This document shows, one piece after another, positions 1 to 64,000 of a stretch of 64,000 nt of DNA. The stretch spans positions 248,001 to 312,000 of the forward strand of contig NZ_PVEO01000003.1 in assembly GCF_002973595.1 (NCBI RefSeq). Reading direction: 5' to 3'. The position numbers and the translations under genes are program-made. Under the pieces are notes generated by a model that worked only from the letters and a program-made list of their open reading frames with translations, was not told where the DNA came from and searched no databases. Numbering within the stretch: the first letter of the stretch is position 1; each line of letters opens with the position of its first letter. Source of the DNA: Jejuia pallidilutea. GTDB lineage: Bacteria; Bacteroidota; Bacteroidia; Flavobacteriales; Flavobacteriaceae.

Positions 1-1197
1 AAAGCAACATTAAGTTCATTTGCTAGCCTAATAGGGGCAGATCTTGTTTTTGGGTCTAAAATGCTTAAAGGTTATACACCTTTGGCGTTACAAGATCCTG
101 ATCCTTTCAAATTATTTAATAAGCATAAAGACATGGTTGTACTTAACGACAAACCATGGAATATTGAAGCACAAGCACATTTGTTGGACGATAAGATTAC
201 ACCAAATTCCTGTATGTTTATTAGAAATAATGGCTTAGTACCTGAAGATATTGATCCTAAAACATGGACCCTCACTATTGATGGAGAATCGGTAAAAAAC
301 AAAACATCATATACCCTATCCGAGTTAAAATCTAAATTTCAGCAACATACCTATCAATTAACATTAGAATGTGGTGGCAATGGGCGTGCAGAGTTCGATC
401 CGCCAGCAAAAGGAAACCAATGGACTGTAGGTGCGGTACATTGCGCCTCTTGGACTGGTGTACGCTTACGCGATGTTTTAGAAGATGCCGGTATTAAAAA
501 TAACGCCGTTTATATTGGCTATCATGCCATAGATAAACACCTTAGTATGGATCCGAACAAAGAACCAATTTCTAGGGGTTGCCCAATAAATAAAGCCTTA
601 CAAGATGAAACCCTTTTAGCTTTTAAAATGAATGGAGAAGATATTCCACTAGTTCATGGGTATCCTTTACGTTTGGTTGCAGGTGGTTGGCCAGCTTCGG
701 TTTCTGGTAAGTGGATAAATAGAATTAGCATTCGTAACAAAGTACATGATGGTACAAAAATGACTGGTACAGCCTACCGAGTACCATGCGAACCCGTTGC
801 CCCAGGAGATAAAGTAAAAGATGAAGATATGTGCATTATAGAGTCTATGCCTGTTAAATCTATAATAACCTATCCTAAAACTGGTGCGATTATAAAAAAA
901 GAAAAGTCTTTAAATATTAGGGGGCATGCTTGGGCAGGAGAATTGGAAGTTGCTAAAATGGAATATTCCATAGATTTTGGCGCCACCTGGAACACATGCC
1001 CTGTAGAAAAACCAAAAAACCGTTTAGCATGGCAACATTTTTCGGCCACAGTAAATTTTCCAAAACCTGGTTATTATGAGGTTTGGGCAAGAGCAACAGA
1101 CACCAACGGTATTGCGCAACCTATGCTTTTACCCGGTTGGAATCCAAAAGGATATTTAAATAATGCTTGCCACAGAATAGCAATAAAAGTTACATAA
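1..1197 (+). CDS. Sulfite-oxidase-like molybdopterin enzyme (5' partial)
   Basis: Likely oxidises sulfite or a related substrate with a molybdopterin centre in the periplasm and passes electrons to the cytochrome encoded next. The reading frame is open from base 1, so the gene starts outside the window. The first 20 codons are Ala/Ser/Leu-rich and look like the end of an export signal; the ATG at base 61 is therefore probably internal. Counting from that ATG, Cys104 in LTLECGGNGR is the expected Mo-coordinating cysteine, and residues about 260-378 match the Ig-like Mo-co dimerisation domain. In the family, cofactor-bound enzymes are usually Tat-exported, but the twin-arginine would lie upstream and cannot be seen. 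The stop is immediately followed by the cytochrome ATG, so the two are co-translated. SorA/SorT/SoxC assignment is not possible from sequence alone. Confidence 0.85.
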   Translation, partial: KATLSSFASLIGADLVFGSKMLKGYTPLALQDPDPFKLFNKHKDMVVLNDKPWNIEAQAHLLDDKITPNSCMFIRNNGLVPEDIDPKTWTLTIDGESVKNKTSYTLSELKSKFQQHTYQLTLECGGNGRAEFDPPAKGNQWTVGAVHCASWTGVRLRDVLEDAGIKNNAVYIGYHAIDKHLSMDPNKEPISRGCPINKALQDETLLAFKMNGEDIPLVHGYPLRLVAGGWPASVSGKWINRISIRNKVHDGTKMTGTAYRVPCEPVAPGDKVKDEDMCIIESMPVKSIITYPKTGAIIKKEKSLNIRGHAWAGELEVAKMEYSIDFGATWNTCPVEKPKNRLAWQHFSATVNFPKPGYYEVWARATDTNGIAQPMLLPGWNPKGYLNNACHRIAIKVT

Positions 1198-1671
1198 ATG
1201 AATAAAGAAGAAACTTTTAGGGTACAAGTTAGAAAAGTGCGTCGCCTATTGATGTTACTTTTAGCATTATTCATAATTTCTGGAGGTGGAATGCTTTATT
1301 ATATGGTAAACCCTAATGCTTTAGATTTTATGTTAAAACCTGAAACTGTTGCATTTAAACCTATTGAAGTTGATGAAGACAGGATTGAAAATGGAATTCA
1401 TGTACGAACCGGTTTAGTAGATGCTGAAGGCTTAATGACTGTTGTAAACAATTGTACTAATTGTCACTCTTCAAAATTAGTGACACAAAATAGAATGAAT
1501 GCTGAACGTTGGAATACAACAATTAAGTGGATGCAAGAAACGCAAAACCTTTGGGACTTAGGGCGTAACCAAGAGGTTATTGTTAATTATTTAGTTACCA
1601 ACTATCCACCAAAAGCAAAAGGAAGACGATCGGTTTTAACAGATATTGATTGGTATGCGCTGGAAGATTAA
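1198..1671 (+). CDS. Membrane-anchored monohaem c-type cytochrome
   Basis: A 157-residue protein with one N-terminal membrane segment (about residues 17-36) and a single haem-binding motif CTNCH at residues 86-90; Met112 is a candidate axial ligand. The haem domain would face the periplasm. The ATG follows the molybdoenzyme stop with no gap, which suggests this is its electron acceptor, as the cytochrome subunit is in sulfite dehydrogenases. The 3' end overlaps the rhodanese gene by 17 bases, giving a tight operon. The partner role is inferred from position; the haem motif is seen directly. Confidence 0.85.
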   Translation: MNKEETFRVQVRKVRRLLMLLLALFIISGGGMLYYMVNPNALDFMLKPETVAFKPIEVDEDRIENGIHVRTGLVDAEGLMTVVNNCTNCHSSKLVTQNRMNAERWNTTIKWMQETQNLWDLGRNQEVIVNYLVTNYPPKAKGRRSVLTDIDWYALED

Positions 1672-2581
1672 TGCTGCCGTAATTCTATTTTTCATTTGGG
1701 CATGTAAACATGAAACAAATGATGTGGTAGAAGGTGTTAAAACCAAGTATTTAATTGAAGCAGAAGAATTAAAGGGAATTGCACAACACCCAAACATTAA
1801 AATAATTGATTTTAGAAAAAAAGAAATTTATGAAAAAGAACATATAGCTGGTGCTTTAAACATTTGGCGAACAGATATTGAGGAAACCGCTTACCCTTAT
1901 GAAGGCATTATGGCTAGTAAAATACAAATAGAAACATTATTTGGAAAACTTGGTATTAAAACCGAGGATACTATTATAGTGTATGATGACAATGGATTGT
2001 GTGAAGCCTCTAGATTATGGTGGATCTTGCAAAACTATAATTTTAAAAATGTAAAACTATTGCAAGGTGGAATTTTAGAGTGGAAGTTAAATAATGGTTT
2101 TGTAACTACAGAAATACCCGAAGTTAATGCAACTATTTTTAAACTTACAGAGCATCCTAAGATGCAATATCATATATCAAAAGAACAGGTGGTTAAAGCT
2201 TTAAACAACTATACGGTTATTTTAGACACCAGAAGTGAAGATGAATTTACAGGAAAACGACAAAAAAAAGGAGCATTTAAAGCAGGACGACTCCCAGGGA
2301 GTATTCATATAGATTGGGCAGAGGCTATAAATTATAGAGGCGATATGCGCTTTAAATCGTTAGTAGAATTAGAGAATATTTATAGTAAACTAAATGTAAA
2401 AAAGAACGACTCTATTATTTTGTATTGCCATAGTGGCGTTCGTTCAGCACATACAACTTTTGTGCTAACACAATTATTAGGATATAAAAATGTAAAAAAT
2501 TATGATGGCTCATGGACAGAGTGGAGCTACTTTAATGATTTACCATTTGAAAAAGACAGTATAACAATTTTAAGTAAGTAA
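1655..2581 (+). CDS. Two-domain rhodanese (sulfurtransferase) lipoprotein
   Basis: Transfers a sulfane sulfur, for example from thiosulfate or mercaptopyruvate, to an acceptor. I start it at ATG 1655, not the TTG at 1646, because this gives a compact lipoprotein signal ending FIWAC with Cys17 as the lipidation site. Two rhodanese folds follow. The second carries the active loop CHSGVR with catalytic Cys258; the first has LCEASR (Cys116), typical of the non-catalytic N-terminal domain. It overlaps the cytochrome gene and lies four bases before the next gene. With the sulfite-oxidase-like enzyme, it suggests a periplasmic sulfur-oxidation module. The exact donor is unknown. Confidence 0.85.
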   Translation: MRWKINAAVILFFIWACKHETNDVVEGVKTKYLIEAEELKGIAQHPNIKIIDFRKKEIYEKEHIAGALNIWRTDIEETAYPYEGIMASKIQIETLFGKLGIKTEDTIIVYDDNGLCEASRLWWILQNYNFKNVKLLQGGILEWKLNNGFVTTEIPEVNATIFKLTEHPKMQYHISKEQVVKALNNYTVILDTRSEDEFTGKRQKKGAFKAGRLPGSIHIDWAEAINYRGDMRFKSLVELENIYSKLNVKKNDSIILYCHSGVRSAHTTFVLTQLLGYKNVKNYDGSWTEWSYFNDLPFEKDSITILSK

Positions 2582-2585
2582 AATT

Positions 2586-3461
2586 ATGAAAAAGTATTTA
2601 GACGCATTTGTTAATGCCTTTATGGGAACTTTAGATTGGACATGGAAATCGATATTATTTGAAGTTCCATGGTACACAAATTATTTTTGGGGGCTTACAG
2701 TAATTTCCTTAGTGGTTTGGTTATTGGAAATTGCATTTCCTTGGCGAAAAGAACAGTCAATTTTTAGAAAAGATTTTTGGTTAGATGCATTTTACATGTA
2801 TTTTAATTTTTTCATATTTGCGATTGTTATAAGTGGAGTTTATCAAATACTAGGCGTTCTCTTTGGTGAATTTAATATAACAGCAGAAAGTTTCGCCATT
2901 GTAGATACCGCTTATTGGCCCATGTGGTTGCAATTATTGGTTTTCTTTATTGTTTTAGATTTTGTACAGTGGTTTACACATGTATTGTTACATAAATATA
3001 GTTTTTTATGGAAGTTTCATAAAGTACACCATAGTGTAAAAGAAATGGGGTTTGCCGCTCATTTAAGATACCACTGGATGGAGAATATACTTTATAAACC
3101 ACTTAAAACATTTGGTGTAATGTTACTTGGTGGTTTTGAGCCAGAACAAGCTTATATTGTACACTTTATAGCAATAACGATTGGTCATCTTAATCATTCT
3201 AATATTAAAATTACATGGGGGCCGCTAAAGTATATTTTTAATAATCCAGTAATGCATTTATACCACCATGCTTACACATTACCAGAAGGAAAATATGGTG
3301 TTAATTACGGTATTAGTTTAAGTCTTTGGGATTATATTTTTAAAACTAACTACATACCTGAAGATAGCGGCACGGTAGAAATTGGATTTAAAGGTGATGA
3401 TATATTTCCAAAAGATTTTATTCACCAAAACACTTACGGTTTTAAAAAAGGCCAACGTTAA
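2586..3461 (+). CDS. Sterol desaturase / fatty acid hydroxylase family membrane protein
   Basis: An integral membrane di-iron oxygenase. The 291 residues contain several hydrophobic segments (about 31-50, 66-92, 112-128, 173-200) and the family's histidine clusters: HVLLH at 132-136, HKVHH at 145-149, HLNH at 201-204 and HLYHH at 224-228. These bind two irons in the family. It is the last gene of the apparent sulfur operon, but members act on lipids (hydroxylation, desaturation or ether-bond cleavage), so a link to sulfur metabolism is not evident. Substrate cannot be predicted. Confidence 0.85.
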   Translation: MKKYLDAFVNAFMGTLDWTWKSILFEVPWYTNYFWGLTVISLVVWLLEIAFPWRKEQSIFRKDFWLDAFYMYFNFFIFAIVISGVYQILGVLFGEFNITAESFAIVDTAYWPMWLQLLVFFIVLDFVQWFTHVLLHKYSFLWKFHKVHHSVKEMGFAAHLRYHWMENILYKPLKTFGVMLLGGFEPEQAYIVHFIAITIGHLNHSNIKITWGPLKYIFNNPVMHLYHHAYTLPEGKYGVNYGISLSLWDYIFKTNYIPEDSGTVEIGFKGDDIFPKDFIHQNTYGFKKGQR

Positions 3462-3482
3462 TTTTTTTATTTTTAATAAAAC

Positions 3483-3540
3483 AAAATCACTTAATTGCTA
3501 AACATTTAAATGAAGTAATTAAGTGATTTTTAACTTTAGG
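3483..3540. terminator. Bidirectional terminator between convergent genes
   Basis: Perfect 14-base arms AAAATCACTTAATT (3483-3496) and AATTAAGTGATTTT (3527-3540) with a 30-base loop, lying between two convergent genes. The A/T-rich flanks give U-tracts for both directions. Confidence 0.7.
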
Positions 3541-3542
3541 CC

Positions 3543-4727
3543 TCAATACCAAGGCTCTCTTTTATAAATTTTAGTCTTAGCTACACGCTCTCGATTATTT
3601 AGTCTTAAATGTGTACTCGTTATTTCCCTATTTCTATAACCTAATAAATGAAATAAAGGTTTAGCCAAAAACTTTGCTATGGTTAAGTTTACTTGTAAAA
3701 TACCTTCATTTTTATTTATCCAAGAAACTCCTGGTAAACAGGCAAGCAAGCTATCGGTTTTTACGCGTCTTAATACGGTTGACAATTTTAAAAAAAATGG
3801 TTTTATGGGTTTAATAATAAAAAAACCTTCGTTACCCTTATTTTGGTACAATGGCATAAAAATATGGCCATTATAATCAGAGCGTATTTCAGTATTATTA
3901 AAGTGTGCTATTGGTGTACCTTTTGTAATGGGCTGAAAACTTTTAAAGCCGCCTTTCATTTTAAAATTATCATTACTAGTTATATTTTGTAAATGCACTA
4001 TTTCATAAAAATCATCATCGTTTTCTGAAGCTAGTTTTAAGGTTTTTAAATGGGTTTGTACATCGGTATCGGTGTTATCTAAAATTCCAGAAAATACTAA
4101 AGCTAAATGGATAAAAGCTATATTGTTTTCAACAGAACTATAATCGGTATGCTGTCCAGATTCAAACCCAATAGAAACATAGCCCAACGTGTTTATATAG
4201 CTTAATAAAGCACCCTCTAAATACTCTTCAATACCCAAAACAATAGGTACTGGAAACAATTTTGAAAATCTTCGGTTTATTAAAGCATCGTTAATGGTAA
4301 TAAATGGTAGGGTTTTACTAGAAGTGGTATGTAAATCTATAAAGTAAAAAGGACCTTTATTCTCTTTAAGAATATTATGTAAAACAGTAAGAAGTTCTAA
4401 TAATTGTGTTTCTTCTGTATTGTGCGTTTTTTTAGCTAGTGTAAGCTCTATTTTTGCTTTAGTCCAAAGCCTATTTAAATCTTCATCAATATACCTTTGG
4501 TCTTCCTCCAAGGCTTTTAAGTTTCCTAAAACGCCATATACATTTCCTTTTACAACAGCTGTGTCTATTGTACTTTGCAATTGTTTTAATGCAGTAACAC
4601 CCGCTTTTTCGTTACCATGGATACCTCCAAAAAACACCACAGTAGGCAAATCTATATTTTTATGTATTTTAAAAAGTATACGCGTGTCTTTATTTGTAAA
4701 AGGTGCTTTGGTTTGTAGTGTATCCAT
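3543..4727 (-). CDS. M14-family succinylglutamate desuccinylase/aspartoacylase-like hydrolase
   Basis: A zinc-dependent hydrolase of the AstE/AspA branch of the M14 carboxypeptidase clan. Visible metal and catalytic residues are GGIHGNE (His37, Glu40), DLH (His133), the DEDLNR substrate-binding segment (Arg86) and FESG (Glu189, probable catalytic Glu). At 394 residues it is longer than typical AstE (about 320), with an extra C-terminal half of unclear role. No signal peptide, so cytoplasmic. It lies four bases downstream of the GCS2-CBS gene. In peptide-modification systems, AstE-like enzymes pair with COOH-NH2 ligases, so it may remove an acyl or amino acid that its neighbour adds. That pairing is inference. 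Confidence 0.75.
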   Translation of the reverse strand: MDTLQTKAPFTNKDTRILFKIHKNIDLPTVVFFGGIHGNEKAGVTALKQLQSTIDTAVVKGNVYGVLGNLKALEEDQRYIDEDLNRLWTKAKIELTLAKKTHNTEETQLLELLTVLHNILKENKGPFYFIDLHTTSSKTLPFITINDALINRRFSKLFPVPIVLGIEEYLEGALLSYINTLGYVSIGFESGQHTDYSSVENNIAFIHLALVFSGILDNTDTDVQTHLKTLKLASENDDDFYEIVHLQNITSNDNFKMKGGFKSFQPITKGTPIAHFNNTEIRSDYNGHIFMPLYQNKGNEGFFIIKPIKPFFLKLSTVLRRVKTDSLLACLPGVSWINKNEGILQVNLTIAKFLAKPLFHLLGYRNREITSTHLRLNNRERVAKTKIYKREPWY

Positions 4728-4731
4728 AAAA

Positions 4732-6588
4732 TTATAAATCGTTTGAAGTAATTAAACCAATTAACTTTTTTTGCTTGGTTATGGGTAAAAAACGAATGTT
4801 GTTAGCTTCCATTAAAGCTTTAGCTTCGGGTATTTTGGTTTGATCTTCGATAGAAATAACATTGGTAATCATAACACTTCCCACAGGGTGTATGGCGCTT
4901 TCTTTTTCATCTTTAAAGTCTTTTATATCTTTCCAGGACAGTACGCCTATTAATTCTTTATCGTGACTAATAACTGGCATATGGTGTATATTTTTCCATT
5001 CCATAATGTTTAGTACTAATTCAATACTATCCGTTTTATACACCGAAAAAATATCGGTACTCATAATATGCTTTACTACTCTACTATCAGCATCTGGCAA
5101 TTCTGTTGTTTCTTCTAAAATACGCCATGTAGCAACTGGATGCCCTTGCTCTTGTTTTTCATAAAGTTTTGAGGTTAGAATTTGCATTGCTTCAAAACGT
5201 TTATGGCTTTTAAGTAAATGCCTGTAGCTTCTTACCGTCCATTCTGACCCGTTTAAAGCTTTTACCCTATTTTTAATAATTGCTAAATAATATTCTACAT
5301 CTTTAGGAGCTACACCAAACTTATATAATCCTTTGTAGGCCATAGGAAGCAACTCGTTTAATATTAAATCCAAACAAGATTTATAGCTACCGTCCCAATA
5401 CATTTGTGCTGCCATTCCGTAGCGTGCTGCATTAAAAAAATTGGTTTTAACGTCCTTAAAATCCCAACGTTTATGAATGTTATCGTATTTTTTAGGTTTC
5501 CCCATCATTACACCAACCCAAAATACCATATTTGCTATTTCATCAACTGTTGTAGGACCAGACGGAATATATCTATTTTCAATTCTTAAATGGGGTTTGT
5601 TATTACCAACACCGTAGCAAACTCTATTCCATGGGTATACCGTGCCATTATGTAATTGTAATGCCAATAACTTAGGGGTTTGGTTGTTCTCAATAAGGTC
5701 TACACTATCTTTTATATATGCTGAAGTTAAAAAGCTTCTAAATCGGGAAATATTATCCTTAAAAATATCGGTTACTGTACCAGTGTACCAATTTCTTCCA
5801 AAACTTACACGAGATTGATTTTCGTTTAATAAGAATGATTTAGCCCTGGTATCTATACTTTGGGTAAAAAGAGCAATTCTAGTTTCACTCCATAATTCTT
5901 TGCCAAATAATAAAGGGGAATTAGCACAAGCACTTAATATAGGTCCTGCAATGGCCTGTGCCCAATTGTAAGTGTCTATAAACGAATTAGGACTTACTTG
6001 TAAATGCATTTGAAAACTAGTATTGCAACCCTCTAACATTACAGAGTCGAACAATAGGTTAAGCTCATCTACACCTTGAATATGAATATTGAAATCTTGC
6101 TTTCTGGAATCCTTAATAGCTTCATTTAAAACGGTATAACGTTGTAAAGGCGTCATTTGGTGTTCACCAATATTATCTAAACCTATGGATGGTAAAATAC
6201 CCGCAAGCACAATTTTAGTGTGCTTTTTCTCGGCTGCATCTTTTGCTTTTTTAAGCAAACTATCTAGTTGATTATGAAGGTTTGAAAAACAACTGCCTTT
6301 AAGCTCTAACGGATCTAGGTTTGCCTCTAGGTTATAATTACCAATTTCTGTGGTAAAATGTTCGTCATCAATATCTTTTAGAATTTCTAAAGCATTGTCA
6401 CTTGGGGAATAATTAGGTTTTACCAAACAAAACTCTTGTTCTGCGCCTATGCGAATGGGCTCGGTCTCAATTATACCCTTTTTTAACATAAGGTCTAGGG
6501 CTTTTATATCGTTTAATAAATGATGAACGTAATTAGCCCTATCCTTTTTCTTTTTTAGTTTTTTAACATTCATATCGCCCATACCCAA
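4732..6588 (-). CDS. GCS2-type carboxylate-amine ligase with C-terminal CBS pair
   Basis: The first ~470 residues resemble the glutamate-cysteine ligase type 2 (YbdK-like) fold: an early PIRIGAEQEFCL strand with acidic metal ligands, IGNYNLEANLDP, and MHLQVSP near residue 200. Such enzymes join an amine to a carboxylate using ATP. Residues about 505-618 form two CBS motifs, with MSTDIFSV and VMITNVIS at their starts. CBS pairs bind adenosyl ligands and usually regulate. Located upstream of, and nearly touching, the M14 hydrolase on the same strand. The fusion of a GCS2 ligase with CBS domains suggests energy-state control. True glutathione synthesis is unlikely because no gshB is visible, though one could lie elsewhere. 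Confidence 0.75.
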   Translation of the reverse strand: MGMGDMNVKKLKKKKDRANYVHHLLNDIKALDLMLKKGIIETEPIRIGAEQEFCLVKPNYSPSDNALEILKDIDDEHFTTEIGNYNLEANLDPLELKGSCFSNLHNQLDSLLKKAKDAAEKKHTKIVLAGILPSIGLDNIGEHQMTPLQRYTVLNEAIKDSRKQDFNIHIQGVDELNLLFDSVMLEGCNTSFQMHLQVSPNSFIDTYNWAQAIAGPILSACANSPLLFGKELWSETRIALFTQSIDTRAKSFLLNENQSRVSFGRNWYTGTVTDIFKDNISRFRSFLTSAYIKDSVDLIENNQTPKLLALQLHNGTVYPWNRVCYGVGNNKPHLRIENRYIPSGPTTVDEIANMVFWVGVMMGKPKKYDNIHKRWDFKDVKTNFFNAARYGMAAQMYWDGSYKSCLDLILNELLPMAYKGLYKFGVAPKDVEYYLAIIKNRVKALNGSEWTVRSYRHLLKSHKRFEAMQILTSKLYEKQEQGHPVATWRILEETTELPDADSRVVKHIMSTDIFSVYKTDSIELVLNIMEWKNIHHMPVISHDKELIGVLSWKDIKDFKDEKESAIHPVGSVMITNVISIEDQTKIPEAKALMEANNIRFLPITKQKKLIGLITSNDL

Positions 6589-6695
6589 AAAGTTTAGTTA
6601 ATTATCAATCCCTTAAATTACTGTTATACTGTTAGTTATTTTATGATTTTTATCATAGCATGCTATTAACCGAAGAGAAAAGTGCTTTTTTCTTT

Positions 6696-6710
6696 ATATC
6701 TGACGGATAT
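6696..6710. promoter_or_regulatory. Inverted repeat in divergent intergenic region
   Basis: ATATC-TGACG-GATAT lies in the 185-base gap between the divergent GCS2-CBS and carbamoyltransferase genes. It could be an operator. Its right half (CGGATAT) resembles half of the palindrome at 59804-59823. Short, so chance is possible. Confidence 0.3.
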
Positions 6711-6773
6711 CATTTACTAATTATTAAATATTACATAACATTGAAGTATTGTTAAACCTAACCTGTATATAAA

Positions 6774-8465
6774 ATGGTTATTCTGGGAATTAACTACTAC
6801 TTTCACGACTCCACTGCTTGTTTGGTAGTAAACGGAAAATTAGAAGCTGCAATAGAGGAAGAACGCTTAAACAGAGACAAACACACCAGAGTTTTTCCAC
6901 AAAAAGCTATTGATAGGTGTTTAAAAATTGCTAATAAAACCTATGATGATATAGATTACATAGCAATTTCAATAAAACCAACACACAATCTTAATAAAAA
7001 GCTTGGGCATTGCGTTAAGAATTTAAAAAGTTTTAAACCCTTTATAAATCATGAGTTTGTACATGCATATAACAAGCAAAAAGGGTTTTGGAACTGGTAT
7101 AACTACCATTGGAGCACTAAAAAAAGTGGCCCTAAAGTACATTTTATTCCCCACCATTACAGTCATGCGCCTGGTTCCTTCTTTGTGTCACCTTACAAAG
7201 AAGCAGCATTATTAGGAATTGATGGTTCAGGCGAGTGGGCAACAAGCTGGTTAGGATACGGAAACGGCAATAAAATTAAGTGTATAAGCGAAAGTTTTTT
7301 TCCTCATTCGTTAGGCTCATTTTATGAAGCAGTAACACAGTTTTGCGGATTTAGAACAAGTTATGATGAGGGGAAAACCATGGGGTTAGCCCCTATGGGA
7401 AATCCCAACACCTTTAAGGAAGAGGTTAAAAAAATAGTTAGCGTAGATAAAAACGGAAGAATACATTTCAACCTTAGTTATTTTAACTATCAGAATATGA
7501 GCTGGAAACGCTGTTCACCTAAGTTTTTTAAAATTTTTGGCAAACCACGTCAACACGGAGAAGAGTTTCAACAACACCATCTGGACGTTGCGGCAGCGTT
7601 TCAAAAAGTACTAGAAGATACTGTATTAGAAATATGCGATATTCTATACGATAAAACCAAGGCAGATTATCTAGTTATTTCTGGAGGCGTATCGTTAAAT
7701 AGCGTAATGAATGGGCGTATCGTTAGAGAAAGTAAGTTTAAAGATATTTATGTAATGCCTGCAGCTGGCGATAATGGTACTGCTATTGGAGCCGCCTATT
7801 ATCTTTATAATAATATCTTGGATATGCCTAGAAATTATGTGCATTTAAATCCTTATGTTGGCACATCGTACACCAACGAAGAGATAGAAAATGTACTAAA
7901 AGGCGCAAAAATCTCCTATGAATATTATGATGATATATCTGAAAAAGCAGCCTCTTTACTTGAAAAAGGAAAAATTATAGGATGGTTTCAAGGCACTATG
8001 GAAATTGGACCCAGAGCTCTTGGTAGCAGGAGCATATTAGCAAACCCTGCTTTTCCAGAAATGAAAGATAAAATAAACGCCGAAGTTAAATTTAGGGAAG
8101 CCTACCGCCCATTTGCACCCTCTACAATTTTAGAAGCTAAGAATGAGTTTTTCGACTTAGAAGTTGAAGCGCCTTTTATGCTCAAGGTTTGTAATGTACG
8201 TAAAGAAAAGCAACATATTATTCCTGCGGTTACACATGTAGATGGCAGTGCGCGATTACAAACTGTAAAAGAAGAATTGCACCCACGTTACTATAATCTT
8301 ATAAAAAAATTGGGTATTAAAACAGGGGTTCCAGTTGTGCTAAATACCAGTTTTAATATACAAGGAGAGCCTATTGTAGAATCGCCACACGATGCTATAA
8401 GATGTTTTTTTTCTACTGGTTTAGATGCAATAGCAATTGGGAATTTTTTAATACAGAAAAATTAA
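6774..8465 (+). CDS. NodU/TobZ-family O-carbamoyltransferase
   Basis: Transfers a carbamoyl group from carbamoyl phosphate, through a carbamoyl-adenylate, to a hydroxyl of a sugar or natural product. The 563 residues cover both family domains: an N-terminal Kae1-like domain (ILGINYYFHDSTACLV, AIEEERLNRDKH, HHYSHAPGSFF, GIDGSGEW) and a C-terminal YrdC-like domain (GRAL-type patch MEIGPRALGSRSILANP, FREAYRPFAPS, LNTSFNIQGEPIV). All main blocks are intact. It is divergent from the ligase gene and convergent with the sugar transferase, so it may decorate an exopolysaccharide or lipid-linked sugar. The acceptor is unknown. Confidence 0.9.
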   Translation: MVILGINYYFHDSTACLVVNGKLEAAIEEERLNRDKHTRVFPQKAIDRCLKIANKTYDDIDYIAISIKPTHNLNKKLGHCVKNLKSFKPFINHEFVHAYNKQKGFWNWYNYHWSTKKSGPKVHFIPHHYSHAPGSFFVSPYKEAALLGIDGSGEWATSWLGYGNGNKIKCISESFFPHSLGSFYEAVTQFCGFRTSYDEGKTMGLAPMGNPNTFKEEVKKIVSVDKNGRIHFNLSYFNYQNMSWKRCSPKFFKIFGKPRQHGEEFQQHHLDVAAAFQKVLEDTVLEICDILYDKTKADYLVISGGVSLNSVMNGRIVRESKFKDIYVMPAAGDNGTAIGAAYYLYNNILDMPRNYVHLNPYVGTSYTNEEIENVLKGAKISYEYYDDISEKAASLLEKGKIIGWFQGTMEIGPRALGSRSILANPAFPEMKDKINAEVKFREAYRPFAPSTILEAKNEFFDLEVEAPFMLKVCNVRKEKQHIIPAVTHVDGSARLQTVKEELHPRYYNLIKKLGIKTGVPVVLNTSFNIQGEPIVESPHDAIRCFFSTGLDAIAIGNFLIQKN

Positions 8466-8483
8466 AATTTTTATTTACTAAGT

Positions 8484-9116
8484 TTAATCACGTCTTGCCG
8501 CATCACAAGAACCTCTTTCTTCTTGTAGATTAAGCATTACAGCATGCGGATCTACAACAATATCTTTTGATGTAATAACGCTATTAATGGTCTTAATAAA
8601 AATTTTAAAATCTGTTTTAAATGAAACATGTTCTACATACTCTATATCTTTAGCCAACCTATCGTCCCAGTTTAGTAAATTTCTTCCAGAAACTTGGGCT
8701 AACCCTGTAATACCGGGACGAATAGAATGCCTTTTCTTTTCTTTATCGCTGTAGTATGGTAAATATTCAATTAACAAAGGCCTTGGCCCAATAAAACTCA
8801 TCTCGCCTTTTAATACATTTATTAACTGAGGTATTTCATCTAATGATGTTTTTCTAATAAATGCCCCCAAAGGGGTTAATCGTTCCGTATCGCTTAATAA
8901 ATTTCCATCAGTATCTTTTTTGTCATTCATAGTTTTAAATTTTATAATACTAAATATTTTTTCGTTTTTACCAGGTCTTTTCTGTACAAAAAAAGGAGCG
9001 CCTTGGTTTGCTATAAATAAAACTACAGTAACAACTACAAATACAGGAAATAGTAGAATAAGTAATACTAATGCCGAAAAAAAATCTAAAAGTCTTTTAA
9101 TAAAATAACGATACAT
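8484..9116 (-). CDS. Bacterial sugar-phosphate transferase (polyprenyl-phosphate initiating transferase, short form)
   Basis: Transfers a sugar phosphate from a nucleotide sugar to undecaprenyl phosphate, starting a lipid-linked glycan. At 210 residues it is the short (PglC/WcaJ-C) form. Seen: one N-terminal hydrophobic helix (about 8-34), the amphipathic FKTMND segment, LRKTSLDEIPQL-like RKTSLDEIPQL with the catalytic Asp-Glu pair, IGPRPLL, RPGITGLAQVSGRN. All catalytic blocks are present. It stands alone with no glycosyltransferase cluster nearby; the adjacent carbamoyltransferase is the only plausible partner in the window. Confidence 0.88.
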   Translation of the reverse strand: MYRYFIKRLLDFFSALVLLILLFPVFVVVTVVLFIANQGAPFFVQKRPGKNEKIFSIIKFKTMNDKKDTDGNLLSDTERLTPLGAFIRKTSLDEIPQLINVLKGEMSFIGPRPLLIEYLPYYSDKEKKRHSIRPGITGLAQVSGRNLLNWDDRLAKDIEYVEHVSFKTDFKIFIKTINSVITSKDIVVDPHAVMLNLQEERGSCDAARRD

Positions 9117-9255
9117 TATTTTTTTGGAAATTTTAATTCTTACCGAAAAAGCTGTGTAACTAACACCATATTAAAAATACTAAATTGAAAGGTTTAAATT
9201 CATTAAAACTTCAATTTTTATATTTCACTACCTTTAGCCCAACAAAACAAAACAC

Positions 9256-9633
9256 TTGAAATTTACGTACCCAAAACAAGAAAAGCTTAAGAGCAAAAAA
9301 CTAATAGAGCAGTTGTTTGCCGAAGGACAATCGGTTACAGCTTTTCCATTACGGTTAGTATACTTAGGCACTACTTTTGATGATGCTGTTATAGCAAAAA
9401 CTGGGGTTTCGGTATCTAAACGCCATTTTAAAACTGCGGTAGACAGAAACCACATAAAACGTTTGTTAAGAGAAGTTTACAGGCTAAATAAAGCTGTGTA
9501 TTTTAACAATTTAACAACGCAACATGCGTTTATGATTTTGTACATTGGCAAAGAAAAACCCTCTTTTGCCCAAATTGAAACACGTATGAAACTGTTGTTT
9601 GAAAAATTTTCGAACACATTTTCTAAAACTTAA
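9256..9633 (+). CDS. rnpA: Ribonuclease P protein component
   Basis: Protein subunit of RNase P, which matures the 5' ends of tRNAs. The 125 residues contain the RNR-type signature DRNHIKRLLREVYR (Arg64-Asn65 onwards) on the central helix and the usual N-terminal beta strands (PLRLVYLG, AKTGVSVSKR). It uses TTG at 9256; no in-frame ATG lies near and the next Met is far inside the fold. Unlike the common order, rpmH does not precede it. Twelve bases separate it from the DUF4349 gene, so co-transcription is likely. Confidence 0.92.
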   Translation: MKFTYPKQEKLKSKKLIEQLFAEGQSVTAFPLRLVYLGTTFDDAVIAKTGVSVSKRHFKTAVDRNHIKRLLREVYRLNKAVYFNNLTTQHAFMILYIGKEKPSFAQIETRMKLLFEKFSNTFSKT

Positions 9634-9645
9634 ATAAGCAAGCTT

Positions 9646-10458
9646 ATGAAATTGTTTTCTTATATATTGGTTATAACACTACCATTAATGTGTTCGTCGC
9701 CTTCATCTAAAAACTATAATTACAACGAAGGAGCAATGGATACAGAGGTTGTTATAGAAGAATCTTCATCTATAAACGGTTTAGTTTCTGTTCCTGCAGA
9801 AGCAAAACCACAAAAAATTATTAAAACCTCATATCTTAAATTTGAAACACAAGATTTAGAAAAAAGTTACAGTGCAATTATTTCAGCGGTAAAAACCAAT
9901 AATGGTTTTGTACAAGACGATAATTCTAATAAATCCTACAACACCATTACCAGACATTTAGTAATTAGAATTCCCACTTCAAACTTTCAAACAGCCATAG
10001 ATGCCATTAGTGAAAACGTATCGTATTTTGATAGTAAACGTATTTCTGCCAAAGATGTTACCGAAGAATTTATAGATTTAGAAGCCCGCTTAAAAGCAAA
10101 ACAAACCCTAGAAAAACGTTATTTAGAACTATTGAACAAAGCTAAAAACGTTAAAGAAATTCTTGAAATAGAACGCGAACTCTCTAATATTCGCGAAGAG
10201 ATTGAAGCAAAACAAGGGCGTTTAAAATACCTTCAAGATAAAGTATCGTTAAGCACCATTAACATAGAGTTTTACAAATTAACTTCAGAAGCTCCAGTAA
10301 CAACAAGTTACGGTACAAAAATGTGGAACGCTGTTAAAGGCGGGTTTAATGGTATTTCAGTATTCTTTTTAGGAATACTTTATGTGTGGCCACTTATTGT
10401 TATTGCAGGCATTGCCATATTTTTGTTGAGACGATGGATAAAAAAGAGTAAAAAATAA
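9646..10458 (+). CDS. DUF4349 lipoprotein with C-terminal membrane helix
   Basis: Function unknown. The signal ends with LPLMC, making Cys16 the lipidation site. Residues about 60-215 match the DUF4349 pattern: KTSYLKFETQDLEKSY, then IRIPTSNFQTAIDAI, then a coiled coil (about 130-185, LEARLKAKQTLEKRYLELL). A membrane helix spans about 235-258 and a basic tail KKSKK ends the protein. Both ends therefore appear membrane-attached, with the coiled coil outside the cytoplasm. It is followed after five bases by the CtpA-like protease. Confidence 0.8.
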   Translation: MKLFSYILVITLPLMCSSPSSKNYNYNEGAMDTEVVIEESSSINGLVSVPAEAKPQKIIKTSYLKFETQDLEKSYSAIISAVKTNNGFVQDDNSNKSYNTITRHLVIRIPTSNFQTAIDAISENVSYFDSKRISAKDVTEEFIDLEARLKAKQTLEKRYLELLNKAKNVKEILEIERELSNIREEIEAKQGRLKYLQDKVSLSTINIEFYKLTSEAPVTTSYGTKMWNAVKGGFNGISVFFLGILYVWPLIVIAGIAIFLLRRWIKKSKK

Positions 10459-10463
10459 TTTAG

Positions 10464-12098
10464 ATGAAGAAAATAGTAAAAAAGAACATAGTAGTTCCAA
10501 TAATTTTATCTGCTATATTTATAAGTACCACGGCATTTAAAAACGATTTTTTTGAAATAGCGAAACAAATTGAAATTTTTACAACGCTTTACAAGGAAAT
10601 CAATATGAATTATGTTGATGAAACTAATCCTGCAGATTTAATGGATACTGCCATAAAAAGCATGTTGGACGATTTAGACCCCTACACGCGCTTTATGAAC
10701 GAGCAAGATGTAGAAGCCGCTAGAATTAACAATACTGGAGATTACACAGGTATTGGCGCGCGTGTAAAAACCCAAAAAGATAAACTTATAATAATAGAGC
10801 CTTATAAAGATTATCCCGCAGATAAAGCAGGTTTAAAAGCTGGAGATGAAATTATAAAAGTAGGCGATATTATGGTTTCAGACTACAAAGAAGACTCTGG
10901 TAATTTACTAAAAGGCGCTTCGGGAAGTACCGTAAATGTAACTTTTAAACGCAACAACAACACAAAAACGGCCACTATAGAGCGTGCCGAAGTAGAGATA
11001 AAAGCAGTACCGCATTACTCTATGGTAGATACCAAAACAGGATATGTTGTGTTAAGTAAATTTAACCGTAAAGCATCGGCAGAGACTAGTTATGCCATAA
11101 GAGATTTAAAAGCCCAAGGTGCAGAACGCCTTATTTTAGATTTAAGAGGGAACCCTGGCGGATTGCTAAACGAGGCTGTTAATATTGTAAATTTATTTGT
11201 GCCTAAAGGGCAACTGGTAGTTACTACAAAGTCTAAAGTTAAAAAATACAACAAGCAATATTTTACCAGTAGAGAACCTTTAGATACCGATATTCCCTTA
11301 GTGGTTTTAATAGATGAGTCTAGTGCTTCGGCTAGTGAAATTGTATCTGGTACATTACAAGATTTAGATCGTGCCGTAATCGTTGGCGCGCGTAGTTTTG
11401 GTAAAGGTTTGGTACAGCGCCCAAAACAGTTAACTTACGGTACTCAAGTAAAAATAACCATTTCTAGATATTACACGCCATCAGGACGCTGTATTCAATC
11501 TTTAGATTATTGGAATAGAAACGAAAATGGTGAGGCGGTTCGTGTAAAACAAGAAAATTACAACGAATTTAAAACCAAAAACGGACGTAAAGTTTTTGAT
11601 GGTGGCGGCATTTTTCCTGATGTTACTATCAACAAAGTAAAAAATACAACCATTACTAAAGCGATATTAAATAGCGATTTAATATTCGATTTTGCTACAG
11701 ATTACTACTATAAAAATCCTTCATTGGATATTGATAATTTTAAATTAACCGATACCGATTTCAAGGATTTTAAAATCTTTTTAGAGAACAACAACTTTAC
11801 ATTTACAACCGATACCGAAAAAGCATTGTATAAGGCCTACGAAACTTCAATTAAAGAAAATTTAAACAACGATATAAAAGCAGATTACGATGCACTTATT
11901 TCTGGATTAAGAAACTCTAAAAAACAAGCAATTGATGCTCATAAGGATTTTATACTAAAATCGCTTACAGAAGAGATTGTAAAACGATATGCCTACCGTG
12001 AAGGCTTATACGAATATTATAAAGCTAACGATGCACATATTAAAAAAAGTACGCAAATCCTCGGTAATACTATGACTTACATGGATTATTTAAGGTAG
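10464..12098 (+). CDS. S41-family C-terminal processing peptidase (CtpA/Prc-like)
   Basis: A periplasmic serine protease that trims C-termini of exported proteins. Domains in order: N-terminal membrane anchor (about 7-25), a helical lead, a PDZ domain (about 85-165, GIGARVKTQKDK to GDEIIKVGD), and the S41 core with LRGNPGG, the nucleophile Ser289 in SSASASE, and Lys314 in SFGKGLVQ as the catalytic base. A helical C-terminal extension of about 150 residues follows. The Ser/Lys dyad is intact. Same strand as rnpA and the DUF4349 gene, five bases from the latter. Confidence 0.92.
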   Translation: MKKIVKKNIVVPIILSAIFISTTAFKNDFFEIAKQIEIFTTLYKEINMNYVDETNPADLMDTAIKSMLDDLDPYTRFMNEQDVEAARINNTGDYTGIGARVKTQKDKLIIIEPYKDYPADKAGLKAGDEIIKVGDIMVSDYKEDSGNLLKGASGSTVNVTFKRNNNTKTATIERAEVEIKAVPHYSMVDTKTGYVVLSKFNRKASAETSYAIRDLKAQGAERLILDLRGNPGGLLNEAVNIVNLFVPKGQLVVTTKSKVKKYNKQYFTSREPLDTDIPLVVLIDESSASASEIVSGTLQDLDRAVIVGARSFGKGLVQRPKQLTYGTQVKITISRYYTPSGRCIQSLDYWNRNENGEAVRVKQENYNEFKTKNGRKVFDGGGIFPDVTINKVKNTTITKAILNSDLIFDFATDYYYKNPSLDIDNFKLTDTDFKDFKIFLENNNFTFTTDTEKALYKAYETSIKENLNNDIKADYDALISGLRNSKKQAIDAHKDFILKSLTEEIVKRYAYREGLYEYYKANDAHIKKSTQILGNTMTYMDYLR

Positions 12099-12141
12099 AT
12101 TTCTAAAAAATATTATCTTTAAGCATTAATAGCTCCCCATA

Positions 12142-13005
12142 ATGCATAGACTACTTGTAATCATATTGTTATGCCTTAAATTAAGTGTTGCGTTTTCCCA
12201 AACACAATACACCCACGATGTGTATTTTAATACTGATGAATTTGTAGTACCTAAAACCGAGGAAAATAGGCTATTACTCTTTATATCTAAACTTCAAGAT
12301 ATAGAAATAGAATCTATTGTTATATATGGTTTTTGTGATGATGTTGGTGCCGATTCTTACAATATGGTATTATCTCAACAGCGTGCCGATGCCATAAAAA
12401 CTATTTTTGCCAATAACGAAATTAGCGAAGAATTAATACGAAATGTAGATGGTAAGGGCGAAATACTACTTAAAATTGTTAACGAAAAAGACATTTTAAA
12501 AATTAGGGGCCTTAATAGAAAAGTAGAAATTATTGTTAGCGAAAAAGCCCCAGAACCAAAAATTGAACCAGAGCCTGTTAAAAAAGAAACTGTTAAAGAC
12601 CCCTCCATTTCAGAACAAATAAAAGGAGATATAAAAGTAGGGGACAAAATTATTTTTAAGAACATTTTGTTTAAAACAGGGTATAGTACCGTTGTACCAG
12701 AATCTAAAAAAATATTAGAAGATATAGCAAAAGCTCTGTTAGAACGAGATGATATATATTTTACCATTCAAGGCCATGTGTGCTGTACAAAATACACAAG
12801 AGATGCCATAGATAAACGCACAAAAAAACGCAATCTTTCTGTTGCTAGAGCAAAATATGTTTACGACTATTTTGCTAGAAAAGGTGTAAACAAAAATCGT
12901 ATGCGTTATATAGGCATGCGTAGAAGATTTCCGTTAGGTGGCGACCCAAAATTCGATAGACGTGTAGAGATTGTAATTACTTACGTTGGAGATAACACTA
13001 AATAA
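12142..13005 (+). CDS. Protein with two OmpA-like domains
   Basis: A secreted protein of 287 residues with a cleavable signal (ends VAFSQ). Two OmpA/MotB-type peptidoglycan-binding domains are visible. The first (about 25-117) has FNTDEFVVPKTEENRLL and QQRADAIK. The second (about 165-283) has FKTGYSTVVPESKKIL, IQGHVC, SVARAKYVYDYF and the RRVEI ending. They are joined by a Pro/Glu-rich linker (PEPKIEPEPVKKE). Probably held to the peptidoglycan. Seven bases separate it from the next gene, so the two may share a transcript. Confidence 0.8.
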   Translation: MHRLLVIILLCLKLSVAFSQTQYTHDVYFNTDEFVVPKTEENRLLLFISKLQDIEIESIVIYGFCDDVGADSYNMVLSQQRADAIKTIFANNEISEELIRNVDGKGEILLKIVNEKDILKIRGLNRKVEIIVSEKAPEPKIEPEPVKKETVKDPSISEQIKGDIKVGDKIIFKNILFKTGYSTVVPESKKILEDIAKALLERDDIYFTIQGHVCCTKYTRDAIDKRTKKRNLSVARAKYVYDYFARKGVNKNRMRYIGMRRRFPLGGDPKFDRRVEIVITYVGDNTK

Positions 13006-13011
13006 ATAGTA

Positions 13012-14355
13012 ATGGCCTACAAATTATGCCTTTTACTTGCCACTATACTCTTTTTAACTTTTAAAGGTGTTTCACAAAACACATTTGTACCAGACGATAA
13101 TTTTGAACAAGCTTTAATTGATTTGGGGTTCGATACACCACCATTAGATGATGTGGTACCCACAGCAAATATTATTAACATAACCAGTTTAACAATTAGC
13201 AACAAAAACATACAAAACCTTACTGGTATAGAAGATTTTGCAGCACTATCCCAACTATTTGTTCAAGATAACCAGTTAAGTAGTATTGATGTAAGTGCTA
13301 ATAGTAACCTTCAAATTTTTTGGTGCTTTAACAATTTACTATCAGTTATCGATGTAAGCAATAATCCTAATCTCATTTCGCTACGTTGTGAAGAAAATAA
13401 TTTAACAAACCTAGACCTATCTCGTAATTCTGAATTAAACGTTTTAACTTGTGGAAATAATAACCTTTTAAATTTAGATGTATCTTTAAACACAAAGCTT
13501 AACAGGTTAATATGTAGCAACAATAACTTAACTTCTTTAGATTTAAGTAAAAACCCCGATTTATCGCAACTTTCCTGCGACGGTAATGAACTTAATATTC
13601 TAGATTTAAGCAACAACCTAAAAATAAACATATTAAACTGTTCCAATAACGTACTAAATGAGCTTGATGTATCTGCCCAAACCGACTTAATTGAGTTAAA
13701 CTGTAGTAACAACCAGCTGTGTTATTTAAATATTAATAATGGCAACAATGTAAATATAACCTTAATAGACTTTAGCGGGAATACTAATCTAACCTGCGTT
13801 ATAATTGATGATTTACTTAATAATCGGTCTACGTGGTTACCACTAAATTATCAAGATTATGTTATATCTATTGAGGAGTGCAGCAGTAAAGTTTTGGTAG
13901 ATAACTTAGAAGATTTTATAGGAACATCGTATATATTACCGCCAATAACCAATGGAAACTATTTTACGGCTACTTTAGGTAATGGCATACCTTTAACTGT
14001 GGGTGACGAAATTACCAGGACCCAAACCATATACATATACAACGAAAACGGATGTTTTAGCAACGAAACCAGTTTTAGCGTAATAATATCAGATAGTCCT
14101 TATTTTATACCAAAATATTTTACACCTAATAACGATGGTACAAACGATTTTTGGCAAGTAATTGATACCAATAACAGTATAAATACCATTTCTATTTACA
14201 ACAGGTTTGGTAAACTTGTAAAGTTTTTACCTAAAAACTCCCCAGGATGGGATGGTACTTTTAACGGTAAATTTTTACCAAACGATAGCTATTGGTACGA
14301 AATAGTATTAAATAACAAAGAAATATTAAGAGGATATTTTGCTTTAAAACGTTAG
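13012..14355 (+). CDS. Leucine-rich-repeat protein with type B type IX secretion tail
   Basis: An exported protein of 447 residues with a signal peptide (ends GVSQN). From about residue 60 to 245 it carries degenerate ~21-residue leucine-rich repeats with the pattern LDLSxNxxLxxLxCxxN, nine or so copies. Residues about 360-447 match the gliding-motility-associated C-terminal domain (YFTPNNDGTNDFW, NRFGKLV, GWDGTFNG, YWYEIVL), the type B signal for export by the type IX system. It is therefore likely surface-attached and may bind proteins or glycans. It ends exactly where the convergent elaA gene ends, with no bases between the two stop codons. Confidence 0.85.
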   Translation: MAYKLCLLLATILFLTFKGVSQNTFVPDDNFEQALIDLGFDTPPLDDVVPTANIINITSLTISNKNIQNLTGIEDFAALSQLFVQDNQLSSIDVSANSNLQIFWCFNNLLSVIDVSNNPNLISLRCEENNLTNLDLSRNSELNVLTCGNNNLLNLDVSLNTKLNRLICSNNNLTSLDLSKNPDLSQLSCDGNELNILDLSNNLKINILNCSNNVLNELDVSAQTDLIELNCSNNQLCYLNINNGNNVNITLIDFSGNTNLTCVIIDDLLNNRSTWLPLNYQDYVISIEECSSKVLVDNLEDFIGTSYILPPITNGNYFTATLGNGIPLTVGDEITRTQTIYIYNENGCFSNETSFSVIISDSPYFIPKYFTPNNDGTNDFWQVIDTNNSINTISIYNRFGKLVKFLPKNSPGWDGTFNGKFLPNDSYWYEIVLNNKEILRGYFALKR

Positions 14356-14796
14356 CTACTCTTTATACATGGCTATGTGCGGAATACCATCTTCTAGATA
14401 AGATGTTCCTTGTTGATGAAAACCTAAGTTAGTGTAAAACTGTTTTAAATATTCTTGAGCTGAAATTTTAATGGTAGTTTCGTTAAAATAAGTAGAAATA
14501 GCTTTAATAGAAGCCTCCATAATAGCATAACCATATTTAAAAGCTCTTTCGTTTTTTTTAACCACCACTCTACCAATACTGGCTTCATTAAAATAATCTC
14601 CAGGTTTAAAAATACGGGTGTAAGCCACCAATACTTCATTTTTAAAACCTAAAACATGTAATGCTTTTTGGTCTTTACCATCAATATCTTGGTACACGCA
14701 ATCCTGCTCTACCACAAATACCTCGCTACGTAGTTGCAGTAATTGGTACAAATTATCGGTAGAAAGTTCTTTAAAGGTTTTTATCTGTATATCCAA
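14356..14796 (-). CDS. elaA: ElaA-type GNAT acetyltransferase
   Basis: An acetyl-CoA-dependent acetyltransferase of unknown substrate. The diagnostic ElaA block LLQLRSEVFVVEQDCVYQDIDG is present, followed by IGRVVVKKNERAFKYGYAIM (acetyl-CoA loop) and FYTNLGFHQQG. I start it at TTG 14796, which yields about 146 residues, close to the 150 usual in the family. The longer open frame to ATG 14904 adds a Cys-rich tract that falls inside a palindromic element and is probably not coding. Confidence 0.82.
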   Translation of the reverse strand: MDIQIKTFKELSTDNLYQLLQLRSEVFVVEQDCVYQDIDGKDQKALHVLGFKNEVLVAYTRIFKPGDYFNEASIGRVVVKKNERAFKYGYAIMEASIKAISTYFNETTIKISAQEYLKQFYTNLGFHQQGTSYLEDGIPHIAMYKE

Positions 14797-14815
14797 ACGT
14801 AATATTTTTGTTAGG

Positions 14816-14914
14816 GCGCTACCACAAGGGTCGGGCTTTCGGCAGTCGCTTTTTTGTGTTGCATAGGTGCAACAACACAAAAAGAGCTTCAACAAATACC
14901 TCAATCCCTAGCGC
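14816..14914. repeat. ~100-base palindromic intergenic element
   Basis: Bounded by GCGCTA (14816-14821) and its complement TAGCGC (14909-14914), with an inner imperfect hairpin at about 14850-14884 (TTTTTGTGTTGCA against TGCAACAACACAAAAA). Base content is more GC-rich than the surroundings (GGTCGGGCTTTCGG). It lies in the gap between elaA and the CDF gene. I recall similar GGGTCGGGCTTTCGG tracts between genes in other Flavobacteriaceae, but cannot search for copies. Confidence 0.5.
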
Positions 14915-14936
14915 ATCTCTTTGCTAAAGTTATTTT

Positions 14937-15857
14937 TTAATCCTGTACTATCACTTCCTTGGCATCGTCCTTTCCATATTCAGGCTGTATGTTTACATGG
15001 TTAATATCGTATTTACGAAACACCAATTCTTCTACCTGTTGCAAAATTTCATCAAATTGAGATAGTGTAATATCTGCATTAAAATCTATATGTGCTTCTA
15101 AATGTATTTCTTCTTCATTTAATTGCCATACATGCACATGATGCACGTTTTTTATCATTTCAAATGTATTTATTTCATCAACAATTTTTTGAATAGGAAT
15201 ACTATCTGGCGTAAACAACATCAATACTTTAGTAGAGTTTTTTAATAAATCGTACCCCATCCAAATTAAATACAAGGCTATTACAAAAGTTAATACACTA
15301 TCTACCCAGTACAATTGGTAATATTTCATTAATAAACCACCAATTAATACTGCAACACTCGCCATCATATCGGTTAATAAATGCAGGTATGCACTTTTCA
15401 TATTCATATTAGATTCAGCATCTTTTTTAAGTAATAAAACACTAAAACCATTGCCTAGAATAGCAATAAAAGATAACCAAATAACAAGATTAGATGCTAT
15501 TTTCTGCGGATTCTGAAAACGCTCTACCGCTTCAATAATTAATAAAACAGCTACTATTATTAAGGTTGCCGCATTTACAAAAGCAGCTAAAATTTCTGCG
15601 CGCTTATACCCAAATGTTTTTTGAAACGACGCTTTCTTTTTGGTTAGTTTATTAGCAATATAGCTAACCACCAAAGAAAGTACATCGCTAAAATTATGAA
15701 GTGCATCACTTAATAAAGCTAAACTTCCAGATAAAATTCCCCCAATTACCTGCGCAACTGTAATTGCTATATTGAGTAAAATGGAAATAAAAAGGTTGCG
15801 GCCTTTTAAGTCGCCATGATGATGATGTGCGTGATTATGATCATGAGAATGACCCAT
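14937..15857 (-). CDS. Cation diffusion facilitator (Zn/Co/Cd exporter)
   Basis: Exports divalent metals by proton antiport at the inner membrane. The 306 residues begin with a His-rich tract (MGHSHDHNHAHHHHGD), then six membrane helices with the family's HN/DxxxD metal site (SDALHNFSDVLSL in helix 2, HLLTDMMASVAVL in helix 5) and a cytoplasmic C-terminal domain (about 205-300) with HHVHVW. Closest in layout to the CzcD/ZitB group, so Zn is the likely substrate. Same strand as rpiB, 20 bases away. Confidence 0.9.
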   Translation of the reverse strand: MGHSHDHNHAHHHHGDLKGRNLFISILLNIAITVAQVIGGILSGSLALLSDALHNFSDVLSLVVSYIANKLTKKKASFQKTFGYKRAEILAAFVNAATLIIVAVLLIIEAVERFQNPQKIASNLVIWLSFIAILGNGFSVLLLKKDAESNMNMKSAYLHLLTDMMASVAVLIGGLLMKYYQLYWVDSVLTFVIALYLIWMGYDLLKNSTKVLMLFTPDSIPIQKIVDEINTFEMIKNVHHVHVWQLNEEEIHLEAHIDFNADITLSQFDEILQQVEELVFRKYDINHVNIQPEYGKDDAKEVIVQD

Positions 15858-15877
15858 CTAAAAAAATTAAAATTTAA

Positions 15878-16312
15878 TTAACAAGACAACGGAATTTTGT
15901 TTATGCGGTTTTGGTGCCTACCTCCTTCAAAATCTGTTTTTAAAAAGGTTTCAACCATTTTAATAGCTTGTGGTATAGCAGTGTAACGTGCCGGAATACA
16001 TAAAATATTAGCATTGTTGTGTTGCCTTACCAATTCCACAATTTCATTGGTCCAACACAAACCCGCTCTAACCTCTTGGTATTTATTAGCCGTTATTGCA
16101 ACACCATTGGCACTACCACAAATTAAAATACCAAAATCTGCTTCTTTATTAACTATACTTTTAGCAACCGGATGTACAAAATCTGGATAGTCTACACTAT
16201 CGTGAACATCGGTACCAAAATTAACAACCGTATGTCCTTGTTTTTCTAAAAATGTTTTAATTGCAAATTTATAGTCTGTACCTGCGTGGTCGTTTCCTAT
16301 CGAGATGGTCAT
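15878..16312 (-). CDS. rpiB: Ribose-5-phosphate isomerase B
   Basis: Interconverts ribose 5-phosphate and ribulose 5-phosphate in the pentose phosphate pathway. At 144 residues it has the full family length. Signature blocks: IGNDHAG (His9), YPDFVHPVA, CGSANG with catalytic Cys65, and NNANILCIPAR. It is the first gene of the leftward group; upstream is a 618-base gene-free stretch. Confidence 0.92.
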   Translation of the reverse strand: MTISIGNDHAGTDYKFAIKTFLEKQGHTVVNFGTDVHDSVDYPDFVHPVAKSIVNKEADFGILICGSANGVAITANKYQEVRAGLCWTNEIVELVRQHNNANILCIPARYTAIPQAIKMVETFLKTDFEGGRHQNRINKIPLSC

Positions 16313-16930
16313 AGTTCTAAATAATAATAGTTTTATATTACAAAGTTACTAAAACCAAATGCTGTTAACTACATTTTTAATGACTTGTTAATATCTATAG
16401 ATTGTTTTTTATAAAAATAATTAGGAAAATCAATTAAAATTTTTAATCCGTAACGTTTAATTAACATGCAAATAAGTTAATGTAAATTTTTGGTTAAGTT
16501 ATCAGCACTTCAATCTATACTTTTTAGCTATGTTAACTAAAATAATTATTAAACAATTGTTGTTAGTTTAGGTTATAAACAATTGTTGATAGTAAATTCA
16601 AATTAACTAAATTTTAAGCTATTACCTTTTTTAAAGCTGTTAATTACGTATCAATAAAATGCAATAACATATATATCAAAATAAAGCTTAAAAAAGTTAT
16701 ACCGCTATCAACACACTATAATAACCATCATTTATTTTTTTAAATTTTAAAAAGAAAATATTAATATAATATATAATGTGGATAACTTGAATTTAACATA
16801 AAATAAATACGATTAAATATTAAAACATTAGCTTTGTAGAAACAAATAGCTCATCTTCTCGAAAATAAAGCTATTTATAAAACAAATTTCCTATGTATCT
16901 TTAGGAAAAGAATATGATTACATAAATTAA
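16313..16930. other. Gene-free AT-rich stretch; candidate replication origin or control region
   Basis: No open frame of useful length. It holds a perfect DnaA-box (TGTGGATAA, 16777-16785, minus-strand sense), two near-boxes in opposite orientations (TGTTGATAG 16584-16592; CTATCAACA 16705-16713), and a 13-base direct repeat TAAACAATTGTTG at 16550-16562 and 16576-16588. Genes to the left run leftward and those to the right run rightward for over 30 kb, the polarity expected around an origin. It also must contain the rpiB and rnr promoters. The origin role is inference. Confidence 0.35.
16550..16588. repeat. 13-base direct repeat pair
   Basis: TAAACAATTGTTG occurs at 16550-16562 and again at 16576-16588, 26 bases apart start to start. 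Each copy holds the palindrome CAATTG. The second copy runs into a DnaA-box-like site. Confidence 0.6.
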
Positions 16931-19129
16931 ATGACAAGAAAGAAAAAAGGGAAATCTAAAAGTAAAGGTATTCCCAACCTTACAAATACAATCTTAAGTA
17001 TTTTAAAAAAAGACAGAAACCAAACTTATAACTATAAGCAAATAGCTGCAAAACTTGGTGTTAACGATGCTAGCAGCCGAAACCAAATTATAAAAACCCT
17101 AGCAAAACTTGCCACAAAACAAGAAATATTACAAGTAGATCGTGGTAAATTTAAAGCGGTAGTAAATACCGAGTACCACACAGGAATTTTAGATATGGCT
17201 GCTAAAGGTTCTGGGTATATTATCTCAGAAGATTTTGATGATGATGTATTTATAGCATCAAACAATATTAACAAAGCATTACATGGCGATGAAGTAGAAT
17301 TCTATGCTTATAAAAGACGAAAACGAGGTAAAATTGAAGGAGAAATTACCAACGTTATTAAACGTGCAAAATCTGAATATGTAGGTGTTATACAAATTCA
17401 AAAAAATAGTAATTACGCTTTTGTAATTCCTGATAGTAACAAAATGTACAAAGACATTTTTGTACCTATAAATAAAACCTTAAAAGCAGAAGATGGTGAT
17501 AAGGTATTAGTTTCTTTAGAAGATTGGCCAGAAAAAGCCGATTCTCCCTATGGAAAAGTGTTGAAGATTCTTGGAAAACCAGGAGAACATAATACCGAAA
17601 TACACGCCATTTTAGCAGAATACGGCCTACCACATGAGTTCCCTCACGAAGTAGAAGATTTTGCTAACAAAATTGATACCTCTATAACCAAGGAAGAAAT
17701 TGCAAAACGACGCGATATGCGTAAAGATTTAACCTTTACCATAGATCCTAAAGATGCAAAAGATTTTGATGATGCCTTATCGTTTGAAGTTTTAGACAAT
17801 GGCTTATACGAAATAGGAATTCATATTGCAGATGTATCGCATTATTTACAAGAAGGTACCATTTTAGACGATGAAGCTTACGAACGCGCAACATCCGTAT
17901 ATTTAGTAGATCGCGTAGTGCCTATGCTTCCAGAAGTTTTATCTAACAATGCTTGTTCTTTACGTCCACATGAGGAAAAATATACATTTTCTGCAGTATT
18001 TCAAATGAATGATAAAGCAGAAATTAAAAACCAATGGTTTGGCAGAACAGTAACCTATAGTGATGCTCGTTACGCTTACGAAGAGGCACAAGCAGTAATA
18101 GAATCTAAAACTAATATAATTCCTGCTGAAGTATCATTAACAGGAAAAACATACGAAACTAATCAGAAATTAGCAGATGCCATACTAAAAATGGATGAAC
18201 TTGCTAAAATTATGAAACATAAGCGCATGAGAAACGGTGCTATTTCCTTTGATAAGGTTGAAGTAAAATTCAATTTAGATGAAGACAATAACCCTGAAGG
18301 CGTATACTTTAAAACCAGTAAAGATGCTAATAAATTAATTGAAGAATTTATGTTGTTGGCCAACCGTAAAGTATCAGAATTTGTTGGAAAACAAACACCT
18401 AAAAAAACATTTGTATATCGCGTGCACGATGAGCCAGATGAAAGTAAACTTGCCGCATTACAAAATGTAGTAAGTCGTTTTGGTTACAAGCTTAATTTTA
18501 AGGATAGAAAATCTACAACGGCATCTTTAAATAATTTATTACAGGACGTTGTTGGTAAAAAAGAACAAAACTTAGTAGATACTTTAGCTATTAGAAGTAT
18601 GAGTAAAGCCGAATATACCACACATAATATTGGGCATTATGGGTTGGCGTTTAGTTATTACAGTCATTTTACTTCACCTATTCGGCGTTATCCAGATGTT
18701 ATGGCGCATCGTTTATTACAACATTATTTAGATGGTGGAAAATCGGCAAACGAAGATACCTACGAAGAAAAGTGTAACCACTCAAGTAATATGGAAATGC
18801 TAGCCACCAAAGCCGAACGCGATTCTATAAAATACATGCAAATACGTTTTATGGAAGATCATAAAGATCAAGAATTTGTAGGCGTAATTTCTGGAGTGAC
18901 CGACTGGGGTATTTATGTGGAAATAATTTCTAATAAATGCGAAGGTATGGTAAGCGTAAGAGATATGAAAGACGACCATTACGCATTCGACCAAGATTTA
19001 TATGCTATGGTAGGTAGAAGTAATGGCAAGGTGTACCAACTTGGTGACGAAGTTGTTGTAAAAGTTAAAAATACCGATTTAGTTAAGAAACACTTAGATT
19101 TTAACTTAATAGGAAAAGTAGAACATTAA
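16931..19129 (+). CDS. rnr: Ribonuclease R
   Basis: A processive 3'-5' exoribonuclease that degrades structured RNA. The 732 residues show the expected order: basic N-terminal tail and winged-helix region (about 10-80), cold-shock domains (about 85-250), the RNB catalytic domain starting at TFTIDPKDAKDFDDALS (about 268-285, holding the metal-binding aspartates), HYGLAFSYYSHFTSPIRRYPD near 570, and a C-terminal S1 domain (about 645-728). No disruption. A terminator follows at 19171-19197. Monocistronic as far as can be seen. Confidence 0.95.
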   Translation: MTRKKKGKSKSKGIPNLTNTILSILKKDRNQTYNYKQIAAKLGVNDASSRNQIIKTLAKLATKQEILQVDRGKFKAVVNTEYHTGILDMAAKGSGYIISEDFDDDVFIASNNINKALHGDEVEFYAYKRRKRGKIEGEITNVIKRAKSEYVGVIQIQKNSNYAFVIPDSNKMYKDIFVPINKTLKAEDGDKVLVSLEDWPEKADSPYGKVLKILGKPGEHNTEIHAILAEYGLPHEFPHEVEDFANKIDTSITKEEIAKRRDMRKDLTFTIDPKDAKDFDDALSFEVLDNGLYEIGIHIADVSHYLQEGTILDDEAYERATSVYLVDRVVPMLPEVLSNNACSLRPHEEKYTFSAVFQMNDKAEIKNQWFGRTVTYSDARYAYEEAQAVIESKTNIIPAEVSLTGKTYETNQKLADAILKMDELAKIMKHKRMRNGAISFDKVEVKFNLDEDNNPEGVYFKTSKDANKLIEEFMLLANRKVSEFVGKQTPKKTFVYRVHDEPDESKLAALQNVVSRFGYKLNFKDRKSTTASLNNLLQDVVGKKEQNLVDTLAIRSMSKAEYTTHNIGHYGLAFSYYSHFTSPIRRYPDVMAHRLLQHYLDGGKSANEDTYEEKCNHSSNMEMLATKAERDSIKYMQIRFMEDHKDQEFVGVISGVTDWGIYVEIISNKCEGMVSVRDMKDDHYAFDQDLYAMVGRSNGKVYQLGDEVVVKVKNTDLVKKHLDFNLIGKVEH

Positions 19130-19170
19130 TTTAATTACGGCAGTATCTCATAAACTGTGTAAGTTTTAAC

Positions 19171-19204
19171 ATCTCAGGTCTATTATTGGCCTGAGATTTT
19201 TTTA
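19171..19204 (+). terminator. rnr terminator
   Basis: Arms ATCTCAGG (19171-19178) and CCTGAGAT (19190-19197), 11-base loop, followed by a T-tract. Confidence 0.8.
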
Positions 19205-19319
19205 TAAATTTAAAATCAAGTATTTAATATTAAAAACACCTTATCTAGTTATATTTTTAGTTGTAAAACATTTGACGCAACCTTTTCAAAAATTTTTCAT
19301 CTAAAAATAAAATAAAATT

Positions 19320-19931
19320 ATGTTTAAGAAAGTTTTAAAGTTTATACTCGTGGCGCCTTTATTAATGGCTTTTCAATGTGAAGACGAATTCGAAGAAAGC
19401 ACATTAGTATTTAATTCATTTAAAGTAAATATTTCAGCTCAATCTAGTTTTTCACTTAATGATACAATATGGATTACTGGCAAGACATCAAGTAAGGTGT
19501 TTGATTTAGCACTTAATGATTCTATTTTCGCTGAAAGTCCACGAAGCGATATTTTTTCAATTTATAAATTTATTGAACCCACAGAAGTATACAATTGTAA
19601 AGATGCTATTGATAAATTTGATTTAATGTTTGATATTGGTCAATTTTCAGCTCTTCCAAGTTGCGAGAATGCACAATTACAAGTTATTCCTAGATTAGAA
19701 ACTAATAATATATCTTACACTTATAGAATAGGATTAAAACCGAATTTTACAGGTGATTATGTAATTAGCTGGCAAGATGGAATAATTCGAAACTTAGATA
19801 GAAATGAATTTATTATAAATAATTATCCGATTGCAAATTACCCTAATCAAATTGGTTTTAATAGCTGTGATAATGTTTCATGGAGATTTTTAAACGAATC
19901 AGAACGAGAATATTACTTCACAGTTGAATAA
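19320..19931 (+). CDS. Hypothetical lipoprotein
   Basis: Not recognised. The 203 residues start with a lipoprotein signal ending LMAFQC (Cys20), followed by an acidic stretch (EDEFEES). The remainder is rich in beta-type patterns and has three further cysteines besides Cys20 (in YNCKD, PSCEN, NSCDN). No domain is evident. It is flanked by terminators and by a structured intergenic repeat, and is the first of a group of small genes that look like individual insertions. Confidence 0.6.
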   Translation: MFKKVLKFILVAPLLMAFQCEDEFEESTLVFNSFKVNISAQSSFSLNDTIWITGKTSSKVFDLALNDSIFAESPRSDIFSIYKFIEPTEVYNCKDAIDKFDLMFDIGQFSALPSCENAQLQVIPRLETNNISYTYRIGLKPNFTGDYVISWQDGIIRNLDRNEFIINNYPIANYPNQIGFNSCDNVSWRFLNESEREYYFTVE

Positions 19932-19960
19932 AAAAGATAAACAGTAAAATTAAAAAATCT

Positions 19961-20009
19961 GGCTTGTGTTTCATCCTAAAATGATTTTATAATTTGCACG
20001 CTACAAGCC
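19961..20009. repeat. Inverted repeat downstream of hypothetical lipoprotein
   Basis: GGCTTGT (19961-19967) and ACAAGCC (20003-20009) enclose 35 bases in the gap between convergent genes. Followed by a more GC-rich patch (CTCGCTGGCAG). It may act as a terminator or be a remnant of a repeat; too short to decide. Confidence 0.4.
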
Positions 20010-20067
20010 ACATACAATCTCGCTGGCAGTAATTTTACGAAAATGTGAATTGAAGAAAAGAAATTCT

Positions 20068-20328
20068 TTAGTTCTTATTATACTTTTTGTGCTCAATTTT
20101 TTTCTTTTCTAAAATAGCGTAAAATTTTCTTGGTGATATTTTTAAATCTTTGGTAATATCTCTTACTTTCTTTTTCCCTTTCTTATAAAGTTTTAAATTA
20201 TCATTTACTTTTTTATTAAAAAAATGCTTTTCTAATTTCTCAACAATTTGCAATTCGGTTAAATTAGATTCATTTGAATAATTTTCTATTTCCGATTTAA
20301 TTTTTGATAAATTGCTCATAAATTTCAA
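20068..20328 (-). CDS. Small basic protein with possible HTH
   Basis: Not recognised. The 86 residues are strongly basic and mainly helical. The segment VRDITKDLKISPRKFYAIL (about 54-72) has the spacing of a helix-turn-helix, so DNA binding is possible. The only minus-strand gene between 16313 and 53162. No partner gene is evident. Coding potential rests on composition and length alone. Confidence 0.45.
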   Translation of the reverse strand: MKFMSNLSKIKSEIENYSNESNLTELQIVEKLEKHFFNKKVNDNLKLYKKGKKKVRDITKDLKISPRKFYAILEKKKIEHKKYNKN

Positions 20329-20439
20329 TTTTTTTATATAATGTTGTGTGCTTAAAGTTATTAACTATACTACTAGTTTACTAAAATAAACCTAATTTTC
20401 TTAATTATACAATTACGTATAATTTCAAACAAAAATACT

Positions 20440-20736
20440 ATGATACTTACTACAACCAATTCCATAGAGGGCCATACCATAAAAGATTACTTAAGTATTG
20501 TAACAGGAGTTGCTATGAGTAAAAAAGCAACAGCAATGGGGTTTAGCATGTCTAAATACTATACCGCTTTAGAGCAAAATATTGAAAATATAAAAGAAGA
20601 AGCATTTAAAAAACTAGTTGAAAATGCGCAAAAAATAAAAGCGAATGCTGTAGTAGGTATAAAAGTAGAGATAGAGCTTACAACAAGTAATTATGTAATG
20701 GTTTCTGTTACGGGTACAGCGGTTAAGGTAGAATAA
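20440..20736 (+). CDS. YbjQ/UPF0145-family protein
   Basis: A 98-residue protein of the YbjQ family, whose function is not established; the fold assembles into ring-like oligomers. Seen: MILTTTNSIEGHTIKDYLSIVTG at the start, a central helix rich in Glu/Lys (NIKEEAFKKLVENAQKI), ANAVVGIKVE and the closing beta strands VMVSVTGTAV. Full-length and cytoplasmic. No operon with neighbours. Confidence 0.85.
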   Translation: MILTTTNSIEGHTIKDYLSIVTGVAMSKKATAMGFSMSKYYTALEQNIENIKEEAFKKLVENAQKIKANAVVGIKVEIELTTSNYVMVSVTGTAVKVE

Positions 20737-20825
20737 GTTTGTAATTATAAAGTTTTCATAAACTAAAAAGACAACGGAATAATTATTGATAAATTTACGT
20801 TACAAATAAAACCAAAACTTTACAT

Positions 20826-21506
20826 ATGAAATATTTAGCATACCTTCTTGTATTCTTAATCTCTTATAATTCAATTGCTCAAAAAGAAATTGATAAAACC
20901 GTTGGAGAGTTTAGCGAACTTAAAGTGTACGATTTAATTGAAGTAGAGTTAATTAAATCTGATGTAGATAAGGTTGTTATTACCGGTAAGAATAGAAATG
21001 ATGTTGTTGTGAACAATAAAAATGGTACTTTAAAAATAAAAATGAAGCTTGAAGAAGCTTTTGATGGTAGCAATACAATAGTAAAATTATACTACACTAA
21101 TATTGATGTTATTGATGGTAACGAAGGCGCAAAAATTCACTCAGATGACGTTATTGAGCAATTTGAGATAGATTTAAATGCACAAGAAGGCGCAGAAATT
21201 AAAGTTAATCTAGATGTAAAATATGCAAATATTAGAGCAGTAACAGGAGGCGATATTTATGCCACTGGTAAAGCAAAACATCAAGATGTGTCTATTTATA
21301 CAGGCGGAGATTATAATGGCGAAGAATTAAAAACCGAATATACCGAAGTTTCCATTAGGGCAGCTGGAGAGGCTCGTGTATTTGCCTCAAAAAAAGTAAC
21401 AGCAAAAGTTCGTGCTGGTGGCGATATTTTTATTTACGGAAACCCAGAAAGCATAGATGAAAGTAGAGTACTTGGTGGAAGAATAAAACGAATGGAAACT
21501 GAATAA
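20826..21506 (+). CDS. Head-GIN (DUF2807) domain exported protein
   Basis: An exported protein of 226 residues with a signal peptide ending SIAQK. The body is a right-handed beta-solenoid pattern with GIN-type motifs: FSELKVYDLIEVELI, TGGDIYATGKA, TGGDYNGEEL, RAGGDIFIYGNPE. These match the putative auto-transporter adhesin head-GIN domain common in Bacteroidota. Function unknown; probably periplasmic or surface. Its own promoter is likely since 89 bases separate it from ybjQ-like gene. Confidence 0.8.
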   Translation: MKYLAYLLVFLISYNSIAQKEIDKTVGEFSELKVYDLIEVELIKSDVDKVVITGKNRNDVVVNNKNGTLKIKMKLEEAFDGSNTIVKLYYTNIDVIDGNEGAKIHSDDVIEQFEIDLNAQEGAEIKVNLDVKYANIRAVTGGDIYATGKAKHQDVSIYTGGDYNGEELKTEYTEVSIRAAGEARVFASKKVTAKVRAGGDIFIYGNPESIDESRVLGGRIKRMETE

Positions 21507-21536
21507 ACCATACGTTACTATCTAGTTAGCACACAT

Positions 21537-22022
21537 ATGGAAAACCCTATGCAAGCTTGGATTGAATCTAACATAGAACTTTCCAACTTAATAAACGAAA
21601 TTGAAAATTCAAAGCTTTCTGAACGAGCGCAAGCTGAATTAGCAATGGACAAATTTTGTCATATGTTCGACCTGCCGAAAATGCCTGAAGACAAATCAAG
21701 GTATGAGGATTATTATGAAAAAAATGAGATCGATGAAGCTCGCTCTGTTTTTGAAGAATTCGCACTTCTTAAATATTGTTATCCTGAAGAAGACATTCGC
21801 GCGCTAATTCTATGCGCAGTTTACAACTTAACTCATTTAATAGGTGTGGATATAGATGAAATATTAATAAATGAATTTGGGGAGAAATTTCCAGATAATT
21901 GTATAGTTGGATATAGAGGTATTGGAATAGACGCAGAAGTAATCTTTCCTCAAAAAGAGGGAAAAAGTTGGTTCGATTTAGGATGTATCGCTGTTACAAA
22001 AATTGTGAAAATAAAAAAATAA
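21537..22022 (+). CDS. Hypothetical cytoplasmic protein
   Basis: Not recognised. The 161 residues are acidic, without signal peptide or membrane segment. The N-terminal half is helical (WIESNIELSNLINEIE, AQAELAMDKFCHMF), the C-terminal half mixed with hydrophobic strands (DCIVGYRG-like NCIVGYRGIGIDAEVIF). It begins 31 bases after the head-GIN gene and is followed directly by the nested-palindrome element at 22031-22159, an arrangement seen with cassette-like genes. Confidence 0.5.
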   Translation: MENPMQAWIESNIELSNLINEIENSKLSERAQAELAMDKFCHMFDLPKMPEDKSRYEDYYEKNEIDEARSVFEEFALLKYCYPEEDIRALILCAVYNLTHLIGVDIDEILINEFGEKFPDNCIVGYRGIGIDAEVIFPQKEGKSWFDLGCIAVTKIVKIKK

Positions 22023-22030
22023 ATACGTGT

Positions 22031-22159
22031 GCTAACACCGTATAAAAAAAATTGCTAGTTTTAGCTAAACCAATGTGAGTTGCTCGTTTGCTAGCTTCTG
22101 ATTTTCCTTCGGAAAATCCTCGCATACAAACACGCAACTTTCCTTATACATAAACGTTA
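22031..22159. repeat. Nested-palindrome (attC-like) element
   Basis: Ends are imperfect complements: GCTAACACCGTATAA at 22031-22045 and TTATACATAAACGTTA at 22144-22159. Inside, AGTTGCTCGTTTG (22078-22090) pairs with CAAACACGCAACT (22127-22139), 11 of 13 positions. At the centre GATTTTCC-TTC-GGAAAATC (22100-22118) is a perfect hairpin. The whole can fold into one long stem, as attC recombination sites do. No integrase is visible here, so the comparison is only structural. Confidence 0.55.
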
Positions 22160-22293
22160 ATGCTTAAAATCCTTCAATTTTATTACTGTTTTAAACTTAT
22201 GTATTCTAAATTCATAGAGGTTTAGTTTTTAATAAACAATTGTATGGTTTACCAATTTTAGTTAAAAAATTACCATACAGAAGCTATACACTG

Positions 22294-22323
22294 TTGTTTA
22301 TACCCCTTGTTTTTACTACCTTG
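22294..22323 (+). promoter_or_regulatory. Candidate promoter of the PUL regulator
   Basis: TTG at 22294-22296 and TACCTTG at 22317-22323, 20 bases apart, fit the Bacteroidota -33 (TTTG/TTG) and -7 (TAnnTTTG) elements with one mismatch. The spacer contains, on the minus strand, AACAAGGGGTA (22301-22312), a string also seen upstream of the third PUL unit. Confidence 0.4.
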
Positions 22324-22346
22324 TAGACCCAACAAAACTAAAACCT

Positions 22347-25163
22347 GTGAAAAGCACCAAATTTTTTGCACTGCTTTTATTATTTGGGGTATTTCTTAAA
22401 TTAAGTGCACAAGAAAGACCTCCTATTAATGTGTTTTATCCTCAAGATTATGGAGGTGCTTCTCAAAACTGGTCTATTTCCCAATCTGATAATCGTTACA
22501 TATACATAGCTAACAATAAAGGTTTGCTAGAATATAATGGAGCAAAATGGAATTTGTATCCATCGCCTAATCAAACTAATCTACGAAGTGTTAAAGTTAT
22601 AGATAGTTTAATTTACACAGGGAGTTATCATGATTTTGGTTATTGGAAAAAAGATGGCTTTGGTGTTTTAAACTACACATCACTTACCAAAGCACTAAAT
22701 ATAGATCTTTTAGAGGACGAAGAGTTTTGGAATATCATGACTTTAGATAATTCTATCTTATTTCAATCTTTAGATAGAATACACATTTACAACAAAAAAA
22801 CGAAATCTTATAATGTAGTAGAATCAAATTTAAAAATATCTAATTTATTTAAAGTCGATTCTAATTTTTATTTTCAAAATTTAAACAGCAATTTATATAA
22901 AATAGAGAGTGGAGAAGCTATATTGGTGTCCAACGATCCAATATTAAAGGATAACGTTATTGTAAATATTTACAATCATAATGATGCTCTGCTTGTTTTA
23001 ACACAGGATAACGGTTTTTTTGAATTAAGAAACAAATTATTAACGCCTTGGAAAATTCCTGCCAGTGAAGCGTTATCTAAAGTTAGTGTGTTTAGTAGTA
23101 TTCAGTTAGAAAATAAGAGTTTTGTTTTAGGCACCATTTCAGATGGGGTAATATGTCTTTCAACTAGCGGTAATATTACATTTAAAATTTCTCAATCTAG
23201 TGGTTTAGCCAACAATACAGTTTTATCACTTTACGAAGATGCAGACCAAAATATATGGCTGGGGCTAGATAATGGTATTAATTGTATAAACATGAAATCG
23301 CCATACAGTATTTATGTAGATAATTCTGGTACTATCGGAAGTGTATACACATCAATTGTTTACAATAACATGTTGTATTTGGGTTCTAATCAAGGGTTGT
23401 TTGTTAAACCACTAAATAATAACCAGGATTTTCAATTTGTAGAAGGCACACAAGGTCAAGTTTGGTTTTTAGATATTATTGGTACTACTTTATTTTGCGG
23501 GCATAACTCTGGAACTTTTATTATTAACAATAAAAAGGCAAATAAAATAGCCAACATACAAGGTACTTGGATGGTTAAACCTGTTTTAAACCACAATAAT
23601 TTATTAATACAAGGTAATTATAATGGTTTGTACATACTTCATAAACCAAATAACCAATGGGTTTTAAAAAACAAAATTGAAGGTTTTGATGTATCGAGCC
23701 GATATTTTGAATTTTTAAACAATACCGAAATATATTTAAACCATGAATACAAGGGTTTATTTAAATTAAAATTAAATGAAGCACTTACCAAAGTAGTATC
23801 TTACTCTCGCGATACGCTTGTTGATAAAATTATAAGTTCTAGTTTAATTAAACACAATGGCGAATTATTATATACTATAAAAAATGGTGTTTACAAGTAC
23901 AGTAAAAACAACAAAAAATTTGTATTAGATACCTTATTTAGTAGGCTAATAGACGAGAAAAACTTTACTTCAGGTAAATTAGTATCAGATAATAAAACTA
24001 ATAAATTATGGAGCTTTTCATCTAAAGGCATACACTTTTTAACGTCATCTAAATTAAGTGGAGCTCAAAAAATAACCAACATACCTTTTCATGAAGATGT
24101 AAGAAAAGATGTTGTAGGTTACGAGAGCGTAACGCCATTAGATAATGAGAGGTTTTTATTTGGCTCAATTTCTGGTTATGTTGTTTTAGATTTAAGTAAA
24201 ATTCAAAATTATAGTCCTACCATTAATATCAACCAAATAGCTGTAAGCAACCTAAAGGCTAATGATACCATAAAACTTGTAGATTTAAAGGAAGCAGCAG
24301 AATTTGAAAATAATGAGGATAATATACAGTTCTCTTACAGTATTCCAGAATTTTTAAAAACACAAAAACCAGAGTATCAGTATAAATTAGAAGGCATTTA
24401 TAATAATTGGAGCGATTGGAGTACAAACGGTACTGTTTTTTTTGAAAACCTCCCTTTTGGAAGTTTTACTTTTTATGTAAGGGGTAAAGTTGGTAATCAA
24501 CCAACTTTAAATACAGAGGCATACACGTTTACTATAAAAAGACCATGGTTTTTAACCAACACAGCTATTGCTGGTTATATACTTATACTGTTACTATTTT
24601 CTTTTTTTATGCACAATGTTTATAAACGATACTACAGAAAACAAAGAGAACGCATATTACAAAAAACAAAAAGGGAATTTGAACTTAATGAACTAGAAAA
24701 TAAGCAACAATTAATGCGTTTAAGAAACGAAAAATTAAGAGAAGATATAGATAATAAAAATAGAGAATTAGGTTCTTCTACTATGAATTTAATTAGAAAA
24801 AATGAATTCTTAAGAACCATAAAAAAAGAGCTAGAAAAAGTTAAAGAGGAGAAGAAAAACTTAAATAGCGTTATTAAAATTATAGATAAAAACTTAAATA
24901 ATAATGACGATTGGAATTTGTTTCAAGAAGCCTTTAACAATGCCGATAAAGATTTTCTTAAAAAAATAAAACAAGCACACCCTACTTTAACCGCCAACGA
25001 TTTAAGACTTTGTGCTTACCTTCGCTTAAATTTATCATCAAAAGAAATTGCACCTTTACTTAATATTTCCTCCAGAAGTGTAGAGGTAAAACGCTACAGG
25101 CTTCGTAAAAAAATGGAACTACCTCACGAAGCAAGTTTGTCAGATTATATTCTAGAAATATAA
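22347..25163 (+). CDS. Membrane-spanning sensor regulator: beta-propeller, Y_Y_Y, TM, coiled coil, HTH
   Basis: Likely controls the adjacent glucan locus. It starts at GTG 22347 with a signal peptide (ends KLSAQ). Residues about 25-660 have the repeated two-component-regulator propeller pattern (SVKVIDSLIYTGSYHDFGYW, LYEDADQNIWLGLDNGINCI). A Y_Y_Y-type Ig domain lies at about 665-730, a membrane helix at about 737-757, a cytoplasmic coiled coil at about 765-860 and a LuxR-like HTH at 878-938 (LTANDLRLCAYLRLNLSSKEIA, ISSRSVEVKRYRLRKKM). There is no histidine kinase or receiver domain, so signal and DNA binding sit on one membrane protein. The HTH and propeller are clear; control of this PUL is inferred from position. 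Confidence 0.85.
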   Translation: MKSTKFFALLLLFGVFLKLSAQERPPINVFYPQDYGGASQNWSISQSDNRYIYIANNKGLLEYNGAKWNLYPSPNQTNLRSVKVIDSLIYTGSYHDFGYWKKDGFGVLNYTSLTKALNIDLLEDEEFWNIMTLDNSILFQSLDRIHIYNKKTKSYNVVESNLKISNLFKVDSNFYFQNLNSNLYKIESGEAILVSNDPILKDNVIVNIYNHNDALLVLTQDNGFFELRNKLLTPWKIPASEALSKVSVFSSIQLENKSFVLGTISDGVICLSTSGNITFKISQSSGLANNTVLSLYEDADQNIWLGLDNGINCINMKSPYSIYVDNSGTIGSVYTSIVYNNMLYLGSNQGLFVKPLNNNQDFQFVEGTQGQVWFLDIIGTTLFCGHNSGTFIINNKKANKIANIQGTWMVKPVLNHNNLLIQGNYNGLYILHKPNNQWVLKNKIEGFDVSSRYFEFLNNTEIYLNHEYKGLFKLKLNEALTKVVSYSRDTLVDKIISSSLIKHNGELLYTIKNGVYKYSKNNKKFVLDTLFSRLIDEKNFTSGKLVSDNKTNKLWSFSSKGIHFLTSSKLSGAQKITNIPFHEDVRKDVVGYESVTPLDNERFLFGSISGYVVLDLSKIQNYSPTININQIAVSNLKANDTIKLVDLKEAAEFENNEDNIQFSYSIPEFLKTQKPEYQYKLEGIYNNWSDWSTNGTVFFENLPFGSFTFYVRGKVGNQPTLNTEAYTFTIKRPWFLTNTAIAGYILILLLFSFFMHNVYKRYYRKQRERILQKTKREFELNELENKQQLMRLRNEKLREDIDNKNRELGSSTMNLIRKNEFLRTIKKELEKVKEEKKNLNSVIKIIDKNLNNNDDWNLFQEAFNNADKDFLKKIKQAHPTLTANDLRLCAYLRLNLSSKEIAPLLNISSRSVEVKRYRLRKKMELPHEASLSDYILEI

Positions 25164-25196
25164 CGCCTAAACAAAACACAAAAACACCTATACAAC

Positions 25197-25332
25197 ACCA
25201 CAACATTTAGTTTTCCTTTAACTTTATTTTTTTTGTACACACTCTTAAAATATTAACAAAATAAGGGGTTTTTGTGGTTTTAATAATAAAACTATACTTT
25301 TTTTGTAATGTATGTTTTTTGTTGCGGTAAAA
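25197..25332 (+). promoter_or_regulatory. PUL control region 1 (upstream of susC)
   Basis: Holds two blocks also found upstream of the other two PUL units: ACCACAACA at 25197-25205 and TGTATGTTTTTTGTTGCGG followed by TAAAA at 25309-25332. Between them is AATAAGGGGTTTTT (25260-25273). The second block ends 60 bases before the susC ATG. Function as operator/promoter is inferred from conservation. Confidence 0.65.
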
Positions 25333-25391
25333 AATATGTAATTCATAAATAATGTACATAATTTTAACCAAACTCTAAAACTAAACTCAAT

Positions 25392-28300
25392 ATGAGACAA
25401 AAACTCTTTAAAATGCTAATGCTTTTATGCTTTTCCTATGCAAGTGGGCAAAACATAGAAATTAGTGGAAATGTACAAGACAATAGCGGTTTTCCAATTC
25501 CAGGTGTAAACGTTATTGTTAAAAACACTACCAAAGGTGCTGTTACAGATTTTGATGGAAATTTTACCATCGTAGATGTCCCAACAGGATCTATTTTAGT
25601 GTTTAGTTATATTGGTTACGTAACTAAAGAGGTTACAGTAAACAATAGTGACAAATTAACAGTTACAATGGAAGAAGATTTAGCAAAGCTAGATGAAGTT
25701 GTTGTAATTGGGTATGGCGCCCAGAAAAAGAAAGAAGTAACGGGTGCTGTAAGTGTAGTTTCAAGCGAAACTATAGAAGCTCTAAAACCAACCCGTGTAG
25801 AACAAGCACTTCAGGGTCAAGTAGCGGGTGTTAACATTACATCGCAATCGGGTTCTCCTGGTGGTAACACAACCATTAGTATTCGTGGAGTTTCCACAAA
25901 CGGAGACAGCAGACCTTTAATTCTTGTAGATGGTAACGTTATTGAAGATTTAAGCGTTATTAACCCAAATGATATTGCCAGCGTTAACGTACTTAAAGAT
26001 GCAACTGCCGGTATATATGGTGTTCGTGCTGCAAACGGGGTTATTTTAATTACTACCAAAACAGGTAGAAAGGAACAACCGTTAACTATTGAATACGATA
26101 TGTACGTTGGGTTCCAAGAAACAACAAGAAAAATTCCTGTATTGAATGCCTCAGAATATGGTGCTTTGGTTAACGAAGCTTTTGCTGCTGGTGGCGAAAC
26201 ACCACCGTTTAGCGATTTATCACAATTAGGTGTAGGAACCGATTGGCAAGATGAAGTATTTGAAAAAGCCCCTATAATTAATCATGGTATTACATTTAAA
26301 GGCGGAAATGAAAAATCTACATACGCCTTTAATAGTTCTTTTATAACGCAAGACGGTATTGTGGGCGGTTCAAAATCAAATTTCACACGTTTTACTCAGC
26401 GTGCCAGTTATAATGTAGATTTATTAGATAATTTAAAATTTACATCAGGCTTGTTTTTAACAAGATCTAGTAAGCGAAATTTAGTTGAATCTGCTTTAGG
26501 TTCTGTACTTTTTAACGCTTTAAACATGGCACCTACCATTCCAGTTATAGATGAAGAGGGTAGATTCACCATCGCAGAAGGTTTAGGTAACGAAGTTATA
26601 AACCCTATTGCTCAAACAGTAAATACAAACGATTTAACTAAAACTTTACGGCTAAGTGGTAATGCGGGCTTAGGGTATACTTTTTTAGACCATTTTACAG
26701 CACAAGCTAACATTCAGTTTAATTATTCTGAAGTAGATGGCTATGTGTACAGACCTATTCAAAATTACGGAAGTGGTAAAGTATTTAATGTTGATAGAAG
26801 CGAAGTAGTTGAAAGATTAGATTACTACAGAGACTATACGTTTGATGCTTTTGTTAAATACGAAAATTCATTTAATGATACTCACAATGTTAAAGCGCTA
26901 TTAGGTACCTCTGTATTTAGAACTAAAGGTGTTTTCACAGGATTGAGAGGTTTTGATGTTGATACTACAGCTCCAAACATCGATAATGCCGATGAGGTTG
27001 AAGATATAAACCAAGCTAGAGGTTTCGACCCAAGGTTCGATTCTCGTCTACTATCATACTTTACTAGATTACAATACGATTATAAAGGCAAATATCTATT
27101 TTCAGCTGTAATTCGTCGTGATGGTTCTACAAAGTTCGGTCCTGAAAACAGGTTTGGTTATTTCCCTTCTGGTTCTATAGGATGGGTGGCATCAGACGAA
27201 GATTTTCTCTCAGGAAGTAATACGCTTAATTTCTTAAAACTAAGAGCATCTTATGGTATTTTAGGTAACGACAGAATTAGAGATTTTGGATTTATATCGT
27301 TACTTAATGGTGAAGGTACCTACGTATTTAACAACGAACTAGCATTTGGTTTAGGAACAGGAGCTGTGTCTAACCCAGAAATTAGATGGGAAAAACAAAA
27401 AACACTAAACATAGGTTTTGATATGCGACTATTTAATAATAAGGTTGATATTACTGCCGATTATTTCCAAAAAAGAACTGAAGATTTATTAGTGGTACCT
27501 CAAGTATCTGGATTGTTAGGTGTTGGTGCTCCTGGTGCTTCTGCACCAACAGTTAATGCTGGTATTGTAGACAATAAAGGTATTGAATTCGCCATAGGAT
27601 ATTCAGATAATATAAGCGACGATTTTAAGTTTAGTATTAAATATAATGTTACTGCAATTCAAAACGAAGTTATCTCAGTAAGTGGTGATGGCGATTTTAT
27701 AGCAGGTGGCTCTTTTGGTGTTGGTCAAGACCCACCAGCAAGAATGGAAGCTGGTTTTCCTATAGGGTACTTTAGAGGTTTTAAAACCAATGGTATATAC
27801 CAAAACCAAGCTCAAGTTGATGCAAGCCCTACAATTAATGATAGAGTACAACCAGGAGACTTAATATTTGTAGATACCGATGGTGATGGGGATATAGACG
27901 ATGATGATAGGGTAAATATTGGAGACCCAATACCAGACGCTACAATGGGACTTAATATTTCTTTCGATTATAAAGGTTTCGATTTTGCCGCTTATGCCTT
28001 TGCATCAGTTGGTAACGAGATAGTACGTAACTACGAAAGAAACCAAAACTTAACTAACAGACCAAGATACTTTTTAGACCGTTGGACGGGTGAAGGTTCT
28101 ACAAATTCAGATCCTAGAGTAACAACAGGTGCTAACTCTAATATATTATTTTCAGATTATTTTGTAGAAGACGGTTCTTTTATCAGATTACAAAATATAC
28201 AGTTAGGATATACATTTGGAGAAGAAGTTTTCGAGAATTCCAAAATAAGTAAATTACGTTTATACGTAACTGCAAGTAACTTATTCACATTAACCGAATA

Positions 28301-28412
28301 TAGAGGTTACGATCCAACGGCATCAAGTGGCGATCCCATTGGCGGCGGTATCGACCAAGGTTTTTACCCTAACCCAAAAACATTCTTATTCGGTTTAAAC
28401 TTAAAACTATAA
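25392..28412 (+). CDS. SusC-like TonB-dependent outer-membrane transporter
   Basis: Imports glucan oligosaccharides through the outer membrane using TonB energy. The 1006 residues comprise a signal peptide (about 1-20), a carboxypeptidase-D-regulatory-like domain (about 22-105, VKNTTKGAVTDFDGNFTI), a plug (about 115-225, beginning DEVVVIGYGAQKKKEVTGAV, with LVDGNVIEDL and VLKDATAGIYGVRAANGVI) and a 22-strand-type barrel ending FLFGLNLKL. Full-length. Eleven bases upstream of susD, the universal SusC/D pairing. It is the only SusC in the window. Substrate is inferred from the linked beta-1,3-glucan enzymes. Confidence 0.93.
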   Translation: MRQKLFKMLMLLCFSYASGQNIEISGNVQDNSGFPIPGVNVIVKNTTKGAVTDFDGNFTIVDVPTGSILVFSYIGYVTKEVTVNNSDKLTVTMEEDLAKLDEVVVIGYGAQKKKEVTGAVSVVSSETIEALKPTRVEQALQGQVAGVNITSQSGSPGGNTTISIRGVSTNGDSRPLILVDGNVIEDLSVINPNDIASVNVLKDATAGIYGVRAANGVILITTKTGRKEQPLTIEYDMYVGFQETTRKIPVLNASEYGALVNEAFAAGGETPPFSDLSQLGVGTDWQDEVFEKAPIINHGITFKGGNEKSTYAFNSSFITQDGIVGGSKSNFTRFTQRASYNVDLLDNLKFTSGLFLTRSSKRNLVESALGSVLFNALNMAPTIPVIDEEGRFTIAEGLGNEVINPIAQTVNTNDLTKTLRLSGNAGLGYTFLDHFTAQANIQFNYSEVDGYVYRPIQNYGSGKVFNVDRSEVVERLDYYRDYTFDAFVKYENSFNDTHNVKALLGTSVFRTKGVFTGLRGFDVDTTAPNIDNADEVEDINQARGFDPRFDSRLLSYFTRLQYDYKGKYLFSAVIRRDGSTKFGPENRFGYFPSGSIGWVASDEDFLSGSNTLNFLKLRASYGILGNDRIRDFGFISLLNGEGTYVFNNELAFGLGTGAVSNPEIRWEKQKTLNIGFDMRLFNNKVDITADYFQKRTEDLLVVPQVSGLLGVGAPGASAPTVNAGIVDNKGIEFAIGYSDNISDDFKFSIKYNVTAIQNEVISVSGDGDFIAGGSFGVGQDPPARMEAGFPIGYFRGFKTNGIYQNQAQVDASPTINDRVQPGDLIFVDTDGDGDIDDDDRVNIGDPIPDATMGLNISFDYKGFDFAAYAFASVGNEIVRNYERNQNLTNRPRYFLDRWTGEGSTNSDPRVTTGANSNILFSDYFVEDGSFIRLQNIQLGYTFGEEVFENSKISKLRLYVTASNLFTLTEYRGYDPTASSGDPIGGGIDQGFYPNPKTFLFGLNLKL

Positions 28413-28423
28413 AAAAGCTAGAT

Positions 28424-29881
28424 ATGAAAAATATATATAACAAAAACATACTGCTTATACTACTGGCATTAATGCTTTCTTGTAGCGACGATTTTATTGA
28501 AGTAGCATCGCAAGATGAAAACTCAGAAGAATTCTTTAATTCAGAAGCAGATTATCAAAAAGCCTTAATTGGGGCGTACGATTTATTACAATCAACCTAT
28601 TTGAATGTAATGCTAGGAGAAATAGCCTCAGACAATACTTTGGCTGGTGGCGAAAGTGCTACTGATGTACCGGGAATACAAGAAGTAGACGATATGGTAC
28701 ATACACCACTAAACGCCCAACTAAGAGACATTTGGAACTGGATGTTTGCCGGTGTAAATAGAGCCAACTTTATTTTAGAATTTCAGGATAAAACAGATTT
28801 TTCTGGTAAAGAAGGTGTAATAGCACAAGCAAGATTTTTAAGAGCTTACTATTATTTTGAACTGGTAAAGTGGTTTGGAGACGTACCACTAGCTGTAGAT
28901 AAGCGCATTCAATTTGGTGAGCAATTCTCTTTAGAAAGAACATCTAAAGGACAGATATACGCACAAATGGAAGAAGATCTAGTATTTGCAAGTGCAAACC
29001 TACCCTACGTTCAAAATGAAACAGGACGAATTACTAAAGGTGCTGCACAGGCATTGTTAGGTAAAGTATACTTGTACCAAGAAAAATTTAGTGAAGCTGC
29101 AACTGTACTAGAAGATCTTATTAACAATGGTCCGTATGCCTTATTAACAGACTATAGTACTATGTTTGAAAATGATAATGAAAACAACATAGAATCTGTT
29201 TTTGAAGTACAATACACAGATAAGGAAGGTGCTGGCTTTGGTTGTTTACAATGTAGTGAAGGTAATGTAGCTGTTGGTTTTAACGGTATTAGAAATTATT
29301 CTGGTCCTGTTTTCGACTCAGGTTTTAGTTTTAACGTACCAACACAAGAAGTTGTTGATGCCTTTGAAGAAGGCGATATTAGATTGGATACTGCAATTCT
29401 TGATATTGATGCTTGGGCCGAAGCCAATAATGCATCATTCTCCACAGGATACGAACACACAGGATACTTCAACAGAAAATATATTGCTAGAAAAGGCGAT
29501 TTAAATACTGGTGATGCAAACCTTACAAACCCTAACAACTATAGAGCAATTCGTTTTGCCGACGTATTGTTAATGGCAGCAGAAGCCCTAAACAGAGGGG
29601 GTATAAGCGATACTAGAGCACTAACCTATTTAAATAGGGTAAGAACTAGAGCAACATTAGATGCTTTAGATGTTACAGGTACAGAACTTACAAATGCAAT
29701 TTACCAAGAAAGACGCGTAGAATTAGTGGGCGAAGGCCACCGTTTCTTCGATTTAGTAAGAACAGGAAGAGCTGCTCAGGAAATTAACGGATTTGTTGCA
29801 GGCAAACACGAGGTTTTTCCAATTCCTTTAATAGAAATAGAATTGGCAGGTAACATTTGGGAACAAAATCCAGGATATTAA
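28424..29881 (+). CDS. SusD/RagB-like glycan-binding lipoprotein
   Basis: The surface lid of the SusC transporter. The 485 residues begin with a lipoprotein signal (LALMLSC, Cys20) followed by the acidic surface-export stretch SDDFIEVASQDENSEEFF. TPR-type helices follow (ARFLRAYYYFELVKWFGDVPLA, KGAAQALLGKVYLYQEKFSEAA), and the C-terminal SusD motif RADVLLMAAEALNR-like RFADVLLMAAEALNRGG and ERRVELVGEGHRFFDLVRTGRA is intact. Twelve bases separate it from the next lipoprotein gene. Confidence 0.93.
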   Translation: MKNIYNKNILLILLALMLSCSDDFIEVASQDENSEEFFNSEADYQKALIGAYDLLQSTYLNVMLGEIASDNTLAGGESATDVPGIQEVDDMVHTPLNAQLRDIWNWMFAGVNRANFILEFQDKTDFSGKEGVIAQARFLRAYYYFELVKWFGDVPLAVDKRIQFGEQFSLERTSKGQIYAQMEEDLVFASANLPYVQNETGRITKGAAQALLGKVYLYQEKFSEAATVLEDLINNGPYALLTDYSTMFENDNENNIESVFEVQYTDKEGAGFGCLQCSEGNVAVGFNGIRNYSGPVFDSGFSFNVPTQEVVDAFEEGDIRLDTAILDIDAWAEANNASFSTGYEHTGYFNRKYIARKGDLNTGDANLTNPNNYRAIRFADVLLMAAEALNRGGISDTRALTYLNRVRTRATLDALDVTGTELTNAIYQERRVELVGEGHRFFDLVRTGRAAQEINGFVAGKHEVFPIPLIEIELAGNIWEQNPGY

Positions 29882-29892
29882 AAAAATTAGAT

Positions 29893-31854
29893 ATGAAAAC
29901 ATTAAAGTATATAATGAGTTTAGCTTTGGTCTTCTTTATAAGTTGTGCCGAAGATAATAACGATTTAGGTTTTATTGAAGAGGTAATTGCGCCTAGCAAT
30001 GTTACAGCTCAATTTCAAATAACACAAGATAATTCGGGTTTGGTTACTATAATACCAAATTCAGAAGGTGCGGTATCTTATAACATTACTCCAGGAGATG
30101 GAACAGATGTTGTAAGTGTAAAACAAGGCGAAAGTTTTGAAAATATCTATAGCGAAGGCTCTTACCCTGTACAAATAGAAGCAGTTGGTGTAACTGGCCT
30201 AAAAACAACAGTAACTAAAGATTTAACAGTGTCTTTTAGGGCACCAGAAAATTTAGAAGTTACAGCTGAAATAGATGCATCAAATCCTTTTATTCTAAAT
30301 GTATCAGCTACTGCAGATTTTGCAGCATCGTTCTTGGTGTATTTTGATACATCAAATATAGACGAAGAGCCTACACCTCTAGCAGTAGGAGAAACCGTAA
30401 GTTTTGAGTATCCAAATGTTGGAGATTATGCTATTAAAGTTGTGGCGCTAAGTGGAGGTACAGAAACTACAGAAATTACGCAAACTATAGAAATTGCAGC
30501 ACCTACCGAGCTTCCTATAGATTTCGAGGCATTTGATGCAAACACCTTCCAAGGTTTTGGTGGCGCTAGTAATGCAGTAATTGATAATCCTGATGCAAAT
30601 GGCAATAGCTCCAGTAAAGTTGGAAGAATTGTTAAAGGTGCAGGAGAAGGTTGGGCAGGAAATGTCATCACACTATCATCTCCATTAAATTTTAGTGTAA
30701 GAAAAGCAATAACAATGGATGTTTGGTCTCCAAGAGTTGGTGGAAAAATGCTTCTAAAGGTAGAGAATTTAGATGACGGAAATATTGCATATGAGACTGA
30801 GGCTACTTTAGCAGGAAACAGCACATGGGAATCTGTAACCTTTGATTTAAGCGAGATTGATACCTCAAACAGCTATCAAAAAATTGTTGTATTCTTCGAT
30901 TTCGGTACAGTTGGAGACGGTAGTGCAGACTGGACGTTCTACATAGATAATATTAAACAAGATTTAGTTTCTACCGGAACATTTAATGACGGTTTGTTAA
31001 CTAATGGCGATTTTGAAGCTGGAAGCGATTCTTGGATTGTTGGTGTAGATGATAATGCGCCTATAGGAGTGGTAACAGATGCAGGAAATACATACTACTC
31101 AGTAGATGTAACAACAGCTGGAAATTCCTTTGATGTTAATATGAGTCAAAAAGTTGCCATTACAGAAGGCGAAACTTATACACTAATATTCGATGCATGG
31201 TCTGATATAAACAGACCTATAGTGGCTGGAATTGGTTTAAGTGGAGACCCATGGTCTAGCACAGTCGAAACAGTAAACATTACCCCAACCAGAACAACAT
31301 ATGCTTTATCGCTCGTTGCTACAGGTTTTGGCGCCGTTAATGCACGAGTAATATTCGATTTGGGCGCTGCTATAGGCACTGTTAATATTGATAATGTTTC
31401 TCTGTTTTTGGGAGATGGCCCGTTTGATGATGGTTTATTAACTAATGGCGATTTTGAGGCTGGAAGCGCTCCTTGGATTGTTGGTGTAGACGATAACGCA
31501 CCAGTAGCAGTTGTAACAGATGCAGGTAACACATATTATTCCGTAAATGTAACAACAGCAGGAAATGGGTTTGATGTGAATATAAGTCAAAAGGTTGAAA
31601 TAATTGAAGGCGAAACGTATACTTTAACTTTCGATGCTTGGTCTGATGTTAATAGAGCTATTATTGCAGGAATAGGTTTAAGTGGCGATCCATGGTCGAG
31701 CACTGTGGAGTCGGTTGATATAACACCAGACAGAACTACGTATACACTTACATTAACAGCAACAGGTTTTGGTGCTACTGATGCACGAGTAATATTCGAC
31801 TTAGGAGCCGAGGTAGGTATGGTGAACATTGATAATGTTTCATTAAGCAATTAG
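29893..31854 (+). CDS. Surface glycan-binding lipoprotein with tandem CBM4-like modules
   Basis: A SusE-position binding protein with no catalytic domain. I use ATG 29893, giving a clean lipobox (FFISC) after MKTLKY; the open frame extends upstream into susD but lacks a signal there. Order: Ig/PKD-like domains (about 30-200), a ~150-residue unassigned module (about 207-358, LPIDFEAFDANTFQGFGG), then two CBM4/9-type modules (366-504 and 513-651) starting DGLLTNGDFEAGS and ending VNIDNVSL. The two copies are both 139 residues and agree at about five of six positions by eye. CBM4 members often bind beta-1,3-glucan, fitting the locus. Confidence 0.85.
   Translation: MKTLKYIMSLALVFFISCAEDNNDLGFIEEVIAPSNVTAQFQITQDNSGLVTIIPNSEGAVSYNITPGDGTDVVSVKQGESFENIYSEGSYPVQIEAVGVTGLKTTVTKDLTVSFRAPENLEVTAEIDASNPFILNVSATADFAASFLVYFDTSNIDEEPTPLAVGETVSFEYPNVGDYAIKVVALSGGTETTEITQTIEIAAPTELPIDFEAFDANTFQGFGGASNAVIDNPDANGNSSSKVGRIVKGAGEGWAGNVITLSSPLNFSVRKAITMDVWSPRVGGKMLLKVENLDDGNIAYETEATLAGNSTWESVTFDLSEIDTSNSYQKIVVFFDFGTVGDGSADWTFYIDNIKQDLVSTGTFNDGLLTNGDFEAGSDSWIVGVDDNAPIGVVTDAGNTYYSVDVTTAGNSFDVNMSQKVAITEGETYTLIFDAWSDINRPIVAGIGLSGDPWSSTVETVNITPTRTTYALSLVATGFGAVNARVIFDLGAAIGTVNIDNVSLFLGDGPFDDGLLTNGDFEAGSAPWIVGVDDNAPVAVVTDAGNTYYSVNVTTAGNGFDVNISQKVEIIEGETYTLTFDAWSDVNRAIIAGIGLSGDPWSSTVESVDITPDRTTYTLTLTATGFGATDARVIFDLGAEVGMVNIDNVSLSN
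30988..31845 (+). repeat. Tandem duplication of a CBM4-like coding module
   Basis: Copy 1 is 30988-31404 and copy 2 is 31429-31845, both 417 bases, joined by 24 bases encoding a short linker. High DNA similarity (for example long shared runs around the TTAACTAATGGCGATTTTGA start) indicates a recent in-frame duplication. Confidence 0.85.
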
Positions 31855-31882
31855 TTAACTAAAAATACTTAAAAAGGTAATT

Positions 31883-32767
31883 ATGAAAAATTATAAACAC
31901 ATAATACAATTTTTATTTTGCACGCTTATTTTGGTAAGCTGTCAAGAAGAAGATTACGAATTTGGCGACATCGTTGCGCCTAGTAACATAAATATTGAAG
32001 TAAAATATATTGACGAAGGCACAGAATCTGCTGCTCCAGGTTTAGGAAGCGGTTTAGTTGAGTTTTCGGCAACTGCAGACGGCGCTACGGCTTACCATTT
32101 TGTAATTCAAGGGCAAACCAAATTACAAACTTCAGGAAGTGTTTCTCATAATTTTACAAACCTTGGCAATAATACATACGCAGTAACTGTAGTTGCTTAT
32201 GGTACAGGAGGCGCCTCCTCAAGTGAAACTATAGAAATAGATGTGTTAGCATTATACGAGCCACCAGCAGATTTAATAGAAATGTTGCACGGTGGTACTG
32301 AAAAAACGTGGCGTATAAAGGCAGAATCTAAACCACACTTTGGATTAGGGCCCGTAGATGGCGGTACTGTTGCAGAATGGTTCTCAGCAGAACCAAACGA
32401 TAAAGTTGGTGTTGGTATGTACGACGACCGCTATATTTTTAGAGCAGACGGCACATTTACGCACATAACTAATGGCGATGTATTTGGACGTGTTGGTTTA
32501 ATAGATGAGCTTGGTGCTTCAGGTGGAAGTGTAGATGGTGCCGATGTATTAAACCTACCTTATAACGATTACACAGAGCAATACACCTTAACCGCACCAA
32601 GTGATGTAGAGACTATATCGTTATCAGGTTTAGGATTTATAGGATACTATGCCGGTGGAGACCACAAGTATAGAATTTTTAGTAGAAACGCTACCGAAAT
32701 GGTTTTAAGTACTACTGATGGTAATAATGAATTTGAGTGGTGGTTTGTTTTAACTTCTGAAGATTAA
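31883..32767 (+). CDS. PKD-containing surface lipoprotein (SusF-position)
   Basis: Probably a second surface glycan-binding protein. The 294 residues have a lipobox LILVSC (Cys20) and an acidic tail start (QEEDYEFGD). A PKD/Ig-like domain covers about 30-125 (FSATADGATAYHFVIQGQ, VTVVAYGTGGAS). The C-terminal ~160 residues start with GGTEKTWRIKAESKPHFGLG and contain YIFRADGTFTHITNGDVF, a beta-rich pattern often seen in proteins at this position in flavobacterial PULs. Binding function is inferred. A strong terminator follows at 32812. Confidence 0.7.
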   Translation: MKNYKHIIQFLFCTLILVSCQEEDYEFGDIVAPSNINIEVKYIDEGTESAAPGLGSGLVEFSATADGATAYHFVIQGQTKLQTSGSVSHNFTNLGNNTYAVTVVAYGTGGASSSETIEIDVLALYEPPADLIEMLHGGTEKTWRIKAESKPHFGLGPVDGGTVAEWFSAEPNDKVGVGMYDDRYIFRADGTFTHITNGDVFGRVGLIDELGASGGSVDGADVLNLPYNDYTEQYTLTAPSDVETISLSGLGFIGYYAGGDHKYRIFSRNATEMVLSTTDGNNEFEWWFVLTSED

Positions 32768-32811
32768 ATTGAGGTTAAACACCATTTAGTTTTATTCTAT
32801 TATTGGCATAA

Positions 32812-32852
32812 AAAAGCACCTTTAAAACCTATATTGTTTTAAAGGTGCTTTT
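32812..32852 (+). terminator. Strong terminator of the susCD unit
   Basis: Perfect 17-base arms AAAAGCACCTTTAAAAC (32812-32828) and GTTTTAAAGGTGCTTTT (32836-32852), 7-base loop, T-rich downstream. It separates PUL unit 1 from unit 2. Confidence 0.9.
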
Positions 32853-32946
32853 GTTTTACAAAGCGCTAAGTTAATGATGCTAAGGTGTATAGTGTATTCT
32901 TAGAGGCATTGTATAGCACAACATTAAAAAGTATTACCTATACATT

Positions 32947-33086
32947 ACCACAACACACAAGTAAAAATAGTGCATATATCATAAAAGTATTGAGAAATAA
33001 GTAACTTACTAAAACACCGTATTTATTAGAGTCTCATCAAAAAACAACTGTTTTTTTTGCTATGTATGTTTTTTGTTGCGGTAAAA
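32947..33086 (+). promoter_or_regulatory. PUL control region 2 (upstream of the glycosidase-barrel gene)
   Basis: ACCACAACA at 32947-32955 and TGTATGTTTTTTGTTGCGG then TAAAA at 33063-33086; the 24-base second block is identical to that upstream of susC. Spacing between blocks (116) is nearly that of region 1 (112). It lies 137 bases before the ATG. The rest of the 456-base gap (32768-33223) holds only the terminator and no supported gene. Confidence 0.65.
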
Positions 33087-33223
33087 TTTATCAATTTAAT
33101 AATGTTATGCAGTAAGTTTACAAAACCACACTTGTTTTGTTTGCAAAATAACATTACAAGAAAAACATCCATTATTCGGGTGGAAAAACAACTAAAACAA
33201 TAGACCAATTAATTATTAATGTT

Positions 33224-36200
33224 ATGAGAAGAAACATTCTACAATTAGTCTTTATTCTATTTTCTATCTCACTTTTTGCTCAGGTAAAAAAAGTAAGGGT
33301 CGAAAAATCTAATGAAGGCATGTACCTCACCGTTGATGGTGAAAAATTTATGATTAATGGTATGAATTGGGATTATGTCCCAATAGGCACCAATGTTGTA
33401 AACGCAGAATTCTACAAAAAATCCGATGACATTATTAAAGCAGGATTAGACGCAGAAATGGCGTTACTACAAAACATGAATGTAAATGTTATACGCCAAT
33501 ATACTGGTGTACCAGCAAAATGGATAAAATACATATACGAGAAGTATGGTATTTGGACGATGTTAAACGATTCCTTTGGGCGTTACGGCTTAACTATAGA
33601 TGGTGTTTGGACACCAATAACAGATTATAAAGACGAGCGTACTAAAGAATTATTACTATCGGAAATCACTAAAATGGTAACCGATTATAAAAATACACCA
33701 GGTATACTCTTATATCTTATTGGTAACGAAAACAACTATGGTTTGTTTTGGCAAGGTGCAGAAACCGAAGATTTTCCCGATGGGCAAGAAAAAATTAATG
33801 CAGTTGGTGAGTTAAGAGGAAGACCAATGTATAAGTTAATGAATGAAGCTGCTCTAGCCATGAAAGCTATAGATAAAAACCATCCAGTAGCTATTTGTAA
33901 CGGTGATGTTTTGTTCATAGACATTATTGCAGACGAATGTAAAGATGTAGACATCTACGGCACCAATGCATATCGTGGAGAATCGTTTGGAGACATGTTT
34001 CAAGTGGTAAAAGATAAGCTCAATATGCCTATAATGTTCACCGAGTTTGGATCAGACGCTTACAATGCTATCGAGAATGCCGAAGACCAAAAAATGCAAG
34101 CACATTACCTAGTTAAAAACTGGCAAGAAATATATGAGAACGCTGCAGGACTTGGAAAAGTAGGCAATTCTATTGGAGGATTTACATTCCAGTTTTCTGA
34201 TGGATGGTGGAAAGCGGGTTTTGACGATAGAAAAGATGCCGATACACAACAAACAGAATCTACTTGGAATGCTGGCGGCTATAAAATAGACGAAGCATAC
34301 CCTGGCGCAAACAATATGAACGAAGAATGGTTTGGTATTTGTGCTAAAGGACCAACAAACCCAAGAGGTTTATATACTTTATACCCAAGAGCAGCTTATT
34401 ATGCATTAAAAGACGCCCACAAATTAAACCCTTTTGAAGACGGTGTAGATTTAGAATTTGTGCAAAATTACTTTAGAAACATTAATTTAATGGATGCTGT
34501 TTTGCGCGCAAGAGGCGATAAGGCCTCATTGGGAGCTACTAAAAACGGAACAGTAAGGCTTAGTAACTTAAGAGCGCAATTCACAACATTTAATACCGGA
34601 GGAAGCTTACTTACAACACCAGAAACCCCAAACCCAGACGAAGAATCCTTTCCTAATCAAATAGGATTCGATCACATGCAATCCTATTTTATTGGAGTTG
34701 AAGGAAGTCCTGCCCCTAATATGAAAGCAGAAGTTAACTTTAATGTGCTTGGTAATGTAGCACAAAACCCTATTGATGAGATTTTTTATGAGAACGTAGG
34801 ACGACCAATTACTGTTAACAATGCAGAAGGCGAGGAAATAGTTATAACAGACAATAACAGAGTACGCGTTTACAATGCTGAATTCGAGTGGAATACTAAA
34901 GTAGCCGATGTTAGAGGGTTTTATAGAACAGGACACTACCATTGGGGCTACGAGGGAGACTTCTTCGGGTTATATCCAGAGGCTAATTACGGCCCTAATC
35001 TAGATATTTACAATGGTGAAATATTAGGAATGGAAATTGATGGAAAAGGTGCCTTAAAAGGACTTAAAGCAGCGTTTGGTCCGCAGTTATGGTGGGGCGC
35101 AAACCCAACAGTATTACTAAAATACAGAACAAACTTTAAGCATTGGGATATTACAGGTATTTACCACAGAGACTTAGATACTAGTTTAGAATTTGATGAT
35201 AATGGACGACGTGTACTAGATCAAAATCAAGTTCGAAGTGGTGTAATTCCACCATGGCCAACAGAACGCGCTACTATAGCCTTAGAAAGAGAGTTTGGAG
35301 ATTTTGGGCTGTCTTTAGGTGGTATTTGGGGAGGTAGACCTCTTAATGGTAGTACTTTTCAAGATGTTACTGGCGAATCTGGAAACTATGTGGTTTATCA
35401 AGACAAAATAAATGCTGATGATAATTGGGGAGGAAAAGCCAAAATAACATATGAAGGCGGAAAATTTAATTGGTACGCTCAAGCGGCTTACATGGGTTTA
35501 GTAGCCAATGGTGGTGCAGATGCCACGAGAACATTTACAGGATGGAAACTTAAAGATTCTGGTAGTGGTAACCAAACCAATATACTTACTGGTTTTACTT
35601 ATAGTGTTGGCGATTGGCAGATAGCACCAAACTTTTTATGGCAAAAACCTTTAGTAGACCCTATACCAAACGATGTATCTGCTCCTGGCAGACTAAGAAA
35701 TTTTATAGACGACCCATTTGCTGTAAGAGGCAATAGAGAAACCACCGCAGGTGAATTGCTTTTAACTTTCGATCCAACTCCGGGCTCTTGGTTCTACGAG
35801 TGGGATAACGATCGTTCTGAGGATGCAAAAATTGCCTTTAATCTAGGCTTTGTATATAGGCACCACCCAACAGCACAAGATGCTGCTATTGGTTTTTTAG
35901 CAAATCGTACATTTTTTGCATTTCCACAATCTGCTCCAGCGCAAGACCTTTGGGAAGTTAGTTCTAGAATTGTATCTAAAGTAGGTCCCGAACTAGGTAT
36001 TATTGGAAATATCTACGGTGGTAATGCACAAGCAAATGGCGATAGCGATAGAACTATTGAACGTTTTGGGGGCGATGTTAGAATGATTTATAAACAATGG
36101 AAATTGGAATATGGTTTTAAAGTAAACGATTGGGGACCTTTTGATTACCACCGCGATTTTAACTTAACCTTTCCTGTTCAAAACATGATAGATATTTCTA

Positions 36201-36415
36201 CAACCATTGGAAAACCAGACTGGTTTATACTTCCAGATACAAAAATAGGTATTCGTGGTACTTGGCGTTCTTTAAATGAATTTTCTCCCAGATATTCTCC
36301 TAATGCTGTTCCACCAAATACATTTCCTGCTGTACCAACTATAAGTCCTGTTGGATTTGATAACGGAAGTGAATGGGAGATTAGAACATACGTACACATC
36401 AACATTGGAAAATAA
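33224..36415 (+). CDS. Clan GH-A glycosidase fused to a putative outer-membrane beta-barrel
   Basis: A 1063-residue exported protein with signal peptide ending LFAQ. Residues about 25-405 form a (beta/alpha)8 glycosidase of clan GH-A: GMNWDYVPIG, VIRQYTGVPAKW, IGNENN with probable acid/base Glu169, and FTEFGSDAY with probable nucleophile Glu274, then GGFTFQFSDGWWK. This resembles GH2/GH5-type barrels; the CAZy family is not assigned. From about 440 to 1063 the pattern changes to alternating aromatic strands and polar loops (AFGPQLWWGANPTVLLKYRT, ITYEGGKFNWYAQAAYMG, WEIRTYVHINIGK at the end), as in outer-membrane barrels. No lipobox. First gene of unit 2, inside the glucan locus. The barrel is inferred from pattern only; a large beta-sandwich array is the alternative. 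Confidence 0.7.
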   Translation: MRRNILQLVFILFSISLFAQVKKVRVEKSNEGMYLTVDGEKFMINGMNWDYVPIGTNVVNAEFYKKSDDIIKAGLDAEMALLQNMNVNVIRQYTGVPAKWIKYIYEKYGIWTMLNDSFGRYGLTIDGVWTPITDYKDERTKELLLSEITKMVTDYKNTPGILLYLIGNENNYGLFWQGAETEDFPDGQEKINAVGELRGRPMYKLMNEAALAMKAIDKNHPVAICNGDVLFIDIIADECKDVDIYGTNAYRGESFGDMFQVVKDKLNMPIMFTEFGSDAYNAIENAEDQKMQAHYLVKNWQEIYENAAGLGKVGNSIGGFTFQFSDGWWKAGFDDRKDADTQQTESTWNAGGYKIDEAYPGANNMNEEWFGICAKGPTNPRGLYTLYPRAAYYALKDAHKLNPFEDGVDLEFVQNYFRNINLMDAVLRARGDKASLGATKNGTVRLSNLRAQFTTFNTGGSLLTTPETPNPDEESFPNQIGFDHMQSYFIGVEGSPAPNMKAEVNFNVLGNVAQNPIDEIFYENVGRPITVNNAEGEEIVITDNNRVRVYNAEFEWNTKVADVRGFYRTGHYHWGYEGDFFGLYPEANYGPNLDIYNGEILGMEIDGKGALKGLKAAFGPQLWWGANPTVLLKYRTNFKHWDITGIYHRDLDTSLEFDDNGRRVLDQNQVRSGVIPPWPTERATIALEREFGDFGLSLGGIWGGRPLNGSTFQDVTGESGNYVVYQDKINADDNWGGKAKITYEGGKFNWYAQAAYMGLVANGGADATRTFTGWKLKDSGSGNQTNILTGFTYSVGDWQIAPNFLWQKPLVDPIPNDVSAPGRLRNFIDDPFAVRGNRETTAGELLLTFDPTPGSWFYEWDNDRSEDAKIAFNLGFVYRHHPTAQDAAIGFLANRTFFAFPQSAPAQDLWEVSSRIVSKVGPELGIIGNIYGGNAQANGDSDRTIERFGGDVRMIYKQWKLEYGFKVNDWGPFDYHRDFNLTFPVQNMIDISTTIGKPDWFILPDTKIGIRGTWRSLNEFSPRYSPNAVPPNTFPAVPTISPVGFDNGSEWEIRTYVHINIGK

Positions 36416-36429
36416 AAAAACAGATTAAT

Positions 36430-37851
36430 ATGAAAAATATAAAATTAACATATACAAAAATGACAATCCTTTTAGGATGCATTTTTATAACAATAGCCAG
36501 TTGCGAGAGAGAGCTTTCAGATGAAGCTGTTTTTGCAACGTTTCCAACAGCGCCTGAAGTGTTTAACGACAGTCCTGTAGGTTTGGGTACAGATTTTTAT
36601 TTCCCATATATCAATTCTAAAGCAACAGCTTGGTCTGTAGATGAAAAAGAAAGTTATGAAGGTTCTGCTTCAATGCGTTTTGATGTACCAAATGCTAATG
36701 ATCCCGAAGGAAGTTTTGCAGGCGCAATTTTTAGAATTGATGGTGAAGGTTCTGGCAGAAATCTAACAGATTACGATGCGCTAACATTTTGGGCAAAAGC
36801 CACACAATCTGTTACCATCGGTGAAATAGGTTTTGGCGAAGATTTTGGCGAAAATAAATATGTAGTTGGTAGAAAGGCTATAGATTTAACAACAGCATGG
36901 AAAAAATATATTATACCTATTCCAGATCCATCAAAACTCATTCAAGAACGTGGTTTGTTGCGTTATTCAACAGGATCACTGTTGGGTTCTGGTTATACAT
37001 TTTGGTTAGACGAAGTTAGATATGAGAAATTAGGAACCCTTGCTCAGCCAAAACCCAAAATACTTAATGGTGTTGATGTTGAAGAAACCACATTTATTGG
37101 AACACAAATAAACTTAAGTGAACGCGGACTCACACAAACGTTTAATTTACCAAACGGTGTTAATCAAGAAGTAACCGCGGCACCTTCATATTTTACTTTT
37201 GAGTCATCAAATCCAGAAGTAGCTATTGTAAACGAATTAGGTGTTGTTACGGTTTTAGATGCTGGTAGTGCAACTATTACCGCAACAATTGCTGGTGTTA
37301 AAGCTGCTGGTTCCCTAACACTTCAATCTTTAGGAAACTTTGCAGAAGCACCTGTGCCAACTAGAGATCCTGCCAACGTTATTTCAATTTTTAGTGATGC
37401 TTATACCAACGTACCAGTAGACTATTATAACGGATTTTTTACTCCAGATGGACAAACAACTCAAGGAGGAGAACCTCCATTAACTTTAGGCTCTGGTCAA
37501 GTTATCAATTATACGCAACTTAATTTTGTAGGTATTGGCACATTTTTAAACGTATCTTCTATAGATGCTTCACAAATGACACACCTGCATGTAGATATTA
37601 ATGTGCAAGAGGCGGTAGAATCGGGCGACTATATTACACTTCAATTATTAAACTCAGTTGGTAATAACGAAACATCCGGTAGCGTAAGAATTACAGATAA
37701 CCAACTACAATCTAATCAATGGGTAAGTCTCGATGTGCCCTTAAACGATTTTGGATTAGCCAATAGAGATAAATTAGGGCTATTGTTCTTCATTTCAGAT
37801 AATACCATATCTAATATTTATGTAGATAATATTTACTACTACAAAGAATAG
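36430..37851 (+). CDS. Multi-module glycan-binding lipoprotein (no catalytic domain seen)
   Basis: The 473 residues start with a lipobox TIASC (Cys25). Residues about 40-200 look like a jelly-roll binding domain (FYFPYINSKATAWSV, SMRFDVP, LTFWAKATQSVTIGEIGF, FWLDEVRYEKLG). A Big_2-type Ig domain follows at about 215-300 (TFESSNPEVAIVNELGVVTV, GSATITATIAGVKA). The last ~165 residues (about 306-473, APVPTRDPANVISIFSDAY to IYVDNIYYYKE) form a module also found in the protein at 50839. Fourteen bases after the glycosidase-barrel gene and 29 before GH16. Probably surface-exposed; binding role inferred. Confidence 0.75.
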   Translation: MKNIKLTYTKMTILLGCIFITIASCERELSDEAVFATFPTAPEVFNDSPVGLGTDFYFPYINSKATAWSVDEKESYEGSASMRFDVPNANDPEGSFAGAIFRIDGEGSGRNLTDYDALTFWAKATQSVTIGEIGFGEDFGENKYVVGRKAIDLTTAWKKYIIPIPDPSKLIQERGLLRYSTGSLLGSGYTFWLDEVRYEKLGTLAQPKPKILNGVDVEETTFIGTQINLSERGLTQTFNLPNGVNQEVTAAPSYFTFESSNPEVAIVNELGVVTVLDAGSATITATIAGVKAAGSLTLQSLGNFAEAPVPTRDPANVISIFSDAYTNVPVDYYNGFFTPDGQTTQGGEPPLTLGSGQVINYTQLNFVGIGTFLNVSSIDASQMTHLHVDINVQEAVESGDYITLQLLNSVGNNETSGSVRITDNQLQSNQWVSLDVPLNDFGLANRDKLGLLFFISDNTISNIYVDNIYYYKE

Positions 37852-37880
37852 TATAGCGATAACTAAATAAAAATAATATT

Positions 37881-38729
37881 ATGAATAAAATAACCGCATA
37901 TAAATTTAAGCTACCAGCCATAGCGTTGCCATCGTTATTGTTAGTGCTGGCTTTTGTAGCAGCTAGTTGTTCTACAGACCAAACACAAACCGTAGCAACT
38001 TTTAATAAGTTATCAATGGCAGACGAGTTTGATGTTGATGGTGCACCAAATAGCTCTATTTGGAATTTCGACATAGGTACAGGACAAAACGGATGGGGAA
38101 ATAACGAATTGCAATATTATACAAATCGTCCAGAAAATGTCGTGGTACAAAATGGGGTTTTAATTATTACCGCAAGAGAAGAAAATTTTAATGGATCTGC
38201 TTACACATCTGCTAGGTTGTTAACTAAAGGTAAGTTTCAACAGCAATATGGGCGCTGGGAAGCACGTATAAGATTGCCTTATGGCAAAGGTATTTGGCCT
38301 GCTTTCTGGTTGTTGGGAGACGATAAAAATGGTACTGAAATTTGGCCAGAAATAGGAGAAATAGATATTATGGAGTATTTGGGTGATGAGCCAACCAGAG
38401 CTTTTGGTACGGTACATGGCCCTGGCTATTCCGCTGGAGAATCTATAAGTAAATCTTATCAATTACAAAATGATAGGTTCGATACAGGATTTCATGTTTT
38501 TGGCATAGAATGGGGTCCAGAATACATTAATTTTTACATAAACGATGTATTATATAACCAAATTACGCCAGAAGATGTGCCAGGAGAATGGGTGTTTGAT
38601 GACGATTTCTACATTATATTAAATATGGCCGTTGGTGGTACCTTACCAGGGGCTCCTAATGCAGAAACTACATTTCCACAGCGTATGCTTGTAGATTATG
38701 TAAGAGTATACGAAATGAACAAAAACTAA
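37881..38729 (+). CDS. GH16 endo-beta-1,3-glucanase (laminarinase), lipoprotein
   Basis: Cuts internal beta-1,3 (or mixed 1,3/1,4) glucan bonds with retention. The 282 residues have a lipobox VAASC (Cys30) and a single GH16 domain: MADEFDVDGAPNSSIWNFD, NNELQYYTNRPENV, ARLLTKGKFQQQYGRWEAR, and the catalytic motif EIDIMEYLG with Glu160 (nucleophile), Asp162 and Glu165 (acid/base). The bulge Met in EIDIME marks the laminarinase-type branch of the family. Likely tethered on the cell surface, feeding SusCD. No CBM attached; neighbours supply binding modules. Confidence 0.93.
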   Translation: MNKITAYKFKLPAIALPSLLLVLAFVAASCSTDQTQTVATFNKLSMADEFDVDGAPNSSIWNFDIGTGQNGWGNNELQYYTNRPENVVVQNGVLIITAREENFNGSAYTSARLLTKGKFQQQYGRWEARIRLPYGKGIWPAFWLLGDDKNGTEIWPEIGEIDIMEYLGDEPTRAFGTVHGPGYSAGESISKSYQLQNDRFDTGFHVFGIEWGPEYINFYINDVLYNQITPEDVPGEWVFDDDFYIILNMAVGGTLPGAPNAETTFPQRMLVDYVRVYEMNKN

Positions 38730-38741
38730 ATAAACATTAAT

Positions 38742-41480
38742 ATGAAAAAAATAATTCAAACATTAAAATACATATCAGTTTTGGTATTGGCGTTGTCCTT
38801 TACAAACTGTGAAGACGATGACGTAGTATTACCATCAGTTGAAGCTGGTTTTACCTATACTTTAAATATAGATACAGGAACCGTAACATTTATTAACATA
38901 TCAGAAAATGCTAATAATTATGAATGGGATTTTGGCGATGGTACTACATCTACAGAAATTAACCCAGTTAAAATATATAGTAACGGCACCTACACAGTGG
39001 TATTAAAGGCCAAAAATGTTTCTGGAGCATCAGATACTTTTGAAAGCGAGATTACCATTTTAATACCAGAAATAGCTACACTACCTATTTCATTTGATGG
39101 TGAAAATACAACTTACGATGCTACTACATTTAACGGAGCAGCTTTTACAGTAGTAGATAATCCAGATGTTTCTGGAGCTAATGCTGTGGCTTCAAAAGTT
39201 GGTGAAATCACAAACTCTGGTGCACAGTTCGAAGGCTTTTATTTCGATTTAGGAGCACCATTAGATCTATCAACCCAAAAATCTGTAAAAGCCTTAGTGT
39301 GGTCTGATAAAGCATTAGATGTTTTATTAAAATTAGAAGAAGGTACAGGTGCCGATGTTGAAACCACAGCTAGCCATGGTGGAACAGGCTGGGAAGAAGT
39401 TTATTTTACTTTTAATAGTGCTGCTAGCTATAATAGATTTACCATGTTTTTTGATCCTTCAGGCACCACATCAGGTAAATTTTATATAGATGCTATTTCA
39501 CAAATAGCAACAGATGCTATTCCGTGTACCGAAACCAATTTGGAACTACCTGTAGATTTTGATTGTAATGGTATAGACTATGCTGCAAAAATTGTTGGCA
39601 ATGTGTCTTTTGAAGTTATTGATAATCCAGAGTTATCAGGTATAAATGCTGAAGTATCAAAAGTTGGAAAAATAGTAAACGTTGGAGAAAATTGGGAAAA
39701 TGCATTCTTTAATTTTGACACGGCAATAGATTTAACTTCAAATAAAGGTATTAGGTTTAAGTTATTTTCAGATCAAGCTTTACCTATCAAAGTAAAATTA
39801 GAAGATGGTACCGAAGCTCCAATAGAGGTAGATGTAAACCATACAGGATCTGGATGGGAGGAACTTACATTTACGTTCAACTCCTCTGCGTCTTACAACG
39901 ATATGGTTGTTTTTATAGACGGACCAGGAACAGCAGCAGGTACGTTTTATATAGACGATATAGAACAAGTATTAGGAGATACAGCAGAACCTTGTGAGGC
40001 TGAAACTATGCAATCGTTAAGTGCTGCAGATTTTAACCTAACATTTATGTTAGATCCAACATCTAGTATTATTGAGGATGGTGGTGATTTTACATGGATT
40101 GATAACCCTGATTTTAATAACGATGTAAATACGTCTTGTAAAGTGGGTCAAATAACCAAATTAGGAAACAACCCTTGGGACAACAACCAAATAGATTTAG
40201 ATGCAAAGTTAGATTTTAATGCAAACGAAGGCTTAAAAATCAAAGTATGGTCTTCTAGACCAAATACAGAGGTTAGAATTAAACTAGAGGAAATAGGAGC
40301 GCCAAATAATAATGTAGAGAAGTTTTTAACAACATCTGTAACCAGTGCTTGGGAAGAACTAACATTTGCATTTGATCCCGCAGACAGCGGAAAATACAAT
40401 AAAATTGTAATTTTCTTTGATTTAAATGCTAACAATACAGACACCTATTATTTTGATGACTTAGCATTATACGGCTCTAGCAATGGAGGCGGTACAGGTG
40501 GTGCTTTTGATGATGGCTTATTAACCAATGGCGATTTTGAAAATGGTTCTACTGCATGGATTGGTAACGCTGTTGATGTTCGTACTGAAGGCGACAACTC
40601 TTTTAACTTTGCCGATGTTACAGTTGCAGGTAACGCTTTTGATGTAAACTTAAGTCAAGTTGTTGAAATAGTTCCAGGAGCAACATATACACTTTCTTTT
40701 GAGGCTTCATCAAATGGTAACAGAACTATGTTAGCTGGAATTGGTTTAAATCAAGATCCGTGGAGCAATAATGTTTCAGAAGTTAATTTAACCACTCAAA
40801 CACAATCCTTTTCTTTAGAATTAAAAGCAACAGATTTAAATACTTCAGCAGACTTTGGTGGTGCTAATAGTCGTGTAATATTCGATATGGGCGCTGCAAC
40901 AGGAGTTGTAGTTATAGATAACGTATCGCTTACATGTTCAGATTGCGACGGTGGTGGTAACACTGGCGGTGGAGGTACCGGAGGAGGAACTACAAGTGGA
41001 TTGGTAACAAATGGAGACTTTGAAACTGGCGATGAATCTTCGTGGATTTTATTCCAAAACGGAGGAACCGCTACGTTAGATAATGCCATAAGTAATGGTG
41101 GTTCATGGTCTGGAAAACTTGCAACAAATGGTCCTAGTAACCCTGCTTTTAAGCAAGAAAGAATAGGGGCTGGAACAGTAAATGCTGGAGATACAGTTAC
41201 CATTTCGTTCGATCATATTGGAGCTATTGGTGGTGAAGGCGGTGTGTTTAATGTTATACTTTTTGTAGAAGGTGCTGGAGGTTCTGTGCCCATTACACAT
41301 GTTTTTAGCCCAACACCAATACTATCAGATAGTTGGACAACCTTTACAGGAACGTTCACTATACCAAATGGAACAGATACTTCCGAAGGAATTTCATTCC
41401 TAATAGAAGCCGTTTGTGGTGGCGCAACAGGTTGTAGCGTAACAGCAAATATTGATAATGTTTCTGCAACACTTAATTAA
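38742..41480 (+). CDS. 912-residue lipoprotein with PKD and repeated binding modules
   Basis: No catalytic domain is seen. Lipobox SFTNC (Cys23), then PKD (about 32-110, YEWDFGDGTTSTEINPVKIY), then three copies of an unassigned ~140-residue module at about 114-258, 269-411 and 428-580. Shared features are DNP after a hydrophobic strand, SKVG or SCKVG, WEEL/WEEVxFTFN and YIDxI. A CBM4-like module (about 589-735, FDDGLLTNGDFENGS) and a second, more distant one (about 753-912, GLVTNGDFETG) follow, joined by Gly-rich linkers. It is preceded by GH16 after 12 bases. Probably a long surface tether that holds glucan near the enzymes. Confidence 0.8.
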   Translation: MKKIIQTLKYISVLVLALSFTNCEDDDVVLPSVEAGFTYTLNIDTGTVTFINISENANNYEWDFGDGTTSTEINPVKIYSNGTYTVVLKAKNVSGASDTFESEITILIPEIATLPISFDGENTTYDATTFNGAAFTVVDNPDVSGANAVASKVGEITNSGAQFEGFYFDLGAPLDLSTQKSVKALVWSDKALDVLLKLEEGTGADVETTASHGGTGWEEVYFTFNSAASYNRFTMFFDPSGTTSGKFYIDAISQIATDAIPCTETNLELPVDFDCNGIDYAAKIVGNVSFEVIDNPELSGINAEVSKVGKIVNVGENWENAFFNFDTAIDLTSNKGIRFKLFSDQALPIKVKLEDGTEAPIEVDVNHTGSGWEELTFTFNSSASYNDMVVFIDGPGTAAGTFYIDDIEQVLGDTAEPCEAETMQSLSAADFNLTFMLDPTSSIIEDGGDFTWIDNPDFNNDVNTSCKVGQITKLGNNPWDNNQIDLDAKLDFNANEGLKIKVWSSRPNTEVRIKLEEIGAPNNNVEKFLTTSVTSAWEELTFAFDPADSGKYNKIVIFFDLNANNTDTYYFDDLALYGSSNGGGTGGAFDDGLLTNGDFENGSTAWIGNAVDVRTEGDNSFNFADVTVAGNAFDVNLSQVVEIVPGATYTLSFEASSNGNRTMLAGIGLNQDPWSNNVSEVNLTTQTQSFSLELKATDLNTSADFGGANSRVIFDMGAATGVVVIDNVSLTCSDCDGGGNTGGGGTGGGTTSGLVTNGDFETGDESSWILFQNGGTATLDNAISNGGSWSGKLATNGPSNPAFKQERIGAGTVNAGDTVTISFDHIGAIGGEGGVFNVILFVEGAGGSVPITHVFSPTPILSDSWTTFTGTFTIPNGTDTSEGISFLIEAVCGGATGCSVTANIDNVSATLN

Positions 41481-41508
41481 ACAAGAATAAACAAATATAA
41501 AAAAGATA

Positions 41509-41543
41509 AAGGCTGGCAGATTGCATATGCAAGCTGGCCTTTA
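41509..41543 (+). promoter_or_regulatory. Intra-operon hairpin before the phosphorylase gene
   Basis: Ten-base outer stem AAAGGCTGGC with GCTGGCCTTT (two G-U pairs) around the palindrome TTGCATATGCAA, in the 93-base gap before the GH149-like gene. The downstream bases are A-rich, not T-rich, so an mRNA-stabilising or processing element is as likely as a weak terminator. Confidence 0.4.
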
Positions 41544-41573
41544 TTAAAAAAAAGTAAAGCTCAAATCTAAATT

Positions 41574-44500
41574 ATGACACTAAACGAAGCGCCTAAAGTA
41601 ACAAACCTTATGAGCAAAATAAAAGGAGAACAGGTAACTTTTGAAAACGAATCTTATTACAAGATTTCTAATAGCGATAATATGCGCCCATTTTTTATGA
41701 GCATTGTAAGCGACTCTAACCATTGGATGTTTATATCCAGTAATGGCGGATTAACAGCTGGCAGAAAAAATGCAGAATCATCGCTATTCCCTTATTACAC
41801 AGACGATAAAATTACCGAAATGGCCGAAACTACAGGAAGTAAGGCTATTTTTAAAATTAATGTAGCAGGAAAAATACATATTTGGGAACCGTTTTCAATA
41901 CGCCAAATGGGGATATACAACACCCAAACAAACCTGTATAAAAACCGATACGGTAACAAGGTGGTTTTTGAAGAAATTAATCTTGATTTGGGCGTAACGT
42001 TCAGGTACCAGTGGAATTCCACTAACCAATATGGATTTGTAAAAAAATCAACATTAATAAATAACTCAGATTCTAAAATAGATATTACAGTTTTAGATGG
42101 TTTACAAAATATATTGCCTGCTTCTGTAACTTCCGATTTACAAAATAGCAGAAGTAATTTAGTAGATGCTTATAAAAAAAGTGAGTTGCAAGCTGAGGTT
42201 GGTTTGGGTATTTACGCATTAAGCGCTGTTATTGTAGATAAAGCAGAACCTAGCGAAGCTCTAAAAGCAAATGTTGTTTGGTCTTTAGGATTAGATAATC
42301 CTACATACCTATTGTCTGCTACACAGTTAGATAATTTTAGAAAGGGTAAAGACATCCATCAAGAAGTTGATGTAAAAGCAGAAAAAGGCGCCTATTTTAT
42401 ATCACAGCATTTACATTTGGAGGCACAAGCAAATAAGGAATGGCGCTTTGTTGCAAACGTAAACCAATCAATTTCAGATATTGTTAAAATTTCAGAAAGC
42501 ATTAAAAATGAAGATAATCTTATCAATCTTGTTCAGAATGATATCGATTTAGGTACCAAAAACTTAATTGCTTTAACGGGCGCATCTGATGGTTTACAGC
42601 TTACCGACGATCCACTTATAAACACCAGGCATTTTTCAAATACGCTTTTCAATATCATGCGTGGTGGTATTTTTGATGATGGTTACACCATTGAAAAAGC
42701 AGACTTTGTAACCTACCTATCCAAAGCAAACAAACAGCTTTGTAAATTAAAACAAGATGTTTTAAACGATGTTCCTGATGTTTTTAACCTTCATTATCTA
42801 AAAAACATAGCAGAACGCGATACAAATCAGGATTTTAAACGCTTGTGTTTTGAATATTTACCTTTAAAATTTAGTAGAAGACATGGCGACCCAAGCAGAC
42901 CTTGGAATAGGTTCTCTATAAATACCAGAAGTGAAGTTGATGGTTCTAAAATTTTAGATTATGAAGGCAATTGGCGCGATATTTTTCAAAACTGGGAAGC
43001 CTTAGCCCTATCTCATCCAGAGTTTATTGAAGGGATGATTCATAAGTTTTTAAATGCTACAACCTTTGAAGGTTATAACCCGTACCGTGTTACCAAAGAT
43101 GGTTTTGATTGGGAGATAATCGAAGAAAACGATCCATGGTCTTACATTGGCTATTGGGGCGATCACCAGATTATTTACTTGCTAAAGTTCCTAGAAATTA
43201 TTGAAAACCACTACCCTAGCGCTTTAGAAAAACGTTTTAATGAAGATGTATTTGTATATGCCAATGTGCCTTACAAAATAAAAAGCTACGAGGCTACCTT
43301 ACAAAATCCAAAAGATACTATTGATTTCGACCATAAGCTAGACCAAATAATAAACCAAAAAAGAACGGTGTTAGGTGCAGACGGTGCCTTGTTAGAAGAC
43401 CAAAAAGCTAATATTTATAAAGTTAATTTAATTGAAAAATTGTTAGCTACAGTACTTTCTAAAGTATCAAACTTTATTCCCGAAGGTGGAATTTGGTTAA
43501 ACACACAACGCCCAGAATGGAACGATGCCAACAACGCATTAGTAGGTAACGGTGTGTCTATGGTAACGCTGTATTATTTATATCGTTTTTTAAGCTTTTT
43601 CGAAACCGTATTATCTAAATCTAACATTAAAACTGTTCCCGTTTCTAAAGAATTAATGGCGTTTTTTAATGCTAGTGTTTCAACGCTTCAAGCTAATGCC
43701 AATATACTATCAGCAAAAATATCAAATAAAGATCGCAAAATGGTACTTGATGGTTTAGGAAAAGCAGGAAGTAATTATAGAGAAACTATTTATAATAAAG
43801 GGTTTTCGTGCGAAAAAGAAACCTTATCACTTGACGATGTTTCTAGTTTCATAGAGGTTACAAAATCGTATTTAGAGCATAGTATTGATGCAAATAAGCG
43901 TAGCGATAATATGTATCATGCCTATAATTTAATGACGGTTGAAAATGATGAAGAGGTATCTATATCGTACTTGCCAGAAATGCTAGAAGGTCAAGTAGCA
44001 GTATTGAGTTCGGGCTACCTCTCTCCTACCCAAGCGCTTCAGCTTTTAGACGGATTAAAACACAGTGCACTATTTAGAGAAGATCAATACAGCTATATTT
44101 TATACCCAAATAAGGAGTTACCACGATTTGATAAAAAGAATACTATTCCATCGGAGAAAGTAGCGCAATCTAAACTTCTAAAAAAACTAGTTGCCAATGG
44201 TAATAAACAAGTTATAGAACAAGATATAAAAGGCAACTATCATTTTAATAGCAACTTTAATAATGCAAAAAGTTTATCAGAGGCATTAAACAATTTAGAT
44301 GAAGCCTATAAACCTTTAGTTACAGATGAAAAAGAAAACCTACTTCAAATTTTTGAAGATATTTTCGATCATAAATCCTTTACAGGACGCTCTGGAACAT
44401 TCTTTGGTTACGAAGGGTTAGGCTCTATTTATTGGCACATGGTTTCTAAGTTATTATTAGCAGTACAAGAAAACTGTTGGTTGGCCATAAATACTAATGA

Positions 44501-45020
44501 AACGCCAGAAGTTATTGGCAAACTTTTAGACCATTACTACGAAATAAATGCTGGTATTGGTGTACATAAATCACCAGAATTGTATGGTGCATTTCCAACC
44601 GATCCGTACTCGCATACGCCCGCTACAAAAGGTGCACAACAACCAGGAATGACGGGGCAAGTAAAAGAAGATATATTAAGCAGGTTTGGAGAATTAGGTG
44701 TATTTGTTAACAACGGAAAATTATGTTTTAAACCAAGTTTATTACAAACCAAAGAGTTTTTGCAAACAGCATCAACCTTTAGTTTTACAAATCTTAATAA
44801 AGAGAAGCAAACCATAGCATTACAAGAAAATTCTTTGTGTTTTACCTACTGCCAAGTGCCTGTTGTTTATACGCTTTCAAACAACGAAAAAATAGAAGTG
44901 TTTTTTAACAACAATAAACACATGGAGTTTAATGAGATGCATCTTAATGTAGAGGTTTCAAAATCTATTTTTGAACGCAAAGGAGACGTAAATCATATCA
45001 TAGTTTCAATAAAAAAATAG
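41574..45020 (+). CDS. GH149-like beta-1,3-glucan phosphorylase
   Basis: Likely splits beta-1,3-gluco-oligosaccharides with phosphate to give glucose 1-phosphate. No signal peptide, so cytoplasmic. The 1148 residues agree with the unusual length of GH149 enzymes (about 1100). Order is as in the phosphorylase superfamily: N-terminal beta-sandwich (about 20-310, MFISSNGGLTAGRKN), helical linker, (alpha/alpha)6 barrel (about 370-1020) with RHGDPSRPWNRFSI, DPWSYIGYWGDHQIIYLLKF and RPEWNDANNALVG. Asp651 in EWND aligns with the catalytic Asp of GH94 WND motifs. A C-terminal beta domain ends the protein. GH94 and GH161 are alternatives, but those are usually shorter. Next to GH17, GH30 and MFS genes. 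Confidence 0.75.
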   Translation: MTLNEAPKVTNLMSKIKGEQVTFENESYYKISNSDNMRPFFMSIVSDSNHWMFISSNGGLTAGRKNAESSLFPYYTDDKITEMAETTGSKAIFKINVAGKIHIWEPFSIRQMGIYNTQTNLYKNRYGNKVVFEEINLDLGVTFRYQWNSTNQYGFVKKSTLINNSDSKIDITVLDGLQNILPASVTSDLQNSRSNLVDAYKKSELQAEVGLGIYALSAVIVDKAEPSEALKANVVWSLGLDNPTYLLSATQLDNFRKGKDIHQEVDVKAEKGAYFISQHLHLEAQANKEWRFVANVNQSISDIVKISESIKNEDNLINLVQNDIDLGTKNLIALTGASDGLQLTDDPLINTRHFSNTLFNIMRGGIFDDGYTIEKADFVTYLSKANKQLCKLKQDVLNDVPDVFNLHYLKNIAERDTNQDFKRLCFEYLPLKFSRRHGDPSRPWNRFSINTRSEVDGSKILDYEGNWRDIFQNWEALALSHPEFIEGMIHKFLNATTFEGYNPYRVTKDGFDWEIIEENDPWSYIGYWGDHQIIYLLKFLEIIENHYPSALEKRFNEDVFVYANVPYKIKSYEATLQNPKDTIDFDHKLDQIINQKRTVLGADGALLEDQKANIYKVNLIEKLLATVLSKVSNFIPEGGIWLNTQRPEWNDANNALVGNGVSMVTLYYLYRFLSFFETVLSKSNIKTVPVSKELMAFFNASVSTLQANANILSAKISNKDRKMVLDGLGKAGSNYRETIYNKGFSCEKETLSLDDVSSFIEVTKSYLEHSIDANKRSDNMYHAYNLMTVENDEEVSISYLPEMLEGQVAVLSSGYLSPTQALQLLDGLKHSALFREDQYSYILYPNKELPRFDKKNTIPSEKVAQSKLLKKLVANGNKQVIEQDIKGNYHFNSNFNNAKSLSEALNNLDEAYKPLVTDEKENLLQIFEDIFDHKSFTGRSGTFFGYEGLGSIYWHMVSKLLLAVQENCWLAINTNETPEVIGKLLDHYYEINAGIGVHKSPELYGAFPTDPYSHTPATKGAQQPGMTGQVKEDILSRFGELGVFVNNGKLCFKPSLLQTKEFLQTASTFSFTNLNKEKQTIALQENSLCFTYCQVPVVYTLSNNEKIEVFFNNNKHMEFNEMHLNVEVSKSIFERKGDVNHIIVSIKK

Positions 45021-45030
45021 AAACAAAACA

Positions 45031-46290
45031 ATGCTAAAACAAATTAAATATTTAACACTTTCAATAGTATTAACCATGCTAGGATGTAATGATATGCCAA
45101 AAGAAAAAAAGCAAATAACAGCAGCCGATATATTAGGTAACCCTGAGTATTTAGCCATTTCATATGGTGGCTATCGCCAAAAAACGCGTGATGTACAACC
45201 CACAGTAAATGAGCTTAAAGACGATATGAAAATTTTATCGGCTATGGGTGTAAAGATTTTAAGGACGTACAACGTGCAATTGGCTCAAGCTTCAAACCTA
45301 CTTAAAGCCATTAGCGAATTAAAGCAAGAAGATGCTACTTTTGAAATGTACGTTATGCTTGGTGCATGGATAGATTGCCAAAATGCATGGACCGATAAAG
45401 CACCTAACCATGAAGTAGAAAGTGAACAAAATGCAGGTGAAATAGCCAGGGCTGTAGCCTTGGCAAAACAATATCCAGATATTGTTAAAATAATAGCAGT
45501 AGGTAACGAGGCTATGGTAAATTGGGCTACGAGTTATTTTGTGCGCCCTAGTGTTATTTTAAAATGGGTAAACCATTTACAAGATTTAAAACAACAAGGC
45601 GAGCTTCCAAAAGATCTATGGATTACCAGTTCAGACGATTTTTCATCTTGGGGTGGTGGCGATCCTAGTTACCATACCAAAGATTTGGAAGCGCTCATAA
45701 AGGCTGTAGATTATATTTCTATGCACACCTACCCTATGCATAATACGCATTACAATCCAGAATTTTGGTTGGCGCCAGAAAGCGAGCTTAATCTTTCTGA
45801 CAAAGAAAAAATTGAATCTGCAATGCAACGTTCCTTAAAATTTGCTCAAAAACAATACGATAGTGTAACAAATTATGTAAAAAGCCTAGGCGTTGATAAA
45901 CCTATACATATAGGCGAAACAGGTTGGGCTACGGTTTCTAACGGGCATTATGGCAGAATGGGCTCCAGAGCCACAGATGAGTACAAATCTGGTCGCTATT
46001 ATGAGTTAATACGAGAGTGGACTAATAAAAACAACGTGTCCTGTTTTTATTTTGAAGCGTTTGATGAGCAGTGGAAAGATGCCGGAAATGCATTAGGCTC
46101 AGAGAATCATTTTGGATTAATTAACCTAAAAGGACAAGCCAAATATGCCATTTGGCATTTGGTAGATAAAGGTGTTTTTAAAGGATTAACAAGAGATGGA
46201 AAGCCTATTACAAAAACGTATAATGGCGATAAAAGCGCTTTAATGAAAGAGGTTTTGGTGCCTCCAATGGCTAAAGAATTGGCACATTAA
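45031..46290 (+). CDS. GH17 beta-1,3-glucanase lipoprotein
   Basis: Hydrolyses beta-1,3-glucan with retention. The 419 residues begin with a lipobox LTMLGC (Cys19). The GH17 barrel shows YGGYRQKTRDVQP, ILSAMGVKILRTYN, the acid/base Glu160 in IIAVGNEAM, MHTYPMH and the nucleophile Glu296 in HIGETGWA. Both catalytic residues are present. It sits 10 bases after the phosphorylase gene. Exported and lipid-anchored, so it acts on the surface or in the periplasm, unlike the signal-less GH17 at 49450. Confidence 0.9.
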   Translation: MLKQIKYLTLSIVLTMLGCNDMPKEKKQITAADILGNPEYLAISYGGYRQKTRDVQPTVNELKDDMKILSAMGVKILRTYNVQLAQASNLLKAISELKQEDATFEMYVMLGAWIDCQNAWTDKAPNHEVESEQNAGEIARAVALAKQYPDIVKIIAVGNEAMVNWATSYFVRPSVILKWVNHLQDLKQQGELPKDLWITSSDDFSSWGGGDPSYHTKDLEALIKAVDYISMHTYPMHNTHYNPEFWLAPESELNLSDKEKIESAMQRSLKFAQKQYDSVTNYVKSLGVDKPIHIGETGWATVSNGHYGRMGSRATDEYKSGRYYELIREWTNKNNVSCFYFEAFDEQWKDAGNALGSENHFGLINLKGQAKYAIWHLVDKGVFKGLTRDGKPITKTYNGDKSALMKEVLVPPMAKELAH

Positions 46291-46353
46291 TATGGTTAAA
46301 TAGACCTTTGATGTTTTAAAAAACTCTACAGGTCTGAAAAAAAAGTATTTAAA

Positions 46354-47844
46354 ATGAAGTTTATAAAATTATTTATCATCTGTCTATTATTGATTGTTAT
46401 GAGTTGCAATAAAACAAACAAACAATTACAAGTTGAAGTATTTGAAACTTCCGCAAAAGGAAATCAATTAACTAAAGTTACCAATTTCAAAACTACCGAT
46501 AGTTTGGTAACAATAACCTTAAAACCAGAGGAGACCTTTCAAACCATCACAGGTTTTGGCGGTGCTTTCACAGAATCTTCAGCATATTTATTAAATAAGT
46601 TGAGTAAAAAAAACAGAGACACCATTTTGCAGGCCTATTTTGCCAAAGATGGCGCAAGATACTCGTTAACCAGAACACATATGAATTCTTGTGATTTCTC
46701 ATTATCCAACTACTCATATACACCTGTTATAGGCGATAAAAACTTAGAGCATTTTACTATCGAGGAAGATAGAGACGATTTAATTCCTATGATAAAAGAT
46801 GCTATGGCAATTTCAGACGATGGCTTTAAAATATTCGCGTCGCCTTGGACTGCAGCACCTTGGATGAAAGATAATAACAGTTGGGTTGGTGGAAAATTAC
46901 TCCCAGAATATTACGATACCTGGGCATTATTTTTCTCAAAATACATAGAAGCCTATAAAGCTGAAGGGATTGAAATATGGGGTTTTACAGTAGAAAACGA
47001 ACCTCATGGAAATGGAAATAACTGGGAAAGTATGCACTTTACACCAAAGGAAATGACCGATTTTGTGCAGTTTCATTTAGGTCCTAAATTAGAAAAAGAT
47101 GGTTACGGCGATAAAATTATTTTAGGATACGATCAGAATAGAGCTGGTTTAAAAGAATGGGTGGACGAAATGTATCGGGATGAAGCATCCTCAAAATATT
47201 TTGATGGTACTGCAATACATTGGTACGAAAGCACCTATGATTACTTTCCAGAAGCACTACAATATGCTCACAATAAAGCACCAAATAAATACTTAATAGA
47301 AACAGAAGGCTGTGTAGATTCTGAAGTACCACACTGGAAAGATGATGCATGGTACTGGAAAAAAGAAGCTACTGATTGGGGCTGGGATTGGGCTGCCGAA
47401 GACGAAAAATATTTACATCCTAAATATGCACCTGTAAACCGTTACGCTAGAGATATTATAGGCTGCCTAAACAATTGGGTTGACGGTTGGGTAGATTGGA
47501 ATATGGTTTTAGATAAACAAGGCGGTCCAAACTGGTTTGAAAACTGGTGTGTTGCCCCAATAATTGTAGATCCAGATGCAGATGAGGTGTACTTCACCCC
47601 AATTTATTATACCATGGCACACTTTAGTAAATACATTAGGCCTGAAGCAAAAATTATAGGTTTAGAGAACTCTGATGATAGCCTAATGGCAACAGCGGCA
47701 CAAAACCCAGACGGATCAATTGCAGTGGTACTTTTTAACGAATTTGAAACGCCAAAAACAATTCATCTTTCATTATTAGATACAACAGTAGAAATTTCAA
47801 TAGATGCACAAGCAATTCAAACTATTGTAATTCCAAAAATGTAA
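46354..47844 (+). CDS. GH30 beta-glucosidase/glucanase lipoprotein
   Basis: A clan GH-A retaining enzyme. The 496 residues have a lipobox IVMSC (Cys18), a GH30 barrel with TGFGGAFTESSAYLL, SPWTAAPWMK, acid/base Glu216 in TVENEP and nucleophile Glu318 in IETEG, and a C-terminal beta-sandwich (about 420-496, VVLFNEFETPKTIHLSL). In laminarin PULs of marine Flavobacteriia, GH30 enzymes remove beta-1,6-glucosyl side branches; that role is plausible here but not proven by sequence. Between GH17 and the transporter, with 63 bases upstream. Confidence 0.9.
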   Translation: MKFIKLFIICLLLIVMSCNKTNKQLQVEVFETSAKGNQLTKVTNFKTTDSLVTITLKPEETFQTITGFGGAFTESSAYLLNKLSKKNRDTILQAYFAKDGARYSLTRTHMNSCDFSLSNYSYTPVIGDKNLEHFTIEEDRDDLIPMIKDAMAISDDGFKIFASPWTAAPWMKDNNSWVGGKLLPEYYDTWALFFSKYIEAYKAEGIEIWGFTVENEPHGNGNNWESMHFTPKEMTDFVQFHLGPKLEKDGYGDKIILGYDQNRAGLKEWVDEMYRDEASSKYFDGTAIHWYESTYDYFPEALQYAHNKAPNKYLIETEGCVDSEVPHWKDDAWYWKKEATDWGWDWAAEDEKYLHPKYAPVNRYARDIIGCLNNWVDGWVDWNMVLDKQGGPNWFENWCVAPIIVDPDADEVYFTPIYYTMAHFSKYIRPEAKIIGLENSDDSLMATAAQNPDGSIAVVLFNEFETPKTIHLSLLDTTVEISIDAQAIQTIVIPKM

Positions 47845-47872
47845 TAATATTAACCAACTAAACCATATAATT

Positions 47873-49435
47873 ATGTCAAATATAAAAACAGCTGCTAAAG
47901 ATAAAGTTCCTTTTGGACAAAAAATGGCTTTTGGTTCTGGTCATTTCGTGCTTAACCTATTACCAGGTGCATTAGGGTTTTTTATGTTCTTCTTGCTCAC
48001 GGCTTTTGGAATGGATCCCCTTTATGCTGGAATTTTAGGGGCATTACCAAGACTTTTTGATGCATTATCAGACCCAATTATGGGGTTTATTTCCGATAAC
48101 ACAAAATCCAAGTGGGGACGCCGTAGACCTTACATTTTTATAGGCGCCATTTTAAGTGGAATTTTATTTTCTATGACTTGGCAAATGTCTCCAGAAAACT
48201 CCCAGATGTATAACTTTTGGTATTTTCTCATTCTGTCAATTCTATTTTTAGCAGGAAATACAATGTACGCAACACCTCTTGTAGGTTTGGGCTATGAAAT
48301 GACCTCAGATTACAATGAACGTACAAGGTTAATGGCTTTTTCCAATACAATGGGCCAAATCGCGTGGATGATTGTACCATGGTTTTGGGTTATTATTGCT
48401 GATCCACAAGTGTACGAATCTCAAGCCGTAGGCGTAAGACACCTATCTATAATTGTAGGTTCCGTTTGTGTTGTTTTGGGCATATTACCAGCAATTTTTT
48501 GTAGAGGTATAGATTCTGCTAACATGGAAAACCGAAAGGAAATAAACTTTAAAACATTAGCGTCTAATTTAAAAGATTTATGGGAAGGAATAAAGCAGGT
48601 ATCTAAAAACAAGCCATTTATGAAGCTGTGTGGAGCAACGTTTTTAGTATTTAATGGTTTTCAAATGGTCGCTGCTTTTAGTGTATATATTATAGTATTT
48701 TATATGTATAATGGTAGTTATGCAAATGCTGGTACATGGCCTGCATGGTTTTCTACCATAACAGCAGTTATTACTGCTTTTGTTGTTATTCCAATAATTT
48801 CTGCGATGGCAAACAAATGGGGTAAACGAAAAGCATTTATTATTTCAACGGTTATCTCAATAATTGGATACATACTAAAATGGTGGGGTTTTGATAACGA
48901 ATTAAATAAAGAATTTAACACCACAAGTTTTGGTCAAGCATTAAATAATGGAGTAGCATCACTCTTTGAGTCTATAAATCCGTTTTTAGAAAGTATGGGA
49001 ATGTCTTGGTTTAGTATAGACACTAGTCAAGGATCTCCTTGGCTTATTTTTCTACCAATACCTTTTATAGCCTTTGGTCTTGGCGGTTTATTTACGTTAA
49101 TGATGAGTATGACGGCCGATGTATGCGATTTAGACGAACTAGAGAATGGAATGCCTAGAAAAGAAGGCACATTTGGCGCTATTTATTGGTGGATGGTTAA
49201 AATTGGTCAATCTATTGCATTATTTTTAGGGGGTTTGGTTTTAAAATTAGTAGGATTTATTTCGGATGCCGAAACTCAAACCATGGAAACAATGCATAGT
49301 CTAAGAATTGCAGATATAATAATTCCTTCTGTAACAGCAGGTATTGCCATTTGGATTATGTATAAATATAGCTTAAACGAAACTAGAGCTAGAGAAATAA
49401 AAGCAGAGTTAGTAAAACGTAGAGGAGAATTATAG
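47873..49435 (+). CDS. MFS/GPH-type sugar:cation symporter
   Basis: Imports sugars or oligosaccharides across the inner membrane. The 520 residues have about 12 hydrophobic segments. The GPH-type signature FDALSDPIMGFISDNTKSKWGRRRPYIF lies near residues 58-85, and a second RKEGTFGAIYWWMVK motif lies near 425. It follows the exported GH30 gene and precedes a cytoplasmic GH17. With the cytoplasmic phosphorylase it completes an import-then-phosphorolysis route. Substrate (laminaribiose to short oligomers) is inferred. Confidence 0.88.
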   Translation: MSNIKTAAKDKVPFGQKMAFGSGHFVLNLLPGALGFFMFFLLTAFGMDPLYAGILGALPRLFDALSDPIMGFISDNTKSKWGRRRPYIFIGAILSGILFSMTWQMSPENSQMYNFWYFLILSILFLAGNTMYATPLVGLGYEMTSDYNERTRLMAFSNTMGQIAWMIVPWFWVIIADPQVYESQAVGVRHLSIIVGSVCVVLGILPAIFCRGIDSANMENRKEINFKTLASNLKDLWEGIKQVSKNKPFMKLCGATFLVFNGFQMVAAFSVYIIVFYMYNGSYANAGTWPAWFSTITAVITAFVVIPIISAMANKWGKRKAFIISTVISIIGYILKWWGFDNELNKEFNTTSFGQALNNGVASLFESINPFLESMGMSWFSIDTSQGSPWLIFLPIPFIAFGLGGLFTLMMSMTADVCDLDELENGMPRKEGTFGAIYWWMVKIGQSIALFLGGLVLKLVGFISDAETQTMETMHSLRIADIIIPSVTAGIAIWIMYKYSLNETRAREIKAELVKRRGEL

Positions 49436-49449
49436 TAAAAAATAAAATT

Positions 49450-50376
49450 ATGTCATACAGAGCAGATAAAATTATGGCATTATCAGGAACAAACCTTGAT
49501 AATAAAACAAAAAAGGGAAAACAGAATGTATACAAAAGAGTGTTGGAAAACGGTATGCACGGGTTATGTTTTAGTCCTTATGAAGAAGGTCAAGCACCTG
49601 GAGACCAACTTACCGAAAAACAAATAAGACGACGTTTAAAAATTATAAAGCCCTACACGAAGTGGGTACGTTCGTTTTCTTGTACCGATGGTAATGAGCT
49701 TATTCCTAAAATAGCAAAAGAACTTGGTTTAAAAACCCTTGTAGGCGCTTGGTTAGGAGACGATGCTGATATTAATAAAAAAGAAATAGAGGGGCTTAAA
49801 ACCTTAGCAAACCAAGGCTATGTAGATATTGCTGCCGTAGGCAATGAGGTAATGTATAGAGGCGATTTAACAGAAGAAGAGCTCTTAAGCTTTATTTACA
49901 ACGTAAAGCAAGACATTCCAGAAATTCCTGTGGGCTATGTAGATGCGTATTATGAATTTGCCCAACGCCCAAAAATAACAGAAGCCTGCGATGTTATTTT
50001 AGCCAATTGCTACCCGTATTGGGAAGGATGTAGTATTGAGTATTCCTTAATTTACATGAAAGACATGTATAATCAGGCGGTTAAAGCAGCTAATGGAAAA
50101 AAAGTAATTATTTCTGAAACAGGATGGCCTAGTGAAGGTGAGGGCTTAAATGGTGCTTTCCCATCAGCAGAAAACGCTATGAGATATTTTATCAACACCC
50201 AACAGTGGTCTAAAGAAGACGATATAGATATCTTCTACTTTTCATCTTTCGACGAATCTTGGAAAGTAGGGGCCGAAGGCGATGTTGGTGCCTTTTGGGG
50301 ACTTTGGGACAAAAATGAAAATCCTAAGTTTTATAGAAAACCACTTGTGCTACACAAGAAAAAAATCTTCGTGTAA
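49450..50376 (+). CDS. GH17-family enzyme without signal peptide (cytoplasmic)
   Basis: A 308-residue single-domain GH17 enzyme with no signal peptide or lipobox. Acid/base Glu133 in IAAVGNEVM and nucleophile Glu223 in IISETGWPSEG are both present, along with GLCFSPYEEGQAPG at the start and FYFSSFDESWK near the end. Last gene of unit 2, 14 bases after the transporter. Acts on imported beta-1,3-oligosaccharides as hydrolase or transglycosylase, together with the phosphorylase. The short length is normal for a bare GH17 domain. The cytoplasmic location is read from the N-terminus only. Confidence 0.88.
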   Translation: MSYRADKIMALSGTNLDNKTKKGKQNVYKRVLENGMHGLCFSPYEEGQAPGDQLTEKQIRRRLKIIKPYTKWVRSFSCTDGNELIPKIAKELGLKTLVGAWLGDDADINKKEIEGLKTLANQGYVDIAAVGNEVMYRGDLTEEELLSFIYNVKQDIPEIPVGYVDAYYEFAQRPKITEACDVILANCYPYWEGCSIEYSLIYMKDMYNQAVKAANGKKVIISETGWPSEGEGLNGAFPSAENAMRYFINTQQWSKEDDIDIFYFSSFDESWKVGAEGDVGAFWGLWDKNENPKFYRKPLVLHKKKIFV

Positions 50377-50414
50377 ACCTAACAAGATTTATCTTTTATT
50401 CTATTTTCGAAATA

Positions 50415-50475
50415 ATAAGGCTATCCTAAAAATGTGTTGTTACCATTAAACATATCACTTTTACGATAGCCTTAT
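50415..50475 (+). terminator. Hairpin at end of PUL unit 2
   Basis: Arms ATAAGGCTATC (50415-50425) and GATAGCCTTAT (50465-50475), extended imperfectly inward by CTAAAAATGTG against CACTTTTA. The 39-base loop is long and the U-tract weak, so termination is likely but not certain. Confidence 0.55.
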
Positions 50476-50612
50476 CGTTTATGCTCCAAATTTGTGTGTG
50501 GTATAGTTCTAAATCGGCCTATGTATTGGTTGTAAAAAATATTTCAACACAAGGTGATTGCCTATTGTATTGATAATTAGTTGTGTATAAAGTTTTAAAA
50601 CACTACAACATT

Positions 50613-50761
50613 ACCACAACATAAGCAATTTTTACTTTTTAGACTTCATGTTTTAAAGCATACACAAAACTGTTAAAACGTTATTATAACAAGGGGTTTT
50701 ATAGTGATTTCATAAAAAATATAGTGTTTTTTTAGGATGTATGTTTTTTGTAGGGGTAAAA
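50613..50761 (+). promoter_or_regulatory. PUL control region 3 (upstream of the type IX binding protein)
   Basis: ACCACAACA at 50613-50621 and TGTATGTTTTTTGTAGGGG then TAAAA at 50738-50761; the second block differs from the other two at two bases. AACAAGGGGTTTT at 50688-50700 matches the string in region 1. The block lies 77 bases before the ATG. The 462-base gap (50377-50838) has no supported gene. Confidence 0.65.
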
Positions 50762-50838
50762 CTTACTAATATATCAATGTTTACACCTTAACTTTGAAAG
50801 AATACAAAAACTAAGTATTAACTTTAAAATTATTTAAG

Positions 50839-52161
50839 ATGAAAAAAATTACTTTAATTGTTTTTTTGATAATTTCCTCATTGGGATTTTCACAAAACTT
50901 AGTCATTAATGGTGACTTTCAAACTGGGGTAGCTGCCCCCGAATGGTATAATAACGCAGCAAATGTTGTAGATTTAGGAGGAGGAAACTTCGTTAATCAA
51001 GCAGAAGTGACTGCAACAGGTACAGCTTTTTCTGTAAACCTTAGTCAAGCTGTAACTTTAGAAGCAGGAAAGACTTATGAGTTTTCTTTTGTAGCCTTCA
51101 CTGATGCAACTACAGGTTCAAGGTCTATGGTTTCTGGTGTTGGAGAAGCAGGCGATAATTTTGAGGCCTATACAGATAATCCGGCATTAACGCCCACCCC
51201 ACAAACTTTTACTTACCAATATACTATAAACTACTCCCAACCAGCAGCTAGTAGAGTTTTATTTGATATGGGTGCAGAATTAGGTTTTGTATTTATTGAT
51301 GATGTATCTCTTGTTGAAATAGTAGATTTATGTAATGATGGTATATTAAATAATGGTGAAACTGAAATAGATTGTGGCGGACCAAACTGCAGTGCATGCC
51401 CATCGCCACCAACAGTAGCTGCTCCAACTCCACCAAATAGACCAGCAGCAGATGTTGTTTCTATATACAGTGATGCTTATGCGGCTATATCGCCTATTAA
51501 CCTTGATGCTGGATGGTGTGGGTCAGGAGCGGTAACCGCTACTACGGCTGGCGGAAATGCTATTTTAGCCTATAATAACCAAGCTTGTCAGGGTATTAAT
51601 TTTGAAACAGACTTACAAGACGTAACAGGCTTTACAAACATACATGTTGATTTGTTTATTCAAGCTGGTACAGATTTAGTAGGTAAAGTGTTTAATATGA
51701 AAATAGTCCCTACTGTTGGTGCGGAAACTGCTTTTAATGTTGATATTAATGCATTAAGTCCAGCTCCAGTTCCTGGTACATGGTACTCTTATGATGCTAC
51801 AATTACGCTTTCTGGACCAACTACTAATATTAAGGAGTTTGGAGTTACCAGTAACTTGAATAATGTTGTTTGGTACGATAATTTATACTTACATAAAAAT
51901 ACGGTTTTAAGCAATAATGATTTTAATAAAACAACATTTAGTGCTTACCCTAACCCAACACAAAATAGTTGGACTGTAAAAGGTGCTAATGCCAAAATTG
52001 AAAGCATAAATGTTTTTGATATCTTAGGAAAAGTAGTTCTAAAACTATCGCCTAATACTAGCGAAGCAAGAATTGATGGCTCTACTTTAAAAGCAGGTAT
52101 TTATTTTGCTCAGATAAAAACATTATCAGGAATAGATAGTGTTAAGTTGATTAAACAATAA
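50839..52161 (+). CDS. Secreted two-module binding protein with type A type IX tail
   Basis: A 440-residue protein with a signal peptide (ends LGFSQN). Residues about 20-165 are a CBM4-like module (LVINGDFQTGV, VNLSQAVTLEAGKTYEFSF, VLFDMGAELGFVFIDDVSL). A Cys-rich hinge (about 165-190, CNDGILNNGETEIDCGG) follows. Residues about 195-355 form the same unassigned module as at the end of the 36430 protein (PAADVVSIYSDAY, IHVDLFIQAG, VVWYDNLYLHK). A Por-type tail (about 362-440, YPNPTQNSWTV, NVFDILGKVV, GIYFAQIKT) directs type IX export. No catalytic residues seen. Its own copy of the PUL control blocks makes it part of the regulon. Confidence 0.85.
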   Translation: MKKITLIVFLIISSLGFSQNLVINGDFQTGVAAPEWYNNAANVVDLGGGNFVNQAEVTATGTAFSVNLSQAVTLEAGKTYEFSFVAFTDATTGSRSMVSGVGEAGDNFEAYTDNPALTPTPQTFTYQYTINYSQPAASRVLFDMGAELGFVFIDDVSLVEIVDLCNDGILNNGETEIDCGGPNCSACPSPPTVAAPTPPNRPAADVVSIYSDAYAAISPINLDAGWCGSGAVTATTAGGNAILAYNNQACQGINFETDLQDVTGFTNIHVDLFIQAGTDLVGKVFNMKIVPTVGAETAFNVDINALSPAPVPGTWYSYDATITLSGPTTNIKEFGVTSNLNNVVWYDNLYLHKNTVLSNNDFNKTTFSAYPNPTQNSWTVKGANAKIESINVFDILGKVVLKLSPNTSEARIDGSTLKAGIYFAQIKTLSGIDSVKLIKQ

Positions 52162-52184
52162 TCACAAAGTTTAGTTTGTTTTAC

Positions 52185-52215
52185 AAAGGCGCTTTTTAAT
52201 TAAAGCGCCTTTTTT
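52185..52215 (+). terminator. Terminator of PUL unit 3
   Basis: Arms AAAGGCGCTTT (52185-52195) and AAAGCGCCTTT (52202-52212), 6-base loop, followed by a T-tract. Confidence 0.9.
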
Positions 52216-52261
52216 CATTTAGCCTTTTATTTCTTTACTTTGTAAGGCGATTACTTAATAC

Positions 52262-52957
52262 ATGTTTGACGATATACTTGCTGCAATTCCTTTTGGTATT
52301 ATTCTGGCCTTTACAATAGGCCCTGTTTTTTTTGTGCTATTAGAAACAAGTGCCACAAAAGGGTTTAAAAGCGCAATAATTTTCGATTGTGGTGTTATTC
52401 TAGCAGATATTTTATTTATTATTGTTGCCTTTTTTAGTACCAATAAACTTTTAGAAAAAATTAAGGACGACCCCAATTTTTTAATTTTTGGAGGCGTGCT
52501 TTTAGTAGCTTACGGCTTAATATCATTTATAAAAACCTCTAAATCGTTTCGCGATATTGTTAGGGAATACCATAAAGTAGAAATAAAAAAGGGGTATGGA
52601 AGGCTATTTTTAAAAGGGTTTTTGCTTAATTTTATAAATATAGGCGTGCTTTTAGGTTGGGTAGCTTTTATTGTGCTAGCAAATACCTTAACCGAATCTA
52701 AAAACGGAGTATATGTGTTTCTTTCTACAATTCTAATTGTTTATTTTTTGGTAGACTTAATTAAAATTCTTGTTGCTAAAAAACTTAAAAACAGATTAAC
52801 CCCACGTTTAATATTTAAAACCAAAAAAATAATCGCTTTAGTTATTTTAGGTTTTGGTGTTTTACTTTTGGTACAAGGCTTTTTTCCTAAGGAAAAAGAA
52901 TTACTAAAGGAGAGGTTCGATAAAATAAACCCAATAAAAGAAAACTACGCAGAGTAA
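52262..52957 (+). CDS. LysE-family amino acid exporter-like protein
   Basis: Probably exports an amino acid or related small molecule at the inner membrane. The 231 residues start with the family motif IPFGIILAFTIGPVFFVLLETSATKGFKSA and contain about six hydrophobic helices; a basic tail rich in Lys/Glu closes it. Full-length. Single gene between two terminators. The substrate cannot be told. Confidence 0.85.
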   Translation: MFDDILAAIPFGIILAFTIGPVFFVLLETSATKGFKSAIIFDCGVILADILFIIVAFFSTNKLLEKIKDDPNFLIFGGVLLVAYGLISFIKTSKSFRDIVREYHKVEIKKGYGRLFLKGFLLNFINIGVLLGWVAFIVLANTLTESKNGVYVFLSTILIVYFLVDLIKILVAKKLKNRLTPRLIFKTKKIIALVILGFGVLLLVQGFFPKEKELLKERFDKINPIKENYAE

Positions 52958-53000
52958 GAAAAAGCTAGAACAGAAATAATCTTCTAAAAACGCATAAAAA

Positions 53001-53028
53001 AAGCTTCCAGAGAAATTCCTGAAAGCTT
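53001..53028. terminator. Terminator shared by lysE-like gene and tRNA-Cys
   Basis: AAGCTTCCAG (53001-53010) pairs with CTGAAAGCTT (53019-53028), one mismatch, flanked by A-run on the left and T-run on the right, so it can stop transcripts from both sides. Confidence 0.8.
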
Positions 53029-53038
53029 ATTTTTTTTG

Positions 53039-53110
53039 AGGCGTCGAGCGGAATCGAACCGCTGTAGCAGGTTTTGCAGACCTGTGCCTAAGCCACTCGG
53101 CCACGACGCC
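53039..53110 (-). tRNA. tRNA-Cys (GCA)
   Basis: Minus-strand cloverleaf: acceptor GGCGTCG/CGACGCC, D-arm GCC/GGC, anticodon stem CAGGT/ACCTG around the loop CTGCAAA with anticodon GCA, T-arm GCGG-TTCGATT-CCGC. The discriminator is U, as expected for tRNA-Cys. CCA is not encoded. No other tRNA gene was seen in the window. Confidence 0.95.
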
Positions 53111-53162
53111 TTGTTTGCGTGGTGCAAATGTAAAAATTTTTTGGAGTTTTACTTACAAAAAA

Positions 53163-53525
53163 TCACTTTTTACGTTTATCTGTCATTTTTATCGTTACGT
53201 TTTCAACATCGCCCCCAATAGGTGGGTTTAATTTACTTATACTAACGGTTGCTTTTTGTACTAATTTATCTTCATTAAAAATTCTATCTAAAATACGTTT
53301 AGCTACAGTTTCTAGTAGTTTGGAGGGTATGCTCATTTCTTCTCTAACTACTTTATTTAAAAACACATAATCTACAGTGTCTTGTAAGGCATCAGTTTTA
53401 GCTGAAGTTTGTAAATTGGCTTTAACCTTTAAATCTACACGATAATCGCTACCAATTTTTGTTTCTTCTTTTAAACAACCATGGTGTGCAAATATCCTAA
53501 TATTTTCAACTTTTATAATTCCCAT
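53163..53525 (-). CDS. folB: Dihydroneopterin aldolase
   Basis: Acts in folate synthesis, splitting dihydroneopterin into hydroxymethyl-dihydropterin and glycolaldehyde. At 120 residues it is full-length. Seen: VENIRIFAHHGCLKEETKIGSDYRVDL (with the conserved HG after a strand), DTVDYVFLNKVV and LLETVAKRI, and the C-terminal KLNPPIGGDVENVTI with the catalytic Lys. Divergent from glnS. Confidence 0.92.
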   Translation of the reverse strand: MGIIKVENIRIFAHHGCLKEETKIGSDYRVDLKVKANLQTSAKTDALQDTVDYVFLNKVVREEMSIPSKLLETVAKRILDRIFNEDKLVQKATVSISKLNPPIGGDVENVTIKMTDKRKK

Positions 53526-53624
53526 TATCCAACAATTTAGTCGGTAAAATTACCTAATTTTGCCTATATTTTTGTTTAATTAGATTAGTTTCTTGATAGG
53601 AACTTTTGAATTGCAACATTTTTT

Positions 53625-55619
53625 ATGTCTGAAGAAAGAAGATCACTCAATTTTATTGAGCAAATTATAGAGGAAGATTTGGCAAATGGCATGTCTAAAA
53701 ACGATTTACGCTTTAGATTTCCACCAGAACCAAACGGCTATTTACACATAGGCCATACCAAAGCCATAGGTATTAGTTTTGGTCTGGGCGAATTTTATAA
53801 TGCACCCGTAAACTTAAGATTTGATGATACAAATCCTGCCAAAGAGGAGCAAGAATATGTTGATGCCATAAAACGCGATATTGCATGGTTAGGCTACAAA
53901 TGGGACAAAGTATTATTTTCTTCCGATTATTTTCAGCAGCTTTACGATTGGGCAATACTACTAATAAAAGAAGGAAAAGCATATGTAGATTCACAATCTA
54001 GTGAAGCTATGGCAGAACAAAAAGGCACGCCTACAGAACCTGGAACAGATAGCCCTTACAGAAACAGAACTGTTGAAGAGAACCTAGAGTTGTTTCAAAA
54101 GATGAAGGATGGTGCATTTAATGAAGGCGAACATATTCTGCGTGCTAAAATTGATATGCAGCACACCAATATGTTAATGCGCGACCCAATTATGTACCGT
54201 GTTGTTAAAAAAGAACATCATAGAACGGGAACCGATTGGTGCATTTATCCTATGTATGATTGGACACATGGTGAGAGCGATTATATAGAACAAATTTCGC
54301 ATTCACTATGCTCTTTGGAATTTAAACCTCATAGAGAGCTATACGATTGGTTTTTAGATCAAGTTGTAGAGCCAAACAAGCTAAGACCAAAACAGCGCGA
54401 ATTTGCACGTTTAAACCTTAGCTATACCATTATGAGTAAGCGCAAGTTGCTAAAATTGGTGGAAGATGGTATTGTAAGCGGATGGGACGACCCAAGAATG
54501 CCCACAATATCGGGTTTAAGAAGACGAGGGTACACACCAGCTGCTTTAAGAAAGTTTGTAGAAACCGTTGGTGTTGCTAAACGCGATAATGTAATAGATG
54601 TATCGCTTTTAGAGTTTTGCATTAGAGAAGATTTAAACAAAACAGCACCTCGTGTTATGGCGGTTTTAAATCCTGTTAAACTAATTATTACCAATTATCC
54701 GGAAGGTAAAGTAGAATGGATGGATGCCGAAAATAATCAAGAAGACGAAAGTGCAGGCTATAGAAAAGTGCCATTTTCACGAGAAATATATATTGAAAAA
54801 GAAGACTTTAAGGAAGAAGCCAGCAATAAGTTTTTTAGATTAAAGTTGGGGGGAGAGGTACGCTTAAAAAATGCATATATCATAAAAGCAGAATCTGTTA
54901 TTAAAGATGCGCATGGAGAAATTACCGAAATACACTGTACCTATTCTGAAGACACATCAAAAAAAGTAAAGGGTACGCTACATTGGGTATCTATAGCACA
55001 TGCGTTAAAAGCCGAGGTAAGAGAATACGATAGATTGTTTATGGATGAAGCCCCAGATAGTCATCAAGACAAAGATTTTATGGAATTTCTCAATCCAAAT
55101 TCATTAAAAACCATAGAAGCTTTTGTAGAACCAAGCTTAAAAGACGCTAAAATAGGCGATAGGTACCAATTCCAAAGGTTAGGCTATTTTAGTGTGGATG
55201 ATGATGCAACATCAAACAATTTAATATTCAACAAAACGGTAGGTTTACGCGATACTTGGGCTAAGAAAAAACCAAATGAGTCTAATAATAAAGCACAAAA
55301 GCCTCAAAATAATCAACCGAAACGAAAAGCGATTGATATTATAAAACAACTTGGTAAAAAATATACAAACTTACCAGAAGAAAAGCGTTTAAAGGTACGA
55401 GCTGAAATTATGGAACTAGCAAAAGATGTTTCGTACAATGATATTGAACCGTTGTTTAATACTGCTGCAAAAAAAGCAGGAACTAGAATTGCGGTTACTT
55501 TGGTTTTAAACGTATTGCTAAAACAAGGTTTAAACCGTGATGAAAAAGTAGATGAATTTCTTTTAAAAGCAAAGGAAGATAAAAACGAATTACTAGTTGC
55601 TGAAGCTGTACTAATCTAA
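53625..55619 (+). CDS. glnS: Glutaminyl-tRNA synthetase with C-terminal extension
   Basis: Charges tRNA-Gln with glutamine. The class I motifs are FPPEPNGYLHIGHTK (HIGH at 41-44) and IMSKRKL (269-275). Anticodon-binding beta-barrels cover about 340-540. The 664 residues exceed E. coli GlnRS (554) by about 110: a polar linker rich in Asn/Lys/Gln is followed by a helical segment (KRLKVRAEIMELAKDVSYNDIEPLF) resembling the YqeY/GatB-tail type. That fold is known at the end of some other bacterial GlnRS enzymes. Single gene, divergent from folB. Confidence 0.94.
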   Translation: MSEERRSLNFIEQIIEEDLANGMSKNDLRFRFPPEPNGYLHIGHTKAIGISFGLGEFYNAPVNLRFDDTNPAKEEQEYVDAIKRDIAWLGYKWDKVLFSSDYFQQLYDWAILLIKEGKAYVDSQSSEAMAEQKGTPTEPGTDSPYRNRTVEENLELFQKMKDGAFNEGEHILRAKIDMQHTNMLMRDPIMYRVVKKEHHRTGTDWCIYPMYDWTHGESDYIEQISHSLCSLEFKPHRELYDWFLDQVVEPNKLRPKQREFARLNLSYTIMSKRKLLKLVEDGIVSGWDDPRMPTISGLRRRGYTPAALRKFVETVGVAKRDNVIDVSLLEFCIREDLNKTAPRVMAVLNPVKLIITNYPEGKVEWMDAENNQEDESAGYRKVPFSREIYIEKEDFKEEASNKFFRLKLGGEVRLKNAYIIKAESVIKDAHGEITEIHCTYSEDTSKKVKGTLHWVSIAHALKAEVREYDRLFMDEAPDSHQDKDFMEFLNPNSLKTIEAFVEPSLKDAKIGDRYQFQRLGYFSVDDDATSNNLIFNKTVGLRDTWAKKKPNESNNKAQKPQNNQPKRKAIDIIKQLGKKYTNLPEEKRLKVRAEIMELAKDVSYNDIEPLFNTAAKKAGTRIAVTLVLNVLLKQGLNRDEKVDEFLLKAKEDKNELLVAEAVLI

Positions 55620-55705
55620 ATTTCAATTTGTTATATAGTTAAAAAAATAAGCTTGCATTTTATTTTTTAGTTATATTTAGGTACTAACTATAACTTTTTA
55701 ATACT

Positions 55706-56182
55706 ATGGAATTTAATCTTATTGCAATTTTAGTAGCAGCTCTAGTACCTTTGGTACTAGGTTTTGTGTGGTACGGACCAATGCTTTTTCAAAACGTTTG
55801 GATGCGAGAATCTGGAGTAACAGAAGAGAAAATTAAGTCTGGAAATATGGCTGTAATTTTTGGTATATCTTTATTATTTTCGGTGATTTTGGCATTTTTT
55901 ACTCAATTTTTGGTTGTACACGAAATGGGTGTAATGGGAATGACAGAAGGACAAATTGAGGGCGAAACCACCCAAGCTTTTTTAGCAGAATGGTCTGGTA
56001 AATACAGAAGTTTTGGCCACGGTGCATTACATGGTGCTTTTGCTGGCGTTATGTTTGTATTACCTGTAATGGCAACAAATGGGCTTTTTGAACGTAAAAG
56101 TTGGAAACTCATCCTTATTAATGCTGGGTATTGGACGCTCGCTTTGGCCATTATGGGCGCTATAATTAGCGGTTGGGTATAA
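55706..56182 (+). CDS. DUF1761 membrane protein
   Basis: Function unknown. The 158 residues have four hydrophobic segments (about 5-22, 48-70, 110-125, 135-156) and the DUF1761 signature VPLVLGFVWYGPMLFQNVWM near the start. A central insertion (EMGVMGMTEGQIEGETTQAF) looks soluble. Followed by a strong terminator. Confidence 0.8.
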   Translation: MEFNLIAILVAALVPLVLGFVWYGPMLFQNVWMRESGVTEEKIKSGNMAVIFGISLLFSVILAFFTQFLVVHEMGVMGMTEGQIEGETTQAFLAEWSGKYRSFGHGALHGAFAGVMFVLPVMATNGLFERKSWKLILINAGYWTLALAIMGAIISGWV

Positions 56183-56205
56183 TTTTGTAAAGTTTTAACA
56201 TATTT

Positions 56206-56238
56206 AAAGACCGATGCTATTTAACTTCGGTCTTTTTT
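56206..56238 (+). terminator. Terminator after DUF1761 gene
   Basis: AAAGACCGA (56206-56214) and TCGGTCTTT (56227-56235), 12-base loop, then T-tract. It ends ten bases before the next gene's TTG start. Confidence 0.85.
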
Positions 56239-56247
56239 ATTTTTATA

Positions 56248-57399
56248 TTGATACACTACAGCGTTTACACAACTATAAATGATGTTCCAAAAGATTGGGA
56301 TAGCTTGGTGGAACACGATATTCTGCTAACAACGCCATATTTAAAAGCACTGGAAAACGCATCCCCAACAAACATATCCGTATTTTACATTGCCGTTTTT
56401 AAAGCTGGAACATTAGTTGGTATAGCTGTTGTACAACGTGTGCAACTTTACCTTAAGGATATGTTTAGAGATACAAAAGTATCTTGTGTAAAAACCTTTG
56501 TAAAAGACGCTATCTTAAAAGTATTAAAAGGTAATATTCTGGTGGTGGGCAATCTTACTCACACTGGGCAACATGGTTTGTATTTTAATACAGAGCGTAT
56601 TTCTAGTACTAATTTTTATGCAGAAGTTTTTAAAGGAATTACAGAACTTAAAACTAAAATTAAGCTAGAGACCAATAAAACCATAAGGTTAATTCTTCTT
56701 AAAGATTTTTTTAATGATGATGAATTGTTGAATGCTGCATTTTTTCAAAAAGAAAAATTGCATAAAGCAAGCGTTCAACCCAATATGATTATGAATATTA
56801 GAGAAGACTGGTGTAAAAACGAGGATTATGTATCCTGTATGAATAAAAAATATAGAACCAGATTTAGGCGCGCCAAAAAGAAACTGAACAGTATTGCCTG
56901 TAAGGAAATGAATTTAGAAGCCATTAAAGCTAATTCTAAGCTCTTGTATACGTATTACCTTAATGTGTCTAACAACGCTAAGTTTAACACCTTCATATTA
57001 CCTGAAAATCATTTTTATCATTACAAATTACACTTAAAGGATAATTTCAGGATTTTTGGTTACTACTTAAAAAATGAGCTTATTGGATTTTTCACATTAC
57101 TTCTTAACGGAAAACAATTAGAAACTTATTTCTTAGGTTACCATTTAGAACATCAATATCAAAATCAATTATACCTAAACATGCTTTACGATATGGCAAA
57201 GTTTGGTATAGAACATAACTTTAAAACTATAGTATATGCTAGGACCGCCATGGAAATAAAAAGCTCGGTAGGTGCAAAACCCGTACCTATGGTTATGTAT
57301 TTAAAGCATACCAATGGTGTTTTAAACGCAGTTTTAAAGCAGGTGTTTAGGTTTATGTATCCATCTAAAGATTGGCAGGAGCGCCATCCCTTTAGCTAA
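56248..57399 (+). CDS. GNAT-fold acyltransferase-like protein
   Basis: Function unknown. The 383 residues start at TTG 56248, since no in-frame ATG lies in the first 170 codons that would keep the fold. The C-terminal half looks like a GNAT/FemAB-type domain (YRTRFRRAKKKLNSI, FRIFGYYLKNELIGFFTLLLNGKQLETYFLGY, LYLNMLYDMAKFGIEHNFKTIVYAR). The N-terminal half has SVFYIAVFKAGTLVGIAVVQ, the mirror of a GNAT beta hairpin, so two linked domains are possible. No membrane segment. Acceptor not known. It starts directly downstream of a terminator, so it must have its own promoter within or before that hairpin. Confidence 0.65.
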   Translation: MIHYSVYTTINDVPKDWDSLVEHDILLTTPYLKALENASPTNISVFYIAVFKAGTLVGIAVVQRVQLYLKDMFRDTKVSCVKTFVKDAILKVLKGNILVVGNLTHTGQHGLYFNTERISSTNFYAEVFKGITELKTKIKLETNKTIRLILLKDFFNDDELLNAAFFQKEKLHKASVQPNMIMNIREDWCKNEDYVSCMNKKYRTRFRRAKKKLNSIACKEMNLEAIKANSKLLYTYYLNVSNNAKFNTFILPENHFYHYKLHLKDNFRIFGYYLKNELIGFFTLLLNGKQLETYFLGYHLEHQYQNQLYLNMLYDMAKFGIEHNFKTIVYARTAMEIKSSVGAKPVPMVMYLKHTNGVLNAVLKQVFRFMYPSKDWQERHPFS

Positions 57400-57411
57400 A
57401 GTATTATCTCT

Positions 57412-57419
57412 TATATTTG
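57412..57419 (+). promoter_or_regulatory. Candidate -7 box of the two-component operon
   Basis: TATATTTG matches the Bacteroidota -7 consensus TAnnTTTG exactly. No clear -33 element was found. It lies 36 bases before the likely true start of the kinase coding region. Confidence 0.4.
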
Positions 57420-57502
57420 TTATTAAGTAATATAACCCTTTAAAGTCTAGATATATTAGCTTAAAATCACTCATATTAGTTATTATAAACGGTCTTGTTT
57501 TA

Positions 57503-59116
57503 GTGGTAGTTATTATACTATCCGTAACGTTCTACAATCAGTTTTCAGAGGTTTTACAAGAAAGAATTATACAGCAATTAAACTCTATTAAAACCTTAAA
57601 ACAAAACCAGATAGATAAACTTATACAATCTGAATGGCAAAATTTTAATAGTTCTAGCAACAGTAAAACTTTAGGAGATAGCATAAACTTTAAGCTGCCT
57701 AATAAAGTTTTAAAAGCAGGTATTTACGATTTTACGGCCTACAATACAACGCATGAACTTACCATTGGTATGGTAAATGTAAAAAACGACACTCAAAACA
57801 TAAAGTTTATACCATACCATAAGATAAAAAATATTTTGTTGGAACGCACGGGTATGGGCGAAACAGGAGAATCTTATATCGTTGGAGAAGATTTTAGAAT
57901 GAGATCACAATCACGTTTTTTTAAAGATTCCTTACCACACGACATTATAGTTAAAACAATAGGGGTTGCTAATGCTTTAGAGGGAAAATACGGAAAAGGG
58001 CTCTACAAAGACTATAGAAATGTAGATGTTTATGGGGTTTATGGCCTTATTGAAATTTCAGAATTAAAATTAGCTATTTTATCCGAAATAGATAAAGATG
58101 AAGTTGAAGCACCACTTACAAGCCTAAAAAGGAGACTTTTCGCATTAATATTTTTAATTATGGGTGTAGCCATATTTTTGTCGCTTTTTCTAACAAGAAT
58201 TATAGCCAACCCTGTTTTAAACATGAAGAATAGTTTAAAAATAATGGCAGACGGTAATTATACCCATACCGATACGTTTGCAAAAAACTCTTACGAAATT
58301 ATCGAAATGTTTAATGCGTTAGATAGTTTAAAAAAATCCTTAAAAGGGGCTGTAGACTTTTCTAAAGATATTGGTAACATGAACTTAAACACCAATTACA
58401 GTTTAAAAAGCAAAAATGATGCTTTAGGGAAAAGTTTAATAAAAATGAGGGATAAGCTAAAAGAATTTAGAAACAACGAAAACATCTCCCGAATTAACGC
58501 AAAGCGCTTACTGGTAGAAGGCTTAGAAAACGAGAGGCAAAGGCTTTCTAGAGAGCTGCATGATGGTTTGGGGCCTTTGCTTACCACTTTAAAATTTTTT
58601 ATAGACAATAAGGTAGAAGACACAAGTTTACGGTTTGAGATGCGAAAAATGGTAGACGATACCATTTCTGAAATTAGAATAATGTCTAATGCATTAATGC
58701 CCTCTACTATTTACGATTTTGGTGTAGGCGCTGCACTTGCCAATTATATTGCCGATGTTAAAAAGGCGTGGGGCATTTCTATTAAGTTTGAAAATCTTTT
58801 AAAACAGCATAATAGTAAAATCACCAAAAACCAAGAAATCCATATTTTTAGGATAAGCCAAGAGTTAATTAATAATACCCTAAAATATGCCGAGGCAAAC
58901 ACTATAAGAATATCGTTATCAGAGTTTGATGATTTTATATCCCTTTTTTATTTTGATGACGGTAAAGGCTTTAACATGGACACTGCAAAAACAGGCTCTG
59001 GAATTATAAATATTAAGGAAAGAGTAGAAATATGTAATGGTAAAATAAAAATAAATTCAAAACCAGGAAGTACTACTTTTGATATAGAATTCTCCATAAA
59101 AAATGAAAACAATTAG
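57503..59116 (+). CDS. Sensor histidine kinase (NarL-type partner)
   Basis: Membrane sensor that phosphorylates the response regulator encoded next. Order: N-terminal helix, extracytoplasmic Cache-like sensor (about 15-205), second membrane helix (about 210-228), HAMP (about 230-285), and HisKA_3 with LSRELHDGLGPLL (His353, numbered from GTG 57503). A HATPase ends it (FRISQELINNTLKYAEA, DDGKGFNM). The GTG start gives only half a first membrane helix. The frame stays open back to TAA 57428 and a full helix would start near ATT 57455 (SLKSLILVIINGLVLVVV), but no ATG, GTG or TTG fits there. Overlaps the regulator gene by 14 bases. Confidence 0.9.
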   Translation: MVVIILSVTFYNQFSEVLQERIIQQLNSIKTLKQNQIDKLIQSEWQNFNSSSNSKTLGDSINFKLPNKVLKAGIYDFTAYNTTHELTIGMVNVKNDTQNIKFIPYHKIKNILLERTGMGETGESYIVGEDFRMRSQSRFFKDSLPHDIIVKTIGVANALEGKYGKGLYKDYRNVDVYGVYGLIEISELKLAILSEIDKDEVEAPLTSLKRRLFALIFLIMGVAIFLSLFLTRIIANPVLNMKNSLKIMADGNYTHTDTFAKNSYEIIEMFNALDSLKKSLKGAVDFSKDIGNMNLNTNYSLKSKNDALGKSLIKMRDKLKEFRNNENISRINAKRLLVEGLENERQRLSRELHDGLGPLLTTLKFFIDNKVEDTSLRFEMRKMVDDTISEIRIMSNALMPSTIYDFGVGAALANYIADVKKAWGISIKFENLLKQHNSKITKNQEIHIFRISQELINNTLKYAEANTIRISLSEFDDFISLFYFDDGKGFNMDTAKTGSGIINIKERVEICNGKIKINSKPGSTTFDIEFSIKNENN

Positions 59117-59735
59117 AATAGTAATAGCCGATGACCACGAACTGTTTAGTAACGGCCTTAGGGAGTTATTAAAAAATTATGAAGATGTTGAAGTGGTAGC
59201 CACTGTTAGCGATGGCAAGGAGTTTATGGATTACATAAAATCCAATAAAAACATTGATGTGGTATTGTTAGACATTACTATGCCCAATATGGATGGTTTT
59301 GAGGTACTTAAACGTATTAAAGATACTGCTCCATTAATTAAGCCCGTTATAATATCTATGCACGACGAAGGGAACTATATAGCTAAATGTGCCAAAAATG
59401 GGGCATATGGTTATCTTCTAAAAAATACCGATCAAGAAGAGTTAATAAAGGTTCTTAGAATAGTAATGCAAGGTAAAAAGTACTTTAGCCCTACAATTTC
59501 CGAAAAAATGATAGACTACATGTCTGAAAGTACAACTAGCGAAGCTATACTTTCCAGTAAAGAATCGGAAGTATTAGAATTAATATCTAAAGGGTACACT
59601 ACAAAAAAAATAGCTCAAATGTTATTTGTTAGCACACGAACAATAGAAACCCATCGCTCTAATATTATTAAAAAGCTTAAAGTAAAAAACACTGCTGAAC
59701 TTATTAAAAAGGCAGTAAAGTTAAAGCTGATATAA
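59103..59735 (+). CDS. NarL/LuxR-family response regulator
   Basis: The 210 residues have a receiver domain (about 1-120; acidic pair in IVIADDHE, phosphoacceptor Asp57 in VVLLDITMP, Lys in LLKNTD) and a LuxR-type HTH (about 145-205; LSSKESEVLELISKGYTTKKIA, VSTRTIETHRSNIIKKL). All phosphorylation residues are present. Partner is the preceding kinase. Targets may include the small protein 167 bases downstream, which follows a perfect palindrome. Confidence 0.93.
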   Translation: MKTIRIVIADDHELFSNGLRELLKNYEDVEVVATVSDGKEFMDYIKSNKNIDVVLLDITMPNMDGFEVLKRIKDTAPLIKPVIISMHDEGNYIAKCAKNGAYGYLLKNTDQEELIKVLRIVMQGKKYFSPTISEKMIDYMSESTTSEAILSSKESEVLELISKGYTTKKIAQMLFVSTRTIETHRSNIIKKLKVKNTAELIKKAVKLKLI

Positions 59736-59803
59736 CCCTATTTTTAAAAATTATAACGCTTTTCTGCCGCATAATATTCCAAAACCTTAAAAAAACCGTC
59801 ATA

Positions 59804-59823
59804 TATCCGTATTTATACGGATA
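59804..59823. promoter_or_regulatory. Perfect palindrome upstream of the small repeat protein
   Basis: TATCCGTAT and ATACGGATA, two bases apart, 80 bases before the ATG at 59903. A dyad of this size suits a dimeric LuxR-type regulator such as the one encoded just upstream. Function as operator is inferred. Confidence 0.5.
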
Positions 59824-59902
59824 AAGAATCAGGAATTTCATCGATACCTAAAACTACTGTGTTGTGTTATTTTTATATAACAACAAATAAAAACAAGTAG
59901 TT

Positions 59903-60208
59903 ATGAAAAAAGTTATATTCACATTAGCAATAGCATTTATATCTGTTGGAGTTTTTGCACAACAAAGAAGCGACCTAAAAGGGCCTGCTTATAAAAATTA
60001 TAAACCTGGGTTACACAAGAGCGAACCTGTTGTAATTTATGCAGAAGTTAATAAAACCAAGTTAACAGGTCCAGAATACAAAAACCAAAAGCCTTGGAAA
60101 GATACATCAGATAAAGTTTATGTACCAATTGTTTATGGTTCAGAAAGATCTAAATTAAAAGGTCCTGCTTACAAAAACTATAAGCCTTGGAAAAAGAATA
60201 GAATTTAA
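59903..60208 (+). CDS. Small secreted protein with three GPxYKNxKP repeats
   Basis: Not recognised. The 101 residues comprise a signal peptide (ends GVFAQQ) and a basic mature part with three copies of a 14-residue motif: SDLKGPAYKNYKPG, TKLTGPEYKNQKPW and SKLKGPAYKNYKPW. The copies are spaced by 20-27 residues, with intact Lys, Pro and Tyr positions. No cysteines. It sits alone between the two-component operon and a strong terminator. Possibly a surface or periplasmic binding peptide; function unknown. Confidence 0.7.
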   Translation: MKKVIFTLAIAFISVGVFAQQRSDLKGPAYKNYKPGLHKSEPVVIYAEVNKTKLTGPEYKNQKPWKDTSDKVYVPIVYGSERSKLKGPAYKNYKPWKKNRI

Positions 60209-60235
60209 GTAACAATAAATAAATTTTATTAGTAC

Positions 60236-60275
60236 AAAAGCTGTTAGAAACCATATTTCTAACAGCTTTTTTTAG
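60236..60275 (+). terminator. Terminator of the small repeat protein gene
   Basis: Perfect 15-base arms AAAAGCTGTTAGAAA (60236-60250) and TTTCTAACAGCTTTT (60256-60270), 5-base loop, T-tract. Confidence 0.9.
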
Positions 60276-60344
60276 CACTGAACCCATCTTGATTTTTTAT
60301 GTTTAACCGAAAACGAGTTGAAATTTCCTTAGATGAGATGCGTT

Positions 60345-60869
60345 TTATATTTCTTCAGTAGTCATTTCGTTACTTGGTATATCTAAACTTGTTTTAAAGT
60401 TTGGTAAAATCATTTCGGTAAGCGCTTTGTTTTTTAGTTTTTCAGCCTCTAAAAAACACCAAATATCTTTATTGTTATCATAAATACCAAATAAATAACT
60501 TTTTGATTTTATTCTAAGGTTTCCCATTTTAATTTGATTAAAACCTTTAACATAACAGCGGTACTGTTCGTTTTCAACAACCACATCAGATACATGTTTT
60601 ACTTCCGCTTTTTCAAAAACTAACCCTTGTGAGGCCATAGTATTAAATGCTGTTTTAAGAAGTTCTAACGCTTTTTTTTCCTCCCAAAACTTGAATAATA
60701 CTTGGGTAGGCGTGGTTAAAAACAGTTTCAAAATCTAACTTTAAAGTGGCTTCGCTTGTAATTTTAGCATCTCTTAACGCAGATGCTTTTAGCGCTTCTT
60801 TTTTTGTGCAAAAGAAATGCTGCTAATTTCTATTAGCAGCATTATTATAAGCGAGGTTATGCTATTCAT
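60345..60869 (-). pseudogene. Exported hypothetical protein, coding frame broken twice at homopolymers
   Basis: Translating from ATG 60869 gives a signal-like start (SLIIMLLIEISSISFAQKK) that stops soon after the seven-A run (T7 on the plus strand, 60799-60805). The sense then continues in a second frame (KEALKASALRDAKITSEATL, DFETVFNHAYPSIIQVLGG) until the eight-A run (60672-60679), and returns to the first frame (ALELLKTAFNTMASQGLVFE onward) to the stop at 60345. One A more at the first run and one fewer at the second restores a single 174-residue frame. The start overlaps the SPFH stop by eight bases, so the two genes form a coupled operon. Function unknown. Sequencing error, programmed frameshift or real decay cannot be told apart here. 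Confidence 0.6.
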
Positions 60870-61785
60870 CCTTTTTCTTCTTAGCGTTTTTCATGGCTTC
60901 ACCAATTTGATTACTGGCTGCAAAACTTGCTACCATGTCATTTAGCATATTACTTCCTGCTTGAGGGGCGTTTGGTAATAAAATAAGGTTGCTATTGGTT
61001 TCTTCACCCAAAGATTGTAGGGTATCGTAGTGCTGCGTTACAACAATTAGGGCAGAGGCTTCTTGACTATTAATGCCTACGCGGTTTAGCACTTCTACAG
61101 ATTCTTCTAAACCACGGGCAATTTCACGACGCTGGTCTGCAATACCTTGCCCTTGTAAACGTTTGCTTTCGGCTTCTGCCTTCGCCTTTTCAACAATTAA
61201 AATTCGTGCAGCATCACCTTCAAATTGTGCAGCTATTTTTTCACGTTCAGAAGCATTAATACGGTTCATGGCTTGTTTTACTTGGGCATCAGGATCTATA
61301 TCGGTTACCAAGGTTTTAATAATATCAAAACCATAATCTAGCATTGCATCGTTTAATTCTGCTTTTACCGCTAAGGCAATATCATCTTTTTTCACAAATA
61401 CATCATCTAATTTCATTTTTGGCACTTCGGCACGTACCACATCAAACACATAACTCGTAATTTGGTCGTGCGGATAATCTAACTTATAAAAAGCGTCGTA
61501 TACCTTATCTTTTATTACCTTGTACTGTACCGAAACCTTTAGTCGAACAAATACATCATCCAACGTTTTGGTTTCGATAATGACATCTAGTTGCTGAATT
61601 TTTAAGCTTAACCTCCCTGCAACTCTGTCTATTAAAGGGATTTTAATTTGCAAACCCGATTGGCGAATACTTTGAAACCTACCAAAACGTTCTATAATGG
61701 CAGCAGTTTGTTGTTTTACAATAAAAAAGGAAGAGATTAAAATAATTACACCTAAAACGATAAATGGAATATAAAAGTAGCTCAT
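60862..61785 (-). CDS. SPFH/Band 7 (stomatin-like) membrane protein
   Basis: Scaffolds membrane microdomains, often with proteases. The 307 residues have one N-terminal membrane helix (about 4-25), the SPFH domain (about 30-190: RFGRFQSIRQSGLQIKIPLIDRVAGRLSLK, TLVTDIDPDAQVKQAMNRI) and a coiled coil (about 195-240, EKAKAEAESKRLQGQG), ending in a Lys-rich tail. The order fits QmcA/stomatin. No NfeD-type partner is adjacent; the overlapping next gene is the frameshifted one. Confidence 0.92.
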   Translation of the reverse strand: MSYFYIPFIVLGVIILISSFFIVKQQTAAIIERFGRFQSIRQSGLQIKIPLIDRVAGRLSLKIQQLDVIIETKTLDDVFVRLKVSVQYKVIKDKVYDAFYKLDYPHDQITSYVFDVVRAEVPKMKLDDVFVKKDDIALAVKAELNDAMLDYGFDIIKTLVTDIDPDAQVKQAMNRINASEREKIAAQFEGDAARILIVEKAKAEAESKRLQGQGIADQRREIARGLEESVEVLNRVGINSQEASALIVVTQHYDTLQSLGEETNSNLILLPNAPQAGSNMLNDMVASFAASNQIGEAMKNAKKKKDE

Positions 61786-61860
61786 TATGTGTGTTTTTAA
61801 TAGTTATAAAAATAGGATTACTAATTTACGTTATATTTGAGCACCAAACCCAATAATATT

Positions 61861-62544
61861 ATGAAAATTAGTAGACTCATTTTATTAGTAGCCATTGCTC
61901 TATGTTTTGTTACAAGTAACCATGCACAAAAAGGAAATTACCCAATAACTAACGGCTTTTCGGTTTTTGGGGGCATTACTAAGTTTAATATAGCAACCGA
62001 TAACTTTGTAACCTCCCAGGGTGATGGTTTTTTAGGGGGAATGAGTGCCACTGTAGACATTCCATTACGTTGGTACAACATAAGTTTTGGCATGCAGCTT
62101 TCTGAAAATAATATTGATATTTTGGGGAGACCAACTTTAGTGAGTACTGAAAACGAATTTGTAAATTATAAACTTTTCGCGGCTCAAGTTGCCATGTTAT
62201 TGCATATTAAAGCAATACCAAACCATTTTACTATTGATGTTGGCCCTATGTTGCAATACAATGGGAAACTAGAATTAAAAAATAAGGACCAAGAAGGCTA
62301 TTACATAAACAATTACACAAACTTAATTGCCGAAGACATTACCAATATTTCCCAATTTAATTTTAATGGCGTGGTTGGCGCTTCTTTGGGGATTAGAAAT
62401 TTTAAGCTAAAAGCACAATATATTTATGGGTTTACCAATATTTTGAATAAACTTGAAAACCAAAATTTAGATACCACAGGAGGCGATGCTCGTTTTAAAG
62501 GCAACCAGAATATGTTGGTGTTGGGGGCGATGGTTTCTTTTTGA
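61861..62544 (+). CDS. Outer-membrane beta-barrel protein (PorT-like)
   Basis: I start it at ATG 61861, not the upstream TTG, because the signal peptide (MKISRLILLVAIALCFVTSNHAQ) begins there. The 227 residues alternate hydrophobic and polar positions with Gly/aromatic turns (FSVFGGITKFNIAT, GMSATVDIPLRWYNISFGMQLSE, LHIKAIPNHFTIDVGPML), ending in a strand (NMLVLGAMVSF) with a C-terminal Phe, as outer-membrane barrels do. About eight strands. Function unknown; no operon partner. Confidence 0.75.
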   Translation: MKISRLILLVAIALCFVTSNHAQKGNYPITNGFSVFGGITKFNIATDNFVTSQGDGFLGGMSATVDIPLRWYNISFGMQLSENNIDILGRPTLVSTENEFVNYKLFAAQVAMLLHIKAIPNHFTIDVGPMLQYNGKLELKNKDQEGYYINNYTNLIAEDITNISQFNFNGVVGASLGIRNFKLKAQYIYGFTNILNKLENQNLDTTGGDARFKGNQNMLVLGAMVSF

Positions 62545-62638
62545 TAAACCTCCCTCTTTTTAATTTCACTAAAAACACTTAGGGCAAAATTTAACGCAAC
62601 CAAATGCAAAAAATCGCATCTAATTTAAAACTACTATT

Positions 62639-63451
62639 ATGAAAAAAATATTAATTTTTACTTTAATTGGTTTTGTTTTTTTAGGTTGTAATTCTGACAA
62701 TGATGAAGTCTTAAATGATTCTGATTATGCCGAATTTATAATTGAGAACTCTATTAATTCAGAAATTAATTTTATGGTAGAAGAAGTATATACAACTAAC
62801 GAAATTGAAGAGCCAGTTTTAAAACTAAAATTAATTACCTCTGAAATATTCCCTTGTATTAACTACGGATTGTCAACTACTGAATTTATAAATGGTAATG
62901 AACTAATTATAAGATTTGAGCAAATAATCGAATCCGAATTATGTTTTACAGCATTAGGACCTGCGATATCCTATATCGAATTGCCTGAAAACACAAATAG
63001 AATAACCTTTTTAAATGGAAGTGTAATTGATAAGTATTCTACAGACATCAATGAACAAAAAATATCTTTAACGCTTATCGAAAAAAACTTCACAACTTCA
63101 TTATACGATAAAACTTTTAGGATTCCTGAAAATTCATTTGCTTATATATGTGGAACTAATACAACGAACACAAATATTTATACAGATTTTTCAGATATTA
63201 TAGAACAAAATATTGATTTTATAGAATTTGAATTTGAAGGTGAAGGGAGAATACCTTACCCAGAAACAGCTGATGGACATTGGGTAAATCACCCTTCTAA
63301 ATATTATAAGTACACAGATTCAGTTAAATTTAACAGTTTAGCTACCATAATGAATGAATATTCTTCAAAAAATATAAAAGAAAATTCTGGAGTTACGATT
63401 TCAATATATAGCTGGAATAATATTAAATTTCACAGCTGGATTGAAAATTAA
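62639..63451 (+). CDS. Hypothetical lipoprotein
   Basis: Not recognised. The 270 residues begin with a lipoprotein signal (VFLGC, Cys17) and an acidic stretch (NSDNDEVLND). The rest is mixed, with several scattered cysteines (in FPCINYG, LCFTAL and YICGTN). No known domain or repeat. It stands alone, 94 bases after the barrel protein gene. Flavobacterial genomes hold many such orphan lipoproteins. Confidence 0.6.
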   Translation: MKKILIFTLIGFVFLGCNSDNDEVLNDSDYAEFIIENSINSEINFMVEEVYTTNEIEEPVLKLKLITSEIFPCINYGLSTTEFINGNELIIRFEQIIESELCFTALGPAISYIELPENTNRITFLNGSVIDKYSTDINEQKISLTLIEKNFTTSLYDKTFRIPENSFAYICGTNTTNTNIYTDFSDIIEQNIDFIEFEFEGEGRIPYPETADGHWVNHPSKYYKYTDSVKFNSLATIMNEYSSKNIKENSGVTISIYSWNNIKFHSWIEN

Positions 63452-63611
63452 AAACTATACTGCTAAACATCTAAAAAATAATTACTAGCTTCAGCCTACT
63501 AACGAAAGTTCTCGTGTAATTTCCACCTGTGAGTTATTTGATAAATTTACTACTATACAAGCAACTAATCTTATACAAATACGTTTTATAACCTTTTTTA
63601 AGTTAAATTAA

Positions 63612-64000
63612 TTAATCTTGATAAGCTCCAGAAGAATACGTTAATTCGTAACTGTGAGTGTAAATTTCGAATACAATTCCAAAAGGATCTTCAACATAAA
63701 CCATTTTAAAAGGTTTTTCGTTTGGATAATATTCCCTTATGGGCATTCTTTGTTTTCCGCCGTATGCAACAATTTTATTTGTTAAAGCTTCAATATTAGG
63801 GTCTTGAACACAAAAATGAAAAAGACCTGTGTTAAAAGGTGTAAATTCTGGTGCTTCTTTTACACCATGAGGGAATGAAAATAGTTCAATACCTATACCA
63901 TCAGATGTAGACATGTGTGCAATCTCAAACGTATCCCAATGTTCCCCAAACACATCAATACACATTTGTCCTATAGCAGTTTCTCGTTCCTTTTTTACTG
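63612..64000 (-). CDS. VOC (glyoxalase-like) family protein, 5' partial
   Basis: A small metal-dependent or binding protein of the vicinal oxygen chelate superfamily. The frame runs open past the ATG at 63965 to the window end, with residues KKERETAIGQ before it, so the true start lies beyond base 64000. Seen: FEIAHMSTSDGIGIELF (metal-ligand His and Glu of the fold), NTGLFHFCVQDP and a C-terminal YVEDPFGIVFEIYTHS with Glu ligand. Function unknown; VOC folds include glyoxalase, dioxygenase and resistance proteins. Confidence 0.8.
   Translation of the reverse strand, partial: VKKERETAIGQMCIDVFGEHWDTFEIAHMSTSDGIGIELFSFPHGVKEAPEFTPFNTGLFHFCVQDPNIEALTNKIVAYGGKQRMPIREYYPNEKPFKMVYVEDPFGIVFEIYTHSYELTYSSGAYQD

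Follow-up and report, generated by a model that had tools for sequence, protein, structure and literature searches.

A 1063-residue protein of Jejuia pallidilutea joins an N-terminal clan GH-A glycosidase to a predicted C-terminal outer-membrane beta-barrel (residues 444-1060), and many related bacteria carry such a fusion, nearly always next to one kind of partner lipoprotein, which suggests an unrecognised way of taking up laminarin-type beta-1,3-glucan. Computation shows the fusion itself, a barrel fold with alternating short and long loops, an operon kept across genomes and the linkage of barrel to lipoprotein. The window, by which we mean the whole 64,000-nucleotide stretch analysed (assembly GCF_002973595.1, contig NZ_PVEO01000003.1, positions 248,001-312,000, forward strand), carries the open reading frame at 33224-36415 (+), the single match within its own genome. 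Searches with Pfam and NCBIfam, the latter tried with the whole protein only, left the barrel unmatched. A sequence-only reading had proposed such a fusion, and Pfam, alignment, AlphaFold2 (AF2), amphipathicity and loop pattern now bear it out.

Table 1. Features of the fusion gene and its surroundings in the window
Feature	Residues	Coordinates (strand)	Evidence or remark
Propeller / Y_Y_Y / LuxR-type regulator		22347..25163 (+)	match in 68/80 related loci
Control block upstream of susC		25298..25355 (+)	
SusC of preceding unit		25392..28412 (+)	TIGR04056, 849.7 bits
SusD of preceding unit		28424..29881 (+)	PF07980, PF14322
Same control block upstream of fusion gene		33052..33105 (+)	
Signal peptide	1-20	33224..33283 (+)	ends FAQ, no lipobox; by eye and AF2 helix 2-17
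Clan GH-A TIM-barrel glycosidase domain	21-405	33284..34438 (+)	PF02836, AF2, structural neighbours
Predicted acid/base (GNEN)	E169	33728..33730 (+)	invariant in 75 rows
Predicted nucleophile (TEFG)	E274	34043..34045 (+)	invariant in 75 rows; aligned with GH158(Pro) TEFG
Helical linker	410-437	34451..34534 (+)	AF2
Predicted outer-membrane beta-barrel, ~24 strands	444-1060	34553..36403 (+)	AF2, amphipathicity, loops, fold matches
Partner lipoprotein (Big_2 domain)		36430..37851 (+)	lipobox and CERELSDE; barrel linkage
GH16 with lipobox, same operon		37881..38729 (+)	PF00722; lipobox by eye
PKD-CBM4_9 protein with lipobox		38742..41480 (+)	lipobox by eye
GH149 beta-1,3-glucan phosphorylase		41574..45020 (+)	NF058639, 1815.8 bits; no signal peptide seen
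GH17-like protein with lipobox		45031..46290 (+)	PF00332, 27.5 bits, just below cut-off 28.2; lipobox by eye
GH30 with lipobox		46354..47844 (+)	lipobox by eye
MFS_2 / GPH-type sugar symporter		47873..49435 (+)	
GH17		49450..50376 (+)	no signal peptide seen

The two halves of the fusion protein

The enzyme half was recognised by the GH2 TIM-barrel model of Pfam, PF02836, which matches residues 75-283 at 23.2 bits (cut-off 21); there was no further Pfam match at E <= 0.01. AlphaFold2 predicts strands alternating with helices over residues 24-405, matching TIM-barrel enzymes, and N168-E169-N170 and E274-F275-G276 are unchanged throughout an alignment of 75 rows, so that the two catalytic glutamates picked out by the sequence-only reading hold and residues 21-405 show both the TIM barrel and the glutamate pair of clan GH-A. 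GH2 enzymes have sandwich domains preceding the TIM barrel; the AF2 model has none there, only some short strands besides the signal peptide. Among the matches listed, the top structural neighbour was LaGH157 (Z 28.9, rmsd 2.9 over 309), and GH158(Pro) gave Z 27.4 (rmsd 7.9 over 305), with Z nearly equal for GH2 and GH5 enzymes and a sequence match to GH158(Pro) of only E 0.013. The TEFG motif aligns with that of GH158(Pro); identity is 18-20%, and enzymes of the GH157 and GH158 families carry no barrel. Entry titles for these neighbours speak of an endo-laminarinase and of laminari-oligosaccharide complexes. For the enzyme half we predict beta-1,3-glucanase activity. In the linker that follows, pLDDT is 94 and 85 over residues 411-430 and 54 over 431-440.

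The AF2 models of the barrel half are of moderate confidence, the underlying alignment being shallow (67-81% identity): mean pLDDT is 76.3 and pTM 0.53 for the whole protein, and 73.9 and 0.74 for residues 437-1063 folded alone, with largely the same strand series in both. DSSP gave 30 strand segments in the barrel region of the whole-protein model, of which 24 were read as wall strands and six assigned to loops (529-532, 538-541, 711-718, 721-728, 889-891 and 897-899). Hydrophobicity alternates along the 24 strands with a mean of 2.72, compared with 1.45 +/- 0.22 in shuffles, and none of 5000 within-strand shuffles was as high; three strands (444-460, 481-497 and 924-936) alternate weakly. 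Loops average 23.8 residues after odd strands and 4.8 after even ones (p = 2e-4); a 26-strand variant that counts 711-718 and 721-728 as wall gives 20.6 and 4.6 residues (p = 2e-4) and leaves the sides unchanged. An even number of amphipathic antiparallel strands, with short turns on one side and long loops on the other, is thus found, as in outer-membrane barrels, and neither a soluble C-terminal fold nor a missing hydrophobic belt, which the sequence-only reading had named as refuting it, appeared in the AF2 models and alternation test.

In known outer-membrane barrels the side of the short turns is the periplasmic side. Because both barrel ends lie on that side in the 24- and 26-strand readings alike, the enzyme would be placed in the periplasm, at the pore exit, an orientation for which the loop pattern is now the one line of evidence. 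The earlier suggestion that glucan is cut at the pore mouth would change accordingly, the loop pattern pointing to the periplasmic exit rather than the outer mouth.

Sequence searches against Pfam, NCBIfam and the PDB placed the barrel in no family. The window's own barrel matched no Pfam family at E <= 1, nine families appeared for 75 aligned barrel members at a best E of 0.042, and a search of PDB sequences using the full profile gave matches to the enzyme half and a chance antibody match, with nothing in the barrel; neither TIGR04056 (SusC) nor PF07715 (Plug) matched the fusion protein at E <= 0.01. Since VIA-align of the whole protein listed matches to the enzyme half only, a separate model of the barrel was made and used as query; the structural neighbours listed for it are membrane barrels. 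PapC/FimD ushers were best among the matches listed (PapC Z 14.5, rmsd 5.0 over 374); BtuB3G3 reached a Foldseek E of 3e-9 and the SusCD entry 5t3r_D a Z of 11.0, rank in or absence from such a list being no proof of difference. Ushers and TonB-dependent transporters are thus the best listed structural neighbours, yet they show ~10% identity, and the fusion has no plug match and a different N-terminal domain. The profile search proposed in the sequence-only reading accordingly yielded no Pfam or SusC family, and the fold search gave membrane barrels.

A conserved operon and a nearly constant lipoprotein

As had been supposed, the fusion gene heads the enzyme unit, leading a conserved beta-1,3-glucan operon (Table 1). 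No relation was found between the fusion protein and GH149. The control block said to be shared with susC was confirmed: the two copies align locally with a score of 63, compared with at most 37 in 500 shuffles, and they share an exact 18-base core, located at 25314 and 33068. Upstream of related genes the core occurs with at most 2 mismatches in 11/122 cases, compared with 0/122 in one shuffle each; in four of the 11 (L048, L062, L066 and L072) the sequence around the core is different, so that the block, judged on these matches, is only partly conserved. A terminator scan gave 0 sites and did not pick up the inverted repeat after 32767, which by eye resembles a terminator.

The fusion is widespread: among 397 genomes of the family, 79 carry it in a single open frame, and among 395 from the phylum, 35 give a barrel match. 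On the question raised earlier of where else the pairing occurs, it proves to be kept in other genomes, within beta-glucan loci of this kind. The N-terminal part of the partner lipoprotein stands at the next-gene place in 104 of the 105 fused loci with more than 5.5 kb downstream; in the exception (L138, genome G530) it is elsewhere on the same contig. None of 10 informative enzyme-alone loci has it, and genome-wide it was found in 8/8 fused and 0/11 enzyme-alone genomes (p = 1.3e-5 if these are independent). G514, with a more distant lipoprotein match (E 2.5e-22) and no barrel listed, counts against strict linkage. The partner lipoprotein is tied to the barrel; the expectation of a pore 'without a SusD lid' was only partly correct, as the next gene does not encode SusD, yet another lipoprotein accompanies the barrel. 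We infer that this lipoprotein is exposed at the surface.

The enzyme tree implies no fewer than 7 changes of the label 'fused', and barrel remnants in G507 and G617 suggest that losses have occurred. Where the enzyme occurs without the barrel, 10 starts read by eye comprised five plain signal peptides (L150, L151, L152, L159 and L161), four lipobox-like starts (L160, L162, L163 and L165) and one ambiguous case (L164). An initial view that all such relatives have plain signal peptides rested on four and was abandoned when six more gave the four lipobox-like starts, which suggest that tethering matters in its own right. A SusC-SusD pair was within reach in only 6/10 enzyme-alone loci, searched over a longer stretch than the fused loci, so that the case for a swap between barrel and SusC/D falls short of proof.

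A possible role in glucan uptake

We tentatively propose, at somewhat below an even chance, an enzyme-gated outer-membrane channel that works with a surface lipoprotein to import laminarin-type beta-1,3-glucan. The barrel, with no recognisable plug, would cross the outer membrane, and the neighbouring lipoprotein would bind glucan or act as a lid on its outer face. The GH-A glycosidase, attached through the N-terminus and facing the periplasm, would cleave emerging chains, and cleavage at the exit would trap the products and draw the flow inward. The GH16, GH17 and GH30 lipoproteins would trim the glucan, either outside the cell or in the periplasm; the symporter would carry sugars into the cell and GH149 would phosphorolyse them there. 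The location of every lipoprotein and transport through the barrel are what we infer in this scheme.

The barrel might instead chiefly tether the enzyme, and dock the lipoprotein, at the outer membrane, with import left to a SusC-like pore alongside; we regard this as less likely but as a serious alternative. In the window SusC/D adjoin the fusion and share its control block, so that the fusion is not obviously their replacement there; SusC is found in 25/87 fused loci and SusD somewhere in 24/87, and tethering would fit the barrel-free enzymes, 4/10 of which look lipid-anchored. However, a 24-strand barrel is costly where one lipid suffices, and of the 87 fused loci, all with over 9 kb downstream and over 7 kb upstream, 62 have neither SusC nor SusD in the fetched stretch, including all 24 from other families. 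Two Pfam models found no SusD in the fused genomes G444, G458, G530 and G637, and the nearly complete drafts G458 and G637 additionally lack a SusC match over the cut-off; these four and G588 all retain other receptor-like matches, so that an alternative import route is possible.

Type Va autotransporters have a signal peptide, passenger, helix and C-terminal barrel in that order, with a 12-stranded barrel. The fusion has the same order, its helix standing before strand 1 in the AF2 model, and the lipid-anchored enzyme-alone forms could be surface enzymes, as they would be if the barrel exported the enzyme with helix 410-437 threading the pore; this is improbable, given ~24 strands rather than 12, ushers as the best full-length matches, and a strict tie to a separate lipoprotein that is foreign to type Va. 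Export of a beta-glucan through the pore, trimmed by the enzyme, has a precedent in Pel, where PMC12022489 describes a periplasmic hydrolase (PelA) partnered with an outer-membrane exporter (PelB), there as separate chains and for export rather than import. We consider it very improbable here: the operon looks degradative (GH16, GH17, GH30, sugar symporter, glucan phosphorylase), the control block is common with susC, and no polysaccharide synthase match occurred among the locus genes scanned by profiles. That the C-terminal part is a soluble beta structure wrongly modelled could appeal to a mean pLDDT of only 74-76 and the lack of a sequence family match; it is scarcely credible when two models agree, alternation exceeds all 5000 shuffles, loops alternate and the listed fold matches are membrane barrels.

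FORMB_24740 of Formosa, in which GH17 is joined to a transporter part that we take to be MFS (inner membrane), differs from the GH-A and outer-membrane barrel described here. PMC6246565 describes it, from a laminarin locus, as a GH17 with a 'membrane spanning transport protein' fused to it, and the authors were aware of no such fusion in other bacteria. SusCD complexes and utilisomes for levan and dextran likewise unite barrel, lipoprotein and glycosidase in one operon for one glycan in Bacteroidota (PMC7618045); in our case, by contrast, the enzyme is in the barrel chain and predicted to be periplasmic, plug and SusC models do not match, and the adjacent gene encodes a Big_2 lipoprotein where a SusC-type system would have SusD. 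The suspicion that databases list homologues under some generic glycosidase name probably holds: for laminarin loci of Muricauda, PMC13188888 names a 'GH2 beta-glycosidase' and cites contig SGIU01000001.1, which is that of our locus L035, and we take the two genes to be the same. The 'GH0' of expressed laminarin loci in PMC10108472 may also be the fusion protein; the susCD-less GH17/GH16_3/GH149 loci in PMC10811738 come from a Colwellia bin and were left out of the comparison. In the literature searched, to which subscription papers and preprints mostly did not belong, no fusion of a glycosidase to an outer-membrane barrel turned up.

More broadly, and more doubtfully, hydrolase-coupled channels with a surface lipoprotein as lid may stand beside SusCD and plain porins, with cutting at the periplasmic exit, not TonB, powering import; they would serve many beta-glucan degraders and in some genomes would be the only recognisable dedicated glucan route. 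If this is true, a glucan locus that lacks SusCD would not have to be incomplete, and a census based on susC and susD would miss an uptake route. With the fusion it can also be tested directly whether hydrolysis is able to drive import through a pore of the outer membrane.

A glycosidase joined to a predicted outer-membrane barrel

The sequence-only reading had proposed that a glycosidase is joined here to an outer-membrane beta-barrel, and computation gives good support to both the fusion and the barrel fold. The open reading frame is intact, encodes 1063 amino acids and has one match in the 4.11-Mb genome of the window. Residues 1-20 resemble a plain signal peptide, and residues 24-405 of the AlphaFold2 model matched TIM-barrel enzymes in a structure search. 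A Pfam search with the whole protein at E ≤ 0.01 gave one match, PF02836, narrowly above its cut-off, and residues E169 and E274 are invariant across 75 aligned rows. The structural neighbours of the enzyme half are GH157, GH158, GH2 and GH5 enzymes with similar Z scores (28.9 to about 26); according to the entry titles, one GH158 is an endo-laminarinase, and GH157 and GH158 are shown with laminari-oligosaccharides. From these titles and the operon content we infer that the substrate would be beta-1,3-glucan.

AlphaFold2 gave pLDDT 76.3 and pTM 0.53 for the whole protein, and 73.9 and 0.74 for residues 437-1063 alone, with much the same strand series in both models, which we read as 24 strands in the wall together with hairpins in the loops, or as 26 strands if residues 711-728 belong to the wall. 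Hydrophobicity alternates in the strands far above within-strand shuffles, three strands being weak. The rows listed by structure searches with the barrel alone were membrane barrels: Foldseek placed BtuB3G3, chitoporin, PfeA and FepA at the top, and VIA-align the PapC and FimD usher pores (Z 14.5 to 12), which are 24-stranded, and below them porins, VDAC and TOM barrels. No family was matched in a Pfam search of the window's barrel, and neither the SusC model nor the plug domain matched the fusion protein.

The first barrel loop is long (20 amino acids), the second is a two-residue turn and the pattern continues, with long loops after odd strands under both the 24- and 26-strand readings. Since short turns are periplasmic in known barrels, both barrel ends, and hence the enzyme, would be on the periplasmic side, a placement read from the loop pattern alone. 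By eye, the N-termini of ten relatives carrying the enzyme without the barrel (enzyme-alone) comprise five plain signal peptides, one ambiguous case and four lipobox-like starts (loci L160, L162, L163 and L165), as if a lipid anchor had replaced the barrel.

Distribution of the fusion and its partner lipoprotein

Some match to the fusion was found in 128 of 397 genomes of the family, and in 79 of the 397 (the copy of genome G062 being cut by a contig end) one open frame spans at least residues 15-1006. At least 586 relatives were confirmed, and the best 80 of these, kept as loci, cover the query almost end to end. A profile search matched the barrel in 35 of 395 genomes across the phylum, in frames of 1046-1087 amino acids except in G507 and G617, which hold barrel fragments, and G588, with a copy in two pieces; it found no free-standing barrel among the 395.

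A maximum-likelihood tree was built from 63 enzyme domains. Its 11 enzyme-alone rows are scattered, and its starred branches require at least seven changes between fused and enzyme-alone; the tree gives these changes no direction. Because G507 and G617 hold barrel remnants, passage from fused to enzyme-alone, that is barrel loss, is suggested. The enzyme-alone locus L150 (G258) has stop codons close to the end of its match and may be a decayed fusion. In L152 a GH16 domain stands in the barrel's stead.

The gene after the fusion encodes a lipoprotein. Of 105 fused loci with more than 5.5 kb downstream, 104 gave a match to its residues 21-250 at the position of that next gene, at a median distance of 3.19 kb from where the enzyme match begins. 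None of the 10 informative enzyme-alone loci did; L155 and L166, truncated by contig ends, are not among these 10. Genome-wide, it was present in 8 of 8 fused versus 0 of 11 enzyme-alone genomes, one of the latter (G712) having its enzyme at a contig end and no barrel match. Across the phylum 30 of 296 genomes had a lipoprotein match, 28 of them fused genomes and the other two G514 (E 2.5e-22, 34% identity) and G622 (E 8e-5). Seven of the 35 barrel-match genomes fall outside these 30, the sampling of each among the 296 being uncertain; G701, G698 and G762 carry the lipoprotein locally (L135, L140 and L144), and the rest are G507 and G617, with their fragments, G349 and G685. These comparisons point to a strong link between lipoprotein and barrel. 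As the fused or enzyme-alone state changed repeatedly, the two are jointly absent in several lineages, which is the strongest sign that they act as one unit.

The lipoprotein N-termini read C-E/D-R/D in 74 of 74 sequences and C-E/D-R-x-x-S/T-x-D/E, with D/E/N/Q at x, in 67 of 74, resembling a motif that marks surface lipoproteins of this phylum for export. PDB sequence matches are confined to the middle part of the protein. Its C-terminal third is tandemly repeated in several relatives, as though a repeat that binds glucan had multiplied.

Gene neighbourhood, SusC/SusD and regulation

Neighbours in the window were matched in the best 80 of at least 586 loci as follows: lipoprotein 78, GH16 76, regulator 68, GH149 59, GH17 57, GH30 35, SusC 24 and SusD 24, many of these loci stopping ahead of the operon's later genes. 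In 18 of 19 loci from other families, the genes after the fusion encode the lipoprotein and GH16 and then, not without gaps, GH149, GH17, GH30 and the symporter, gene order differing in L138; SusC or SusD resembling the window's proteins occurred in none of the 19. Our own SusC and SusD profiles, run on all ORFs, found neither protein in 62 of 87 fused loci with more than 7 kb of sequence before the fusion and 9 kb after it, counts that cover the fetched stretch only, so that SusCD beyond it would be missed. The 87 comprise 62 loci from the best 80 of at least 586 relatives (SusC 24, SusD 23, neither 38), 24 from other families (SusC 0, SusD 0) and L153, from the window's own family, with both.

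Among enzyme-alone loci, L151 and L163 carry a SusC-SusD pair upstream of the enzyme gene and on its strand; the pair is about 10 kb upstream in L152 and 19 kb in L160, and on the opposite strand in L150 and L162; L164 has just one distant SusC-like ORF, L165 none close by, and L159 and L161 are short contigs. Because these loci were searched farther out than the fused ones, the SusCD rates of the two are not comparable.

PF07980 had no match in 5 of 38 fused genomes (G444, G458, G530, G588 and G637), all drafts of 30-160 contigs with completeness of 99-100%; PF14322 had matches in G588 and none in the other four. SusC above the cut-off was not found in G458 and G637, and there was one borderline SusC in G444 (375.6 bits, on another contig), one in G530 and two in G588. 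Other receptor-like matches are retained in all five.

The control block before the fusion gene aligns with that before susC over 58 columns with a score of 63 (shuffles ≤ 37). The ORF behind a third copy of the motif is perhaps a further member of the regulon.

Features of the fusion locus and its surroundings
Feature	Sequence	Coordinates	Strand	Observation
Regulator	window	22347-25163	+	propeller, Y_Y_Y and LuxR-type parts; no kinase match; often directly before fusion gene in related loci
Control block before susC	window	25298-25355
SusC	window	25392-28412
SusD	window	28424-29881
Lipobox protein	window	31883-32767		294 aa; ends SusCD unit; no match in Pfam or NCBIfam; matched in 20 of best 80 of at least 586 loci
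Inverted repeat, T-rich tail	window	32810-32857		between lipobox protein and fusion gene; terminator-like by eye; no terminator in scan
Control block before fusion gene	window	33052-33105
Fusion gene	window	33224-36415	+
Partner lipoprotein	window	36430-37851	+
Third motif copy	window	50743-50760		2 mismatches
ORF after third copy	window	50839-52161
Enzyme fused to GH16 domain	L152	about 7138-8433	-	692-aa frame

Published cases and possible function

Our literature searches found no outer-membrane example of a glycosidase-barrel fusion. PMC6246565 reports the joining of a GH17 to a membrane transport protein, a combination presented as new to bacteria, and PMC7618045 describes utilisomes. The available part of PMC13188888 describes laminarin loci of Muricauda that include a "GH2 beta-glycosidase", which is probably this fusion gene, and mentions no outer-membrane barrel. 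The main rival account of the barrel is that it tethers the enzyme; import through the barrel pore is the reading we consider best, but it is unproven.
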